Source: Symbiodinium sp. CCMP2592 (lineage: Eukaryota; Sar; Dinophyceae; Suessiales; Symbiodiniaceae). Taken from it: a stretch of 64,000 nucleotides of DNA. The position numbers and the translations under genes were made by a program. The DNA lies in NCBI GenBank assembly GCA_905221615.1, contig CAJNDT010001305.1, positions 1-64,000 on the forward strand. Direction: 5' to 3'. The notes beneath the pieces were generated by a model. The model ran no database searches. It saw only the letters and a program-made list of their open reading frames with translations, and was not told the DNA's origin. The stretch's first letter is position 1. Every line of letters starts with the position of its first letter. Positions 1 to 64,000 of this stretch are shown one piece after another.

Positions 1-813
1 CTGAAAGATGCGCAAGGGAAAGTGATCCCAACATTGCTTGTGAGGCAGAACGTGACGTTTGTTTTCACGAAGGAGTCTGGAAAGAAATTGAAGATCACGG
101 ACAGTGCTGTTTGCGGCAATGTCACCCAACCTTTGTTTGCTGTAGGAAAGATGTGGAAGTTAGGTTGGGGCACGGTGAATGAGGATGGACAGTTGTGGTT
201 GAAGAAAGGAAGTGTTCGGATACCGATCTATTTCAAAAGGAAATCCTCAATCGCGAGGATGTGCATCAGGAGACTTGAAGACGCGGAAGAGATGAATATC
301 CAGCCTGTGAGGCTGGAAAGAGAACTGAAGCAAGAGCTTAAGAGCAAAGAAGATGAGGATGGTTGGTTTGTGCTGAACGATGGCACACCTGCAAGGTTTG
401 ATTGGTATATGGGGAAGACGTTTGACCCAACAGGTCAGTTCCCGAACCGACTCTACGAGGGAGAAGGAGATGAAGGTGATTACTTTCCGTACCGAACAAC
501 CTTGCTTGGAAAGCTAAAAAGAAGTGGAGAAAGAGTTCTGAATGAAGTGGATTGGAAAAGTATGGATTTCTTTCAGTGCGCTGAGATTTGGAAGGATCGC
601 GAAAGAGTTCAGCTTGGAGCGAGTCCTCAAGACAGGTTTGAGGTGATGGTCATCTTGTTGGAGAAAGGAAGGAAAGAACCGAGTGACTACGGGTTGCTCA
701 CGAAAGAGAGTTGGCGCAGGAAGGAGTGCCAATGGAGGTCACAGGGACCTCAACGGGTTCAAGAGAAAAGAAAGAAAGCGAGAAGGAGGAACCCAGACGA
801 GGAGTACCGGTGA
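1..813 (+). pseudogene. Copia-type pol fragment downstream of the protease active site (5' cut by window edge)
   Basis: The reading frame is open from the first base, so the gene begins outside the window. The start resembles the stretch just after the DSG active site of the retropepsin in the second copia element of this window (around 6440-6700): both have a 'DAQG' motif, then 'QPL' and a G-[RK]-[LM]-x-K-x-G-W motif. The catalytic Asp would lie upstream of base 1. The rest is charged and Glu/Lys-rich, as in the protease-integrase linker. The frame ends in a stop at 813, but homologous coding continues in another frame from about 715, so there is a frameshift near 711-720. This is one of two frameshifts before the integrase, and I read the locus as a dead retroelement fragment. 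No LTR was found. Confidence 0.6.
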
Positions 814-1091
814 TTGGAGAAGATGAGGAAGAAGTCATGGTGATTGGACCAATGAAGATGACACGCCAGAGTGAGTTGAAGGAGATGAAGGCGGCGTGCA
901 AGTATCTTCATATCTCCAAGAATGGATCAAGGGAGATTTTGTGGAAGAGACTCAAGAAAGAGGTTGCGTTAAGCAAGGTGAAGGCGCAAGCCCAAATCTC
1001 GGAAGACATTTGGAAAGAATTCGAGCGCGAGCCCATTCCTGAGGCTCTGCCGGCTTTGCCGAGCCCGGAAGAGATATATAGAAGCTCATGA
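711..1091 (+). pseudogene. SAP-domain segment of the same copia-type pol
   Basis: This frame continues the polyprotein. After an acidic linker (about residues 20-50) comes a helix-turn-helix stretch with the SAP pattern: LKEMKAACKYL, then HISKNGSREILWKRLKK. A SAP motif (SAF-A/B, Acinus, PIAS) is a ~35-residue two-helix DNA-binding fold, with a leucine-rich first helix, a central Gly and a second helix rich in Leu and basic residues. A related stretch occupies the same position, between protease and integrase, in the second copia element (about 7290-7400). The frame runs into a stop at 1089-1091. The next domain resumes one frame over after an ATATATA run (1074-1080), where a one-base slip is likely. 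SAP assignment is by pattern; family membership is inference. Confidence 0.55.
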
Positions 1092-1839
1092 GTTGACGCA
1101 TCTGCCGAGAGCGCCCTGGTGTGAAGCATGCCAGGCGGCAAAGAGTAGAGAAGACAACTTTGAAGAGACCAAAGAGAAAGCGCAACGGCCCGTGTTTAGT
1201 GTGGACTTTAAGTTCACAGGAACGCAAGGAGACGAAAAGGAAAGAGATCCGCTTGCTATTCAACTTGCTGGTGTTGACAATGACACAAAGCTCCTGATAG
1301 CTATCGCGGTGCCAACGAAAGGAGGAGATGCGGTCATTAACCATGCGGTGAGTGAAGTGGTGAGAGTGCTAGCCCTTTTGGGTTACGCGGAAGTGGTTCT
1401 AAGGACAGACACAGAGCCAGTGATGGTTGCCATCAGAAGAGGAGTTCAAGTGGCAAGAGCCAAACAAGGCTTGAAAACGGAGTTGCAAGATGCCACGCCA
1501 GATGAACATCAAGGGTTGCCTGTTGAGAGGTATATCCAGACTGTGAGGAACCTAGCGAAGACGTTGTTGGCAACGGTGGAACAAAGGAGTGGAACGGCCA
1601 TCGGATCTGACGTCCCGCTTTATAGCTGGGCGTACAGACATGCAGCATGGCTGCATAACAGGTTTCATGTTGGAAAAGATGGCAGGACAGCGTTTGAAGC
1701 AACAGTGGACCGAAGGTACAAAGGGAAGTTGGCCCCGTTCGGGTCAGCAGTGTTCGGAAAGGCTGTGCCCAAAGTGAAGGAAAAGGAGAACCTTGGGAAA
1801 AGGGAGTCTTTCTTGGAAAAGACTACGCGAGCAATTTGA
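1072..1839 (+). CDS. GAG-pre-integrase zinc motif plus retroviral-type integrase core (copia-type)
   Basis: The segment opens with the zinc-binding GAG-pre-integrase signature: His residues in the EAHELTHLP stretch followed by WCEAC (CxxC). An RNase H-fold integrase core follows with a plausible DDE triad: Asp in FSVDFKF, Asp in LRTDTEP and Glu in LPVERYIQ. The tail WLHNRFH, then a Lys/Pro-rich region, is typical of copia-type integrases. The enzyme would join retroelement cDNA to chromosomal DNA in the nucleus. The frame is open before the first in-frame Leu codon, so it has no start of its own; it was part of the polyprotein above. It stops at 1839 and no reverse transcriptase follows, so the element is 3'-truncated. 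The triad looks intact but the polyprotein is frameshifted upstream. Confidence 0.75.
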   Translation, partial: RYIEAHELTHLPRAPWCEACQAAKSREDNFEETKEKAQRPVFSVDFKFTGTQGDEKERDPLAIQLAGVDNDTKLLIAIAVPTKGGDAVINHAVSEVVRVLALLGYAEVVLRTDTEPVMVAIRRGVQVARAKQGLKTELQDATPDEHQGLPVERYIQTVRNLAKTLLATVEQRSGTAIGSDVPLYSWAYRHAAWLHNRFHVGKDGRTAFEATVDRRYKGKLAPFGSAVFGKAVPKVKEKENLGKRESFLEKTTRAI

Positions 1840-2526
1840 AGTTACATTCTTTGAACACTTGCAGAAGATATGGCTTTATCGTTCGAAGAAAAACAACATG
1901 ACAAAATGACTCCGAGAACTGAGTCCAATTTTGATTTGTTGTTTTAGGGCTTTTCTTTTACACTGCCTTTTTATGAACCCTCATTTATACATGCTGTAAA
2001 CCAGTTGAAGAATACATTCACCCGTCGCAGCTTGACCTCTCGAAGGGGCAGGAAGCCCTGAATCGGGCGAGAGAGTTTTATTTGAAATACCCACCCTCTC
2101 CACCCTAATTTGTCCGTGGAACGTGCAGGGATTACATCAGTGTTGTGCTACCTCAGGAAGCTTTGGACCTCTGCTTGAGGTTACTCAGGTATGCTTTGTG
2201 CATTTAAGACCTGGTTCGGGTCTTGGCTCTCTGCTTCGCAGTTCTTTCGGTCTTGCTCGTCTTCGACTGGCAGGCTGTTCACTAAGGTTCAGATTGTGAG
2301 CCGTGCACGGCTTGAGAGTGGCTTGTACTCCTTACGGAGGGGACGAAAAGAGTCTTGTGTCTCACAGGACCGACAGTTCGAAGATATCTGCCGTGTGCGG
2401 TACTTGCTACCCCACCGTGTGAAAATAGCGTCGAGCTTTGAACTTCTTGCATGTGACATGTGTGAGTGCAAGCATTCATCCCTGAAGGTTCAAACATGAT
2501 AGACATCAAAACACAAAGCACGATCT
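1840..2526. other. Non-coding stretch after the first copia fragment
   Basis: No convincing coding frame or recognised repeat. The composition is mixed, with T-rich runs around 1920-1980. It could be the 3' non-coding part of the preceding element or the 5' leader of the coding relic that follows; nothing in the sequence decides this. Confidence 0.4.
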
Positions 2527-2923
2527 TTGAACGATAACTTGATTGGCACAGGCCGAGGAGTGATCAAGGCGAGAACGATGAGAAGATGTGCCACGGCATA
2601 TCAGCCGGAGCTTTTGCAGCTTTCGGTTGGAGCTCCATGGGATCATCAGTTGAAGGCGTTGCGGTTCAAGAAGAAAAGAATTGTGCCTATTGAAGATGGG
2701 CCCGGATTGCCTAGGTTGGCCGTCGAGGCAGAAAGAAAAGGAGAAGAAGAAAGAAGAAGTGATAATGATGGTTGTCATGCTGTGCAACAGTAGCTTGTGG
2801 AGAAGCTTTGTTGAAAGTGTTGAGTACATGTTTCATGCCGCCGCCGTTTTCTACTCAAGGAAAGAAGTGAAAGAAAAAGAGGTTGAAGAAGTTTGGAAAG
2901 AAAAAGAAAAGAGAGAAAGAAAA

Positions 2924-4063
2924 ATGGCAGGAAGTGAAGGTGTGATGGAAAAGACAAAGCAGGCTCTGGTGGAAGCCTACGAAGCACAACTGAAAGCGAT
3001 GATTGCGAACGAAGCCGAGTCGATAGAGTCAGTGGAGTGAAAACAGCGAGAAGCGACGAAAAGAGAGTGAACCTCTTCGACGTGCGGAAGGAGGTAGTGA
3101 ACCTCAACAAACTCGCACCGAAAAGTGTGCAGCAGAGTGCGGCTGCCGAGTCTAGTGGAGACCAAAGCGATGTAATGAAGCTCCGGACGGAGGAGCTCTT
3201 GCAGAAGCAAGAAGAGGCCAAGGCAAGGCGCCAGGCCCAGGTAGAGAAAGCAAACGAAGAAAAAGAAAAGCGAGAGCCGAGGAGCCAAAGGAAGAACCAA
3301 CGAAGGCCGAAGAGCCAAAAGAAGAGCCAAAGGAAGAGCCGCAGAAGGCCAAAGAGCCGAAAGAAGAAAAAGAAAAGGACGACGAGCCGGAGAGCTCGGA
3401 GAAAGAAGAGGAGGAGAGCTCAGAGAGAGAAGAAGAGGAGAGCTCGGAGAAAGAAGAAGAGGAGAAAGGACAAAGAAAAAGAAGGAAGAGAAGGAGTCAT
3501 CCGACGAAGAGTTTCAAGAGATTATGAAGAAGTTTGCGAAGAAGTCGGTGACGAAAGAGGAAGAGAGGGTCCGGGAAATTCTCGGAGAGATGAAGGATCT
3601 TCAGGCGAAGATCGACGAGAAAAGGAAGAAGTTTGCGGTCTACAGCGACCACTATGCCTACAGGCAAAAGCAGAAGAAGTTGAAAGAGGAAGAGAAGGAG
3701 TGCCTCATCAAGAAGGAGGCGGAAGTGAAAGAGGAAATGAGAAAGATTGCCGAAGAGGCATATGTGGAAAAAGAGAAGATCGAGAAGCAGCTGGAGACGA
3801 TCCGAAAGGAAGAAGAGATTCAAGAGGCCGAAGCAACGCAGGTGATGGATGAAGAGGCTGAGCTTATAGCCGAGATGGATGTGATGCGGGCAAGGCTTGC
3901 ACAAGCGTTGCGAGAGCTGCGCGAGAAGCGCAAGGAGATGAAGCTTCCGGATGAGAAGCTGGAATTGGGTGAAGACGCAAAGACAGTGTTGGAAGAGTTC
4001 GAAAAGAAAAGAGAAAGGCCAAGGAGATCAGAGAGATCAAAGAGGCAAAGGAGAAAGAAGTGA
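2924..4063 (+). pseudogene. Lys/Glu-rich coiled-coil protein relic, frameshifted; possibly retroelement gag
   Basis: Coding is spread over three overlapping frames. From the ATG at 2924 an amphipathic helix runs to a stop at 3040. The next frame continues immediately (KRVNLFDVRKEV) and passes into repeats of a PKEEP/AEEPKEE type and runs of SSEKEEEE around 3260-3460. From about 3500 a third frame encodes a long heptad-like coiled coil (EIMKKFAKKSVTKEEE onward) ending at 4063. The plus strand is almost pure purine over 3200-4060, so any one-base slip still gives an open, charged frame. I do not recognise a family. Its position before a copia element and its likeness in composition to the first element's linker suggest a decayed gag, but a broken host coiled-coil gene is equally possible. 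Confidence 0.4.
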
Positions 4064-4536
4064 AAGAAGAAGTAGTGAAGAAAGTTTTCCCGCACGCGTG
4101 CCCACCATTTTACTTGTATTTCACATGTGTTTTACAGTCATACTCTTTTTCTCTGCAGTTTCACTTGAGATCTCTACTTCCGTGCGAAATCATGGCTCAA
4201 GAAATGAGGGTTGTGGGACTCTGTTTTTCTTCATGGTAGCGGAGCTCGACCGAGCTCCAGGGTCCTTCGGGTTTCGTTCAGGGAACCAGGACCTCAGCTT
4301 TGAATTTGCGGTTCGTTGTTGGGGAACTCGTGTAGTGTAAGCGCGGCCGGGTAGCCTGCAATCCTGCCGCCGAGCAGAAGAGCCATATCCTGGTGCCAGC
4401 GCCTCGAACAGAGTGTCAGACGGTTGCCGTATCAATCTGACATTGCATTGCAAATCCTTCTGTGCTGCTTTGTGCGTTAGCCTAGAGCCTCCTGAGCATT
4501 GCATTGCATTTGAGTGATTGATTTGAAAGTGGAGAG
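4064..4536. other. Leader region upstream of the second copia element
   Basis: No gene seen. It contains a spliced-leader-like motif at 4179-4201 and short GCATTGCATT repeats (4443-4510) just before the gag start codon. It may hold the 5' untranslated part or the remnant of an LTR, but no matching 3' copy was found because the element is truncated at its 3' end. Confidence 0.35.
4179..4201 (+). other. Possible relic of the dinoflagellate spliced leader (weak)
   Basis: The stretch starts TCCGT and ends TGGCTCAAG, like the two ends of the 22-nt dinoflagellate spliced leader, but the middle differs and is one base longer. Genomic relic leaders arise when trans-spliced mRNAs are copied back into DNA. 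The match is partial and could be chance. Confidence 0.25.
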
Positions 4537-5238
4537 ATGGCTGCCGCAGCAGCCGCCGGGCCTCCGATCCCGGACGATGACAGTGATCCTGAAGAGTTGG
4601 GTCCTGTGGAAGGGCCTCAGCTTCCGCCTTTGAATCCTTTTGCAGCCGCGAGCCCAGCTGCAGCTTCGCCGACACATGTGACATTGTCGGCTGAGATGTT
4701 TGAGCGTGTGATGCAAGCCGTTGCCTCTTCTAGAAGCAGTAGCAGCCCCGAAGGATTGGATTCCCGTGACTTGCTGCGCCTTCTGCCGAAACCGGAAGTC
4801 TTTAAGGTGCCTCCCAAGCAGGATGAACATGCGGCATGGCTTAGCTGGTGGTGGGGCACAAGGCAATACATTACTGCGTTGGACCAGCGCTTTGACAGTG
4901 ACATAGCTGTGATCGAGGCAAACCTGTCTCGAGAGGTTGTTCTTTCGCCTTCGGACCCACAGGGGACAGCCGTCAGGTCAGCTCAATTGTATGCCATATT
5001 GTGCTCACTCCTGAAAGGAAAGGCGCTTTCCATTGTGCGCCAGATCGACAGCAAGCGAGGGTACGAAGCACTTCGACTGTTGCTTATGCAATATCAGCCT
5101 CCCTCGAAGGTTCGGTCTTTGGGCATTCTGTCTGCATTGACTACCATCAAATCCTTTGACCACCGACAGCCCATTCTGCCTCAGCTTCTTGAGTTAGAGC
5201 GTGCCTTTGAAGAATACCAGCGTGCCAGGAGTCCTTGA
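4537..5238 (+). CDS. Copia-type gag, N-terminal part
   Basis: Starts at an ATG in an Ala-rich context (MAAAAAAGPPIPDDD). After a low-complexity N-terminus, residues about 85-230 form a helical domain resembling retrotransposon gag (UBN2-like): a LPKPEVFKVP motif, an aromatic WLSWWWGTR helix, LYAILCSLLKGKAL, then a helix with GYEALRLLLMQYQP and LLELERAFEEYQ. Gag would form the cytoplasmic particle that packages element RNA. The frame ends at 5238, but gag homology (LLLRSI onward) continues in the next frame from 5235, so a one-base shift near 5226-5238 has split the protein. The split could mimic programmed frameshifting, but its position inside gag argues for decay. Confidence 0.65.
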   Translation: MAAAAAAGPPIPDDDSDPEELGPVEGPQLPPLNPFAAASPAAASPTHVTLSAEMFERVMQAVASSRSSSSPEGLDSRDLLRLLPKPEVFKVPPKQDEHAAWLSWWWGTRQYITALDQRFDSDIAVIEANLSREVVLSPSDPQGTAVRSAQLYAILCSLLKGKALSIVRQIDSKRGYEALRLLLMQYQPPSKVRSLGILSALTTIKSFDHRQPILPQLLELERAFEEYQRARSP

Positions 5239-5780
5239 AAAGTGCTCTTCTTCTGAGGAGCATTACGGCGAGCACGCGCTCGCACATCGCAGCCTCCCTG
5301 GATGAGAATGCAAGCTACAGCACGTTGCGTGAGTGTGTGCTTAAGTTTGAGAGAACTCAGTTCAAGTGGTCTGGCATGCACGTGTTTTCACCTGATGGCT
5401 TGTTTGCAGCTAGCAACGCCGATGCTGGCGGTCAGCAGCCAATGGATGTCGATGCCGTTACCAAAGGCAAAGATCGGAAAGGCAAGAAAGGACCCAAAGG
5501 CAAAGGCAAGGGTGACAAAGGCAAGCAGGGCAAAGGTCAGTGGAACTACCAGCAGAACCAGTGGGGTCAGCCGAAAGGCAAAGGCAAAGGTGACAAAGGC
5601 AATAAAGGCAAGCAGCAGCCGTGGCAGGGCAACCAATGGCAAGGCAAAGGTCAGTGGAACCAGCAGTCATGGCGCCGTGTCACAGGTCACCGATGCGAGC
5701 ACTGCAGTGCCGCAGCAGAGTCCGTGCCCGAGCCCAGCCGCATCTACATCTCAGGTCCAGGGTGCGGTTCGCAGGGTTGA
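5235..5780 (+). CDS. Copia-type gag, C-terminal part with Lys/Gly-rich tail
   Basis: Continues the gag domain (SALLLRSITAS, then TLRECVLKFERTQFKW), followed by a long basic tail of KGKGKGDKGKQGKGQ-type repeats and Gln/Trp-rich units (about residues 75-145), likely RNA-binding. A CCHC zinc knuckle is expected here in copia gags, but only scattered Cys/His residues are present, so it appears lost or disrupted. Near 5690 the true frame shifts again: the frame covering 5690-6096 (DASTAVPQQ, then VDFADGFVFDM) is the natural continuation. The repetitive K/G codons make slippage likely. Confidence 0.6.
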   Translation: MKSALLLRSITASTRSHIAASLDENASYSTLRECVLKFERTQFKWSGMHVFSPDGLFAASNADAGGQQPMDVDAVTKGKDRKGKKGPKGKGKGDKGKQGKGQWNYQQNQWGQPKGKGKGDKGNKGKQQPWQGNQWQGKGQWNQQSWRRVTGHRCEHCSAAAESVPEPSRIYISGPGCGSQG

Positions 5781-6084
5781 CTTCGCGGATGGATTTGTTT
5801 TCGACATGACAAGCCTCGATAATGCCCCTGTGTCGCAGTTTCGCGTGCAGACCATCACTTTGCCTAGTGATTGCGCAAGTGTGTGCAGTGATGTGTGTGA
5901 TTCAGAGAACAACGACGAGATCCATTGCAATCACCTGCCACAGTCTGGGCCCCAGGCCGCATGCGAGCCAAGCTTGGAATTTTCATTTTCGGACGATTTT
6001 AGCTTGGATGCCAATTTTCATGAATCCCCAACTTTCAGTGCAGCCGCATCGCCGAGCAGTCACATGTCCAGTTGGTGTGACGTG

Positions 6085-7632
6085 TGTGAGTCATAACAAC
6101 TACGAGATCCGTTGCAATCACCTCCAGTCTGGGCCTCTTTGTTTTGACATGTCATACAGCGATGACAAGAGTGACTGGGTCCATGCGTCAGCGACTGGAG
6201 ACGCCGTGTGCATTTTGCCTGAGTGTCCCCAGTCCTTCGGTGATTGGTCGTACGATGGCACCATGGGTCCTACGCCTGAGTGCCACTCAGAGTCAAGTGC
6301 AACGCCTCAGAGTTTTGTCCGTGCTGTGTGCCAGGAGCTTGAAACAGTGATTGTCGACAGCGGTGCTGATCTGTCATGTGTGCCGTTCAGTTATAGCACA
6401 GCAGGAGAGAAGGTTGCCAAGGCATTTTCAGCTCAGGTCAGGGATGCACAAGGTTCCAAGATGAAGGTTGCAGCGCAAAGGAACATCCAGTTCCAGATCA
6501 CCGGCCGCGATGGCCGTCCCATCACGTTGCGTGAAAAGTGCATTGCAACTGGGGTGTCCCAGCCTCTTCTTTCTCTCGGCCGGTTGATCAAAGCCGGATG
6601 GTACCCCTCGCGAGATGACTATGGCATGTTCCTTGTGCATCAGCAGTCAGGAGCTGAGATTCCCATGCAGTTCAAAGGCAACAGCCTGAGCTTGGATGCT
6701 TCAGTGTTTCGGGTTGAAGATGACATCGATGCCATAGGTGAGCCGATTGCACATGTTCGGTTTACTCTTGCTGAGCCTTCAGATGAGCTTGAGAACTCGC
6801 CTTATGGCTGGCACATGTCTACGAGCGGGAACCATTTTGTGTGGAGAGGAGTCACTTCCTTGTACATTGATCCCTCCTTGCTCGTTCCCTTGACTCTTCC
6901 TTGCAGGACCACGCTTGTGCATTACCAAGGGTCATGGAAAATCCTTGAAAAGTCCGTCGAGTGGCAGCTGCTGATCAATGCCACGGCGCCGCTCCCGTGT
7001 GGCGAGGCCGACTGCATCACCATTTTGAGCAGCGGCGATGAGGATCCTGAGATTTTCGGAGTCAAGGTTGAAGGTGCCGTTGAGTCTTACAGTGGCGAGC
7101 AAGGTGAACCCGAGCCGCAGGCCGACTTCGGCGCTGACGCGCCCGAGGGAGTTGATTTTGATTTTGATTTTCACATGGGCCAAGAGCCAGAGGAAGTCGC
7201 ACCAGTGCCGGAGCCAGTTGCAGATGCATTTGAGGCGCCGCCAGTGCGCCAGCAAGTAGACCAGGATGTTGTGATTGACGGCGTCGCTCTTTCTGTGCAT
7301 TCCGCCCTCGGGGCGTTGAAGGCTGCCTGCGAGAAGTTAGGGCTAAGTAAGTCCGGCTCGAAGCAACGCTGCTTTGATCGCTTGAAGGCCTACCAGCAAA
7401 AGCAACAGCTCTCGGCCGAGGTTGAAATTTCGCGACACGCCGCCGATGCTTCCTCCCGTGACCCAAACATGCAGCCGATGCCAGCGCCGCCCTCTCGTGA
7501 GGCGCAGTTGCTGCATGAGGTCACCCACCTGCCATATGCTGCGTGGTGCAGCCACTGTGTGATGATGAAGGCAGTGCCGGACCGGCATACGGTGGATCCC
7601 AAGGGTTCTCGTGCCTACCCTACCATAAGCTT
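6085..7632 (+). CDS. Copia-type retropepsin, SAP-like domain and pre-integrase zinc motif
   Basis: The open frame spans 5822-7855, but homology begins near 6085 and the native element ends at 7632, where the nested insertion starts. The protease active site is VIVDSGADLSCVP (Asp-Ser-Gly). It is followed by the conserved QPLLSLGRLIKAGW strand region. A long acidic linker leads to a SAP-like helix pair (ALGALKAACEKLGL, SKSGSKQRCFDRLK) and then HEVTHLPYAAWCSHC, the GAG-pre-integrase His/Cys zinc motif. The retropepsin would mature the gag-pol polyprotein. After 7632 the open frame runs by chance into the inserted element for about 220 bases. A short segment (about 5900-5960) is repeated imperfectly at 6085-6145, with a frame change between the copies. 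Confidence 0.7.
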
Positions 7633-7836
7633 ACCGTTTGGGTTCCCCAAAAGGATTGTCTCGTGGTTTGAGCCGGGAGGGTGGGCCGGGGGAAAAATGA
7701 AAAACTTTGCGTCAGGCTTCGCGCCGCTTGGAAAGTACTTTGGTAATTTCGTAGATTGCAATGCCATGAGTTCCTCTTGCTTGTCTGCACTAACTGCGTT
7801 TTGCTTGAGCTCAGGTCAACTGTACGAATGTCGTTG
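7633..7836 (+). repeat. Split direct repeat A1 (left terminus)
   Basis: 204 bp starting ACCGTTTGGG; same as A2 at 15788-15991 except for one base in an A-rich run (AAAAATG versus AAAAGTG). It starts right after the host copia codon fragment AGC-TT. Confidence 0.9.
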
Positions 7837-7901
7837 GTGTGTGAGGGGCGGGTAGACCTGCGGCTCGATAGGCATGGGCAGCGAGCTCAGCAGCAGTCGG
7901 C

Positions 7902-9962
7902 ATGAAGAGACATGCCGATTGGTCGGCGCTGCATGGTCTTGATCCTGCATTGATTGCTGCTATCCGTGAGAATTATTCGAGCATTGTGCATTTTGATGGG
8001 GCTTTTGATGATGAGGGCGAAGCAGCAAATACAGTGGAGGAGCTCCTTGGGGATAAGAAGCCAGCTGAAGAAATCAACAAGTTGGCAAGCAGCTTGTGGA
8101 ACTGGAAGGAGAAACGGTTGCATCGTGGGCCATCAAGTGTTCGCATTTTGCAGGAGCACATCCGCGAGCTTCCCGTGAAGGTTCCAAGGAAGATGAGGGA
8201 CATCACAGCGGTGTTTGAAGACGAGGTGCAGATGACTCCAGCTGTTGCGTTGTCGCAATTGAAGAGGGCTGTGAGAACTTCAAAGGCGAGTGGGAGCCGG
8301 GAAGAGATGGAAACGAAGATCCGAGAAAGATGGGCGATGCAGCTCGTAGTGTATATCAAGGAAGCAGAGTTGCCTTGCTCAGAACGCCTGGAAGCACTGG
8401 GCGACAGCAAGGCGACGTGGTTGAGGATCTTTGGAAATCGGCGAGGCAAAACACTTCGGAATCGGGCGCGTTCTTGGATGCCAGTGAGAGAATGGCTAAT
8501 GGTGACTACTGGGGCCCCGTGGCCGGCAGATGTGGGACAAATCCTGAAATATCTTGAGGAGCGACATGCTGTGAAGGCGATGGGTAAGACAGTGCCGCGG
8601 GCAATATTGGCGAGCATCTCTCTTCTTGAAGTTGTGGGAATGGTTCCGTCTGAGCGGCGGCTGTGTGAAGACCAGCTCTTGCTTGAAACGATTCGGTCAT
8701 GGAGTGCTGAGCTTGAGACTGGTGCACCACCGGCCAAACCAGCGCCAATGTTGCCCGTGGTGGTGCTGCTAGCTTGTGAGCTGGTGGTTTGCCGGCCCAG
8801 CTACGAGGTGGGATTGCGATACATGGCTTTCATCTTGCTGTTGATGTGCTGGGCTAGCCTGAGAGCTGATGACGTGCAGAACATCAGTCCTACGTCTGTG
8901 AAGCTCAGCCAGGTGGGTCTGCGATTCGTTTTGAATAAGACTAAAACGAGTGGACCGGGCCGCAAGGTTGGGGAACTTCATGGATTTGTCTCTCGCGCTG
9001 CTTGCTTGAGTGGGTTTGACTGGATTATGGAAGGGCACAAGCTTCTCTCTGCAGAACTGCTCGCGTGGCCTCGTGATTTTCTCTGTCCTGCATTCACGAA
9101 AGACTGGGACGGGGCCTCAAAGGAATACATGGAGGCAGAAGGGCTAGCATTGCAGATCAGACGTTTCCTTCAGCATCTCCCCACTCCTGTCAGGCAGCAG
9201 GGAATCTGGAAAGTTTCGAGAGAGCTCTTGTTGCCAGGTCAGATGGCAAATTACTGGTCAGGGCACAGCGCGAGGCATGTGCTAACAAGCTTGGCAGCAG
9301 CACTTGGCATAAGCAAGGATCGGCGGGACTATCTAGGCCGATGGGCCTACGCAGAGCATGGTTCGCAGGACTATGTGCTGACTTCGAGGCAGGTGGTGCA
9401 AGCAGTGCAGAACTTTGTTTGCAAGAGCCTGCTGATCGGAAGTCCGGAGGGAGGCTACATCGAGGAAGAGCTTCTCTTCTCGATAAAGACTTTTGCTGAG
9501 GGCCTGGGGCTTGAGAGTGTTGCAATCCTGAATGCATGCACTGTCTTGAAATGGGATGAAAGTGAAGAGACCTTCAAGCTAGGGGGCGCGTTTCCCAGCA
9601 TCCCGTTGGGGCCTGACCGGGTCCGGGCTTCAGCAGGCGATCTTGATGCAGAGTTGCCTGGGCCTTATGAGGCATTTGAAGGCGGGGAAGATACTGATGA
9701 GGCTCCGTACTTCATCACCGTCTCCAGGCGGGGTTTCCGCCGTCTTCACTTGTCAAAGAGCTGTGCTGTGAGACGGGAGAACTGCCTTGAGACTATACCG
9801 GTCATGAAACTGACCGAGGGCATTGCTGATGCTGTATGCAAGTTGTGTCGCCCGAAGATTGAGAGCTGCGATGATTCATCCACTAGCGGGTCGGAGGACT
9901 CGCAGGAAGGGCAAGGGACTGAGCCAGAAGCGCTTGAGCCATCAGTGCCGAGTTTTACTTGA
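7902..9962 (+). CDS. Tyrosine recombinase of the YR retrotransposon
   Basis: 686 codons from the ATG at 7902. Residues about 165-250 form an N-terminal helical core-binding region. The catalytic domain shows the full YR set: Arg321 in WASLRADDV, Lys near 346-348 in NKTKTS, His455-x-x-Arg458 in SGHSARHV, Trp481 in LGRWAYAEH and the nucleophile candidate Tyr491 in QDYVL. A C-terminal His/Cys cluster (about 595-640: RLHLSKSC, later CKLCRP) may bind zinc. The enzyme would insert circular element cDNA by site-specific strand exchange, leaving no target duplication, which fits the flanks. The frame is intact, so this could be active. YR family and catalytic order are clear from motifs; assigning it to DIRS/Ngaro rather than Crypton rests on the linked RT and the split repeats. 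Confidence 0.85.
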   Translation: MKRHADWSALHGLDPALIAAIRENYSSIVHFDGAFDDEGEAANTVEELLGDKKPAEEINKLASSLWNWKEKRLHRGPSSVRILQEHIRELPVKVPRKMRDITAVFEDEVQMTPAVALSQLKRAVRTSKASGSREEMETKIRERWAMQLVVYIKEAELPCSERLEALGDSKATWLRIFGNRRGKTLRNRARSWMPVREWLMVTTGAPWPADVGQILKYLEERHAVKAMGKTVPRAILASISLLEVVGMVPSERRLCEDQLLLETIRSWSAELETGAPPAKPAPMLPVVVLLACELVVCRPSYEVGLRYMAFILLLMCWASLRADDVQNISPTSVKLSQVGLRFVLNKTKTSGPGRKVGELHGFVSRAACLSGFDWIMEGHKLLSAELLAWPRDFLCPAFTKDWDGASKEYMEAEGLALQIRRFLQHLPTPVRQQGIWKVSRELLLPGQMANYWSGHSARHVLTSLAAALGISKDRRDYLGRWAYAEHGSQDYVLTSRQVVQAVQNFVCKSLLIGSPEGGYIEEELLFSIKTFAEGLGLESVAILNACTVLKWDESEETFKLGGAFPSIPLGPDRVRASAGDLDAELPGPYEAFEGGEDTDEAPYFITVSRRGFRRLHLSKSCAVRRENCLETIPVMKLTEGIADAVCKLCRPKIESCDDSSTSGSEDSQEGQGTEPEALEPSVPSFT

Positions 9963-10284
9963 AGAGGCTGTGTTCTTGAAAAGGGTTCGGGGAGAGCCTG
10001 CTGAGTTTACAGACTGCAGGTGGAAGCAGTGCATTGTGAACAGTTCATGAGCTTGCTGCGGGTGGAATGCAGCAGAATGATAGAGTGATGCCGGTGGAAG
10101 TGCATCACCATGAATCGGAATTCCTTGCCCGGTGGAAGGCACTCGAGCTTCAGTCATGCAATTGGATGAACATGCATGGTAGATGTCAACTGAGCTTGCG
10201 TGTGCAGAGGCTTTGAGAACGGCTTAAGTTATCCTGCGTTGCACTGCTCATAAGTCCGGTGTTGAGTCCAGGAACAAGTCCAGC

Positions 10285-11634
10285 ATGGCCGCACCTCCGC
10301 CGACTGAGTTGCCGGCGGGAACCTCCGAGGCAGCTGCTCTGTATTTCTTGGATAAAGAGGTCAGCTCCGATTTGGTGCACATCTTTCAAGAATGTGGTGT
10401 ACCATTGGGGTTACAGTTTCGGCTGGCGCAGAACTTCAAGAATGTGAAGCGTTTTTCGACTTATGCTGACACTCGTGCTGACGTGAGAGTTGCATTAAAG
10501 GATGATCACTTGCTGGAGGCAACCAATCAGGCGAGCAGAGCGGCGGTTGCTTCTGTTGTTTCTGCGTGGGAGACTTCCAAGGATTATGCCAGCAAGGAGT
10601 CCGAGCTAAGAGCTGAGGCACGCATGCTGGGAGTGAGTCGGCCAGTCACTCAGACGGAGAAACAGGCGATGCGCATTGCATTCGAGACTGCACATGGCAC
10701 CTTAGAGGAGGCGTTTGAACCTTCAGATGATTACATTTCAGCAAAATTAGAAGAGATCGAGAACGGGGAGGTTTCTGCAAGTGCTTTGTCAGAAGTGACA
10801 TCGAGGAAGCGGGTCAGAACAATGGGCATCCAAACGACAGTGGACACTGGGGGCCACGTGCGGATCGTGAAGCAGAAGAACAAAGGGGCCATGCCTCAGC
10901 ATACTGAGGAGTTGCGCACAGTCCTTCGTGTCGAAGGGAACATGTGGACTATGTTGGCTTCGAAGTTCAAGAACAAACCATTCTTTGCTAACATGACGCC
11001 TGAGGTTTGGCTGAGTTATGTGAACTTTCTCTTGGGGGAGAAGGTCTATCTCATGCAGGTTCCTGCCGGTGGCAAGGGTGGCAAGCTGGATCAGGCTCCG
11101 CTACGGCCGCCTTGGGTTGTTATTCTCAATTTTGAGTTTGAGCTTCGCAAGGAGGCCATCAAGCGAGCATACCGTGACTCGCGGCCCTTGCGGGATACCT
11201 TGAGGGAGGTGGTAGATGATGCCCAGATTAAGGAGCAGTACTTCACTTCGCCGATCGCGTTGCAGAACCGGGGAAAACGAGCAAACGAGTCATGGGAGCC
11301 GTGGGAAGCCGAGGGTTACAATAAATGGAATCGCCATGCTTGGAAAGGTGGATGGAAGGGAAAGGATGGACATCGCGGTGAGAAGGGGAAGAAAGGAAAG
11401 GAAGGTAACCAGAAAGGGAAGGAAGGAAAGGAAGGAAAAGGGAAGCAGCAGAGCATCACCACTTCGCGGACCCCGGATGGCAGGTTCATATGTTTCGCAT
11501 ACTCTGGCCCAGGTTGCGACGGCAATTGCGGCATGGTGCATTGTTGCATGGTGAAAGGGTGCTTGGGCTCGCATCCTACATGGAAGCATTGGCAGCTTCA
11601 TCACGATGGCAAGACGACGGACACGAAAAGCTGA
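10285..11634 (+). CDS. Gag-like protein with C-terminal Cys/His zinc cluster
   Basis: 449 codons from an ATG (MAAPPPTELPAG). The N-terminal ~300 residues are mostly helical with no recognised family. The C-terminus has a Lys/Gly-rich basic tract (GEKGKKGKEGNQKGKEGKEG) and then a compact Cys/His cluster at about 400-435 with spacing C-x7-C-x3-C-x4-H, then CC, C and HP. Basic tail plus zinc cluster is the usual gag nucleocapsid layout, so I infer an RNA-binding structural protein. It lies between the YR gene and the methyltransferase-like frame, and its stop is only 16 bases upstream of the next open frame's ATG. The frame is intact. Confidence 0.6.
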   Translation: MAAPPPTELPAGTSEAAALYFLDKEVSSDLVHIFQECGVPLGLQFRLAQNFKNVKRFSTYADTRADVRVALKDDHLLEATNQASRAAVASVVSAWETSKDYASKESELRAEARMLGVSRPVTQTEKQAMRIAFETAHGTLEEAFEPSDDYISAKLEEIENGEVSASALSEVTSRKRVRTMGIQTTVDTGGHVRIVKQKNKGAMPQHTEELRTVLRVEGNMWTMLASKFKNKPFFANMTPEVWLSYVNFLLGEKVYLMQVPAGGKGGKLDQAPLRPPWVVILNFEFELRKEAIKRAYRDSRPLRDTLREVVDDAQIKEQYFTSPIALQNRGKRANESWEPWEAEGYNKWNRHAWKGGWKGKDGHRGEKGKKGKEGNQKGKEGKEGKGKQQSITTSRTPDGRFICFAYSGPGCDGNCGMVHCCMVKGCLGSHPTWKHWQLHHDGKTTDTKS

Positions 11635-11649
11635 CTGAGCGTCCTGCTC

Positions 11650-12774
11650 ATGACTACGGATTTTACAGTGGGTGCCTCTTTGCATGCGTGTTTGAAGAAT
11701 TTAGCTGAACGCACGGGATGCGATATTAGTGTCGATTATGCAGACTCAGATGGCAGCCTTCTGGATTGGTCTAAGACCTCAACCTGGGAAGCTGTGGTAC
11801 AGCAGGCACGCCATCGTGCTTGGGATGTGTGTTTAATGATTCCGCCTAGCAGCACTTACAGCCGCGCGAGGCATCGACATGACGGGCGACGGAGTGGACC
11901 CAAACCCTTGCGTGCCCGAAATTTTCCCGATGGATTCCCATGGCTTGCTAAGCAACAGATGGCTGCCGTTGAGCATGAGAATTTCTTGATTTCACGTTGT
12001 GTGCATTTGGCCACCGTGTTGGGGGAGCTTCAGATTGGGTGGCTGCTGTTGCATCCCGAGGACCTAGGCGTGCTTGAGAACGAGGACTTTCCCGCTAGCA
12101 TTTGGCAGCGGCATGAGATTAAATCTACTTTAGCAGACATGCCCGGCACAAGGACTTGGGCAGTTCATATGTGCAGTTATGGGGCGGAGGCGGCGCATCC
12201 GACCCGGGCAATCACAAACCTGCGAACAGGACCAGCGGCCATGCCTTGGCCCATACTTGACGATCGGGGCCACTACACTGGACCCCTTGCGCGCTGTGGG
12301 CATTTGCATCCGTCTGCAGCAGGGCGCCACGAAACTGCGTGGGCCACCAACTCTAGTTTTCCGCTTGCATTTCTGGAGTTGCTGGCCGAGCTTGCCCATG
12401 AACGTGCAGCCACAGGGCGAGCGACTGATTCATCCTTTCAAGGGGCCGAGGATTTCGCCTGGTCCTTGATGCAGAGATCCCAACCATTGCATAAGCATGA
12501 TTGCGAGGCTTTAGCTAGGCTGCTGCCCTTCGAGACACCGCATCCGGCGGCAACTGGGGGAAGGCCTGCCACAGGCCGGGCATTCTTCGCAGGTGCGTTT
12601 TCCAGCGTCAGAGCTGCACCGCATTTCCGAATTCTGTCAAGTGTTACGCTTCCTTCTTGCGAAATACATTCCCAGGGAAGGTTTTCAGCTCGCTGGCAAT
12701 CTTCGACAACGTGGCAGCTGCCATGCACAAAGACACCAGAAATGCACCGTTCCCGAACCTGCTGGTGGCCCTAA
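11650..12774 (+). CDS. C5-methyltransferase-like domain of the YR element (catalytic Cys replaced)
   Basis: The open frame runs 374 codons; the homologous part is about residues 1-310. I see a Rossmann-like layout: an N-terminal SAM-site-like helix (VGASLHACLKNLAERTG), an acidic strand end (ISVDYADSDG), then WDVCLMIPPSSTYSRARH followed by GPKPLRARNFPDGFPWL, then WLLLHPEDLG and PASIWQ, and VHMCSYGAEAAHPTRAITNL. This resembles the C5-cytosine methyltransferase motif IV/VI arrangement (PPC-x-x-[ST]-[YF]-S, then E[NH]P). In this copy the residue after PP is Ser instead of the catalytic Cys, and HP stands where ENP/EHP would be, so base methylation is doubtful. After about 12590 the frame appears to shift toward the next domain. 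An adenine-MTase relationship (DPPY motif) is a weaker alternative. Confidence 0.6.
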   Translation: MTTDFTVGASLHACLKNLAERTGCDISVDYADSDGSLLDWSKTSTWEAVVQQARHRAWDVCLMIPPSSTYSRARHRHDGRRSGPKPLRARNFPDGFPWLAKQQMAAVEHENFLISRCVHLATVLGELQIGWLLLHPEDLGVLENEDFPASIWQRHEIKSTLADMPGTRTWAVHMCSYGAEAAHPTRAITNLRTGPAAMPWPILDDRGHYTGPLARCGHLHPSAAGRHETAWATNSSFPLAFLELLAELAHERAATGRATDSSFQGAEDFAWSLMQRSQPLHKHDCEALARLLPFETPHPAATGGRPATGRAFFAGAFSSVRAAPHFRILSSVTLPSCEIHSQGRFSARWQSSTTWQLPCTKTPEMHRSRTCWWP

Positions 12775-13030
12775 CGGAATTCCAGCAGGGTCACGTGTGG
12801 TGCGAGTCCTCCACCGGCACGGTGCATCGTTCAGTTCGGGGAGTTGATCGCCCAGGCAACCTCCTGCCTGTTGCCGACTCACCGCAGATTTTGATGGCGC
12901 ATGAAGTCTTCCACCAGACAGAACCTTGGACGGGCGATCGCTTACTGCTTGTAGGCTTCACAGTGCAGCGCACTGCCAACTTGTCCACAGACCAGCAAGC
13001 AATTCTTCGTGCCTTAGGCTTTGTCTTGCC
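12600..13030 (+). CDS. 2-oxoglutarate/Fe(II) dioxygenase-like domain
   Basis: The frame that ends in RT begins with a segment showing the double-stranded beta-helix iron-binding pattern. It has SSLAIFDNV, then the HxD motif in MHKDTRN (about 12719-12739), NLLVALTEFQQGHVWCES, and a distal His in VFHQTEPWTGDRLLLVGFT (about 12905-12960), with an Arg eleven residues later suited to bind the 2-oxoglutarate carboxylate. The upstream part of the fold (GRAFFAGAF, then ELHRISEFCQVLRFLLAKYIP) sits in the two other frames, so two frameshifts lie within about 60 bases near 12600-12660. Oxidation of nucleic-acid bases or protein is possible; the substrate cannot be read from sequence. The domain directly follows the methyltransferase-like domain and precedes RT, suggesting one polyprotein. 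Confidence 0.6.
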
Positions 13031-15488
13031 TCCGTCCGAAACTCTGAAGCAGGGGGGCGCGGACGATGACAGCAACAAAGCTGACACAAACCTGGACTTC
13101 CCCCGAGAGGATAACACCCCCCATGAGGCAGCCGCTTCTGGGGCCCCGGGCCCAGCTAACACCCCCTTGGGAGGGACCACCCAAGAGGCTTCCAGTAGCA
13201 CCCCGTTGGAGGGGCCCACTCCTTCGGCTCCCGGCGTTGCACCTCCTAATCCCGAACCAAGCTTCCAGGAGAGTGAGGAAGAAGATGATGATGAAAGGGA
13301 TTTTGATCCGGCTACAAGTCGATGTAGGGGACCACCGATAAAGTGTAGGCACACTCGCGAATGGAGGGAGCTGGTCGATGGCTTCGGCCTGTGCTCTCCG
13401 GGCAGATGGAGGCCACTCGCAAGGAATGCAACTGCAAGCTCAGGGGAATGGAATCATGCTGTGGAGCTGCGAGAAATTCTTGTGCAGGCTGTGCGGTCGT
13501 CCCTTCCGGATCTTCGGAAAGCTTCATATCTTCTTGAAGCAGGACGCATGGCATCTTCTCCTTTCAGCAAGGACCTGATTGAGAACATCCGGGCACGCAT
13601 TGCCGAGACCTTGCCAGATCCCGAGCAAGCCTTGTGTCGACCCGAAGGGCAGCCCTTCATGTTGCACATGTTGTCTCAGTCTTTGAAGCTGCTGGGAGAC
13701 CCAGACTATGCAATACTTGATCAAGGCAGTGAATGCTTCGCAGAAGGTGTGCCGCTGGGGTGGGACAAAGCGATCCCCCGCACGCCACAGGTGTTTCCGA
13801 AACGCACCCACTTCAGGAAGCTTGATGAATCCGATTTTGATCCGTCGATGGTGAACTACCGATCGGCCGAGATGAATGCCTCCCAGCTGGAGGAGAAGTT
13901 CCGTGCGGACGAGCAGGCAGGTCTGATGATCTGCACCACTGAAGCGGAAGCTCGCCGGAAATATGGGGAGGACGCAGTGCTCATAGCAGCTATGGGAGCT
14001 GTCACCAAGGCGAACGGTGACGTGCGCCCATTACACGATGGGACCCATGGCATAAACTTGAACAACTCTATTAAAATCCTTGACAAGCTACAAGTTCCGG
14101 GACCTGAAGATCTTCAAGAGGTGGCTTCCCGAGTCAAAGAAAGTAAAGAAGCTCCTTTTACACTTTGTGCCGACATTAGCCAAGCCCACCGGAATGCCAA
14201 AATCAGGGAGTGCGACTGGGCACGGCTAGCGTGTAAATCTTCCAGCACATCACGCGTCTTGTGGCTTAATAAGGTAGGAACTTTCGGGGTCAGCTCAGCG
14301 GCCTACTACTGGACCAGATTGTTCGCCACTGTAGGGAGGTGGACTTTCCGTGTGCTGCACCACGACAAGTTCTACATGCTTATTTATGTCGATGACCTTC
14401 ATGTGGTGGTGTACGGTGCCGAGAAATTTGAAACCTTATGGGTCCTGTTCTTGGCGATGGAAGTTTTGGGGACACCCTTCTCGTTCCACAAGTTTAAAGG
14501 GGGCGTCAGTGTGGACTACATTGGCTACCACATCAGCTACTACGAGTGGGCAGCCGGCATCTCTGAGAAACGAGCCAACTGGATTATCGAATGGATCAAC
14601 CGTGTCGAGTCATCGAATTGGGTGGTCACCGGACGGGCGCTTACGGAGTTCACGGGACGCCTGTGCTTCGTGACACGGCTGTTAACTTGGTTGAAGCCAT
14701 TTCTTGCACCGCTATATGCTTGGAACAACGTGCTGAACCGGAGCACGGCTGCCCAGGTCCCTGAGATGGTGATCCATGTCCTTCGGTTCTTCAGGTGGCA
14801 GTTCTTGAATGGGGCCCGTCTTGATGCCGTGCACATGTGCTGGCCGTCGTGCGAGCGCCAGGCCTTCAGGACCGATGCCAAATGTGAATCTGGACGGATC
14901 GTGCTAGGGGGATGGTCACTTGATCATGGCATGGACACGCGTCGGGCACCTTGGTTTGCGCTGGAAATCTTTCCAGCGGATTTTCCGGCACTCTTCAAGG
15001 AAGATGGATCTTCTGAATGGGCATCTACGGCTGCGGAGTTGCTGGCATCTTATGCCGGCTTGGTTGCTTTCAAACATCTTGAGACTTCAGGTGGCCGAGA
15101 CTCGCTTCGCTTGCAGGTTCATGCTGGCACGGACAACTCTGCTACCCCAGCAGTGTTGGCTAAGGGCATCAGCAACAAGTGGCCAGTGCAGGGCCTGCAT
15201 ATGCAATTGTCATTGTCTTTGAGGAACGCCAACAAGTTGTGCCGGCTGTCTTGGCGCCCACGGGAGGAGAACCAGGATGCAGATGACCTGACGAATCTTC
15301 GTACTAGCAACTTTGATCAGGCCTTGCGGGTTCCCTTGTCATTGTCTGACCTCCCGCTGGACTTGTTCAACATGCTTCGGGAGGCCCATACCGATTTCTT
15401 GTCAGAGAAGGCGAGGCTCGCAGGTGTAAAGGCATTTGAACCGAAAGTGACGAAGAGACAGAAGTTACTTGACAAAACCGAATGGTGA
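12657..15488 (+). CDS. DIRS-type reverse transcriptase and RNase H (dioxygenase-like N-terminus)
   Basis: 943 open codons. Residues 1-110 carry most of the dioxygenase-like domain, 115-220 a Pro/acidic linker and about 390-700 the RT. The RT has VRPLHDGTHGINLN, first catalytic Asp in TLCADISQAHRNAKI and the second pair in LIYVDDLHVV (about 14380-14400), followed by IGYHISY. RNase H follows with four likely metal ligands: Asp in FRTDAKC, Glu in STAAELLAS, Asp in AGTDNSATP and Asp in NQDADDLTN. The RNase H pattern (TDNxA... and NxxADxL-like) is that of DIRS-order elements, not copia. It would copy element RNA into cDNA. The frame is intact to the stop at 15488, just before repeat B1. The listed 5' end is not a real start: the frame is open upstream and the first residue is a Leu codon. 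Confidence 0.8.
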   Translation: MRNTFPGKVFSSLAIFDNVAAAMHKDTRNAPFPNLLVALTEFQQGHVWCESSTGTVHRSVRGVDRPGNLLPVADSPQILMAHEVFHQTEPWTGDRLLLVGFTVQRTANLSTDQQAILRALGFVLPPSETLKQGGADDDSNKADTNLDFPREDNTPHEAAASGAPGPANTPLGGTTQEASSSTPLEGPTPSAPGVAPPNPEPSFQESEEEDDDERDFDPATSRCRGPPIKCRHTREWRELVDGFGLCSPGRWRPLARNATASSGEWNHAVELREILVQAVRSSLPDLRKASYLLEAGRMASSPFSKDLIENIRARIAETLPDPEQALCRPEGQPFMLHMLSQSLKLLGDPDYAILDQGSECFAEGVPLGWDKAIPRTPQVFPKRTHFRKLDESDFDPSMVNYRSAEMNASQLEEKFRADEQAGLMICTTEAEARRKYGEDAVLIAAMGAVTKANGDVRPLHDGTHGINLNNSIKILDKLQVPGPEDLQEVASRVKESKEAPFTLCADISQAHRNAKIRECDWARLACKSSSTSRVLWLNKVGTFGVSSAAYYWTRLFATVGRWTFRVLHHDKFYMLIYVDDLHVVVYGAEKFETLWVLFLAMEVLGTPFSFHKFKGGVSVDYIGYHISYYEWAAGISEKRANWIIEWINRVESSNWVVTGRALTEFTGRLCFVTRLLTWLKPFLAPLYAWNNVLNRSTAAQVPEMVIHVLRFFRWQFLNGARLDAVHMCWPSCERQAFRTDAKCESGRIVLGGWSLDHGMDTRRAPWFALEIFPADFPALFKEDGSSEWASTAAELLASYAGLVAFKHLETSGGRDSLRLQVHAGTDNSATPAVLAKGISNKWPVQGLHMQLSLSLRNANKLCRLSWRPREENQDADDLTNLRTSNFDQALRVPLSLSDLPLDLFNMLREAHTDFLSEKARLAGVKAFEPKVTKRQKLLDKTEW

Positions 15489-15522
15489 GGCTGTCGGCTT
15501 CTCTCACGGCCGGTCTCAAGTT

Positions 15523-15787
15523 GGGGAGCTGTTGCCGGTTGTTCGATCAGCCGGTTGCCGTAAGTGCAATGCATTCTCCTTGAAGCCCGTAGGCTGTGCA
15601 GACCGAATCCGGAGAGTCCCGACACACGTCGCAAAAATGAAGACCAGTCCCAGTGAGTGCGCATTCAGTTTGAACATGTTTGGAATGTTGCGAACTTGTT
15701 TTACCTTGTACCTTAACCTTGCCAGTGAACCCTGAAACCCCTTGCCACCCTAGAGCCGTAGCCTTCTTGGTTCAAACAGCGGGACAA
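15523..15787 (+). repeat. Split direct repeat B1
   Basis: 265 bp, same as B2 (16118-16382) except one base (AGTCCCAGTG versus AGTCCGAGTG). It abuts A2 directly. It ends GGGACAA and contains a spliced-leader-like 21-mer. Confidence 0.9.
15756..15776 (+). other. Spliced-leader-like motif inside repeat B1
   Basis: CCGTAGCC then TTGG then TCAA aligns without gaps to the dinoflagellate spliced leader core at 17 of 21 positions by my count. Its copy in B2 is at 16351-16371. Confidence 0.4.
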
Positions 15788-15991
15788 ACCGTTTGGGTTC
15801 CCCAAAAGGATTGTCTCGTGGTTTGAGCCGGGAGGGTGGGCCGGGGGAAAAGTGAAAAACTTTGCGTCAGGCTTCGCGCCGCTTGGAAAGTACTTTGGTA
15901 ATTTCGTAGATTGCAATGCCATGAGTTCCTCTTGCTTGTCTGCACTAACTGCGTTTTGCTTGAGCTCAGGTCAACTGTACGAATGTCGTTG
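15788..15991 (+). repeat. Split direct repeat A2
   Basis: Second copy of repeat A, contiguous with B1. A further 126 bp (15992-16117) unique to this place separates it from B2. Confidence 0.9.
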
Positions 15992-16117
15992 CCACTTTGG
16001 CACGAGGAAAAATTTTGTGTCCCACCCACGCCGCCCTTGAATGCCGAAGGCATCACTTGTGTTTCAAGTGTCACTCTTGCATGCCAACGTCTGCTATGTG
16101 CTTGTATCGCACGGAAG

Positions 16118-16382
16118 GGGGAGCTGTTGCCGGTTGTTCGATCAGCCGGTTGCCGTAAGTGCAATGCATTCTCCTTGAAGCCCGTAGGCTGTGCAGACCG
16201 AATCCGGAGAGTCCCGACACACGTCGCAAAAATGAAGACCAGTCCGAGTGAGTGCGCATTCAGTTTGAACATGTTTGGAATGTTGCGAACTTGTTTTACC
16301 TTGTACCTTAACCTTGCCAGTGAACCCTGAAACCCCTTGCCACCCTAGAGCCGTAGCCTTCTTGGTTCAAACAGCGGGACAA
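16118..16382 (+). repeat. Split direct repeat B2 (right terminus)
   Basis: Second copy of repeat B; its last bases GGGACAA end exactly where the host copia frame resumes (CGGTCTGTGTTAC). Confidence 0.9.
16351..16371 (+). other. Spliced-leader-like motif inside repeat B2
   Basis: Same 21-base motif as in B1, 12 bp from the right border of the element. Confidence 0.4.
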
Positions 16383-17160
16383 CGGTCTGTGTTACACGGG
16401 ATACAGTGCCGGGAACCAGCTTGAAGGCGCACCCGATGCCTCGGATAGGGATAAGCTCACCTGCCTTGTCGGTCATTGTTCGCACACCGGAAGCATCTTT
16501 GCACTTCCTCTCCCGGACAAGTCTGGGAACAGCATGCGATCAGCAGCCTGCGAGCTCGTCAGGTTTTGCCAGCTCCTCGGCCATACCGAGGTCGAGTTAA
16601 TGTGCGATCAGGAGCCAAGCATGTTGCAGCTCCAAGGCTTAGTTCTGGCAGCAAGGAAGCGCCTCGGCTTCCGCACTCGCATCCGCAATCCAGGCATTGA
16701 TGAGCACCAGCAGAATGGCAATGCCGAGAAGCCGAGAAGAGCATAGATGTGATTCGCAATCTTGCAAACGTGTTGCTGTCGCAAGCCCGGTCCAAATTTG
16801 ACCTCGCATTGCCGGTACAGCACCCGCTCTTTGCGTGGGCCTGGGTGCAGGCCAGCTGGTTGTACAACCGGTTTCATGTCAAGTCCGGGTTGACTGCTCA
16901 TGAGCGTGCTCTGGATGCCGCTACAATGGTCGCCTCCTTCCCTTCGCAGAGCCGTGCTGGGCGTACGTACGCCCGAGCCAGAAAGGCTCCCCACGCTGGA
17001 CCATGTCGATCTTCTTGACGAAGAGCAGTGTGAATGACATGTTTGTGGTGGCAACTCCTCGAGGCGTGCAGCTCGCCCGATCAGTCCGCCGGACGGGCCA
17101 ACCATGGGCCTCCGAGCAAGCTCTGGCTGAAGCCATCAAGGGCGTGCCATGGGACTATAC
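16383..17160 (+). pseudogene. Copia-type integrase core, 3' half of the interrupted element
   Basis: The frame restarts in phase with the host frame cut at 7632. The strand that normally carries the first catalytic Asp reads ISF-GLCYTGYS here, so Gly/Leu replace the usual Asp-Phe. The second Asp is present in LMCDQEPSM. The third acidic position (NGNAEK) is followed at once by a frameshift caused by an 8-bp duplication of GCCGAGAA (about 16722-16737). Integrase homology then resumes in another frame (VIRNLANVLLSQ, WLYNRFHVK), and from 17003 in a third (SVNDMFVVATPRGV, VRRTGQPW). It is clearly inactive. Confidence 0.65.
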
Positions 17161-18351
17161 CACCTTGGGACCATTGGCACGAAAATGATTCCTCAGGCTA
17201 AGCTGCGTGCTCCCAAAGCCGTGCCACTGCCAGATGTGCCGTTGAATGTCATGCCACCGGCAGGACTTCCAGTGCGAGAGCAACTTGCTTCAGCTTCTCC
17301 TGCCGTTCCAGCAGTGCTGCCCGCGCAGGCTGAGGAGAGTGAAGTTCCAGCAGTGATGCCTCCGAGCGTCGCAACCGCGGCCCCTTCTAGCCGCCCGACT
17401 TTGCTTCTCGATCGTGGCGACCGCCGCCCTGTTGCTGCATCGCCCATGGAAATCGCGGGAACTGACTCGCCTGTCACTCCAGGAACATCCATCGATTACT
17501 CTCCGTCCCCAGCTTCTCTCCCGGACGGTCGTGTCCCGGATGATACTTTGCTTCAGGATTTGAGATCCCGGCCAGGCGGGGATGAACCGTCTTCTGCAGT
17601 ACCGCCGGAGCCTAAGCGGCCTCGCCTTCTCCGGAGTGTTATGATCAGGTCAGCCCGCAGCAGCAACGCAGAGGAACTCCATCATGCAGATGAAACATTG
17701 GAGTTGCAGTTTGATGCTGAAGTTTCAGAAAGTTTGCAGATGTATGAAGATGAGTTGAGCGAGCAGCTGCATGAGCAGGATGAGGATTATGAAGTGACTG
17801 CTGAAGGCATTCCCAAGTGCCTCATCCGCGACCTGTCGGATCACGAGCCCGAGCTAAGTGCCGAAGAGTTGTTTGAGGCCGACAGGCAAGCCTCCCTCTT
17901 TGAAGTTGCCCGCCTTGGCGCCAAGAGCGTCCTTGTGCAGGTTGCAGGGCCGCTGCCAGGCCATCGCACGTTGAGCACCAAGTTCGTTGTGTCATGGCGC
18001 CAGAAATGCATAGGGGGCGAGGAGGTTTGGCTCAGAAGGGCTCGTTTGGTGGCGAGGGAGTTCGCCTTTCTGGATCCCCATCGCGAGGGTCTCTTTAGCC
18101 CTGCCAGCAGCTCCATCGTGACTCGCATCATCCCAGCGCTGTTTATGCAGCAGCGTGCCGCTGGATGGTCCATGATTGCCGTCGACGTTGCAGATGCTTA
18201 CTTGACTTGCAGCCAGGGCGAGCCCACTGTGACTTCTGTGAAGCTTGGGCATCAGACTTTGTGGTTTCGCTTGGACAAGTGTCTCCCGGGCCAGCGTGAT
18301 GGGTCGAGCCGATGGTTCGGTGACTTCTCCGGTTACCTGGCCGAACACTGA
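17149..18351 (+). pseudogene. Copia-type linker and N-terminal RT (RVT_2)
   Basis: The first ~200 residues are a Pro/Ala/Ser-rich linker with acidic patches. RT homology begins near residue 240 with STKFVVSWR and RRARLVAREFA, then LFSPASSS and MIAVDVADAYLTCSQ (first catalytic Asp), and LDKCLPGQRDGSSRW. These are the RVT_2 hallmarks of copia elements, different from the DIRS-type RT inserted between the two halves. The frame is lost at 18351 shortly before the second catalytic motif, which appears in the next frame. Confidence 0.7.
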
Positions 18352-18359
18352 CACAGCCG

Positions 18360-18890
18360 ATGGCGCAAATGGCATCCATCGTGCGGTTTCCCGACAGGCA
18401 GGGCGCCGGCCTCCTCCACGTGGACGATTTGCTTGCCGCCGGCGCGACTGCTGTGCTAGAGAACTGCTGTGCCCAGCTTAGCAAGAAATACACCATTTCT
18501 GTGCAGTGGATCCGAGATGTGAATGATCAGCTGATGTTTTTGAAGAAGAGACACATTTTGATTTCGGATGGTGAGCTTTGCGTCCAAGTCCACGGGAAGC
18601 ACCTCGAGCGCCTCCTGGACATGACAGGGCTGAGCCAAGGGAAAGTGCGAGCGCGACAATCGCCCATGCCAACAGGCACTCTCCCGACTGAGGCCAATGA
18701 TGATCCTGAGCTGCCGCCCGCCGAAGCCTCTGTTTTCAGGTCTTGCGTAGGGATCCTTCTTAGCTGACATTCCAGAGGCCCAGTTCTGCATCCGTTACCT
18801 TGCATCTTACATGTCAAAGCCCACCAAAGGCTCTTGGGCGATCCTTCGTCATTTGACTGCTGACTTGCGCAGAAGGGTTCTGGGGAGGGC
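18360..18890 (+). pseudogene. Copia-type RT, catalytic HVDD part, truncated
   Basis: Contains GAGLLHVDDLLAAG, the x-x-DD catalytic loop of RVT_2, then the thumb region (QLSKKYTISVQW). The frame stops at 18767 (SCVGILLS), but related coding (PEAQFCIRYLASYMSKPTKGSW) continues in another frame to about 18890, where similarity ends. RNase H is absent. It is the degraded 3' end of the interrupted element. Confidence 0.65.
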
Positions 18891-18897
18891 TGCTCGC

Positions 18898-19104
18898 TGC
18901 TGTTCAGATTCCCGAAGCATGTTGTCTTCTTGTGTTATCCAAAAACGCTACTGAATACGTTTGACAAGTGTGTTGTCTTCTTGTCTGACCCTAAACGTTA
19001 AACCGCTGCTGTTCACATTTTGTAAGTATGTTGCTCTCTTGTGTGAGCCAAAAACGCATTTTCAATATGTTTGGCAGGTATGTCGTCTTTTTGTATGAGC
19101 CAAA
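18898..19104 (+). repeat. Degenerate tandem repeats, about 50-60 bp unit
   Basis: Four imperfect units share [TC]ATGT[TC]GTCTTCTTGT, then [GC]AGCCAAAAACGC and a T-rich end (near 18918, 18970, 19026 and 19079). The block abuts the truncated copia element. Confidence 0.5.
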
Positions 19105-19245
19105 AATGCTCTTTGAAGCGGTGGAAGAATTTATTGAAGCGGTGGAAGAGTATCCCTACTGGGGAAGACGTACCACCTTAAAAAAATCGTCGAAGGCGCC
19201 TGGGCAGGCACCTCTTGGGTGGTGTGGAAGACCTGCCAGAAAACA
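19105..19245 (+). repeat. Dispersed repeat, copy 1
   Basis: AATGCTCTTTGAAGCGGTGG, then CTGGGGAAGACG and CACCTTAAAAAAA and GGTGTGGAA, recur in the same orientation at 21148-21265. Copy 1 has an internal duplication of TTGAAGCGGTGGAAGA. The two copies bracket a 1.9-kb GC-rich interval; they might be ends of an unknown element or members of a short interspersed repeat. Confidence 0.5.
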
Positions 19246-19825
19246 TTTTAAACAAATTCGCTGACTTGGTGACAGGGGCGGCAGAGGAAGGTTAAAGGGA
19301 CAAGGCCTGGGGCCTTGAGCTCGGGAGGGGGCGGGTTGTCGGTTGGTGGGGCGAGTGGGCGGGGCCGGGGTGGGTGTTGCAGTTAAATGCTCGGTGGTGC
19401 TCGCGCTTTGCTCCATGATGCCATTTTTGTTTTCATTTTGTAATGGTATTCTAGCTAGGCCCGCCGACTTTTGCAGTAACAATTTGCTAGAGTGCTTTTG
19501 CCGGGGTTTTTGGTTTGGTTCAGGGCACCCGAACCCCTTCGGCCCTGCAGTAGGCTTTGCTCCCCGTCTGCCTTGCAAGTGCCCTGCGTCCCTAACCCGT
19601 AGGCTCCCCGCCCAAGCGTCTCTGCATTGAGCTTCGGGTGCCGCGCTCGCTCCTCGAAGGTAGCTAGCATCGACAGGCGCAGAATTCTCTAGGGAACATG
19701 CACATGCAAGCAGCGTGGAGGCGGCACACATAACACATTAGCAGCACAGCAGGCTGCACAGCAGCATAAGTGGCACAGTAGCATAGGCCTAGGCGACAGT
19801 CGTGCGTGCAGCATAGGCGCCCACC
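19246..19825. other. GC-rich stretch without a recognised gene
   Basis: No coding frame I would defend. GGGGCGGG-type runs occur near 19270-19380 and GCAGCAGCACAGCA-type runs near 19740-19780. Confidence 0.3.
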
Positions 19826-20182
19826 ATGTCCGGTGCTGCCAGCGACGGGTCGCCTGCTGCTCGTCGATGGTCGACAAGGTCCATCCTGGCACCCCTTCGC
19901 GTTTTCCGGGATAATGTCTTCGAGTGCTGCGGCGATGTGCGGGGGGATGAAACCATCAGCTTCGTTTGCAACGAGTCCGGGGCAACTTGCGCCGGCCTTC
20001 AGGACCGCTTCGACTCATATGTCGTCACGGGGGTCGACGTGCACCTCCGCTCGGTTGGATACCGGGCTGACTACCGCACCACGCTTGAGGAACAGGCCGA
20101 TGCCAATATGAGCCTTGTTTTGAGGCTTCTGAAAGCCCGGAAGGGATTCGCCGTGCGAGAAGCCGCACGCAGGCGCCGCTGA
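19826..20182 (+). CDS. Hypothetical 118-residue protein
   Basis: ATG in a good eukaryotic context (CACCATGTC) opens a 118-codon frame: MSGAASDG, a central part with two Cys-containing strands (FECCGDV, FVCNESGATCAG) and VVTGVDVHLRS, then a basic helix ending RREAARRRR-like. No family recognised. It could be a small gene, a first exon, or a chance frame in GC-rich DNA. No transcript evidence can be read. Confidence 0.3.
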   Translation: MSGAASDGSPAARRWSTRSILAPLRVFRDNVFECCGDVRGDETISFVCNESGATCAGLQDRFDSYVVTGVDVHLRSVGYRADYRTTLEEQADANMSLVLRLLKARKGFAVREAARRRR

Positions 20183-21147
20183 AGGCCTGACCTATGCTGA
20201 CGCTGCCTTGAGTCCTGGCACTCCTACCTGTACGGCTTTTATTCAATAGCTGCTCATTCCCTTAACCTGCTGCGTCCTCGAAGGTTGCATGGGTTACGGC
20301 GACTGGCATCAGTTTTGAATGTCCTGTGTGCTCGTAGGATCGGTCTCGCAGCGCATAAGATGCTGCAAACTTCGCCTGGCAGCCTAGCCCTCGCCAGCTA
20401 AAAAGCGAATCTGAGCGGATGTGCCGTGTGCTGCCCTTTCTCTGGTTTGCTTCCCAACCCACTGGCTCCCTTCCTTTCAGCCCTGCGCTTGACTTTCTTT
20501 CCGCGCTCGCAGGTTCAAGGGTAGGGGTCGGGGGTAGCGGCGGGCGGTTGGGCGGGTAGGTGAGCTTGTGTCGGGGCCTCAGTTTGCTTGGGTTGGTCTG
20601 TGTTCCGGGTTTCCCTTCCCTAACCCTTTTGGTTACCCTAGGCTGCCTCTCGCTGCCCTGCATTGCTCTGTGTGCTTCTGCGCCCGGTAGCCTCGTAGCC
20701 CACGCCGCCTCGCCCAGGTCTCGACTTTTTCTTTGACCTCCTGTGCCTGGGCCTCGGCTTTGCTTTGAAGGGGTTTGTTTCGGGTTTGGGGGTTTGGTGT
20801 TTCTTGGTCCGTGTGCGACTGCAGGAGTGTCCTTAGGATTGCACTCTGTCCGGTAGCGCCCCGCCCGCGTAACTAGAGTGCCCTGCATTTCCGAACCTCC
20901 CCCTTCGCCCAGGTCTCGACTTTTTCTTCGACCTCCTGTGCCTGGGCCTCGGCTTTGCTTTGAAGGGGTTTGTTTCGGGTTTGGGGGCTTGGTGTTTCTT
21001 GGTCCGTGTGCGAGTGCAGGAGTGTCGTGTAAATCTAGAGTGCCCTGCACCCCAGCCCGATTCCCGGGAACCCCGGCCCCACTGTCGCTTGAAGGTCTGT
21101 CCTCTTCGCGGATTGGCGACTGAAGCCGTCACTTGCTGCTGTTCAGA
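20183..21147. other. GC-rich repeat-bearing stretch without a gene
   Basis: Contains the ~120-bp direct repeat pair listed separately and a shared CTAGAGTGCCCTGCA motif (20874 and 21038). Long open frames on the minus strand here merely translate these repeats. Confidence 0.4.
20710..21028 (+). repeat. Pair of ~120-bp direct repeats
   Basis: The segments starting at about 20710 and 20904 (both CGCCCAGGTCTCGAC...) run in parallel for about 120 bp with a few substitutions, separated by about 75 bp. Confidence 0.7.
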
Positions 21148-21265
21148 AATGCTCTTTGAAGCGGTGGAAGAGTAGGCCTCCTGGGGAAGACGCGCCACCT
21201 TAAAAAAAAGCGTCAACGCGCCTGGACAGAGGCCTCAGGGCGGTGTGGAACATCTGTCCAGCCAC
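21148..21265 (+). repeat. Dispersed repeat, copy 2
   Basis: Direct-orientation partner of 19105-19245; shares AATGCTCTTTGAAGCGGTGG and CTGGGGAAGACG, with about 20% divergence by eye. Confidence 0.5.
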
Positions 21266-22026
21266 CACCCTGACCAAGCATCCTGTAGGCTGTTGGTTTG
21301 TAGGTTGTACCAAACTTGGCAAACGTGTTTGATGTTTTTCTATTGCTGCTCCCGAGGTCGGAAAATGAGGAAAGGACTGCTGGGATGTTTGTTGGCGTCG
21401 TGTTGATTGTGTTGAGTTTAAGAGCATCCAAGGTTATTTTCCGATTCACTATGCTGGTGATTCATTGGATGATTCACTGGTAATCGTGATGACTTGGCAA
21501 TGCCTGGCAATTCTGGTGCTGGCTCGTGTTCCTGGGACCGACAGCAGAAGCATAGAGTTAGTACTGTTTTCAATTTTCAACTACGTGGGTCCCAACAGCC
21601 TTGCTAAGGCTTCGTTTGCACTTCGCATGACGCATGGCCCGGCAGCGATTCTCCGGTGATGCTGTGCTTGAGTTTGCAAGAATCAACACTTTCACAACGT
21701 CGTAACCTCGCAGTCTTTAGAGACCACCAAGCCTTCACTTCGCTTCACATCGCCCAGGTGCTGTGTCCGATTTTCCGATGATGCAGCCGATGAAACTCTT
21801 GACTGTTGAGATGGCGGAGACTGGAGACTCCGAGACTCCGAGCCGCCGCTTTTCATGTTTGCAGACCGCTCGAGTGATTTTAGGAATTTTAGGCTGTGAG
21901 GCAGTGCAAAAGGTTGCGCCTCTGAGTCTGCATCTGCAAACGTGTTGCGATAGCACTTGAGATCTTGCAGCTCCTTGCAGTTTTGCAGTATCCTGGTCCG
22001 AGTTCAAGTGTCGTAGCCTTAGGTAG
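21266..22026. other. Non-coding stretch upstream of a probable gene
   Basis: No defended coding frame. The last part (21900-22026) is the likely 5' region of the gene starting at 22027. Confidence 0.3.
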
Positions 22027-22750
22027 GATGGCTGAGGCTCAGGGCCTCCCAGAGGTAGCTGAGGCTGAGGTTTGCGCTGGGGACTTGGGCTCCCCAAGAC
22101 CGAAGCTGAAGTGGGAGTATGCCCCGATCCCAAGTGCTGACATTGTTGATCCACAGGACCTCTTTCGCGACATGTTGCCATGTTTGTCGTGGAGGGAGAT
22201 GTCAGAGATCCAGTCGAATGCATTGGCTTTGGTTCTTGATCGCACAGAAGGAGGTCCCTGGCACATGCACTTCAAACGCTCTGGGCTGCTTTCGACTCAC
22301 AAGTACGTGTTGGAGCGACGTGAGTACCTGGATATGTTTTATGTTGTTGTGTACTTGTAGGCTCTTGCAGGGCCCTGATTTGTCTGAGTCCGCTTGTGAA
22401 GTTTCAGTTTCAGCCGTTCCAGCTTGAAAGTTTACAACTTGTAACTTGTAATCTTGTAATTGTAATCAGCATGAGGCGCGAGCATGGCTATCTCGTGTAC
22501 AACCACATTCTCGTCCGAGATTCGTACATGTGCAAGCCAATCCGGGTCGTGACGTTCCGGCTTGTGGTCGAAACCTCCAATGATCTTTCGTGCAGGGTCC
22601 GTGTCACTTTGCAGGCCAAGCAGCCCTACCGTTTTGTGAATGCCCCCGAGCAGCACACTGCTCTTTTCTATCTGAACAATATCGAAAAGATTTCTTACCT
22701 GCACGACACGACCTCGGCATTCGCAAGGCGATTCTTCACTGAGGCAGAAG
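22027..22750 (+). CDS. Probable two-exon gene fragment, function unknown
   Basis: Exon 1 runs from ATG 22027 (MAEAQGLPEVAEAEV...) to about 22302. A GTACGT donor there joins in phase to an acceptor ATCAG at 22469, with exon 2 starting at 22470 (MRREHGYLVYNHILVRDSYM...). Exon 2 encodes a compact mixed alpha/beta segment (VVTFRLVVETSN, RVRVTLQAKQPYRF, HTALFYLNNIEK) and ends at a good GTAAGC donor at 22751, so further exons may follow, none of which I identify. The intron is T-rich. I recognise no family. Exon boundaries are inferred from splice motifs and frame only; a GTGAGT at 22320 is an alternative donor but breaks phase. Confidence 0.4.
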
Positions 22751-23702
22751 TAAGCCATTCCAGGGGCCTTTGGGGTCATGCAGGGCTGAACCTTTTGGAG
22801 TGCCGCGTCAGTACGATTCAAAACTTGCTAAACTGTGACCAACGCAGAGCATCGGCGTAAGGACGAGTCAGTCTGCCGCGGGACTTTCTGTGTCCGTGCT
22901 TTTGGCACATGACAAAGATCTGCTGCGATGGCTCGCTGTATCTGTAATTGCACACTGCACACTGAGCACTAAACCTCAAACCCTAAAGCCTAAAACCATA
23001 ATTAACAAAATGGGGCTAACGATTCAAGTTGGAAGCCAAGAAAAGTGTCTAGTTTACTGGACAAGAAGGAGTTTTCTATCACAAGTTCTGTTTGTGTTGT
23101 CTTGGTTTGGTTCGCAACCCAATGAGGATCCCTACGATTGATGTTGTATCTTGGTTTTTATGTTATGTTTCTGGATGTTTCTGCGGCGATCGCGTTGGGT
23201 ACTGGGTTTTGGTATATTATTTTAATTCAAACTTTTTCTTAGAAGCATTGGTAACTTAGTATCGTGAACCCTAAACTCTAAACCCTCAGCCCTAAACCTT
23301 AAAACTAAAACCCTAACCGAAGCCTAAAACGAGCAGCCGCCTTCACGCAGCAGGTCAGGTTTTTGAAGTTGCACAGCCGGCTGACGTACCGCCTGCTTCA
23401 AAAAAGCCGGACGTGCTTCAGAGTTCAGAGTACGCATGTGCATTTGGTGACCCGTGAGAGCGATGCATGTTTGAGTTTGATTCTGCTGTGCCCGGCCTTT
23501 CTTTCAGGTCAGGACTCAGGCTGACTCAGGATTGTGAACATGGGACTAATGGGACAACTCATGCAGTAGTGTCATTCTCGGAAGAAGTTCATGTTATCGG
23601 AAGTGCAGAAGTAGGAGCGCAGTGCCTTCTTTGATGTTGTAGCGCTGTGTGGCATAGTGCGCCTGGGCTGGAGTCCGGAGTTTTTCTTCAGCTTCTTGGC
23701 CG
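22751..23702. other. Non-coding stretch with degenerate CCCTAAA-like repeats
   Basis: No gene seen. Two patches (about 22975-23000 and 23265-23330) are rich in CCCTAAA/CCTAAAC words, the reverse complement of the TTTAGGG telomere repeat, in decayed form. Confidence 0.45.
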
Positions 23703-26700
23703 ATGGATATTTTGGAAGTATGCGATTATGTCACATGGCCACTCTTGCTTTGCACCCATGATAGAAGCAGTGATGCACAACGCAGTTGGAGAAATCGACA
23801 GAAGAAGTCAGGGAGGCGATCGGATGTGGGGGTCGCGGAGGGTCGGCAGGTTCGTTGGCGAGGCAGCCTTTCGCAGCAAACTCTGGATTCGTGTGTTCGT
23901 TGTCTCAGCAGCTTGCCCAACTTTGAGGGTCAGGATGTCGTTGGGCTGTGTAAAGACGACGGTTGCCGAATGTCCGTTTGCTTGGCACTCGTGCGTGTTG
24001 CCCCAGAGCTCACGTTGCAGCATCCCTTGGATGTGCAACAGGATTTGTGGTGGCGGGATTTGGAAGGCCCTCATTGGCAGCGCCTTCACTGGCAGGTTGT
24101 TGCTGTGGAGCCGCTGGAAGGCATCCTTTGTGTTTCCAGCATGACAGCTCTTGGGCGCAGGGACAGTGCTCCGGCATTGTTCCTGCTCGGACGCTCCAGT
24201 GCAGAGGAAGTGGCTTCCAAGGCCCAGCCATTGCTTCAGGCTTGGAAAGTTTCGGGTGTGCTAGGGCCAAATGCAGAGTTGAAGCATGCCCTGGCTGTGC
24301 CAAAGCCTTTGTGCCTATTGCTTATGCATAGCAATCTGAGTTTCGTGGCAGTCTCCATGCGCCGAAAGCTGCCAAAGCACATTCCGGATTCTGCTTTGTG
24401 TGCAAGGGTCAAATCTCACGCTGAGCGTGTGGCAGATGGAGCGGGAGCGCCTCCCCAACCAAGGCCCGACAGTGCATCTTCCGAGTTGACGTCTGGAGCC
24501 TTCAGAAATCTCGTTCATGCCATGGATGGTTGGGCTACGTTGCTGGCAGCTGCCACGGCCGGGAGCCCCGAACGCCGCGCCGAGGTGTCGCAGGAACTGT
24601 CGATGATGAGAGGTTGGGCCAGTCGCCTGGCATATCAGCTGGACCCGGTGTACCTCGCTTCCACCAGAGTCCAGACTTCCAGACTTCAGAAGGGTGTTTT
24701 GGGTCAGGGTGCTCGCTTGCGCCTTCGTGCATGGGCACCTCGCCAGGTGCTCCGTCACCGATCTGCAAAGATGCTTACTGCAATCCGTTCTAAACCAAAG
24801 CAGCAGCAGCAGCAGCAGTTGACCGGACGGTACACGGGGTGGTTTGCGATACAGGCAGTGCTGTTTTCCTCATTTTTGCGGGATGCGGCGAAACTTCAAA
24901 GTGCCCTGAAGCAGGGCATCATGATGGCTTTTCCTCAATGCATTGCAAACGACTTGCTGCAGATGTTAGAACAATCCCCCATGCCCCATGCGGCAACTTT
25001 GTCTCGTTGGCGTGTGCTCTTCGAAGCAGCAGCCTGCTTGCAGCTGCGTTCCCGTCTAGCCAAATGTTTTCAGTGCAGGGAGCTTCCACAGCCTGCTTCA
25101 GTTCCTATCGCAATGCATGTTCTCGTAGACAGCAGCCCTCAGGGGGGCCGCGATTGGTTGCTGTCTGAAGTGCACATGCTGGGTCATCGAGTGCCTTTGC
25201 AAAGAATGCTTCTGCTGTTTTGGAAGATCTGCGAGCTGCATCCAAGTGGCGGCGACGACCTGGACGAAGATCTCTGTCAGGAATTGGTCGCAGCAGAACA
25301 GGAGCTGGCCGATGCTGTTGAGGTTCTTGTACTGCCGCCAGCAGGACTGGGTCATCAGCGATCCAATTTACACCACAAGCTTCATGGGCTGCTTCATAGT
25401 TTCTGGCTTGCGGCAGGGGCATGCTTACCTCAAGTTGTTCAAGCGGTGTCTTCCTTCACTTCAGATTTTGGAACAGAAGCAGGATTGCCAGGCATGGAAG
25501 TTTCTTCGGAGCTAGTTTGCCCGCAGCTCGGGTGCAGCCAGTTCTGTGAGACTGATGGGCCGGGTCAACTCAGTGATCCGTGGCCTCTGCTGAGTTTTGC
25601 ACGATCGTTGGCAGTACCCGGCATCCATCATGTTATGCACAACATGTGTGAGGACATGTGTGAGGCATTGCCTTCGTTTCGGAAGCACAAGCCTCACTTT
25701 CAAGCCATGTCAGTCTTCCTTTGTGATCATCATGTCCGGCAGGGGTTGCAAGAAAGGTGTTTTGGTCAAGGAGATGCGGCTGCGCATCGAGCAAAGTTTG
25801 CTTCCTTTGGAGAGCGGCTTCTAGACTGGAGGTGGCAGAGTGTTTCATCCTTCTTGAGCGCAATGGAACCCCTAGAGTTGCCCCTGCGGCAATTCTGGAG
25901 TCTGCGGGCGTTTAGTGGGAAGTTTCGGAATGATTCTCTTTCAGGTGAGCCTGCTCAGGAGGCTGCCGGTCCTGACGACGCTGCTCAGGCCGCTGATGTA
26001 CTGGTTCCTGTAGGTCCTCAGGAGAGCTCGGAGAGCAGCAAAGTGCTTGCTGATGCAGTTCGAGGCAAAGTTCGATCTCAGAATTTTGATTCGGCGGTAC
26101 AGAATGCTGAGGTTTGGCAGTACATGAGCATGCTTCGCAAACTCTTCGCCATCTCAGATGAGCTCCTGGTATGGTTTCAATCATGTCCCTGCCACCCACG
26201 TGAAGCAGCGGCCCAGGACGATGAGGATAGGTGCAAACACTACGCTGCCTGCCCGATGAAAGGCAGGAGGGCTCCTGAGCTGGCCGCTGGTTTCGTGGTT
26301 TCTTTCATGCGTGATCAGTTGCAAGGAGCTGCCGATGTGTTTCCTTCAAACTCCGATCTGTTCACGGAATATGTTGCAGGTTTGCAGCATTTCAGCTTCA
26401 TGTTGCAGTTGAAGTTTGCGAACTGGACAGCCATGCCACACTCCTTTCTGGCCCTTGCGCATCCGTCCGAAACGACGGCTCGTGCTGCCTGCCGTCGCTT
26501 GCTGGGCGAGTGGGAATTTATGTCAAAACCGGACAAGGCGAGTGCCCACCCCCTGTGCCATGCATTCATGTCAGACTCCAATGTTCGAGACTCGCTCGTT
26601 CGTTTTGGGCAGGGGTCGCCTCGCGATTCCGACGATTGTTTCCAGCTGCGTGCTGTGCTGGGACCCATTGCCTTCCTTCCCCTGCTGGAAAGGTCAATAG

Positions 26701-29213
26701 AGGGACGCCATGCTGTTGTCAAACGTGCTACAGAAACAGCTCCGAATCATCGCGGGGCTTACGTTGCGAACGTGCTGAGGTCAGCCGCAATCATGGACAA
26801 CGCGGCTCAGGATCCTAAGACGTTGGTCGAATTGGCAGAGCATTTTGACCGATTGCGGTTGCCAGTTTTTGTTCTTGAGCACTTGGGGCTCAAGAGCAAT
26901 GCTTCTGTTACTGCCTTGGACAGTCTTTCTAAAAAGCAAGCCGACAAGCAGCTGCAGTGTTTCGGGTTTGTAGATAGGGTTATGTTCCGGCTCGATGCAG
27001 CTACGCAGTTCGCCGACTGGGAAGATGTCCTTGATGCCAAGCAGACGCATGGCCAGGCCAAGTCGGCGTCCAAGTTGCCGCTGACGATTGCAGACACAAA
27101 CTCTTTGCAGCGCCACCTAGCCTTGGAGCACTTCCGTGTTACAGCCACTTCATCATGTGATTTCTTTGCGGCCACACTGCAAGATGCTGCTGCAGGCATG
27201 CCGGCAAACGAGTTTCCTTTTCGTCAGTTGCAATGCACTTTGGCTGGCAATGCCAGGTTTGCGGATGCATGTCTCGATGACGCGGGTCAGGTGGCATTGA
27301 TCGAAGCTGATCCTTGCGACCGGGGCCAGGATCATAGCGCTGCCGTAGCATCTACGTGGGGCAGCCACATGTGTGATGAGCAATCTGTAGTCGCTGATGA
27401 ACGATTTCGTCGTTGTGTCTTGTTCAAAGTCCAGTCTTGGAGGCCGTCTTTGCTGAAGCAAGTCAAAGGGTCTTGCATGACAACACTGACTTCTTCAGAT
27501 GTGGCTGTAACCATGTTTCCAGTGGTCGGCTGTGATGTAAAGCCTGATGCCAATGTCCTGTATACGACTGGAAAGCCTCAAGGCTCTGAAGGGTCGCTGG
27601 CAGCAGCCAGTGCCATCATAAATGATGCACTCTTTCAGCACTCAGTTTTTCGCTTTAAGTCTTCGAGTCCGGTCAGGTTCGCTTGGACGGGACCTCTGAT
27701 TCTTGCCGATCAGGCGAGCATGGATCGGGTCGTCACGGATTTCATGTCTTCTGATGCTGTGGCCGGTTCGGGAAAAGTGTTGCTGAAACCGGCTTTCAGA
27801 CGTTCTCGCATCAAATCGGCTGACTCGTCTTTGCAAATCCTGCAGCAGATGAAAGACCGCGGCTGGGCCGCGCAAGATTGCAGTGCTGAAGGCTGGTGCC
27901 TAACTGCAGAAGCCCTTAAGTGGGTTTCGACTCGTGTGGCACTAACCCATCCGGTATCGGTTTTGCAGCCGCGACTGCTTGACGATCGAGGCCAGTGGAC
28001 CCGCTACGAGATCATGGCATGCTTGAGAGATGCAGGTTGGGTAGCTCTGCAGCTGCCCACCCACAAGAAGCGGAAAGGCTTGGAAATGCAGATCCGTTTG
28101 CCAGATGGCCCTGCAGAGGAAGCTTCAGCTTCGGAGGATGGTTCTCGGCCGGGCAAGACTTGGTACTTCAAAAAGAAAGTACCTGTGGTGTCCAGGCACT
28201 ACCTGCGTGCCATGTTAGCCATCCACGAGAACCGTGATGCACTGATAGCCCTTGGTGTGCAAAGAATCTTCCATCTTGCGTCTGTGAAGTACTTTCAGTG
28301 CCTTCTTCAGGTAGCTTCTGGTGAGGCATCACTTCAGGCACTAACCGATCTGGAGCCGAAAGAGACGTCTCGTGCTGTTGCCCGTGATCGTTTGTTTCTA
28401 GCTAGTGAGCCTGGACCTGCCCAGCCACGTCCCATTCCTGCTGTTGTTGGTGCTCCAGAGCTTCCAGGGGATCAGGACCAGGACGACCGTGATTCCGTCT
28501 TGTCCGAGGATCCGCCGTTTTTGGAACCAGGACATGCTGTGGAAGTGGAGTCGCCTTTGGTTGGAGAGAGAGATCACCAGGCAATAGACGAGGCCCTGGC
28601 AATTCTGAATGAAGAACCCTCCGATGTTGGGGCTGCACAAGCTGCTGTTCCTGAGCGGCCTGAGCGGCCGCAGCCCGCCGATGAATTGCTGGCTAGGCGT
28701 CGCCAAGACAAGACACACCGTTGGGGAGCTTTCTTGATAACGCACAAGATTCAGAAGCAGGGCAAGGCTAAACCGGTGCAGTCGTGGCAGGCCACGTGCC
28801 CTCATCCGGCCCATACTCTCGGAAACAAGAAGTGCACGAAAACAATGTCCTTTAATCCTGATGACGAAGCACAGGAGATGACGACTCTATGGCGTGTCCG
28901 GCACTGGTGCAACAGTGTCTTCCTCTTCGAGGACAAGGTCAGCCACCAGGCTTATCATCCCGTGTTGGAGGAGCTCCCAGACGAGGCTACCATGATTGCT
29001 TGCCGGGTTGATAGCATTTCTGCTGAGCCGTCTGATCCTCGGCCCAATCCGTCTGCTGCCTCATCTGCTGTGCCAAGTAGAAAGCGGAAGCGTGCAAGTG
29101 CAAGTGCAAGCGCACGTGCGGCAGCGGCGCCAAAGGCTGCTGCTCCATCTTCCTCATCAGGCAGCAGCTCGTCGTCATCCTCGTCCTCAGACAGCTCTTC
29201 CTCCAGCGAGTGA
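23703..29213 (+). CDS. Very large single-frame protein, putative DDE-type transposase
   Basis: 1,836 codons from an ATG without interruption, unusual amid broken elements. There is a short polyQ run at about 367-372. Residues 470-480 (MHVLVDSSPQGG) and 583-590 (SSFTSDFG) look like the two Asp-bearing strands of an RNase H-fold transposase. A long insertion follows, with GIHHVMHN (640-647) and a zinc-like cluster (FQSCPCHP, then CKHYAACPMKGRRAPELAAG, 826-863), and RSIEGRHAVVKRATE (about 998-1011) would supply the Glu. Candidates are Asp476, Asp588 and Glu1000. The C-terminus has CPHPAHTLGNKKC, a KRKR nuclear signal and a Ser-rich tail (residues 1812-1836). I infer a cut-and-paste transposase with a large insertion domain; the superfamily is not recognised and no terminal inverted repeats were found. 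Confidence 0.5.
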   Translation: MDILEVCDYVTWPLLLCTHDRSSDAQRSWRNRQKKSGRRSDVGVAEGRQVRWRGSLSQQTLDSCVRCLSSLPNFEGQDVVGLCKDDGCRMSVCLALVRVAPELTLQHPLDVQQDLWWRDLEGPHWQRLHWQVVAVEPLEGILCVSSMTALGRRDSAPALFLLGRSSAEEVASKAQPLLQAWKVSGVLGPNAELKHALAVPKPLCLLLMHSNLSFVAVSMRRKLPKHIPDSALCARVKSHAERVADGAGAPPQPRPDSASSELTSGAFRNLVHAMDGWATLLAAATAGSPERRAEVSQELSMMRGWASRLAYQLDPVYLASTRVQTSRLQKGVLGQGARLRLRAWAPRQVLRHRSAKMLTAIRSKPKQQQQQQLTGRYTGWFAIQAVLFSSFLRDAAKLQSALKQGIMMAFPQCIANDLLQMLEQSPMPHAATLSRWRVLFEAAACLQLRSRLAKCFQCRELPQPASVPIAMHVLVDSSPQGGRDWLLSEVHMLGHRVPLQRMLLLFWKICELHPSGGDDLDEDLCQELVAAEQELADAVEVLVLPPAGLGHQRSNLHHKLHGLLHSFWLAAGACLPQVVQAVSSFTSDFGTEAGLPGMEVSSELVCPQLGCSQFCETDGPGQLSDPWPLLSFARSLAVPGIHHVMHNMCEDMCEALPSFRKHKPHFQAMSVFLCDHHVRQGLQERCFGQGDAAAHRAKFASFGERLLDWRWQSVSSFLSAMEPLELPLRQFWSLRAFSGKFRNDSLSGEPAQEAAGPDDAAQAADVLVPVGPQESSESSKVLADAVRGKVRSQNFDSAVQNAEVWQYMSMLRKLFAISDELLVWFQSCPCHPREAAAQDDEDRCKHYAACPMKGRRAPELAAGFVVSFMRDQLQGAADVFPSNSDLFTEYVAGLQHFSFMLQLKFANWTAMPHSFLALAHPSETTARAACRRLLGEWEFMSKPDKASAHPLCHAFMSDSNVRDSLVRFGQGSPRDSDDCFQLRAVLGPIAFLPLLERSIEGRHAVVKRATETAPNHRGAYVANVLRSAAIMDNAAQDPKTLVELAEHFDRLRLPVFVLEHLGLKSNASVTALDSLSKKQADKQLQCFGFVDRVMFRLDAATQFADWEDVLDAKQTHGQAKSASKLPLTIADTNSLQRHLALEHFRVTATSSCDFFAATLQDAAAGMPANEFPFRQLQCTLAGNARFADACLDDAGQVALIEADPCDRGQDHSAAVASTWGSHMCDEQSVVADERFRRCVLFKVQSWRPSLLKQVKGSCMTTLTSSDVAVTMFPVVGCDVKPDANVLYTTGKPQGSEGSLAAASAIINDALFQHSVFRFKSSSPVRFAWTGPLILADQASMDRVVTDFMSSDAVAGSGKVLLKPAFRRSRIKSADSSLQILQQMKDRGWAAQDCSAEGWCLTAEALKWVSTRVALTHPVSVLQPRLLDDRGQWTRYEIMACLRDAGWVALQLPTHKKRKGLEMQIRLPDGPAEEASASEDGSRPGKTWYFKKKVPVVSRHYLRAMLAIHENRDALIALGVQRIFHLASVKYFQCLLQVASGEASLQALTDLEPKETSRAVARDRLFLASEPGPAQPRPIPAVVGAPELPGDQDQDDRDSVLSEDPPFLEPGHAVEVESPLVGERDHQAIDEALAILNEEPSDVGAAQAAVPERPERPQPADELLARRRQDKTHRWGAFLITHKIQKQGKAKPVQSWQATCPHPAHTLGNKKCTKTMSFNPDDEAQEMTTLWRVRHWCNSVFLFEDKVSHQAYHPVLEELPDEATMIACRVDSISAEPSDPRPNPSAASSAVPSRKRKRASASASARAAAAPKAAAPSSSSGSSSSSSSSSDSSSSSE

Positions 29214-29492
29214 ACCGAGCACCCGAACCCTAGGACCCTGTGTCGTGTGGTTTAGACCCGAACCCCAATAGGAGGAGTTGTCTTGTGCCCTTTCCCCCAC
29301 CTTAAGCACTTACAGCACTCGGCAACCCAGAAATCCCGCGACGAACGATCGCCGAATGCGCTTGTGAACCTATCGAGTTGGGGCTTCCCCGACCAAGCTT
29401 ACGATCCTGGACCTAGTTCGGCTGCGGCTCTCCTCCACTGCATCCCGTCGCTGCCTTGCTTCGGGCCAGCGAAGTCACCACCGCTTCTGCGC
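29214..29492. other. 3' flank of the large ORF
   Basis: Starts with one degenerate copy of the CCGAACCCTAGGACCCTG repeat that forms the tandem array from 29493; otherwise no gene. Confidence 0.4.
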
Positions 29493-29757
29493 CCGAACCC
29501 TAGGACCCTGTGGTTTAGGCCCAGTTCTAAGACGCTAGGATCGCTCAGCCGAGCTCCCGAACCCTAGGACCCTGACCCTGTGGTTTAGGCCCGGTTCTAA
29601 GACGCTAGGATCGCTCAGCCGAGCTCCCGAACCCTAGGACCCTGTGGTTTAGGCCCAGTTCTAAGACGCTAGGATCGCTCAGCCGAGCTCCCGAACCCTA
29701 AGCCTAAGACCCTGTGGTTTAGACCCAAACCCTAAAAAAAGGTGCTCAGCCGAGCAG
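29493..29757 (+). repeat. Tandem repeat, 64-70 bp unit
   Basis: Three units, 29493-29556, 29557-29626 and 29627-29690, plus a partial, diverged fourth to 29757. Each unit begins CCGAACCCTAGGACCCTG and ends CTCAGCCGAGCTC; the middle unit has an extra GACCCT. CCCTA words recall telomere repeats. Confidence 0.8.
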
Positions 29758-30212
29758 CAGCAGCCTTTTTGGGGTCAGGGGCGCAGCTGGTGCGGCGTTG
29801 GAAGTACCTCTGCATCTGTCGTTGAGGAGCGAAGTCCGCCGCTTCTGGGTCATATAGATGCTGATGTGTGCTATGCATTGCCAGCCGCCAGCCATGTTCC
29901 GAGGCTTTTCAGTGTTGTAGTCATGTTGTGTAAGATAGCACGTCTGTCGTTTCCACACAGTCCAGTTTCTTTTGCGAATACAACACTTCATTGCCATGCT
30001 GGAACCGCTGAAACAGAGCAACATGAGCTTCCAGGACCACATCGTGTGTTCCCCAGCTTGAAACCAAGTTTTGCGGAGTCCTGAAGTGCTGCCCCATTTG
30101 CTTTGGTCTTTTGTGCGCGAACTGTTTTGGGGTGTGGTTGCCCGGCACCTCGTGACAAGCTTTTGGTGCTGGTGTGTCGTGTTCTGCAAAAAGGTCCGGG
30201 GAGCTGCCACAA

Positions 30213-30264
30213 CCTTCGGGGAGCTTCGGGGAGCTTCGGGGAGCTTCGGGGAGCTTCGGGGAGC
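30213..30264 (+). repeat. 10-bp tandem repeat (AGCTTCGGGG)n
   Basis: About five perfect copies in a row; a second array of about four or five copies lies at 30417-30472. Confidence 0.85.
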
Positions 30265-30416
30265 CCAAGCAGCCGGGACTGTGTCCAAGTGCCCCAGACA
30301 TCCGATGGGAATGGGTGATGCAGACATGAGCAGGTTGTAATAAAGGACTTGGTTTTGGGAAGTGGTGGTCCGGCTGGGCTTGTGAAAAGGTGGCGGGCAG
30401 CTGGGGAAAGTTTCGG

Positions 30417-30472
30417 GGAGCTGAGGGGGAGCTTCGGGGAGCTTCGGGGAGCTTCGGGGAGCTTCGGGGAGA
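30417..30472 (+). repeat. 10-bp tandem repeat, second array
   Basis: The same AGCTTCGGGG unit, ending in GGGGAGATTGTCG. Confidence 0.85.
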
Positions 30473-31045
30473 TTGTCGATACAAGTGCTACATGATGCTA
30501 CATGAACACCGATTTCTGTTTCAGGCTTTCAAACTTAAGAATTGACTGCAAACCGGTTGTTCGATCAGAAAAGTTTGCATCCAATACGGCATGATGGGGT
30601 GGCCGCAAAACGTCAGAAAAAACATGACGCGCGCGCTTCGTACTTTCGGACGTCGGCGGGTGTCGGTTGCGATTCTACATGCTCACCGACGCGATGTGGC
30701 TACTCAAGATGCAGCCCAAAGGCCAATAGAAAACACAGTTTTGTGTAAACAGAACTCCTACTGCCGCGCAGTTGTGTTTATAGGCTGAATTCATCTTTCT
30801 CCAATTAAACAACAACTCTATTTTTTGCTTTTCAGGGAACGATCGTTAAAGGTAATAATTTCCACTGGCCGTTAACCCAAGAGGCACAATGAACGCGGAT
30901 AGCAGCTACAAGATTCCATTCTCACACGGTCAAGATGAGCACAGACAACTTGTAAATCCAATGTTCATTGCACACTTCAACCTCAACATCCGTCTTTCTT
31001 TGTAACAGGGGCGGTCAGAGGGATGGGGTGTACACATGAGAGATC

Positions 31046-31679
31046 ATGAGAGTGTTAACCACATCTACCCATCATAGCTTCACCAGTCGGCGGGTGTCGG
31101 AATTTCGCTGCAAGATGTACTGTACTCGGTTTTGTTCGGTGTGTATTGCTGATTTCGTTGGAGCTGTGCCGAAACCAAGGTTTTGGGCCCCACGGCCAAT
31201 GAGGATGTCATGCAAGCGCCAGCGGGTTATGATTCGGGATCGTGCAGGCAGCACAATCGGCGACCTCTACGACTGGCCGTCGAAGTTGGCAGCCAAGCTT
31301 CATCGCATACCACGTTTGCGATATGGCTGGAAAGCCCACTTGGCCAATGGCAACTGCATGGTGATTTACTCCGACCATAGCGGGTGTGGCAATGGAGAGG
31401 AAGGCTTGCTTGATGCCATCACCGCGCTAAAGGAGCACTTTCACTTTGCAGAGGGCACAGACTCTGCAGACCTGTTGGAACCCGTCGTGCACAGCGTCTG
31501 CGACCCGGATGTTCATGCAGTACAGGCGCTGTCGGCAACAAGTCGTGCAAAGCATCTCTTTGGCTATGTGGAGGACTTTGTGTCCAAAGACATGATGTCC
31601 GACATTGCGCCTTTTGCTCCAACTGCTCAGGCGACTGCCGAGGAGAGATCTGCCTTCTTGAAAGACGCTTGCTCAAAAT
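31046..31679 (+). CDS. C5-methyltransferase-like gene, exon 1 (SAM-binding half)
   Basis: The frame opens at ATG 31046, though the true start may be further in. Residues 105-178 carry a Rossmann-type SAM site: VIYSDHSGCGNGEEG (motif I-like, Gly-rich), VCDPDVHA (acidic end of strand 2) and HLFGYVEDF (motif III-like). These match the order seen in C5-cytosine methyltransferases (FxGxGG, E/D, GDI). The frame stops at 31679 but the fold is incomplete; motifs IV and VI follow in another frame after an intron. Exon 2 and exon 3 below complete the protein. A nuclear DNA or tRNA methylase role is an inference; dinoflagellate genomes carry many divergent members of this type. Confidence 0.6.
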
Positions 31680-31783
31680 AAAGCTTCCTTAGCTGCTTCA
31701 CAGTTGAATTTGTAGTTGTTCACCAGGGTCGGTTTTGAGGGCTTCGCCTTTGGGCTTGTGTGCCCAGGCTTTCTGTCTTGAGT

Positions 31784-32159
31784 TGTTGCCAACCGCACTG
31801 AGAACTTGGCGACGGAAGTCCACCACAACCTGTCCAGCTACTTTCCACTGGACCACAAAGTCTTCTGTCGCTGGAAACAGCAAGATGTTCCGGCTCTGGC
31901 GCCGGAGGCCTGTCTTGCCCGGGCCACAAACCGAAGGTGCTTGGAAATCCAAGTGAGTGGCACATGCTGCTACGATTGGTCGTCGATGAACCAGAAGGCC
32001 CTCAGGTCGCATGGTCCTTCGCAGGTCTCTTTCTTGTGGTGGAAGGAGGGCCTCAAAGCCCACCAGCCAGACTTGCTCCTGCACGAGAACGTTATGCGAT
32101 TCCACGTGGAGCATCTCATGGATGGGCTCGAAGACTTGTGCCTTGTCGCAGTTATGTAG
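31784..32159 (+). CDS. C5-methyltransferase-like gene, exon 2 (catalytic half)
   Basis: After an acceptor-like CTTGAG near 31783 the frame reads TEVHHNLSSYF..., then CLEIQVSGTCCYDWSSMN. The Cys of TCCYDWSS is the likely catalytic nucleophile (motif IV, normally PC). Then SFLWWKEGLKAHQPDLLLHENVMRF supplies the ENV of motif VI. Both residues needed for C5 chemistry are thus present, unlike in the YR-element copy. The frame reaches a stop at 32159; the real exon may end earlier at an unidentified donor before the (GT)n tract. Both exon boundaries are approximate. Confidence 0.6.
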
Positions 32160-32176
32160 TTGATCGAACTTCATGC

Positions 32177-32197
32177 GTGTGTGTGTGTGTGTGTGTG
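32177..32197 (+). repeat. (GT)n microsatellite at 5' edge of duplication copy 1
   Basis: About ten GT units directly before CCCTGCCTCGG, the first base of the duplicated block. Confidence 0.9.
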
Positions 32198-32351
32198 CCC
32201 TGCCTCGGTGGCTGAGGTACTCTGCCTTCCAGTTCACCCTTTCACCGTTACTGGGCGCAAAATGGATGTTCAAGTGTGGCGTTATCCTCTAGCATTGAAG
32301 GGCCATGGAGTGAACCAGTTCTGCTGACCTAGGCTGGACATTGGATGGCCG

Positions 32352-33116
32352 GTGAGACGGCCAAGGCGCTTCACTGCTTTGGTCCATCGTCGATGGCACT
32401 GTTCCGCTTCGCAGTCCGACTTCGAGTTTCATTTCGGTGCTTCTGCGGCCATGACGGGCAGCGATCTACTGGCTATGCCACCGAACATCGTCGAGGAATA
32501 CTTCCGAAACAAACTCCGTCAGAAACTCTGCCACAAAGAAGGCCTTCTCGAAGCAGCTGATTTCAGACGAGTGCTGACTCCGCGGCAGAGAAAAATGCTT
32601 GAGGAATTTGAGGAGCTCGCTGCCAAGGACGGGGGCGAGCTGGGCGAGGACTTCTTGGTCGACTTGTCCCAGACCGCCGAGTGGACCACGGTCGCAAACA
32701 GTGCCCCGTGCCTTCTTCGTGGATCATTGCCGCTTGCATGCCCAGGGGGGATAATGTACGTTCGGTCTGAAAACACTTTGGCTTTGCTTTCTTGCTTTCC
32801 ATATGCAGCAAGGATCTGGAGCCACAAGCTGCAGCGCACGGCCTTGCCAGCAGAGCACATGCTGCTGCAAGGCGTCCCGCTGCTAGAGGACAAGAGTCCG
32901 TGGAAGCAGTTCGTGCTTGACAAGGCCGTGGATCCATGTTTTGACAGCATGTTTCTGAACTTGTCCGGGAATGCCATGCATCGTGCTGTCATTGGAACAT
33001 GGGCTGCGTATATCGTCGGCTCCCTGTCCCCTTGTGCCTCGCCTTCCTCATTTCGATTCCGGTCCACGTCAGAGCTGACAATCACGGCTGACGATGCTGA
33101 CGCTGCAGCAGACTAG
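32352..33116 (+). CDS. C5-methyltransferase-like gene, exon 3 (C-terminal part)
   Basis: Contains a helical stretch (NIVEEYFRNKLRQ), FLVDLSQTAEW, APCLLRGSLPLACPGG, then LPAEHMLLQGVPLL (like the RxLTxxExxxLQGFP of C5-methylases) and LSGNAMHRAVIGTWAAY (motif X-like GN). The end, after Ser/Ala/Asp-rich residues, is at 33116. Where the exon begins is unclear: a CGCAG acceptor at 32411-32415 before TCCGACTTCG is a candidate. This exon was copied in the tandem duplication; the copy at 34659 is broken. Confidence 0.6.
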   Translation: MRRPRRFTALVHRRWHCSASQSDFEFHFGASAAMTGSDLLAMPPNIVEEYFRNKLRQKLCHKEGLLEAADFRRVLTPRQRKMLEEFEELAAKDGGELGEDFLVDLSQTAEWTTVANSAPCLLRGSLPLACPGGIMYVRSENTLALLSCFPYAARIWSHKLQRTALPAEHMLLQGVPLLEDKSPWKQFVLDKAVDPCFDSMFLNLSGNAMHRAVIGTWAAYIVGSLSPCASPSSFRFRSTSELTITADDADAAAD

Positions 33117-34318
33117 ATTCGAAGAACAGTCTGCTTTACCTGCAGATTGCAGAAGCAAGGATTTCACGCGGTCTTTCTCAGAGTCAGCTGGACATGCGTA
33201 ACATACAGAGGCCAGCCTACCTGCTGCTCGTGTTGTAGGAACGATGCTGTCACGAACGAGTTACTACACCTGGTAATGCTTTCAGACTGTGACCGGGGCC
33301 CCAGGGTTTCTAGACTATTCTGTAGACAGTAGACTTTGGAGAGCCACGAACTTGACAGCATCGTTCATCCTACGCCAGGAGACTGTCAGATTGCCTGTAA
33401 CAGATATCCACAAATCTTTAGTAGCACCACTGCTATCTGCAAATGTTTGGAACAGGTTGCTTTACCTGGCAGGAGTGTCACAACACGAGCACACATCATG
33501 ATTCATAATTTGCTCGGCCAGCATCTGCAAACAGACAGCAGGAGGCCTGCCTCCGAGTACAACATGAGCGGCACAGAAGCCTGTCTGCAGGTCGAGCAGT
33601 TTGCACGGACGGAAGTGTTGGAGGAAGGATGCTGTCCATAACGAGTCAGGGGTCCGGGGTCAGGGGAAAAGCTTATAAAATTACCTCGGGTTCTAGAGTC
33701 TATAGATTGTACTCTAGACTATGGACCGCCAGACCCCAGTCCCCGCGATCCCAGCCCTGGCCACACTAAGCATCTGATTTGGTTTCTGGGCCCCGCCCCA
33801 ATGCCCTGGAGTATCATGGGACTCAGTAACTAGGCTGACTAGGGTTATAGATACTTTAATTGGTCTTATACAGAATTGGAGCTATAGTTACCTTACTTGT
33901 AATCCTATTCCTCCAAGCAGCGCCTCCAGCGTCGTTCAGAGTTTTGTTCGCGAGTTTTCTTAGACTAGTTGTACTACACGGTGGTACAATGGATTCTGCG
34001 TTCCGTGCAAAAAAAGGCAGCTTTGTCAACCAGACCTTCCGTCCTTGCGGGGCCAGACTTCAAGTCAGTGAATCGCTGTGCCAGTGCAGCCAGTGCAGTG
34101 GATGATCGATCGAGTGACTCAGGTGGCTGGCTCATAGGTTGAATGATGGAGCAAGTTGGGCAAGTGAATATCTGCGAGTTGCAACAATCTCATGCTCCAG
34201 GCAGGGCTGCACAATCTCATGTTCCAGGCAGGGCTCCAGGCTCCAGGACACTTTTCTTGGCCGGCATTCTAGGCAGGACGCACGACACCAGCTTCTTGTA
34301 GTGTGTAGCTGCTGAGTC
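33117..34318. other. Intergenic DNA within duplication copy 1
   Basis: No defended gene. A short frame beginning MDSAFRAKK at 33989 is shifted relative to its counterpart at 36287 by one A in a poly-A run. Confidence 0.4.
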
Positions 34319-34474
34319 ATGGCGGATCTCGAAGGGCCTCTCCAAGAGGAAGTGCAGTTGAGGGTGACGAGCAGCTTGAGGGGCTTCTTGCAGCTGCTGA
34401 TGCCTTCGGCAATGCAGCTTCCACTGGTCGGAGGGCCAAGTCGAAAGCAAAGGCGAAGGCGAAGGCCTAGGTGA
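34319..34474 (+). pseudogene. Broken copy of exon 1 start of the gene at 36609
   Basis: Begins MADLEGPLQEEVQ as at 36609 but lacks one base after GTGCAGTT, which shifts the frame to a stop at 34472-34474. The duplicated block ends shortly after, so this copy could not encode the full protein. Confidence 0.75.
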
Positions 34475-34492
34475 GGCCCGTGTGCTCGGGGC

Positions 34493-34511
34493 GTGTGTGT
34501 GTGTGTGTGTG
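34493..34511 (+). repeat. (GT)n microsatellite at the duplication junction
   Basis: About nine GT units sit exactly between the end of copy 1 and the start of copy 2, matching the tract at 32177-32197. This suggests the tract mediated the duplication. Confidence 0.9.
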
Positions 34512-34658
34512 CCCTGCCTCGGTGGCTGAGGTACTCTGCCTTGCAGTTCACCCTTTCACCGTTACTGGGCGCAAAATGGATGTTCAAGTGTGGCGTTATC
34601 CTCTAGCATTGAAGGGCCATGGAGTGAACCAGTTCTGCTGACCTAGGCTGGACATTGC

Positions 34659-35381
34659 ATGGCCGGTGAGACGGCCAAGGCGCTTCACTGCTTTGGTCCA
34701 TCGTCGATGGCACTGTTCCGCTTCGCATTCGAGTTTCATTTCGGTGCTTCTGCGGCCATGACGGGCAGCGATCTACTGGCTATGCCACCGAACATCGTCG
34801 AGGAATACTTCCGAAACAAACTCCGTCAGAAACTCTACCACGCAGAAGGCCCTCTCGAAGCAGCTGATTTCAGACGAGTGCTGACTCCGCGGCATAGACA
34901 AATGCTTGATGAATTTGAGGAGCTCGCTGCCAAGGACGGGGGTGAGCTGGGCGAGGACTTCTTGGTCGACTTGTCCCAGACCGCCGAGTGGACCACGGTC
35001 GGAGTCGCAAACAGTGCCCCATGCCTTCTTCGTGGATCATTGCCGCTTGCATGCCCAGGGGGGATAATGTACGTTCGGTCTGAAAACACTTTGGCTTTGC
35101 TTTCTTGCTTTCCATATGCAGCAAGGATCTGGAGCCACAAGCTGCAGCGCACGGCCTTGCCAGCAGAGCACATGCTGCTGCAAGGCGTCCCGCTGCTAGA
35201 GGACAAGAGTCTTCTCAAGCAGTTCGTGCTTGAGAAGTCCGTGGATCCATGTTTTGACAGCATGTTTCTGAGCTTGCCATGCATCGTGCTGTCATTGGAA
35301 CATGGGCTGCGTATGCACTCGGCTCCCTGTCGCCTTGTGCCTCGCCTTCCTCATTTCGATTCCGGTCCACGTCAGAGCTGA
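34659..35381 (+). pseudogene. Duplicated, broken C-terminal exon of the methyltransferase-like gene
   Basis: Reads like exon 3 of the gene at 31-33 kb (MTGSDLLAMPPNIVEEY, FLVDLSQTAEW, LPAEHMLLQG). However, a small deletion just after FDSMFLSL removes the SGN of LSGNAMH and shifts the frame to a stop at 35381, so motif X is lost. No copies of exons 1 or 2 precede it. A 7-bp deletion at its 5' end removes the candidate splice acceptor. It is non-functional as a methylase. Confidence 0.75.
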
Positions 35382-36608
35382 GAATCACGGCTGACGATGC
35401 TGACGCTGCAGCAGACTAGAAGAACAGTCTGCTTTACCTGCAGATTGCAGAAGCAAGGATTTCACGCGGTCTTTCTCAGAGTCAGCTGGACATGCGTAAC
35501 ATACAGAGGCCAGCCTACCTGCTGCTCGTGTTGTAGGAACGATGCTGTCACGAACGAGTTACTACACCTGGTAATGCTTTCAGACTGTGACCGGGGCCCC
35601 AGGGTTTGTAGACTATTCTGTAGACAGTAGACTTTGGAGAGCCACGAACTTGACAGCATCGTTCATCCTACGCCAGGAGACTGTCAGATTGCCTGTAACA
35701 GATATCCACAAATCTTTAGTAGCACCACTGCTATCTGCAAATGTTTGGAACAGGTTGCTTTACCTGGCAGGAGTGTCACAACACGAGCACACATCATGAT
35801 TCATAATTTGCTCGGCCAGCATCTGCAAACAGACAGCAGGAGGCCTGCCTCCGAGTACAACATGAGCGGCACAGAAGCCTGTCTGCAGGTCGAGCAGTTT
35901 GCACGGACGGAAGTGTTGGAGGAAGGATGCTGTCCATAACGAGTCAGGGGTCCGGGGTCAGGGGAAAAGCTTATAAAATTACCTCGGGTTCTAGAGTCTA
36001 TAGATTGTACTCTAGACTATGGACCGCCAGACCCCAGTCCCCGCGATCCCAGCCCTGGCCACACTAAGCATCTGATTTGGTTTCTGGGCCCCGCCCCAAT
36101 GCCCTGGAGTATCATGGGACTCAGTAACTAGGCTGACTAGGGTTATAGATACTTTAATTGGTCTTATACAGAATTGGAGCTATAGTTACCTTACTTGTGA
36201 TCCTATTCCTCCAAGCAGCGCCTCCAGCGTCGTTCAGAGTTTTGTTCGCGAGTTTTCTCAGACTAGTTGTACTACACGGTGGTACAATGGATTCTGCGTT
36301 CCGTGCAAAAAAGGCAGCTTTGTCAACCAGACCTTCCGTCCTTGCGGGGCCAGACTTCAAGTCAGTGAATCGCTGTGCCAGTGCAGCCAGTGCAGTGGAT
36401 GATCGATCGAGTGACTCAGGTGGCTGGCTCATAGGTTGAATGATGGAGCAAGTTGGGCAAGTGAATATCTGCGAGTTGCAACAATCTCATGCTCCAGGCA
36501 GGGCTGCACAATCCCATGTTCCAGGCAGGGATCCAGGACACTTTTCTTGGCCGGCATTCTAGGCAGGACGCACGACACCAGCTTCTTGTAGTGTGTAGCT
36601 GCTGAGTC
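35382..36608. other. Intergenic DNA within duplication copy 2
   Basis: Mostly non-coding. One short frame from ATG 36287 to 36439 (MDSAFRAKKAALSTRPS..., 50 codons) is open here; the counterpart in copy 1 is frameshifted, so selection on it is not evident. Confidence 0.35.
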
Positions 36609-37697
36609 ATGGCCGATCTCGAAGGGCCTCTCCAAGAGGAAGTGCAGTTCGAGGGTGACGAGCAGCTTGAGGGGCTTCTTGCAGCTGCTGATGCCTTCGG
36701 CAATGCAGCTTCCACTGGTCGGAGGGCCAAGTCGAAAGCAAAGGCGAAGGCGAAGGCCTCAGGTGAGGCCCGTGTGCTCGGGGTTCCTGCTCCAAAGAAG
36801 GCTCCGGGACGTGAGACGTACCGTGGCCTCAAGTGCATGATCTGCCAGTGCGAAGATTGCACTGGCAAGAATCCGTATTGTCAGAAGTGCAAAGCTGACG
36901 TGGACAGCTTGGCGAAGACCGCGAAGGACGATGGGTGGGTCGAGAAATACGAAGATGCGAAGCGCAACGAGCGCACCTTCCGGAAATTGGTCCGGGATTA
37001 TCAGTTGGAGTGCCCGTCGAAAGGCAAAGGCCGCGCCCGTGTGCAGTACTCCAAGTCGAGAGCTCTCGAGATCATCGCCAACGAGCAGATTTCCGACGAG
37101 GGCACGCGCATGGCGAAGATGGACTGGTTTGACTTTGAGGCCTTCTACTCGCAGAAGAAGCTTTCGCCCGAAGACATCGAGACAAAATGGCGGACCCGTC
37201 TCGCTGCAGAGGGCGCTTACGACCTGGAAGGCGAGAACAGAGCCTTTCCAGAACGACTGCTCGTGAGGAAGGAGGACTACGTTGACTCCAAGGCTCGCCG
37301 CCGCGTCTCCCACCAGCTTGTCAACGAAGCCTCCCCGAAGGTCGCGAAGGAATCCTTCCTCGAGGACACCGCTGACGACCGACCCGCGAACTTCTTCTCG
37401 TCTGAGGCGAACAAGTTCTTTGAAGCGAGACCAAAGCGACGGGGTTCCACAGGCTCCAACGCCTCCGCCGGTTCCCTCTCCAGTGCGCCTGCTGCAGCTG
37501 CAGACGAAGAGAACGGAGAGAAAGAGAAACTCGTTGGCGGTGACCTGACAGTGTCGCGGCTGAAGGCCTTCGACGAGACCGGGGAGCAGCTCCAGAAGGC
37601 TCTCGAGACCCTTGGCGCCACAATCGCCAAGGTGGAGAAGGAGGCGCTTGGTTCCGTTGCAAGGGTTTCGGATTGGTTGGTTGATCCTCATCAGCTT
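36609..37697 (+). CDS. Three-exon gene of unknown function, exon 1
   Basis: Starts at ATG 36609 (MADLEGPLQEEVQFEGDEQ). Residues about 75-100 hold a small Cys cluster (CMICQCEDCTGKNPYCQKC) that likely binds zinc. Charged helical segments follow (KYEDAKRNERTFRKLVRDY), then FDFEAFYSQKKLSPEDIETKW, a Ser/Ala-rich acidic linker and a C-terminal helix (LQKALETLGATIAKVEKEA). The exon ends in phase at HQL before GTAATA (donor at 37698). Its partner acceptor CAG|G at 38279 keeps phase 0. The frame is long, unbroken and continued by two further exons, so this looks like a functional host gene. No family recognised. Confidence 0.65.
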
Positions 37698-38279
37698 GTA
37701 ATATGAACCCCGAAACGATAAATCCATGAATGCGAATAGCATTGGCTGAAGCACTGAAGACTGAAGCTTCAAGACTGGACGACAGCTTGGTTGCACGCAC
37801 AAAGAAATACTGCCAGTGTCGCAAGAACATCCAGGCAGGATCATTGCAACGAAATGAAGACGAAGTTAACACAACATCCAGGCAGGATCATTGCAACGAA
37901 ATCAAGACAAAATGAACGCAATGACATCCATGCGTGATGCGGGTCGGTCTCATGCCGAGAAATGAAGACGAAATTAACGCAACATCCAGGCAGGATCATT
38001 GCGACGAAATGAAGACGAAATGAGTGGGGAAAATGGTTCATCTCTAACTCTAGGTTGTTCGTAACTGCAATATGGAGCCCGAAACGATAAATCCATTACT
38101 GCTACGACGCCGAACAGCAACGGCTCAAAGCTCAAGACTGGACAACTGAACGGATCTGTGTCGCTGCTTGGTAGGCGTAGGCGATGTGATTGATCTCTAC
38201 TCTTGGTTGCTCGTCACTGCTGCCTCATGCACAAACCGTCATGTGCCGGGATGTTTTACGTTCATGTCGTCTGATGCAG
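37698..38279 (+). other. Intron 1 with internal repeats
   Basis: GTAATA...CAG|G intron, phase 0. It contains about three or four imperfect copies of a 46-50-bp unit (ACATCCAGGCAGGATCATTG, then CGAAATGAAGACGAAAT) at 37827-38020. A duplicated CCCGAAACGATAAATCCAT segment occurs at 37711 and 38080. Confidence 0.6.
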
Positions 38280-39233
38280 GTGAACGATATCGACGGCGAG
38301 GGTATCGTGCAAGACTACAAAAGCATAGTCTGCGAGCGCTTGGTTTTGGCAAAACTAGTTCACGACGACCTGAGCAAGGATGACAGCTGGAGCCAGCGCG
38401 ACCTTTTGCTGCAGAACGCGCTCACGGGCCAAGTCTCGCCTGTTCCAAACAAAACCTTGCTCCGGAGCGCGGGCAGCGTTCGAGACTTGCAGAAGCAGCT
38501 CAAAAGCATCACAAGCGCCGAGGATCTGCCAAAGGCCGCGGAGCAGGTGAAGGGCATGGTGAGCACATGGCGTGCCTTGGCACAGTCCGTGACCGTGGCA
38601 ATGCAGGAAGCCTCCAAAGCGATCCGGGAGGTGACGAAGAAGCGGAAGCGCAAGGAAAAGGAGGAGGAGAACAAGCAGAAGAGGGCGGCCGCAGCGGAGG
38701 CGAAGGCCCTTGCAAAGCAAGCCCAGCCCAAGGCACCGGCGGCGAAGGGTCCGACAGCGAATCCTGATGTTCTGGTCGAGCTCTTCGGCAAGCTCTCGAG
38801 CATTGAGAAGGTGACGGAGGCCAACGGTGACTCCTTCTTCGACGACCTCGGCCCTTCTGTGTCGAGGTGTGTGACGGTCAATGTCCCCACGCCGGTTGAG
38901 ATCGTCGGGCAGCCCTTCTTTGAGGCCCGGCTTGCCATCTTCATGAGCCAGTTTCCGGGGAGCTCGGCTGCCTTGAACACCGGAAGGGCGTTCATGAAGA
39001 TCGGGGCAGCGGAGAGCAAGCTTGGCAACTACTACGCAAAGTTGTCGTCGACTTCCCGGCCCGAGAAGTTGGCGGATGCGCATAAGGATTTCATGGTGCC
39101 CGGCTTCGTTGGTCTGGTTGCAAAGAAGACAAGCTTTCAGATCCTGGATCTTGCCTCTTTCCGGCACAGCTTCGGCGACAACAAGCTGGACATCGTCATG
39201 ATGTCGCTGGACAGCTTCTTCGTCACGTGCAAG
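38280..39233 (+). CDS. Three-exon gene of unknown function, exon 2
   Basis: Begins VNDIDGEGIVQDYKS after CAG|G. It contains a helical part (LVLAKLVHDDLSKDDSW), a helix with VSTWRALAQSVTVAMQEASKAIREV, a strongly basic run (KKRKRKEKEEENKQKR) that may be a nuclear signal, an Ala/Lys/Pro linker and a compact C-terminal domain (NPDVLVELFGKLSSIEKV to FVGLVAKKTSFQILDLASFRHSF). The frame stays open to 39248. The natural join FFVTCK to ELGIQNN implies a donor at 39234 reading GA, not GT; a GTCACG donor at 39222 is a phase-compatible alternative. Non-GT donors are known in Symbiodiniaceae. Confidence 0.6.
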
Positions 39234-39352
39234 GACATTGATGCATGATCTGCTACTGTTTGGAATGCTCTGCTGTGTGTTGCAGTCTGCAAGATTGTGC
39301 ATGTCTAGGTTTTGTGCATGGTTGGAATCATTTTCCGTTGTTTTGGTGGCAG

Positions 39353-39679
39353 GAGCTTGGCATTCAGAACAACATTGCCTCAATGGTTGCTGCTGCGATT
39401 GCCATGGATGAGAAGATGAAGGAGGCTGTCATCAAAGGCGGCGTCCAGATATCCTTGGAGCCTGGTCAGCTGCTGTACCTGCCGCCGCTGGTCGTGGTTT
39501 GGGAGCGATGCGAAGCTCCTGCGTCCTGGATCAGCTACAAGTGGGTTCCCGAAGCCGCTGAGGGTCTGCTTGCGACGATCAAGGCGGCGTTCGAGTTGGA
39601 TGGCTGGCCGGGCAATGACGTGTTGTCTCGCTGCCGCACCAACATGCAGATCATGGCAGACGCTTGGAATGTGAAGTGA
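39353..39679 (+). CDS. Three-exon gene of unknown function, exon 3
   Basis: Starts after GGCAG|G with ELGIQNNIASMVAAAIAMDEKM. It then has SLEPGQLLYLPPLVVVWER, a strand-turn-strand of a kind seen in cupin-like folds (PGxLLYxP), and ends ISYKWVPEAAEGLLATIKAAF...MADAWNVK at a TGA (39677-39679). The phase agrees with exon 2 ending at 39233 or 39221. Function unknown; the cupin likeness is only a local resemblance. Confidence 0.6.
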   Translation, partial: ELGIQNNIASMVAAAIAMDEKMKEAVIKGGVQISLEPGQLLYLPPLVVVWERCEAPASWISYKWVPEAAEGLLATIKAAFELDGWPGNDVLSRCRTNMQIMADAWNVK

Positions 39680-39942
39680 AGCTGCTTGGCTTAGCAGAAG
39701 CGGTGGGTGTTGTTGTTGTTGCTGGGGCAAGTAAGCCGCAGTACGGATGTTCAGACGATCGTAACAAACATTAGCATGCGTAGTATGCATCGTCAACTAA
39801 ACTATCTAAATCTTGTTGTTTTTTTGGTGCATTGTCGTCCACTGGTCCACTACTCGTCGCAAGTACCCAGTCAATGTGTGCTTTCGGATGTTCGGAGTAC
39901 GACAAGCAAGGAGTTTTTTCAGTGACTCATGCATACGGTTTA

Positions 39943-40400
39943 CAAGATTTCGTCGATGTTCCATAGTACTAGTGCGGATTTCGTCGATGTTCCATACTAC
40001 TAGCACGGATCTTGTGGGCTAGCCGCACTGACTTCCGATGTACCATGCTGCTAGTTTGGGTTTTTGTTGCTGGCAGTTGCTCAATACAACGAGCGAGGAG
40101 TGTTCACTGACTCGCGGGTGACTATTACAAGATTTCGTCGATGTTGCATACTACTACTGCGGATTTTTGGGATTAGCCCTGCAGTCCGGATTTGTTTATG
40201 AGCCACGGCCTCTGAACCTCCACGCTGCATGCCTCGTTTTCGCACCTGCAACGGTTGTTAGGATTCATGCATGCCAAATACTATGAGTTCGCCATACGTC
40301 AAACGCCATACTGCTACTGCGGATCTTCATGAACCTCGATGTATCGGGCATCAACAAAAAATCCGCGCTAGTAGTATGGAACATCCACGAAATCTTGTGG
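39943..40400. repeat. Short repeat in direct and inverted copies
   Basis: GATTTCGTCGATGTTCCATA with a following ACTAG...CGGAT occurs directly at about 39948, 39977 and (diverged) 40132. An inverted copy (ATCCGCGCTAGTAGTATGGA, then CGAAATC) lies at about 40362-40396. The inverted pair could fold or mark a small non-autonomous element. Confidence 0.55.
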
Positions 40401-40734
40401 CATGTATGGCTGCCTCAATGAAACTCCTCGCCAGTTGTATGGGGCCACCACCAACAACAACATAGCAACGATCACATCTGGTCATGTTGGCGACGTGTGC
40501 CGCTGATACGGTTGTTGTTGCTGCGGCAGTGGGTCATGCTTCCAATCTCTCAACATCTTTCTCGTCGTTATGGAGCCTTATCACGACTAAGGCTTCACTC
40601 GCAGCGTCGTCGTCAGTCTTGCTGAATTTCACTTTCGTCGTCCAAGTGTCCGTCGTCATCGGGTCATCGGTGTCATCGCGATATTGGTCGTTGTTGGGAA
40701 CGGTTGGGTGTTTTCGCGGTGGTTGCCGCTACTA

Positions 40735-40850
40735 CTACGACTGCTGCTGCTGCTGCTGCTGTGCTGCTGCTGCTGCTGCCACTACTACGACTGCTGCTGC
40801 TGCTGCCAGGCTGCCACTACTGCGGCTACCACTACTGCGGCCTGGTATCA
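40735..40850 (+). repeat. CTG-rich triplet microsatellite
   Basis: Interrupted (CTG)n with CCACTACTACGA interruptions occurring twice, then CTGCCACTACTGCGGC-type triplets. Confidence 0.8.
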
Positions 40851-41639
40851 CCCACCTTCGGTTGGATCTGCTGTTGCGCGCGAACACAACCACCGCAAAA
40901 CAACCGCCACAATCAGCGCGATCACCACAACCACAACCAACACAACCCACAACCCACAATTTCCACACTCACCACGGACCGCCGCAATTGCAGCCACTCC
41001 CACTCCCACCACTCCCACCCCCGCCACTGCCCACCACCGTGCAAAACACCGCCGCCACCACTGCCACCGCTCAACGGTCCGCTGTGCTTGACTCGGTTAC
41101 CCTGGGCCCTCTTTTCAATGATGCTGCACCTTCTCGCGGGAGACATGTTTGTTACAAACATGTCTGTCGTGATGCCAATCGGGACCCCAGGGGCTCGAGC
41201 ACCTGATTGGGTAGGGGTGCAGCTTGAGGAAAGAGGTGGTGAGCCATGGAAACAATCGAAATACTATTCTGGTTTGTTCAAAACCCAAAACAAAACACAG
41301 TACCAAACCGTTGGGTACTATAGTGATCGCCACCCCGTGCCCGGGTTCCCGGCTTCCGTCACTTTCACGATTACAATTTAGATTCCTAATCGCAATCATC
41401 TTCATCCCCCCAAAATGCGGTGGTACAAGTTTGGACCAGTGTTGGTGCCCGCGTTACTCGGATTATGAGTGGTAGAACTCCAAGTGTCAGTGCAAGCACT
41501 AGGAGTCGTAGTTCTAGTGGAAGCTGCAGTGGCAGTTTTGCTACTGTCATTTTTCTTTGAGTCATTGTCATTTTGACTGGTAGCATGATAAATAGCAGAA
41601 GTAATCGTTGTAGTAGAAAAAGTTAGTAGTACTAGTAGT

Positions 41640-42700
41640 GAGGGGGGGTTGGAAGCAACAGACCATCTGGACGCGAGGGACGGACGGACCATCTGGACGC
41701 GAGGGACGGACGGACGCACGAGCACGCAAACGTAGGGACGCGATAGGTACAGACGAACGAATGCGCGACGAACGGACCATCGGGACGGGAGGGACGGACG
41801 AACGCACGAGCAGGCAAACGAAGCGACGCGAAAAACAAAAACGACAATTCCGGAAACAAATTTGGTTTTGTTTTTTCGTTGAATTCGACGATCCAGACCC
41901 GATATCCAAATTCCCAAAATCTGAAAGCCGAGACCGCGGGGCGTGACGGACAGACGGACGAACGATCAGGATGGAAGCGAGAGCACGAGAGCGAAACGAC
42001 GACACAGAAAACAAAAACGAAAATTGACGAAACAGAATTGTTTCGACCGCTCCTCCAAACCCTAAAAACCCAAGGTCCAGCGGAGCGACGGACGGACGGA
42101 CGGACGGATGGGCGGATGGACGTATGGACGGATGGACGGAGAGACAGACCGACGTACAGACGGACGGATATACGGACACAGACGGAGCCAGCCCCAACTT
42201 CCAGGGTCCCGGACCCTTTTGGTCCCGTCCGTTCGTCCGTCGCTCTGTCTGCTCGGGTCCAAAGCCCCAGCCCCAGCTCCAGCCAGCCCCCAAGCCTCAG
42301 CCCGCCCAGCCCCGGCCCGACTAGCGGACAGAGACGGACAGATAGGTTTCGGAGAGGGAGCTGCGACGCGCAGATGCAGGTACGGTCGGACGAACGGACA
42401 ACCCCCAGTCGCAGCCAACCCAGCCCGCAAGGCAAGGGCCCCTCCTACCCCTAGCCCCAAAGCCCCAGCCGCAGCCTCAGCCCCAGACAGGCTCCGGCCC
42501 ATTCCTCTTCCGTCGTTATCTGACTAGCGGACGGATAGGCGGATGGAGGGACGGAGTGACGGACGGACACACAGAATCGAACAAACCCCCAGTCCCAGCC
42601 AACCCCAGACCGAGCCCGCACCAGCAGCTCCAGCCTTTTCTGCCGAGGCCGGGGGCGGAAGCCACCGGCCGAGGCGGAAGTTTTTCAACGTGTGAGAACT
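41640..42700. repeat. GACG/GGAC-rich simple-sequence region
   Basis: Dense GGACGGAC and related words on the plus strand (for example 42080-42180), with CCGTCC counterparts near 42225-42245 and Pro-codon-like CCCAGCCCC runs at 42255-42310 and 42460-42480. Open frames on both strands are compositional. Confidence 0.65.
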
Positions 42701-43799
42701 TTTATACGTGCGCATCCATACCAAAAACGATATTTGTGTTTTTGTGCGTGTTTATATCTACACCGGTGTCTACTCACATACTTCGTCTTTCTATAGGATC
42801 GGATACAGATTTGAGCGACTCGAAGCCTCACTTCAATTTAAGCAAACCCTTCCGAGGGCTGTTCACTCGGAAGCCACCGGCCGAGGCCGAATTGTCTTCA
42901 GGTGAAATAGCTTTCATACATGCACCCTGTTTGCTGTTGCATAAACGAAGATTCTTCAAAAAATAAGGCTTGCATCTTCCTGTATCTATGTCTCAATATC
43001 CATATCCAGATATATACCTTTTTTGTGCTTGTGTGCACGTATGTAAACCTGAGTCCAACGTATATCCATGTTTACATGTTTATCGATACTCACATCTTCA
43101 TATGTATCTAGATATGGATGTGCGTGTTTCTGTGTACTTTTGTTCTGAACGCATGTTTCCCATATGTCAGTCTCAAGCTTTACTTGCGCTTGTGTGTATA
43201 TATTTGGGTAATTGCTGATTTTAATTTGTGTCTATAGTTTTCCCTTATGTCTAAATCCAATTATCTAGAAACCGCAGTTCTCAACATATACATGTATATA
43301 TTATGGTGTACATCTGTATCTATTTACATCCACTTCTTTATCCACATCTGTTGCATTTCTATACTTATATCTCTGCATGTATCTGAATCAGGAGATATGA
43401 CGAACGATTTTGATATTTATAGCAATGTCTTATGTATTTATACGTTTATCTTTCTCTAAACCTATGTCCATATCCATGTCTACTTCTATGTGTGTATGTA
43501 CACCGGAATGTGGATTCAAATCTATATGTATATATATATATATATATATATTTATTTATTTATATATACTACATTACGCCTACATCTATATCTATATCTA
43601 CACCTGAATGATTAAATAGTTAAATAGCATAGTATGTATATTTATATAAGCACATGTATCTGTATCACTATATCTTTATACGTGTCTATCTACAAACGCA
43701 AGTTTCTATATTTCGATATATCTATACACCAATATATCCTCATACCTGTATATCTCTAGATAATACCTACAGATCAATATACTTTTATATCTATATACT

Positions 43800-43830
<31 letters not shown>

Positions 43831-44300
43831 CCATATAACTATATATCTATGTATCTATGTCTCATATCTCTGTTTACCGGTATATCTGTATTTCTATATA
43901 TGTGTATACTTGTATTTTTATATACTTCAATATATACATGTATTCTTATATATTTCGATATCCATATATCTGTATATCGTTATCATATACACATGTACAT
44001 GCCTCTACATCTACATCTCTATAAAGCTGTCTATTTATTCGTTTGTACATATGTATGTATGAATGTATATAAACAGTTATATGTATATACATATATATAT
44101 ATATATACGCCTATAAGCCGATATATCTATGTATCGATTTGCCTTTATATCTGTATATTCATATCTGTATATATGTTTATGTGTTCTATCTGAGGCTTTA
44201 TATCTTCATTTTTATCTGTATATGTAGCTGCATTTATACCTATATATTAGTACCTCTATCTATGTCTATATTTATACCTGTTTGTATATCTGTATAATCG
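42701..44300. repeat. AT-rich, TATA/ATCT-type simple repeat tract
   Basis: From about 42950 the sequence is dominated by TATAT, ATCTATAT and TGTATATAT words, with near-perfect (TA)n at about 43526-43550 and 43800-43825. Frames here translate to Tyr/Ile strings and are not genes. The composition break with the GC-rich neighbours is sharp. Confidence 0.75.
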
Positions 44301-45180
44301 TGGTTTTAAGTAAATCGACATACAAGCCCTCGGCGGGGTGTAACAAGTTGACATCATACATAGGCACAAACGTGCAAAAATAGATTCACATACATGCCAG
44401 ATGGTGTTCAAGTAGATTAACATACATAGTCACAGGAGGGGTTTCAAGTAAACAGACATACATAGGTCCAGGCAGGGTTTAAGTGAATTTATATGCATAG
44501 TCCCAGGCGTGGCTGAAGTCAAATGACATGCCTGCAAACCCAGACGAGATTTAAGTAAATTGACATACATAGACCCAAGCGGGGTTTAGATATATAGACG
44601 GCATTGAAGTCAATTGATATGCATAGTCCTAAGCGGTTTTATTTAAATTGACACACATAGGCCCAGATGCAAAAAAAGTAAGCTCACATAAATCCTTCCA
44701 AGTGGGGTTTTAATAAGTTGACATACACAGGCCCAGATGGGGTTTAAGTCAAGTGACATGTATAGCCGTAGGCAGGGTTTCAGTAATTGACATATGTAAG
44801 CCCAGTCGGCGATTAAGTAAATTGACATATATAGCCCTAGGTGTGCTTAAAGTGAATTGACATATACACACACATATATATATATATGGGGTTTGCATAT
44901 ATACATATATATATGTGTGCCAGACGAGACTGAGTAAGTGCACATAGATAGTCCCAGCGGGGCTTATGTAAATAGACATATATGGCTTTAGTTGGGGTGT
45001 AAGTGAATTAACATACACAGCCGTAAGCGGGGGTTTAAGTAAATTGACATATATAGGTCTAGGCAGGGTTTAAGTAAATTGACATACATAGCCCCAAAAA
45101 CCTGGGTTGAATAAATCCACATGTATAACTCCAAACAGGGCTTAATTAATTAACATGCACAAGACCGAACGAGAGGTTAT
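44301..45180 (+). repeat. Minisatellite, about 46-bp degenerate unit
   Basis: Around 18 diverged units share GTTTAAGTAAATTGACATAC, then ATAG[GC]CCCAGGCGGG. Unit length varies (about 42-55 bp). A short (TA)n interruption lies near 44875-44915. Confidence 0.8.
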
Positions 45181-45293
45181 GTATCTTCACACACATTGGT
45201 CCGAGCGCTTCCCAACTTTCATAGCTAGTTGCTGCGCTGGCGCACCTCGGCTGCGCCGCTAAAGGCCGTTCAACACAAGGCGCAGCCTCTAAA
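45181..45293. other. Short spacer between minisatellite and first telomere-type array
   Basis: GC-rich, with imperfect palindromic words around GCTGCGCTGGCGC. Nothing coding. Confidence 0.4.
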
Positions 45294-45408
45294 ATTTAGG
45301 GTTTAGGGTTTAGGGTTTAAGGTTTAGGGTTTAGGGTTTAGGGTTTAGGGTTTAGGGTTTAGGGTTTAGGGTTTAGGGTTTAGGGTTTAGGGTTTAGGGT
45401 TTAGGGTT
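45294..45408 (+). repeat. Interstitial telomere repeat (TTTAGGG)n, array 1
   Basis: About 16 units, nearly perfect (one TTTAAGG variant). TTTAGGG is the plant/dinoflagellate telomere repeat. Confidence 0.95.
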
Positions 45409-46640
45409 CGCCAGCGCAGTGCTGGCGCCCTGACCAATTCCGCTTTTTAGCACTTTGAAGCAATTTCTCTTCCCTAGGGGTCGGCGCAAAGTGCAAAAGT
45501 GTTCATCGGCGCAAAGTGCAAACCTTTGAAGCAATTTCTCTTTCCTATGGGGTCCGCGCAAAGTGCAAAAGTTCGGCGCAAAGTGCAAAAGTGTTCATTA
45601 CGTCTTCTCGTTTTGGTGTCTGCGCCAGCAGCTGCATCCCTTTCTTTTAAGGGGGCTGACGCTTAAACCGTAAAACTCGTTGTTTGCTCCGCGATTGCTC
45701 TCTGTTGGTTCGGGCTAGACTAAATTTAGTCTTTTTTAATGTTAAGGGTTTGCTGGGGTTTGGTAAAAACGGCGGTTTTTGACAATCATGTTTTTCGGCA
45801 CTTTTTCCGGGTTGGGGATCGAAACCTTTGAACTTTTTCTGGCGCGGCCGGGTTCCCCTTCGCGAAGTTTCAGGGGTGCGAGGTGGGTTGGGGCTCGGAG
45901 GCGGAGGGGTCCGAGCGCGAGCATCTCACCCGAAGGCTTTCTCTGCCTTAAGGGGGTCCATGTTGACTGCGCTCACAGGCGCCCCGAGCATCTCCCACGA
46001 ACGCTTGCTCTGCTTTAGGGGGGCTGGTCCTTAGGTCCTAAAGTTTTGCGTCTGCCTCTCGAATGTTTTCTGTTTGTTCGGGTTAAGTTAGGTTTAGAGC
46101 ACTGTGAGTGTTAAGAGATTGCCGGGTCTTGGTGGTTCTTGTGGTTTCACTGCTTTGAGGGGGCCGTTGCTTAAGCCTTAAAAGTTGTCGTCTGCTCCGC
46201 GATTGCTCTCTGTTGGTTCGGGCTAGACTAAATTGAGGCTTTGTTAGTGTTGAGGGATTGCCGGGGTTTGGGGGTGCTTGTGGTTTCACTGCTTTTAGTG
46301 GGCCGTTGCATAAGCCTTCAAGCTCGTCGTCTGCCCCGTTGTCTGCTCCGCGATTGCTCTCTGTTGGTTCGGGCTAGACTAAATTGAGGCTTTCTTATTG
46401 TTGAGGGATTGCTGGGGTTTGTTGCCCGGGGTCGGGGCACCTTCCCACAGCTTCCCACAGCCAGGGCCCGGGCCGGAGGGCCCGGGGCCGGGGCACCTTC
46501 CCCCACCGCTTTCCGCAGCCACAAGGCCGGGGCACCTTCCCGGGGCCGGGGCACCTTCCCACAGCCAGGGCCCGGGGAGGGGCACCTTCCCGCAGCCAGG
46601 GCCGGGGCCAGAACACCTTCCCACAGCTTGGTAGTAGTAG
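45409..46640 (+). repeat. Subtelomere-like block T, copy 1
   Basis: Starts with the inverted repeat CGCCAGC...GCTGGCG. It recurs at 50629-51860 with point differences and indels. Inside are ~150-bp subrepeats marked by CTCTGTTGGTTCGGGCTAGA (about 45700, 46210, 46360). The end is rich in CAGGGCCCGGGGCCGGGGCA words, followed by a (GTA)n/(TAG)n tract at 46630-46670. No gene is supported. Confidence 0.75.
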
Positions 46641-46797
46641 TTGTAGTAGTAGTAGTAGTAGTACTAGTACGGAGGGCTTGCTGGGCTCTCGGTCAATTTA
46701 CTTAAAGGTTTACGGTTGCTTGCCTTAAATCCTGCGTACCTGCTGGGCATCAAACCAGAACCTGCGCTGGCGCATCTTCGGCCTCTGGCCGTCTAAA

Positions 46798-46869
46798 ATT
46801 TAGGGTTTTGGGGTTTAGGGTTTAGGGTTTAGGGTTTAGGGTTTAGGGTTTAGGGTTTAGGGTTTAGGG
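46798..46869 (+). repeat. Interstitial telomere repeat, array 2
   Basis: About nine TTTAGGG units with one TTTTGGGG variant near the start. Confidence 0.95.
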
Positions 46870-46882
46870 TGTGTAACAGTAT

Positions 46883-46941
46883 GCGCGCGGTGGGTGCGCC
46901 TTTTACTTTAGGAATAGGGGGCGCACCCACTAATCGCGCGC
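46883..46941. repeat. Hairpin-forming inverted repeat beside telomere array
   Basis: Arms GCGCGCG and GTGGGTGCGCC (46883-46900) pair with GGCGCACCCAC and CGCGCGC (46920-46941), with a TAAT bulge and a 19-nt loop. It is repeated at 48684-48742, also just after a TTTAGGG array. Confidence 0.75.
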
Positions 46942-47564
46942 TTGCGTCAGCATGTAGTCCCGCCCCAACCACCCCAACTATTCTCAATTAGGGTTTAGGG
47001 TTCACCCCCCAAACCCCCCTCAAGGGGGGCTTTCTTGCTCTCTGCTTCCTTTCGCAGCTTGACATGTAAACAATAATATTTCTCCAGAAATCACAACCGA
47101 AATGGTTTCTGTCGGGTTGTGGGTCCTCGCGGCCTGTGCCGGCCGCTCGATGTAAAGCAAGGGTTTCCAACAAACAGCTTGCATCTCGCGCCCTGTAAGG
47201 GGTGCTCGAAGTGTGAACAAGGCAGGCAGAGGGGCAGGGCGGGAGGGCAGGGCAGGCAGGGCGCAGCAGGCAGGCAGGAAGGGCAGGGCAGGTGAGGGGA
47301 GGGGAGGAGGGCAGGCAGCGGCGGGGGGGGGGGCACCCCCCCAGGGCAGGGCAGGGCAGGGCGGGGGGGGGGTGGGGGCGGAGGGGCGAAATGCAGAGGT
47401 CGCCCCCTAGGACCCACCTGGAGGCCCCCGGGTCCTTGGAGTCGGCCAGCCTGGGGGCCCAGACCCCCCCGGGGGTGCCCCCCAGACCCCCCAGCCAGAC
47501 CCAAAAAGACACCAACGGTCGTGGGTTTGGGGTCCTCAAAAAAACAGACTGACGTCCGTGTTGT

Positions 47565-47702
47565 GTGAGGCGTAGCCGAGTCATTTCCGTCCCCGTATAC
47601 CGGGAGGCTTTACCCTCCCTCACCGTCTTGTCGGGACGCTCGGCCGGGGGCCTCGGTCGGAGCCTCGAGCGCCCATGCAAATGGTCAGCGGCGCTCTCGG
47701 CA
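47565..47702. other. Highly conserved structured segment (copy 1)
   Basis: GTGTGAGGCGTAGCCGAGTC to GCGCTCTCGGCAG is base-for-base the same, by eye, as 49135-49276, although the flanks differ. It contains strong hairpins (GGGAGGCTTTACCCTCCC; GGCCGGGGGCC). It could be a structured RNA or simply recently copied DNA. Confidence 0.4.
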
Positions 47703-47728
47703 GTTTAGGGTTTAGGGTTTAGGGTTTA
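47703..47728 (+). repeat. Interstitial telomere repeat, array 3 (short)
   Basis: Three TTTAGGG units followed by TTTATAGAAATTGTATAGGG. Confidence 0.9.
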
Positions 47729-48505
47729 TAGAAATTGTATAGGGTTTAGGTCCGAGGTTTTGGCCGGGTTTTGGCGGGTTTTGTGCGGGTTTCTTTTTTT
47801 GGTTTTGCTTCGAAATAGAGGCTTTTTCCAACATTTGGCAGCCTGCCCCCTGCCCCCTGCCCCCTGCGCCTGCCCCCTGCCCCCTGTCTTGCCCCCTGCC
47901 CCCCTGCCCGCCCTCTGTGCTGCCCTGTACCCCCTGCCCTGCCCTGCCCTGCTGCCCTGGTGCCGGGCTTGGGCCTGGATTTGGGACTCGGACCTGGATT
48001 TGGGACCAGGCCGTCTGGAGCCTGGATTTGGGGTCTGGAGCTTTGGGGCTGGTGCCTGGAGCCTGGGTTTGGGGCCTGGGAGCCTGGATTTGGGGCCTGG
48101 GGCTTGGATTTGGGACTGGACCTGGATTTGGGGTCTGGAGCCTGGATTTGGACTGGGGCTTGGATTTGGGGTCTGGAGTTGGGGCCTCACCTGCATTTTG
48201 GGTGGGCTTGGATTTGGGGTCTGGAGCTTGGGTTTGGGGCCTGGGGCCTGGATTTGGGACTGGGTGGACTGGGCAGTGTTCCAAGCTTTTCTGGGGGCTT
48301 TCGTGGGGACTGTTTCGGGCTCTGCTCCCTGCCCTGCCCTCTGCCCTGTGCCCTTCTTCGTACAATGTTTATTGCTGCCTTGTGCCCTTCTTCGTATAAT
48401 GCTTATTGCTGCCATTGGTGATTTACAAGGCTCGCTCTATGAAAAGCTGCAAATGCTCGCTTTCTAACGAAGCTGCACATACAATTTCTATTTATCCTGC
48501 TCTTG
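47729..48505 (+). repeat. Subtelomere-like block V, copy 1, with G-rich minisatellite
   Basis: Begins TATAGAAATTGTATAGGG, followed by GTTTTGGCGGGTTTTGTGCG. It includes a CTGCCCC run (47845-47960) and a minisatellite of [AG]CCTGGATTTGGGGTCTGG units (about 47965-48275), and ends ATTTATCCTGCTCTTGAG. It recurs at 49731-50544, with partial copies at 49277-49435 and 49436-49702. Confidence 0.8.
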
Positions 48506-48671
48506 AGGGTTTAGGGTTTAGGGTTCAGGGTTTAGGGTTTAGGGTTTAGGGTTTAGGGTTTAGGGTTTAGGGTTTAGGGTTTAGGGTTTAGGGTTTAGGG
48601 TTTAGGGTTTAGGGTTTAGGGTTTAGGGTTTAGGGTTTAGGGTTTAGGGTTTAGGGTTTAGGGTTTAGGGT
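48506..48671 (+). repeat. Interstitial telomere repeat, array 4 (longest)
   Basis: About 23 TTTAGGG units with one TTCAGGG variant; the longest array in the window. Confidence 0.95.
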
Positions 48672-49276
48672 GTGTAACAGTATGCGCGCGGTGGGTGCGC
48701 CTTTTACTTTAGGAATAGGGGGCGCACCCACTAATCGCGCGCTTGCATCAGCATGTAGTCCCGCCCCAACCACCCCAACTATTCTCAATTAGGGTTTAGG
48801 GTTCACCCCCCAAACCCCCCGGCGGGAGGGCAGGGCAGGCAGGGCACGCAGCAGGCAGGCAGGAAGGGCAGGGCAGGTGAGGGGAGGGGAGGAGGGCAGG
48901 CAGCGGCGGGGGGGGGGGGCACCCCCCCAGGGCAGGGCAGGGCAGGGGGAGGGTGGGCCCGAAAAAGGGGTAGCGGAGGGGCGAAATGCAGGAAATTTGG
49001 AGGTCGCCCCCTAGGACCCACCTGGAGGCCCCCGGGTCCTTGGAGTCGGCCAGCCTGGGGGCCCAGACCCCCCCGGGGGTGCCCCCCAGACCCCCCATTT
49101 GGGGTCCTCATTATAACGGACTGACGTCCGTATTGTGTGAGGCGTAGCCGAGTCATTTCCGTCCCCGTATACCGGGAGGCTTTACCCTCCCTCACCGTCT
49201 TGTCGGGACGCTCGGCCGGGGGCCTCGGTCGGAGCCTCGAGCGCCCATGCAAATGGTCAGCGGCGCTCTCGGCAGT
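48672..49276 (+). repeat. Subtelomere-like block U, copy 2
   Basis: Repeats block U: hairpin at 48684-48742, G-rich stretch and the conserved segment 49135-49276. It lacks the 47010-47210 part of copy 1. Confidence 0.75.
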
Positions 49277-49702
49277 TTATAGAAATTGTATAGGGTTTAG
49301 GTCCGAGGTTTTGGCCGGGTTTTGGCGGGTTTTGTGCGGGTTTCTTTTTTTGGTTTTGCTTCGAAATAGAGGCTTTTTCCACCTGCTGTCGCCCCGTCCC
49401 TGCCCTGCCCTCTGCCCCGTGCCCTTCTTCGTGGTTTTGGCCGGGTTTTGGCGGGTTTTGTGCGGGTTTCTTTTTTTGGTTTTGCTTCGAAATAGAGGCT
49501 TTTTCCACCTGCTGTCGCCCCGTCCCTGCCCTGCCCTCTGCCCCGTGCCCTTCTTCGTACAATGTTTATTGCTGCCTTGTGCCCTTCTTCGTATAATGCT
49601 TATTGCTGCCATTGGTGATTTACAAGGCTCGCTCTATGAAAAGCTGCAAATGCTCGCTTTCTAACGAAGCTGCACATACAATTTCTATTTATCCTTTTCT
49701 TG
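49277..49702 (+). repeat. Partial copies of block V
   Basis: Two short versions of the V start (GTTTTGGCCGGGTTTTGGCG, TTGCTTCGAAATAGAGGC) sit in tandem at about 49307-49432 and 49435-49560. The usual V end follows. The minisatellite is absent. Confidence 0.7.
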
Positions 49703-49730
49703 AGGGTTTAGGGTTTAGGGTTTAGGGTTT
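49703..49730 (+). repeat. Interstitial telomere repeat, array 5 (short)
   Basis: About four TTTAGGG units. Confidence 0.9.
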
Positions 49731-50544
49731 ATAGAAATTGTATAGGGTTTAGGTCCGAGGTTTTGGCCGGGTTTTGGCGGGTTTTGGCGGGTTTTGTGCG
49801 GGTTTCTTTTTTTGGTTTTGCTTCGAAATAGAAGCTTTTTCCAACATTTGGCAGCCTGCCCCCTGCCCCCTGCCCCCTGCGCCTGCCCCCTGCCCCCTGT
49901 CTTGCCCCCTGCCCCCCTGCCCGCCCTCTGTGCTGCCCTGTACCCCCTGCCCTGCCCTGCCCTGCTGCCCTGGTGCCTGGATTTGGGGCCTGGGCCTGGA
50001 TTTGGGACTCGGACCTGGATTTGGGACCAGGCCGTCTGGAGCCTGGATTTGGGGTCTGGAGCTTTGGGGCTGGTGCCTGGAGCCTGGGTTTGGGGCCTGG
50101 GAGCCTGGATTTGGGGCCTGGGCTTGGATTTGGGACTGGACCTGGATTTGGGGTCTGGAGCCTGGATTTGGACTGGGGCTTGGATTTGGGGTCTGGAGTT
50201 GGGGCCTCACCTGCATTTTGGGTGGGCTTGGATTTGGGGTCTGGAGCTTGGGTTTGGGGCCTGGGGCCTGGATTTGGGACTGGGTGGATTTGGGGTTTCT
50301 GGGCAGTGTTCCAAGCTTTTCTGGGGACTATTTCGGGCTTTCGTGGGGACTGTTTCGGGCTCTGCTCCCTGCCCTGCCCTCTGCCCTGTGCCCTTCTTCG
50401 TACCATGTTTATTGCTGCCTTGTGCCCTTCTTCGTATAATGCTTATTGCTGCCATTGGTGATTTACAAGGCTCGCTCTATGAAAAGCTGCAAAGGCTCGC
50501 TTTCTAACGAAGCTGCACATACAATTTCTATTTATCCTGCTCTT
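49731..50544 (+). repeat. Subtelomere-like block V, copy 2
   Basis: Same structure as 47729-48505, with its own count of G-rich minisatellite units (about 49975-50300). Confidence 0.8.
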
Positions 50545-50628
50545 GAGGGTTTAGGGTTTAGGGTTTAGGGTTTAGGGTTTAGGGTTTAGGGTTTAGGGTT
50601 TAGGGTTTAGGGTTTAGGGTTTAGGGTT
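50545..50628 (+). repeat. Interstitial telomere repeat, array 6
   Basis: About twelve TTTAGGG units, then the same CGCCAGCGCAG junction as after array 1. Confidence 0.95.
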
Positions 50629-51860
50629 CGCCAGCGCAGTGCTGGCGCCCTGACCAATTCCGCTTTTTAGTACTTTGAAGCAATTTCTCTTCCCTAGGGG
50701 TCGGCGCAAAGTGCAAAAGTGTTCATCGGCGCAAAGTGCAAACCTTTGAAGCAATTTCTCTTTCCTATGGGGTCCGCGCAAAGTGCAAAAGTTCGGCGCA
50801 AAGTGCAAAAGTGTTCATTACGTCTTCTCGTTTTGGTGTCTGCGCCAGCAGCTGCATCCCTTTCTTTTGAGGGGCTGGCGCTTAAGCCTTAAAACTCGTT
50901 GTCTGCACCGCGATTGTTCTCTGTTGGTTCGGGCTAGACTAAATTGAGGCTTTCTTATTGTTATGGGTTTGCTGGGGTTTGGTAAAAGCGGCGGTTTTTG
51001 ACAATCATGTTTTCCGGCACTTTTTTCGGGTTGGGTCGGGAAACCTTTCAAACTTTTCTGGCGCGGCCGGGTCCCCCCTCGCGAAGTTTCAGGGGTGCGA
51101 GGTGGGTTGGGGCTCGGAGTCGGAGGGGTCCGAGTGCGAGCATCTCACCCGAAGGCTTTCTCTGCCTTAAGGGGGTCCATGTTGACTGCGCTCACAGGCG
51201 CCCCGAGCATCTCCCACGAACGCTTGCTCTGCTTTAGGGGGGCTGGTCCTTAGGTCCTAAAGTTTTGCGTCTGCCTCTCGAATGTTTTCTGTTTGTTCGT
51301 GTTAAGTTAGGTTTAGAGCCCTGTGAGTGTTAAGAGATTGCCGGGTCTTGGTGGTTCTTGTGGTTTCACTGCTTTAAGGGGGCCGTTGCTTAAGTCTTAA
51401 AAGTTGTCGTCTGCTCCGCGATTGTTCTCTGATGGTTCGGGCTAGGTTAAATTGAAGCTTTGTTAGTGTTGAGGGATTGCCGGTGTTTGGGGGTGCTTGT
51501 GGTTTCACTGCTTTTAGTGGGCCGTTGCATAAGCCTTCAAACTCGTCGTCTGCCCCGTTGTCTGCTCCGCGATTGCTCTCTGTTGGTTCGGGCTAGACTA
51601 AATTGAGTCTTTCTTATTGTTGAGGGTTTGCTGGGGGCGGGGCACCTTCCCACAGCCAGGGCCCGGGGCCGGGGCACCTCCCCACAGCCAGGGCCCAGGG
51701 CCCGGGGGCGGGGCACCTTCCCATCAACCCCAAGGCCCCACGGCCGGACCACCTTCCCACAGCTAAGAGGCCGGGGCACCTTCCCACAGCCAGGGCCCGG
51801 GGCCAGAGCACCCGGGGCCGGGGCACCTTCCCACAGCCAGGGCCCGGGGCCGGGCACCTT
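50629..51860 (+). repeat. Subtelomere-like block T, copy 2
   Basis: Direct copy of 45409-46640, again next to a TTTAGGG array on its left. The G-rich end (51620-51860) differs in unit number. Confidence 0.75.
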
Positions 51861-52395
51861 GCCCAAAAGCACAAAAGCGGTGCAAAGCCCAAAAAGCGGT
51901 GCAAAGCCCAAAAGCGGCTTCGGGCGCCGCTATCGAGCCTCGTCAAAGCCCAAAAGCGGCCTAGGGCGCCGGTATCGAGCCTCGTCATGGCACGCCCTGG
52001 AAGTTGCAGAATTGCTGTGTGTCAGTCTTTGCCTCTGGGTTACTTCGTGTTATCGGTCTAAGCATTTTGAACGGTCGAGGTTTCATGAGTTTTGTGAGAT
52101 ATGCTTCCTTCACGAACCAGTGGCTGCGCAGCTGCTCTGATGAGTGCGTCTATGCTATGCCGTCGTGTACCATCCATGTTCCTTGCTGCGGGACTTTTCC
52201 TCGCGTGGCTGCCCCCTGTCCATTGCGAGGTCTGCCAGCACCACTATGCCTACATGCACGTTCCACACGTCCGGTCTCCGCCGATATCTTGACTTTGCAA
52301 CTCCGCGATTCTTTGTCTTATCCACTAGCGGCTCCTTGTCAAATCTGACCTCTGAGGTAGGATTTCGGGCCAAGCAAGTGTAACCTACATAAATT
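51861..52395. other. Spacer between repeat block and Helitron
   Basis: A short tandem motif AAAGCCCAAAAGCGG, then GCGCCG[CG]TATCGAGCCTCGTC, occurs twice (about 51898 and 51948). The rest shows no gene and may contain the 3' end of the Helitron. Confidence 0.45.
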
Positions 52396-53379
52396 TCACT
52401 TGCGGAGTCGCTTCTGTTTCGAGACTCTGCATTCCGGACAAAGCTTTGGCCGCGAGTCTCCTGGTGCACGAATTTCTTGGAATACCTTCTGGCATTGCTG
52501 GTTCTGGCACTTGTGCCATCCTTTAGGAGCCCTGGTGCCGTGAATTGCGCAGTTCAAGCAATGATTATTGCTGGCATTGCCTGCTGCAACCAGGGGAAAG
52601 GACTGCTTGCAACCTTGACATAGGAACCAGCCTCCTCGGAGGCGCTTCGCTTTCGGATGCACCTCCTCTTGGCAGTCTTTGCATGCCGCGCAGCCAGGTG
52701 GCAGGGTGCACATGGTGGACTCGAAAGCGTTGGCAGGCTTGGTCTTTCCGCAGATAGAGCATGTCAGGGTGCATTGATTGCGAGCACATTGTGTACACAC
52801 CTTCTTGACATCCGGTCCTCCTTGCTGGCGCAGCTGCGCCACCGGGAATGCCGCCGCCATCTTGTGGCAACCACAAACGTCGCACAAGTGCTTGGTGAAG
52901 ATCTCGGAGTCCCCGCTGATCTTGCGCTTGATGGAGCCTTTGCCGCCCTTCTCGCAGTGCAAGCACTTGGCCGCCCTGTTGGCTCGCACTTTGCCCCACT
53001 CGACGAAGGAGAAGTTCGCGAAGTCTTTCACGTGGCCACAACTGCCGCAGGCAGCGAAGGGGTTCCTGCTCTCGCGCCAGGCCTTCCAATCGACGCGCTC
53101 TTTGCGGAGAGTCTTCAGCAGCAGATCGGGCCCTTCGGGCGCTCCGCGCTGGAACAGCCAGAGTGGGAAGGGGCGCAGAATGAGCACGTCCTCACGGCTG
53201 CGGACACGGCTCGCCGCCACGGTGCCCAGGGTCTGGTGGACGTTCTTGTCCACGTTCAGGTCGAGCAGCGTGGCATCCAGCGTCTTGCCCTGGCTGCTGT
53301 GAGCCGTCATCGCGAAGGCCGGGGTCAGCTGCAGCTGCTTTCCTTCAGGACTTTTGGTGCGAGATTGGTCTACAATCAA
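52396..53379 (-). CDS. Helitron helicase C-terminal motifs and CxxC zinc region
   Basis: After a probable intron, the first residues complete the SF1 helicase: AFAMTAHSSQGKTLDAT (residues 21-37) is the late motif of Pif1/RecD-type enzymes, and VAASRVRSREDVLIL (54-68) is motif VI with its Arg. From residue 85 to the end (328) there are about ten CxxC pairs (CGSCGHVKDF, CLHC, CDVCGCHK, CTQC, CSICGKTKPANAF, CAACKDC, CQGC, CLNC, CQNQQC, CPEC). They form several zinc ribbons or treble clefs, likely for nucleic-acid or protein contact. It starts just inside a TAG acceptor on the minus strand (about 53370). Confidence 0.7.
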   Translation of the reverse strand: MIVDQSRTKSPEGKQLQLTPAFAMTAHSSQGKTLDATLLDLNVDKNVHQTLGTVAASRVRSREDVLILRPFPLWLFQRGAPEGPDLLLKTLRKERVDWKAWRESRNPFAACGSCGHVKDFANFSFVEWGKVRANRAAKCLHCEKGGKGSIKRKISGDSEIFTKHLCDVCGCHKMAAAFPVAQLRQQGGPDVKKVCTQCARNQCTLTCSICGKTKPANAFESTMCTLPPGCAACKDCQEEVHPKAKRLRGGWFLCQGCKQSFPLVAAGNASNNHCLNCAIHGTRAPKGWHKCQNQQCQKVFQEIRAPGDSRPKLCPECRVSKQKRLRK

Positions 53380-53570
53380 TCTAAATTCTCATATTCCTGG
53401 CCAGCTGTTTTCAAGCTGCTTTCAAGAAGAGCTGCAAGGCACAGTGGACTACCTGCAAGTCCTGACAAATATTTGAAACGGACGGTTCTTCAGGCCAATG
53501 CAGCTAAGCGTCGTTTCACCTTCAGGACAGGGTGTTCGCGCCCGTGGTCCAGATACCATGTTTCTGTTAC
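53371..53570 (-). other. Probable intron within the Helitron helicase
   Basis: On the minus strand, CGGCCT|GTAACAGAAAC looks like a donor at 53570 and GATTGATTGTAG|ACCAATC like an acceptor near 53370. They join the helicase middle to its last motifs. About 200 bp. Confidence 0.45.
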
Positions 53571-55243
53571 AGGCCGCAGGGGATAGATGCCGGGCTCGGG
53601 CGTGCCGGGAAGCTACCACTTGACGTCCGGGAATTTGACGTACACCACTTCGGGCTGCTGGTCGTTTTCGGGCCACACCCAGGAATGCACGTGACCGCAG
53701 CGCCCGCGCAGCAGGAACTTGTCGGACCGGTCCACGTGGTCGGTGAGGGCGACGGGCATGCCGATAGCGAGGGGGAGCAGGCCGCAAAGATCTCCCGTAT
53801 GTCGGTCGTGGTACTGCAGCCATTTTCTTTTTCCCACTTGCTGCAGTCCTCGGCTTGAAGAGCTTTGGCCTCCGCCACGTCCTTGGCCACCGACCACCTG
53901 AGAGGAGCTCCGGACTCTTTGCTGTAGGCTCTCGCCTTGTCTTTGTTGATCTGGTAGCGAGCGTCGTTATTGGCCACGATGACCACCGCCTTCCGGAACT
54001 TGGCCTCCTGCAGCCGCGGATCTGCGTCGGAGATGATGACTCTGCGGCGCGACTGCCTCTCCGCCTCCGACAGGGTGCAGCCTTCCACAGGGATGCCGTG
54101 CAAGTACTTCCAGTTCTCTTCCGACAGGCAGCCATGCCGAAGTTGCTCCACCACCTCGTTCCACCACTCGTCGGAGCACCGCAGAGTTTCCGTCAGCTCG
54201 GTGACGCCTTGGACCGCCCCGCGCCAGAAAAGGTCCCGACCGCGCTCGACGAGAGGGTCCGTGCTCTTGTCGACCCCGGTGGCAGACTTCAAGCTGTGGG
54301 GAACGTCCGCAATGAAGCCGCCCTCCGGCGGCGGGAACTGGAAGAAGTCGCCCATGAAGATCATGTTGATGCCGCCGAAATCTCTTTCACGCCCGTGACC
54401 GTCCAGCTTGAACTCGTCTTTGCTGCTCTTGTTCTCCCGCTGTCGTTGCTCCATGCGGGCCAAGAGCTTCGCGCTGACCATGCTGATCTCGTCCACGATC
54501 ACCCACCGCCTGAAGCGGATGGCCTGAACGAGAGGATTGTCTCCCTCGGTCGGCTGCCCACTCTTGCTGAAGCCGTAGGCCCTGTGTATGTTCTTGCCTC
54601 GGATGTCCACCGCGTTCACTGCTTGGAGCGCCACGACCTCGTACTCGTGGCCCTGGGTGTACTTGAGCAAGTCTTCGAAGAGCTCGCGGAGGAACTGCAG
54701 GATGTGGGACTTGCCGACGCCGGGCGGCCCGTGGAGCAACCAGATCAACGGCTCTGAAGTCTTCCGGATGGAATCCCCCGGTCTGATGAGGTTGAGCTCC
54801 ACCATGACTCTGTCCACGACGAGCTCGAGGAACTCGTGCTGCTTGGCATTCACGGCCCCGCGCACTCGGTCGCTGTGGAGCCAGTCGAGGAGCTTGGCGG
54901 CGGTCACGGGCTCCTGAGCCTGCACCTCGGGGCTTCGCTCGTCCCCGCGCGTGGTTCGTCTATCCTTTCCTTTGTCGCCTCGGACCCGCGAATCGATGGC
55001 GGCTTGCCTCACCCGCTGATGGTCCGTCACGGGCTCCTTGGCGGATAGCTCGCGGAACCTGTTCCTGGCCTCCGAGTCGGGTCCACCTTCATCGTTTCCT
55101 TCCAGCCAAATGGCTTGCGACAGCGCGAACATCTGCTTGGTGCGGTCGGCGTGCGTCTGCACCTCCTTGCCCGCGTCGCCAGACCCCCCTCGAACGTGCG
55201 TTTCCATGGCGAGTGTGAGGTCGTCCTGCGGGCACCGACTCAA
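53567..55243 (-). CDS. Helitron Pif1-like helicase
   Basis: 558 open codons; homology runs from about residue 130. Walker A is GPPGVGKS (172-179), Walker B VIVDEISMVS (248-257), motif III MIFMGDFFQFPPP (294-306) and the LRC motif TETLRC (351-356). It would unwind the donor strand during rolling-circle transposition. From about residue 470 the frame becomes nonsense because a one-base slip in a purine-rich AAAAAGAAAA tract (about 53825-53835) moves the true sequence (LQYHDRHTGDLCGLLPLAIGMP) to another frame. That frame then meets a TAG stop near 53616. The N-terminal end overlaps the Rep frame by about 155 bases, so a frame change or intron lies between them. Confidence 0.75.
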   Translation of the reverse strand: MSRCPQDDLTLAMETHVRGGSGDAGKEVQTHADRTKQMFALSQAIWLEGNDEGGPDSEARNRFRELSAKEPVTDHQRVRQAAIDSRVRGDKGKDRRTTRGDERSPEVQAQEPVTAAKLLDWLHSDRVRGAVNAKQHEFLELVVDRVMVELNLIRPGDSIRKTSEPLIWLLHGPPGVGKSHILQFLRELFEDLLKYTQGHEYEVVALQAVNAVDIRGKNIHRAYGFSKSGQPTEGDNPLVQAIRFRRWVIVDEISMVSAKLLARMEQRQRENKSSKDEFKLDGHGRERDFGGINMIFMGDFFQFPPPEGGFIADVPHSLKSATGVDKSTDPLVERGRDLFWRGAVQGVTELTETLRCSDEWWNEVVEQLRHGCLSEENWKYLHGIPVEGCTLSEAERQSRRRVIISDADPRLQEAKFRKAVVIVANNDARYQINKDKARAYSKESGAPLRWSVAKDVAEAKALQAEDCSKWEKENGCSTTTDIREIFAACSPSLSACPSPSPTTWTGPTSSCCAGAAVTCIPGCGPKTTSSPKWCTSNSRTSSGSFPARPSPASIPCGL

Positions 55244-58200
55244 GCCTAGAATTTAAAACCAAGCTCAAGGGCAATGGTCGTTGCAAAAATGCTTCACTAC
55301 CTGGGCTTGCAAGGTCCTGGTCGAAGAAGCAGGGCACGTCCTCCAAGTCTTCGTTGTCGCTGTTGGCTTCCAGCTCCGTGCCGGGTTGGAGCTCCCGCGG
55401 CAGGCAATGGACGAAGCAGAACTGGGCGGCATAGCGCTTCACGGACTCTGTGGGGAAGCCGCGTCGGCCCAGCCAGAGCCGCGCGGCCTGGAGCCAGTCC
55501 GTGGCCCCTTGGTCGCGAGCAGACAGGTCTCCGACGAAGGCCACGAGGTCGTCCTCCGAGGCGTCTCGGCGATCATTCACCCAAGGACGAAAGAGCAGAA
55601 GGAGCTTCATGGCCTGGTCGTCCGCGGTTTGGTTGCCGCCCTGCGCGCCGAAGAGCACCGGCACGTACGGCCGCTTGCGCGGCACCATGACCCAGTCGTG
55701 CTTGAAAGGCTGGGCGAGCTCGGGTTCGCCGAAGGGGATCCACTCCTCGTCGGGGCCAGGCTCCCGAATGCGATAATCGACCCCCGGCGAGAGCTTGGCT
55801 TGGAAGCGATGCCAGCGCACTTTCTCCTTGCCCGCCTCCGTCAATTGAGCCTCGTGGCGGAGCGGGTGGTGCTTCTCCCCGTCATCGTCCGACTTGATGC
55901 TCCAGGGATGGGTCGCTCTCTTGAACTCGAAGTGCATGGCAAACTCGTACGCCGACAGCTCATGGACGCGCGGATCTCGGCCGCGGGAGCCGTAGAGCGT
56001 CCAGAACGGACAGTGCCTCACCGCTCGCGGCTGCTGCTGCTTTCTCCACTTGGGTTCCGTGGTCCAGCGCTGCGGCTCTGCGGGCCAGGCTTCCGCGTCG
56101 GCGGCTGCCTGCAGCAGGTTCAAGCCGTACCACAGCGGAAGGCCCACGACTGGCGCGGTGCGTATGGACTCCGCTTCCACGGGGTCGCCGTGCTTGCTCC
56201 GAGTGATGAGGTTGCTGCATTCCACGGCACCGCGACAAACACCTCGACCGAAGCTGTCTGTGATGAAGCGGTTCTCCACCCGTGAGGCCACGTACCCGGC
56301 TGGCTTGCCTTTTAGCTCTTCTGCGAGCTCCTTGTTCCCCTTGTTCCACTCCTTGATCTCGTGGATGGCGATGGGGAGGCGCTTGTTCTGGTAGTCGCAG
56401 CCATAGCCCGCCTGGGCGGCCTGGTTCCGCTGGGCTTCACGAACCAAGGTTCGCACGGCTTGGCTTTTTCCGCGGCAGCTCTCGTCCTGGCATTTGTGGC
56501 TGTGAATGTCTTCGTTGATCGGGAAGCGGTAGGGCAGCTGCAGATCGGAATTGCAGCGAAGCGCCGCCAGCAAGGCAGGGTGGGTGCCGTTGAGCTCCGG
56601 GTCGTTCACCGGACCCCAGAGGGAGCCGAGCATGCTTTTCTTGCCTTTGATGGGCATGTCCATCTGCTTGGCCAGCCCTTCGCAAACGATCAAGGTCTCC
56701 TCGGTCAGCTGGTTGTAGCGCGGGAAGCCGGACTTGCACTTCGTCGGGTCCCGCTTATCGCGGCAATGCGAGAGAGGAAGTCTGGGCCCTTGCGGATCCG
56801 TGTCCTTCGGCAAATGGACGTGGTGCTGCTTGTGCTTCTGGAGCTCCTCCACGTCCTCCTCCAAGTGTTTCTGTTTCCAGGCTTTCGCGGAGAGCAGGGC
56901 ATCGCTTTGATAACCGGGCCGACTGAGCATGAGGACTGAGCTCCGGTACTCCGGCCATTCCTTTTCCACGGCGTCGCGCTCCTTCTGCCAGACCGCCGGA
57001 TTGCAGTACACGGTGCGCCTCACGTGGGCGTTGTAGGCCTTGTACTTCTCCACCAAATCCATGTAAGCTTCTCTGCCCATGGCCACGATCTCCGAGAGGG
57101 GCGTGTACTGGTGGAGGCACTGCAAGAACACTTGGAAGTGAGCGTGTAGAGCGCCGCTCTTCTGGCATTCGATGGAACCGAAGGCTGCATCCACTCTGCC
57201 CAGTACTCCGCCCGTGGCCGTGGCATTGCTCCCGAATGCGTCCGTGCAGGGCTTGTCCGACTTGGCGCAGTTCGGACAGTTTGGGCACCAGCGAATCCCG
57301 AAGAGATGCCGCAACACCAACTGCACCAACGTCCAGAAGCCATCAGCACAGGCAAGAGGGTCTCTGGCCAGGATCGCCCTCCGCTCGTCGTAGTCTGGCA
57401 GGATTGTGGCCAGCACCTGAGGGTCCAGCTCCATGAAATCCTGGTCCAGCGGCGGTTGGCTCCTTTCTTGACAAGTCGGCTTGCCGCTCTGCTGCAGGGC
57501 GGGGTCCGTGTCTCGAGTTCTCGCTAGCCTCAGCATCAGCGTGGAATCCCTCTCCGAGGGCGAAAAGGTCAGGAAGACGGAAGTGCCGTAACACACTCTG
57601 TATGCGTGGGTCTGCTGCCGCATGAGGTTCCTGGTCTCGTGGGTCCCTGGGATGTTGCGGCACTTGGCGTTGACGTCCTGCGCTATCTTTTTCGCAGTAG
57701 CCGATAGTCCCGGCACGTGCTGGACTTTGGAGAAGTCGCCTTGCACGCTCTTCTGGGCGCCGGTGATGTCCACGTACTTCCCGCGCTGCAGCTGCTCTCG
57801 AAGCTCCGTCGACCCCTGAAGGATCTCCTCGCCCGTCATCTTCTTGCCGCCTTGGGAGTACAAGGAGGTGCTGCCATCCAAGTTCACCATCGTGCGAAAG
57901 AGATAGTTCCACAGAACGAAGCCGAAGTTCCAGTCTCGACGGAACTGGGCTTCCACTCGGCGGCCCATGATGGCAGCCCAGTCGTGGATGTCGACGGTCG
58001 GGGCAGCGGAATCCTTCTGACGCCTCCGACTGACCGATGGGTTCTTCTTGTTGAGGACGTCTGGACACGCGGTGCCCTGCTTGAAGCAGAAGGCGAAGGC
58101 CATGGCGAAGTAGCGGGGCTGGAACTGGTCGACGAGAACGTTCCCCGTGGTCGCCACCAAGGTCTCTGCTTTCCTCTCTGCAATCTTGTCCACTGCCTCC

Positions 58201-58424
58201 AAAATTGTGAGAGCTGCCATGCCCACGGCATTCTGGTCCTGTCGGTCGAGGCTGCTGCCCTCCGCCACGATCGCTCGCGGCCGCTGCGCCGAGAAGGTGG
58301 CGCCGGCCTGACTGCAGGATGCACGCTGCTCAATTGACAAACCGGTTTGCTTGCTCCAAGACTCTGCCGCTGACAAATTCTCGTTATAGTTTCCCTGCCT
58401 GATCGATGCTCCTGAGGCCGTCAA
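55089..58424 (-). CDS. Helitron Rep (HUH endonuclease) protein
   Basis: 1,111 open codons. Residues 275-290 (GTSVFLTFSPSER) fit the Helitron-like N-terminal domain. A zinc-like CPNCPNCAKSDKPC lies at 380-393. The HUH metal motif is in SIECQKSGALHAHFQ (417-431, His427-Ala-His429), and a two-Tyr motif GYGCDYQNK (673-681, Tyr674 and Tyr678, Lys681) matches the Y-x3-Y-x2-K nucleophile pattern. The protein would nick and rejoin single-stranded DNA ends in rolling-circle transposition. Both catalytic motifs look intact. The N-terminus overlaps the OTU frame by 41 bases and probably joins it by frame change or a small intron. Confidence 0.8.
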   Translation of the reverse strand: MTASGASIRQGNYNENLSAAESWSKQTGLSIEQRASCSQAGATFSAQRPRAIVAEGSSLDRQDQNAVGMAALTILEAVDKIAERKAETLVATTGNVLVDQFQPRYFAMAFAFCFKQGTACPDVLNKKNPSVSRRRQKDSAAPTVDIHDWAAIMGRRVEAQFRRDWNFGFVLWNYLFRTMVNLDGSTSLYSQGGKKMTGEEILQGSTELREQLQRGKYVDITGAQKSVQGDFSKVQHVPGLSATAKKIAQDVNAKCRNIPGTHETRNLMRQQTHAYRVCYGTSVFLTFSPSERDSTLMLRLARTRDTDPALQQSGKPTCQERSQPPLDQDFMELDPQVLATILPDYDERRAILARDPLACADGFWTLVQLVLRHLFGIRWCPNCPNCAKSDKPCTDAFGSNATATGGVLGRVDAAFGSIECQKSGALHAHFQVFLQCLHQYTPLSEIVAMGREAYMDLVEKYKAYNAHVRRTVYCNPAVWQKERDAVEKEWPEYRSSVLMLSRPGYQSDALLSAKAWKQKHLEEDVEELQKHKQHHVHLPKDTDPQGPRLPLSHCRDKRDPTKCKSGFPRYNQLTEETLIVCEGLAKQMDMPIKGKKSMLGSLWGPVNDPELNGTHPALLAALRCNSDLQLPYRFPINEDIHSHKCQDESCRGKSQAVRTLVREAQRNQAAQAGYGCDYQNKRLPIAIHEIKEWNKGNKELAEELKGKPAGYVASRVENRFITDSFGRGVCRGAVECSNLITRSKHGDPVEAESIRTAPVVGLPLWYGLNLLQAAADAEAWPAEPQRWTTEPKWRKQQQPRAVRHCPFWTLYGSRGRDPRVHELSAYEFAMHFEFKRATHPWSIKSDDDGEKHHPLRHEAQLTEAGKEKVRWHRFQAKLSPGVDYRIREPGPDEEWIPFGEPELAQPFKHDWVMVPRKRPYVPVLFGAQGGNQTADDQAMKLLLLFRPWVNDRRDASEDDLVAFVGDLSARDQGATDWLQAARLWLGRRGFPTESVKRYAAQFCFVHCLPRELQPGTELEANSDNEDLEDVPCFFDQDLASPGSEAFLQRPLPLSLVLNSRLESVPAGRPHTRHGNARSRGVWRRGQGGADARRPHQADVRAVASHLAGRKR

Positions 58425-60510
58425 CCGGCGTGGCGGCTTTCTGCGGCTGCAGCTTCTCCTGCGAGTCGTCCAGCTCGCCGAGGATCTTCACGACTTCGGG
58501 CGGCACACCGTCCTCCGGCAGCGAGCTTGCCTTCTCCCTGATTTTCTCTTCTTGGATTTCTTGGAAGGAAGGGTGTCCGCAACGGCGCATGTCCAAGATG
58601 AGCTGCACCACCACGTGCCGCCGGACTCTTGCCTGGTGAATCAAGTTCTTCAAGTCCGCCTCGGAAGTCTGGCCCGTCTTGTTGGTCTTGAGGATCACCC
58701 GGACGACGTCTGAGAGCTCGTTGGGGTTCCGGGGTAAGTCGGAAGGGCTGGTGTCCTGGCCCTCCAGCTTACGAAGCAGGTCCTCCCAAGGCAAAGGAAA
58801 GGTAATCGCATTGCCACGGGCGCCCAAACGATGGCGCGGCATGTGAGCCGTCTGGTCCAAGGGCGCTCCCTCCGCCCGGTAGCGAGCCTCCATCGTCAAG
58901 CAAACGAGGGTCGTGATGTAGGGACTGGCGCACAACATTTCCATGACCGTCACGTTGTCCTGGTAAAGCCTTTCGGGGCCGTAGCCTGTCCACATGTCAT
59001 TTGCGAGGCTCGCCGGAGGCAGCTTCTTCCTGCCCAAGCAGTCCAGGCAACTGCGACAAACCGGCACCTCGCAATGCTCGCACAGAACTCTGGCGCGTGG
59101 ATGCTCTGGATTCCTTGTGCATCTGTGATCTTCGGGGCAGCAAAGCAAGCGAACGTGCTGTGCTTCCCCTGCCAGTTTGAGGTGCCAGTTCTCGAAGTCT
59201 TCGAAGTCCGTTAACTTCGTGTGTTCGACCAGATGGTCGTACTTTCCAAGGAACTGGTCCAATCCCAGGAGCTGCTCGATGACCTTCACGGGCTGGCCGA
59301 GGAACTTGTTCGTCTGCTCCAGAGGACGGTGCCACTGGATGTCGCCCCGAGCTTCCGTCTCCGCGATGCGTGTGTAGCTGCAAGCACAAGAGAAGGAGAT
59401 CAGGGACTCCACGTGGTCCTCAGCAGTCGCTTCTGCGAACTTTTCCAGGGCCATCCGGTCGAGCGAGCTGCCCGCCAGGGGAGCGGCCGAGCGGCACTTG
59501 ACGCTCAGAGCAGCATTGTAAACGCTGAGCAGATCGCGCTTGTCATGATGGCCATTCCAGAGAAGACTTGCTAGGGGATCGAGGTCGGCGCCATGCTGCT
59601 CGTGGAGATGCTGAAGCAGGTCGTCCTCCGTGCCTTTTCTGGCCGTCCACAAGCAGCCGCTGAACGCACAGAAAGCATGGGGCCACGCCTCGCCCGCATC
59701 CACTTCTTCCGGCAGCGCAAGAGGCGGGAGTGTGGGATGGTCTCGAAGCCTGGTCGTCGCCAGCTTCGTAACGGCATCCTCCATTTGGCGATGCGGATGG
59801 GTGGATGCCGGCGTCACGACGGTCTTGCACACCTCGTCCAGGATGTCGTCCCCGCTGTCAGGAAGTTCGAGCGCAGTGACGGACTCCACCGATCTGGGCT
59901 TCTTGATCGGCGGCAATGCATCGTCGAGTTCCAGCGGCGGCAATTCATTCGGCAGTCGCCAGTACCTCACCGGCCATGTCTGATCTTTCCACGCGGGCAC
60001 CAGCAGTGCCACATCTTCGGCTTGCACCATTGCATCGTAATGGTCTTGTCCATTATAGAACACATGAACCGTGGGCAAATCAGCGAGATTTTGAAGATCA
60101 CGATGGGTGGAGTCGATTGCGACGATAGAGCCGTCGGGAAGGCGCGTGTGCACGTGCACGCGGCATTTCTTCATCAGGGAGAAGGCCACGATGGAGTTGC
60201 TTCCAGCCCAAGCCTCTTCTGATCCTCTTTCCAGATGTTCCGCTTCTTCTAGCCAGCTCTCTGCGAAGTCGCCCTGCTCGAATGCATGGGCTGTCAAGAA
60301 GCTTGTCACCTCCCGGCGAAGAGCCTGTCCCAGGTCTGCAGGAAGAGGCCTGGCACCGTTCTCGTCCTCCATCGTTCGCTTGTGACCATGGGCCAGCGCG
60401 TGGAACAAGCAGTCGCCGTCCGCAACCATCTTTACCATCTGCAAGAAGGTCGTGTCCGGAGCAGCAGGCACCTGCACGCGAAAGGGTTGAATGCCCGAGC
60501 GAATTAGCAA
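58384..60510 (-). CDS. OTU-type cysteine protease with zinc domain (Helitron N-terminal part)
   Basis: 708 open codons; the first ATG is at 60438 (MVKMVADGD). The OTU fold shows VADGDCLFHALAHG (Asp31, Cys34) and FYNGQDHYDAMV (His157), the expected Cys/His pair of the papain-like deubiquitinase family, with AWAGSNSIVAFSL between. A C2H2-like finger (CAFSGCLW, then HLHEQH) follows at about 270-300. Further on is a treble-clef region (CEHCEVPVCRSC) with the LPPASLANDMWTG motif seen N-terminal to Helitron Rep domains (DUF6570-like). OTU domains occur in some animal and plant Helitrons; their role is unproven, perhaps host ubiquitin signalling. The upstream limit may be an exon boundary. Confidence 0.75.
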   Translation of the reverse strand: MLIRSGIQPFRVQVPAAPDTTFLQMVKMVADGDCLFHALAHGHKRTMEDENGARPLPADLGQALRREVTSFLTAHAFEQGDFAESWLEEAEHLERGSEEAWAGSNSIVAFSLMKKCRVHVHTRLPDGSIVAIDSTHRDLQNLADLPTVHVFYNGQDHYDAMVQAEDVALLVPAWKDQTWPVRYWRLPNELPPLELDDALPPIKKPRSVESVTALELPDSGDDILDEVCKTVVTPASTHPHRQMEDAVTKLATTRLRDHPTLPPLALPEEVDAGEAWPHAFCAFSGCLWTARKGTEDDLLQHLHEQHGADLDPLASLLWNGHHDKRDLLSVYNAALSVKCRSAAPLAGSSLDRMALEKFAEATAEDHVESLISFSCACSYTRIAETEARGDIQWHRPLEQTNKFLGQPVKVIEQLLGLDQFLGKYDHLVEHTKLTDFEDFENWHLKLAGEAQHVRLLCCPEDHRCTRNPEHPRARVLCEHCEVPVCRSCLDCLGRKKLPPASLANDMWTGYGPERLYQDNVTVMEMLCASPYITTLVCLTMEARYRAEGAPLDQTAHMPRHRLGARGNAITFPLPWEDLLRKLEGQDTSPSDLPRNPNELSDVVRVILKTNKTGQTSEADLKNLIHQARVRRHVVVQLILDMRRCGHPSFQEIQEEKIREKASSLPEDGVPPEVVKILGELDDSQEKLQPQKAATPVDGLRSIDQAGKL

Positions 60511-60646
60511 ACAAGCTTAGCGAGCGTTACATGTAAAATGAACAACGCAACCGATGGGCAGGGGAGTTGCCTCGCTGGTGCTGGAACTGCACATTGCTGT
60601 CGCGGCCTGTGCGATTGCTGCATCGAGGTGCCGAACATGCAGAGTT

Positions 60647-60838
60647 CTAGTTGCCAACTCTGGCGGTCCGTGCCCAAGCCTGGCACTCGTCCGCAGAGGC
60701 CGTGTTGCCACAAAGAGCCTCGCAGGACACGCCTTCACCATCTGGAAAGGTTACACCGTGCTTCAGTATGTGCTTGCGGCACTTCTTCAGGCACTGGCAT
60801 GCTGCAGCCGATTCCGCTGTCTGCGACCCATCGTCCAC
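60647..60838 (-). CDS. Small Cys-rich frame, possible terminal exon
   Basis: 63 codons, open upstream (HKYVDDGSQ...). Seven Cys residues sit in a regular pattern (CQCLKKCRKH, then CEALCGN, then ECQ), unlike random translation. It could be the last exon of a small secreted or metal-binding protein, or chance. It lies just upstream of the Helitron start on the same strand. Confidence 0.25.
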   Translation of the reverse strand: MDDGSQTAESAAACQCLKKCRKHILKHGVTFPDGEGVSCEALCGNTASADECQAWARTARVGN

Positions 60839-61799
60839 ATACTTATGACCATTGTGTCAGCACGGTTGTCGGGATGCAATCTCCGATGACCTTGGAAGCA
60901 ATGAAAATCAAATTGAACTGATGTGATCTGGAGAATGGGAACAGAATGGCTCCGAGCCCCGTGCTCGAGAGCAGATATGCCAAGCTGAAGGGATCCTCAC
61001 AAGCGGCCCAGATGGCTGGGCAGTGAAATGCTTCTACGCGCAGCCAAAATAATGGGCGAGCCCGCCTCGGTGCTGCTGCTGGGCCTGACGTTTTGCGTGT
61101 CGTTCACGTTGGTCGTTGCCTGTCTCCGTCGCCGTGCCGTGCGGCGATGCCGCTCCGGGCGTGCTGTTGCACCGCTTGTGTCGCCGCATTCGTGCGAGGA
61201 AGCTCTCGCAGTGGCCCTTTCGGCCTGCAGCTGCTCGGAATGAACACTCGGTCACCCGGACGTTGCTGCATCCCGCGCCTCTGCCAGTTGAAAAGCATCT
61301 TCGAGTGCGGAATCGTCCTCGGCCGTCCACTGTGTTGGCTTCGGTAGTGTCGGTGCGGGAGCCTGCAGATTGATTGCAAAGTATCTGAGTCTTTCAAGCG
61401 TTTGCAAGGGCGGTGCCTTCTTGCGTCGGTGCACCCGTTGCTGTCCACTTGGGCGATGGGCCGACCTTCGTGTCCGGGAGGTCGTCGGATGCGTCTTCCA
61501 TGCCTCGGTCCGGGCACATTGTGTTGATTGCTGTTCGAGGCCCGCAAGCAATCGCCTCGTCGATTTTGATCATTCCGGCCTCGCTGGGTTTCGTGCAGGA
61601 GCAATGCTATTCATGGGCCAGCTGTTGCATGCATTGTGTTCTCTAATGAAGTTCTGGGACGGGGACGGGCGTCTTCAGCGTCAGGGCGCACTGCGTTGCC
61701 AGGTATTGCTTCTTGAACGCCTCAAAGTCGAAGCACCATCCCGCCCCCTGTGCGCGGCAAGATCTGGCGATCTGTCTTTCTTCGTCTCCGCCGTTTTGT

Positions 61800-61806
61800 T
61801 CACTCG

Positions 61807-61866
<60 letters not shown>
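61800..61866 (+). repeat. (CT)n microsatellite
   Basis: Near-perfect CT run with a few CG interruptions. A second shorter CT-rich run (about 61985-62025) begins the duplicated neighbour copy. Confidence 0.9.
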
Positions 61867-61867
<1 letters not shown>

Positions 61868-62125
61868 CCGGTTTCTCTGCTGTTGGTCCTTGGTTGGAAA
61901 CAGGAAGACAGGGACTGAGTGCGGGAGAGTCTGTACGCCGTACGCCTTGACTGCTAGCTTGCTTCATGCCACCTGCCCTTATGTCACTCTGTCTCTATCT
62001 CTATCTCTCTCTGTCTCTCTCTCCCTCGGTTTCTGTGCTGTTGTTCCCTCGCTTCTAACAGGAAGGCAGGGACTGAGTGCGAGAGAGTTTCTACACCTTG
62101 ACTGCTAGCTTCCTGCATGCCGCCT
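61866..62125 (+). repeat. Local tandem duplication downstream of CT repeats
   Basis: The GGTTTCT[CG]TGCTGTTG segment to TTGACTGCTAGCTT occurs at about 61870-61960 and again at about 62029-62115, each copy preceded by a CT-rich run. The unit is about 155 bp. Confidence 0.75.
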
Positions 62126-62616
62126 GCTCCTCCTCGTCCTCGATATCGGCCCATCGGCGGCGGTTGCTCGGGTACATGTCCATTTGACCTGCAGGGCCGG
62201 CTCAGAAGCTTCTGCTGCCGTTCCGTCTCTGCTACTGTCGGAAGCGGCTTCGGCCTAGATAGTCGCTTCGCGGTGCGGAACTTTTTGCTTTTGATGCTCT
62301 TGAGCACGAATTGGGCTGCGGTGCCTGGTTAGTGTTAGTGTGCTCTCATTGCAGGGACCACGGCAGCGACATTGGCTTGCAGTTGGTTCCAAGCAATTTT
62401 TTCCAGCTCGCTCCTTGTCGTCCCGTCCTCATCAGTACCACCTATTTAAATGGGCCGGGGCGGTCTCGATCAAGGCATCGGCCTTCATGTCCAGGCTGCA
62501 AGTAGCAGACGTCCGCATCTTTTTTTTTTTGTTGCTTCTGCTGCTGTGGCTGCCAGCCGCGATGCTCCGTCACAGCCAGCGCACGGCATAGGTTGAGCGA
62601 AACGAAAGATTCTTTT

Positions 62617-63180
62617 CTAGTTCCGCGCTGTCAGCATGTCCCACATGTCATGGGAAAGGGCCAATGTGACCAGTTGCCCGTCGAACGCCGTGCACACTGC
62701 TTGGTTGCGGCTCCTCAGACGGCCTTGGGCTGCCACTGCTAGGGCAGCGGATGCAGCAAGCTCTTCCATCTCCGGCAAAGAGTTTGACATGCCGGTGATT
62801 CGCAGCAGCTCCCCGCCGGCCACCGTCGTGAACACCGCATCCACAGCATTTTGCGAGACAGGTGTTATGCTGCAGGCGACGACGAAGGGTGAGGGCACTT
62901 CACGGACGTAGACTTTCCCGGCAGGATAGTTGATCCAAGTATCATAGTCCAGCTCTTCAGCTTCGAACACAGCAACCTGAGCATCTGCTGGGTGCCACTG
63001 GACGAATCGGCACTGCAGCCTCTCCACGAAATCGGTGGAAAAGAAGTGCAGATCCCATCGAGGAGTTGCTTCAGTGGTAAAGGCCGCACCGTCCGAGTCA
63101 ATCAATGACCACGAGCCAGGACCGCCTTCCAAACACCGGCTCCACTCCAGACAGCGGCCGTCCATCTCGTGGGTGCTCTG
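62617..63180 (-). CDS. Probable last exon of an unknown minus-strand gene
   Basis: On the minus strand a TTGCCTTCAG|AG acceptor near 63181 is followed by an open frame to a stop at 62617, with ATG at 63166 (MDGRCLEWSRCLEGG). It encodes an evenly mixed alpha/beta sequence (SWSLIDSDGAAF, WDLHFFSTDFVERLQCRFVQWH, DTWINYPAGKVYVREV, FTTVAGGELLRITGMSNSLPEMEELAASAALAVAA) that looks like a real folded protein. I recognise no family. Upstream exons may lie beyond 63200, where the same frame stays open to 63348 but is less convincing. Confidence 0.45.
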   Translation of the reverse strand, partial: QSTHEMDGRCLEWSRCLEGGPGSWSLIDSDGAAFTTEATPRWDLHFFSTDFVERLQCRFVQWHPADAQVAVFEAEELDYDTWINYPAGKVYVREVPSPFVVACSITPVSQNAVDAVFTTVAGGELLRITGMSNSLPEMEELAASAALAVAAQGRLRSRNQAVCTAFDGQLVTLALSHDMWDMLTARN

Positions 63181-63348
63181 AAGGCAAGCAAATGCAAGCT
63201 TTGAGCCGCAAGAGTGAGGCTGCGGAATACAGGGTGCAATGCTCAAGCAGCATCTGCAAGACTGGAAGCTACATGCTTCGATCTCCGCCGCTCTCCCGCA
63301 CACCTGGGAAGACTCGGGAACGATGCTCTGGGCCGAGCATGTTTTCAC

Positions 63349-64000
63349 TCGTGCGCCAGTTGCCTTCCTTGTGAAACCAGTATCATTTCAACTTGTATTC
63401 CAGCTGAAAGACGGTATGCCTCTACCTGGAACACAGCTACGTACAGCTACGAGGGAGCTTTCCAAGTAAATTTCCTTCATACAGAGGACGGGACTATGGA
63501 TTGCCAGGTGGTTCGCAGGCTCCCCACGCCGATTTTCTTCATAAAGCGGACGAAGGTGACGATTGTCAGGTGATTCGCAAGCTCTCCAAGCCGATTTCCT
63601 TCATAAATTGGACGAGGATATGTCAGGCGGTGGGCGGGCTTCCCAATTGAACTCCGGGAGTCTTCGCTTAGTCGTACCTTGGCATTGGAAGGGAATCACT
63701 GTAAACACAAGGCAAGTATGAACATGTCTAGTGGCAGTCCAGATGCGACCAGAGCTGTACCTTGGCTGTGACATGATGACAGCTGGTTTGGGTTGCTTTA
63801 TGCTGCAAGCGAGACCTGACAGCCAGAGCTTCTGCCAGTGATGTCTTCATCTGTCGGGACTCTTTTATGGTGGATGGGCTTCTGCCGAAGCTGCTCGCCT
63901 TGGTTGTGCGTGGAGTTCTCGCAGGCAATGCGTGCGCATGAGGACTTTACCGCCTGCGAGTTTCGAATGGCTTAGCTGCATTCTCCGAGTCTCCCCAATT
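63349..64000. other. Terminal stretch with tandem repeat, no gene
   Basis: Contains the ~67-bp repeats at 63465-63650. No supported coding frame to the window end. Confidence 0.45.
63465..63650 (+). repeat. Tandem repeat, about 67-bp unit
   Basis: Three imperfect units share TTCCTTCATA, then GGACGA, then CAGGTGGTTCGCAGGCTCCC. Confidence 0.7.

Follow-up and report, generated by a model that had tools for sequence, protein, structure and literature searches.

The stretch of DNA analysed here (the window; 64,000 nucleotides of Symbiodinium sp. CCMP2592, contig CAJNDT010001305.1) contains a DIRS/Ngaro-like tyrosine recombinase (YR) retrotransposon that appears to carry an accessory module in its Pol region, composed of a degenerate C5-methyltransferase-like domain (MT) and a dioxygenase-like domain (OX) related to the TET/JBP family. 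In the reading that we favour, and to which we assign a probability of roughly 60%, OX would oxidise a modified pyrimidine and so counter silencing of the element.

Organization of the element

Self-comparison of the window revealed that positions 7633-16382 of the forward strand (8,750 bp) form one YR retrotransposon with the repeat order A-coding-B-A-B; all features given below lie on this strand. Repeat A1 forms the left end (7633-7836) and is 99.5% identical to A2 (15788-15991), which abuts B1 (15523-15787); B1 is in turn 99.6% identical to B2 at the right end (16118-16382). The element splits a polyprotein ORF, Copia-type as judged by eye, into two portions (6600-7632 and 16383-18351). 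When the flanks 6600-7632 and 16383-17200 are joined, a single open frame of 464 aa crosses the insertion site; this continuity sets the ends of the element at 7633 and 16382, where no duplication of the target site can be seen. Elsewhere in the window, a tandem duplication of ~2.3 kb (97% identical) occupies 32179-36783, and the GC content falls to ~0.425 beside a dense repeat cluster (42001-46000, 45323-51812).

The ORFs of the element follow the order YR (by motif), gag-like, MT-like, and then OX, RT and RNase H. The ORF at 7872-9962 was read as a tyrosine recombinase from motifs recognized by eye (SGHSARHV...GRW...YVLTSRQ); it has no Pfam match and no relevant PDB match, and a stretch homologous to it precedes OX and RT in P0007, a protein of Symbiodinium necroappetens. 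The gag-like ORF (10228-11634), in which a basic Gly/Lys tract and a Cys/His cluster were noted by eye, matches no Pfam family above its cut-off. MT (11650-12396) was recognized by motifs and profile comparisons, and OX (12603-13015), the N-terminal edge of which is incomplete in this copy, by motifs and family kinship. The reverse transcriptase core (14085-14534) contains YVDDLH and matches RVT_1 with an E value of 0.009, against 7.1e-4 in the relative P0003; both values are below the cut-off, and the YVDD motif accompanies them. Finally, the RNase H-like region (14800-15480) was placed by eye from motif and order, and a weak RVT_3 match (E 0.097) was obtained only in the relative P0020. In the Pfam scan of the window ORFs all matches fell below cut-off, the sensible one being that to RVT_1, and MT and OX were therefore tested via their relatives.

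All motifs named in an earlier note on this DNA, which was made from the sequence alone, are present and in the order it gave. The ORF at 11635-12774 (first ATG at 11650) contains IPPSSTYSRAR, GPKPLRARNFP and LHPEDLG, while the ORF at 12519-15488 contains MHKDTRN and VFHQTEPWTGDR, followed in one frame by RT and RNase H-like sequence, so that the claimed continuity of the dioxygenase-like part with RT and RNase H is directly seen. The residues proposed for OX are encoded at 12726-12728 (His), 12732-12734 (Asp), 12912-12914 (distal His) and 12939-12941 (Arg). MT and OX occupy different frames in the window copy, which overlap at 12519-12774, where the single Pol frame of the relatives is broken. 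Elsewhere in the genome, 35 of 36 fetched copies have a single open frame of 1128-1315 aa that covers OX and some or all of MT (the exception, L032, has a 944-aa frame); the frame break thus belongs to the window copy.

Relatives in databases and in the genome

A search with the OX part returned five proteins, one of them from S. necroappetens, and two profile searches, each scoring the 8000 best candidates, returned at least 25 and at least 68 proteins. Together, these three protein searches gave at least 91 different related proteins; 91 proteins, the two halves of the window module and five genome copies made up the 98 sequences that were compared. Both domains are present in 38 of these, MT only in 52 (many of them fragments) and OX only in 8. 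In addition, the genome of the window was searched (1.098 Gb, 5383 contigs), and 36 places scored against P0003 have no stop in the matched frame and group into five subfamilies of 9, 6, 5, 10 and 6 copies. In a 24-row RT tree the window clade forms a single branch (100/100). Several gains or losses are needed to explain the distribution of OX on this tree, whose distant rows have long branches. Scans of viral contigs with profiles A4 and A5 produced no conserved stretch.

Kinship of OX to the TET/JBP family

The Tet_JBP profile was run blind over the whole 1.1 Gb genome at E<=0.1 and found 61 places, with a best E value of 2.2e-4 and none over the Pfam curated cut-off; among 14 control genomes one matched (E. 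coli, below cut-off). We fetched 18 of the 61 places, namely the eight best and ten picked mostly for their long frames. An OX profile built without these sequences matches all 18, at 110-149 bits, whereas the highest score among 18 reversed OX sequences was 8.2 bits. By hmmscan, Tet_JBP matches the L037 domain at E 2.3e-7 (3.6e-6 for its 709-aa frame), L045 at 6e-5, L048 at 9.8e-5, L054 at 1e-4 and L051 at 3.3e-4, and none of seven reversed sequences. Among 25 non-redundant OX domains, nine match Tet_JBP (best E 0.007), as did six of 16 in a smaller earlier set, in both cases below cut-off; three other families match one domain of the 25 each, one of these being 2OG-FeII_Oxy_3. No OX match reaches Pfam's own cut-off for Tet_JBP (34.9 bits), and the best matches span at most positions 56-162 of the 164 in the profile.

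A search of the PDB with the family profile A9 points in the same direction: the first five of its seven matches are TET2 (E 0.0098, 0.0098 and 0.010) and CcTet (0.012 and 0.012). In these alignments HxD falls on HxD, and HxDxxN on HRDLHN of TET2. The alignment to TET2 covers a short stretch of 37 residues (single-stretch E 0.064); across four TET2/CcTet alignments the single-stretch values range from 0.026 to 0.065. In a second, non-significant stretch the distal His is aligned with LHATTP of TET2. PDB matches improved as lineages were added, profile A4 having no TET match and A7 reaching CcTet at E 0.2 only. Likewise, the earliest OX members matched Tet_JBP poorly, and significance came only after other lineages had joined. 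A scan of NCBIfam gave nothing useful.

No direct Tet_JBP match was obtained for the window OX piece, for OX of L057 and L059 or for the Copia protein P0026, and P0092 matches at E 0.26 only; the membership of the window OX therefore rests on its homology to the OX of other lineages. On this profile evidence, we regard the OX family as homologous to TET/JBP. The dioxygenase-like character proposed in the earlier note is thereby upheld and sharpened to TET/JBP kinship, by the genome-wide Tet_JBP search, the L037 score and the PDB matches to TET2 and CcTet. Chance occurrence of the OX motifs is ruled out by the combined profile and genome evidence.

Conserved residues and selection in OX

Conservation of HxD and of the distal His among relatives, on which the earlier interpretation depended, was found in both sets. 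In 41 proteins the first His is present in 39, the Asp and the Asn at +5 in all 41, the distal His in 36 and the Arg in 35, three proteins having gaps at the latter two positions. In the 36 genome copies the first His is present in 34, and Asp, Asn, distal His and Arg in every one. The exceptions at the first His are P0040, P0056, L025 and L026, the latter two being open-frame copies, almost identical to each other, that have Pro for this His; P0028 and P0030 depart at both distal His and Arg, and P0027 has Lys for Arg.

All 77 sequences (41 proteins and 36 genome copies) have the Asn at +5, and an aromatic residue occupies position +6 from the Arg in 75 of 78 readable sequences (Phe in 57, Tyr in 18). 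In TET2 the corresponding Asn of HRDLHN (Asn1387) contacts cytosine, and the base-stacking Tyr (Tyr1902) occupies the place of the OX aromatic residue; Arg1896 is a further functional residue of TET2. The invariant Asn and the aromatic residue after Arg would thus favour a 5-modified cytosine as the OX substrate. The OX Asn position corresponds in CcTet to Gly331 (in a register derived from His326 of CcTet), which, together with Asp337, has been linked to the use of 6mA (PMC12730594).

OX is under purifying selection. Within subfamilies L001, L008, L009, L014 and L027, its pN/pS values are 0.27, 0.23, 0.21, 0.35 and 0.08, respectively, compared to 0.04, 0.07, 0.06, 0.03 and 0.13 for RT, 0.76, 0.18, 0.49, 0.17 and 0.57 for MT, and 0.19, 1.36, 1.93, 0.97 and 0.33 for the Pro-rich linker. 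OX is therefore less constrained than RT in four of the five subfamilies. Because synonymous sites approach saturation between subfamilies, an estimate was possible for a single OX pair (0.13). Compared with OX, MT is under looser constraint in three subfamilies and under tighter constraint in two (0.18 versus 0.23, and 0.17 versus 0.35), which argues that MT is still constrained and not simply decaying. In subfamily L014 (L014-L022 and L024) synonymous divergence amounts to ~0.19 in MT and 0.03 in OX, as if MT had a separate history in some copies.

Ancestry and lost motifs of MT

The first MT profile has only three PDB matches, all to DNMT2 and weak (E 0.16-1.5), and three of the four matches of a second profile are again DNMT2 (weak, E 0.29-0.46). 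In 13 MT members, PF00145 was detected in three (weak, best E 0.049), HEM4 in one (E 0.0057), and PHROG DNA methyltransferase families in up to six (best 0.0077). A Dam-like, N6-adenine type was rejected, as the PPC and EHPEDLG motifs and the DNMT2 matches point to the C5 type. The MT-bearing proteins P0022 and P0025 (as well as P0083 and P0089) additionally carry DUF4326 (PF14216).

Three MT motifs were scored by hand, namely F-A/S-G (motif I), PPC (motif IV) and the Glu of motif VI, numbered as in C5-methyltransferases. The window copy lacks motif I, has PPS at motif IV (Ser at 11848-11850) and Leu at the motif VI Glu position (12049-12051). Throughout the window clade motif I is absent, and all 33 readable genome copies have Leu, Val or Ile in place of the Glu; PPC has become PPS in seven of 32 readable copies, all belonging to the subfamily of the window, and also in P0003. 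Outside this clade, 46 sequences have F-A/S-G (many others begin downstream of it), PPC is usual (with PPG in P0015), and the Glu is kept in 70 of 74 readable sequences, eight of the 70 being near-identical copies; those without it are P0014, P0017 (counted as outside the clade), P0090 and P0093. In the genome of the window, none of the three MT motifs is lost from L059 and L060, and their OX residues are conserved as well. L057 and L058 read PPA and IHPEDLG in MT but have also preserved the OX residues; the OX of L058 is shorter by about ten residues. In L037-L044 both domains look intact by motif.

The methyltransferase identification put forward earlier is thus retained in part: a C5 ancestry is weakly favoured, with DNMT2 as the best PDB match, and a working writer is not supported in the window clade, where the motifs are lost. 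There, MT is probably a non-catalytic binding or scaffold domain, and only the oxidising half looks alive. The loss of MT residues alongside the retention of OX residues suggests which half matters to the window clade.

OX in other architectures

In a second YR lineage the two domains occur in reverse order, OX-MT-RT-RNase H (L055, L037 and L056, on contig C485 of the same genome). L037 gives the strongest TET/JBP score seen; the YR of this lineage was identified by motif and by a weak Phage_int_SAM_1 match (E 0.18). In P0026, which belongs to the Copia polyproteins (RVT_2 6.6e-11, rve 1.8e-4), both MT and OX were recognized by profile, and ten further fetched genome places have frames of 1520-3208 aa that are Copia-type by eye. 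OX also lies within very long frames in L045-L053, P0026, P0027 and P0028; in L054 it is located upstream of an apparent integrase zinc-binding region, which represents another polyprotein position. P0092 has OX fused to a different RT type, and no MT in the protein.

These arrangements raise the possibility that the TET/JBP family has been captured in dinoflagellates by at least two retrotransposon superfamilies (two YR lineages and Copia), repeatedly paired with an MT-like domain in either order, and would serve the element as a self-encoded means to write or erase oxidised marks on its own DNA, thereby shaping dinoflagellate 5mC and hmU. We hold this broader proposal tentatively, at somewhat below even odds.

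Proposed role of the module and alternatives

We propose that its fusion to RT would bring OX to the nucleic acid of the element, where it would oxidise a pyrimidine modified at the 5-position, 5-methylcytosine being the first choice and thymine the second. The target would be the cDNA or the integrated copies of the element, and the outcome would be escape from, or resetting of, genome-wide CG methylation. The fold, enzyme activity, substrate and anti-silencing role of OX are what we infer. Heavy, genome-wide CG methylation is reported for Symbiodinium, the host group (PMC5890265); this, the RT fusion and the membership of OX in a family of DNA-base oxidases led us to judge that OX would counter silencing.

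Since the position of OX in Pol, beside RT, would also suit an enzyme acting on RNA, we considered whether it may be an AlkB-like RNA demethylase that strips methyl groups from the RNA of the element ahead of reverse transcription or in its course. An orchid Gypsy element has been published with an AlkB m6A demethylase that is functional (PMC9289625). This is nonetheless an unlikely explanation for OX: its kinship is with TET/JBP, no AlkB family occurs among the matches of the 25 OX domains (on which ground an AlkB identity was rejected), TET2 and CcTet lead the PDB matches, and the partner domain is C5-methyltransferase-like.

A JBP-like activity that converts thymine to 5-hydroxymethyluracil (hmU) on element DNA, adding to dinoflagellate hmU, seems improbable to a similar degree. 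The invariant Asn at +5 resembles that of HRDLHN in TET2, which has a role in cytosine recognition, and the neighbouring MT family looks cytosine-type; both argue against hmU synthesis. The idea nevertheless draws on the replacement of 12-70% of thymine by hmU in dinoflagellates (PMC6723414) and on Breviolum minutum, in which multimapping reads are ~2-fold enriched in hmU pull-down (PMC11071213).

The earlier note had also envisaged a combined write/oxidise module, in which MT would methylate cDNA cytosines and OX would oxidise them, leaving a 5hmC-type mark of the element's own. Retrotransposon DNMTs can methylate CG de novo (PMC5890265), MT and OX co-occur in 38 of the 98 sequences, they are paired in opposite orders in two YR lineages as well as in the Copia protein P0026, and both look intact in L059 and L060. 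On the other side, the motif VI Glu as well as motif I are missing from the window clade, and the motif IV Cys from the subfamily of the window; L057 and L058 lack both Cys and Glu yet keep the OX residues, and MT stands without OX in 52 of the 98 sequences, many of them fragments. The loss of the SAM-binding motif and of the motif VI Glu makes such a module very unlikely in the window element, although by motif it is possible in L059, L060 and L037-L044, and write/oxidise may fit those other lineages.

That MT and OX ride along without activity, or have a structural part in Pol, is just as hard to credit, since, despite the loss of MT catalytic residues and of the HxD His in L025, L026, P0040 and P0056, the OX residues are otherwise near-invariant and OX pN/pS is 0.08-0.35.

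We thus retain the interpretation of OX as a putative oxidase of modified pyrimidines. Elements with a TET-like OX may edit DNA marks, perhaps their own, and the OX-bearing elements allow a direct test of whether this occurs. Furthermore, the many open OX copies in a host group rich in 5mC and hmU provide candidate enzymes for the origin of these marks.

Comparison with known systems

OX shares the HxD register with TET2 and CcTet, and with TET2 also the Asn at +5 and, in the weak second stretch, a distal His under LHATTP. Unlike these enzymes, OX comprises ~170 residues and is fused to MT and RT. TET enzymes have large specific inserts and a Cys-rich region, neither of which was seen in OX.

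Among the closest known systems are the SymbioDIRS-Dnmt3 elements, YR elements of Symbiodinium with the order A-coding-B-A-B and a cytosine methyltransferase in Pol in two domain orders (de Mendoza et al. 2018, PMC5890265). The window element shares both this layout and a methyltransferase-type domain in Pol. The DNMT of SymbioDIRS-Dnmt3 is of the Dnmt3 kind (PF00145) with conserved key residues, whereas MT of the window clade is degenerate; MT is set apart from those PF00145 domains by its weak PF00145 scores alone (3 of 13 members, best 0.049). The words 'dioxygenase' and 'TET' have no occurrence in the accessible text of that article. DIRS elements with a Dam-type methyltransferase likewise combine a YR retroelement with a methyltransferase; these are of the N6-adenine type, and the passages describing them name no dioxygenase.

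Orchid Ty3/Gypsy AlkB offers a parallel for the capture of a 2OG dioxygenase by a retrotransposon; it is an RNA demethylase located in an additional ORF of a plant LTR element (PMC9289625), whereas the window OX is fused within Pol and is TET/JBP kin. Among titles and abstract openings of the open-licence literature, no TET/JBP dioxygenase in a retrotransposon was found, and a fungal survey reports having found no retrotransposon with such a domain (PMC12730594). That survey describes fungal DNA transposons that carry a TET/JBP dioxygenase, proposed to aid in escaping silencing (Kojima 2025, PMC12730594). The elements described here resemble them as mobile elements with a TET/JBP-type domain; the fungal carriers, however, are DNA transposons, whereas the algal elements are retrotransposons that have it fused to RT. 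DNA methyltransferases are known from retrotransposons and, separately, TET enzymes from DNA transposons.
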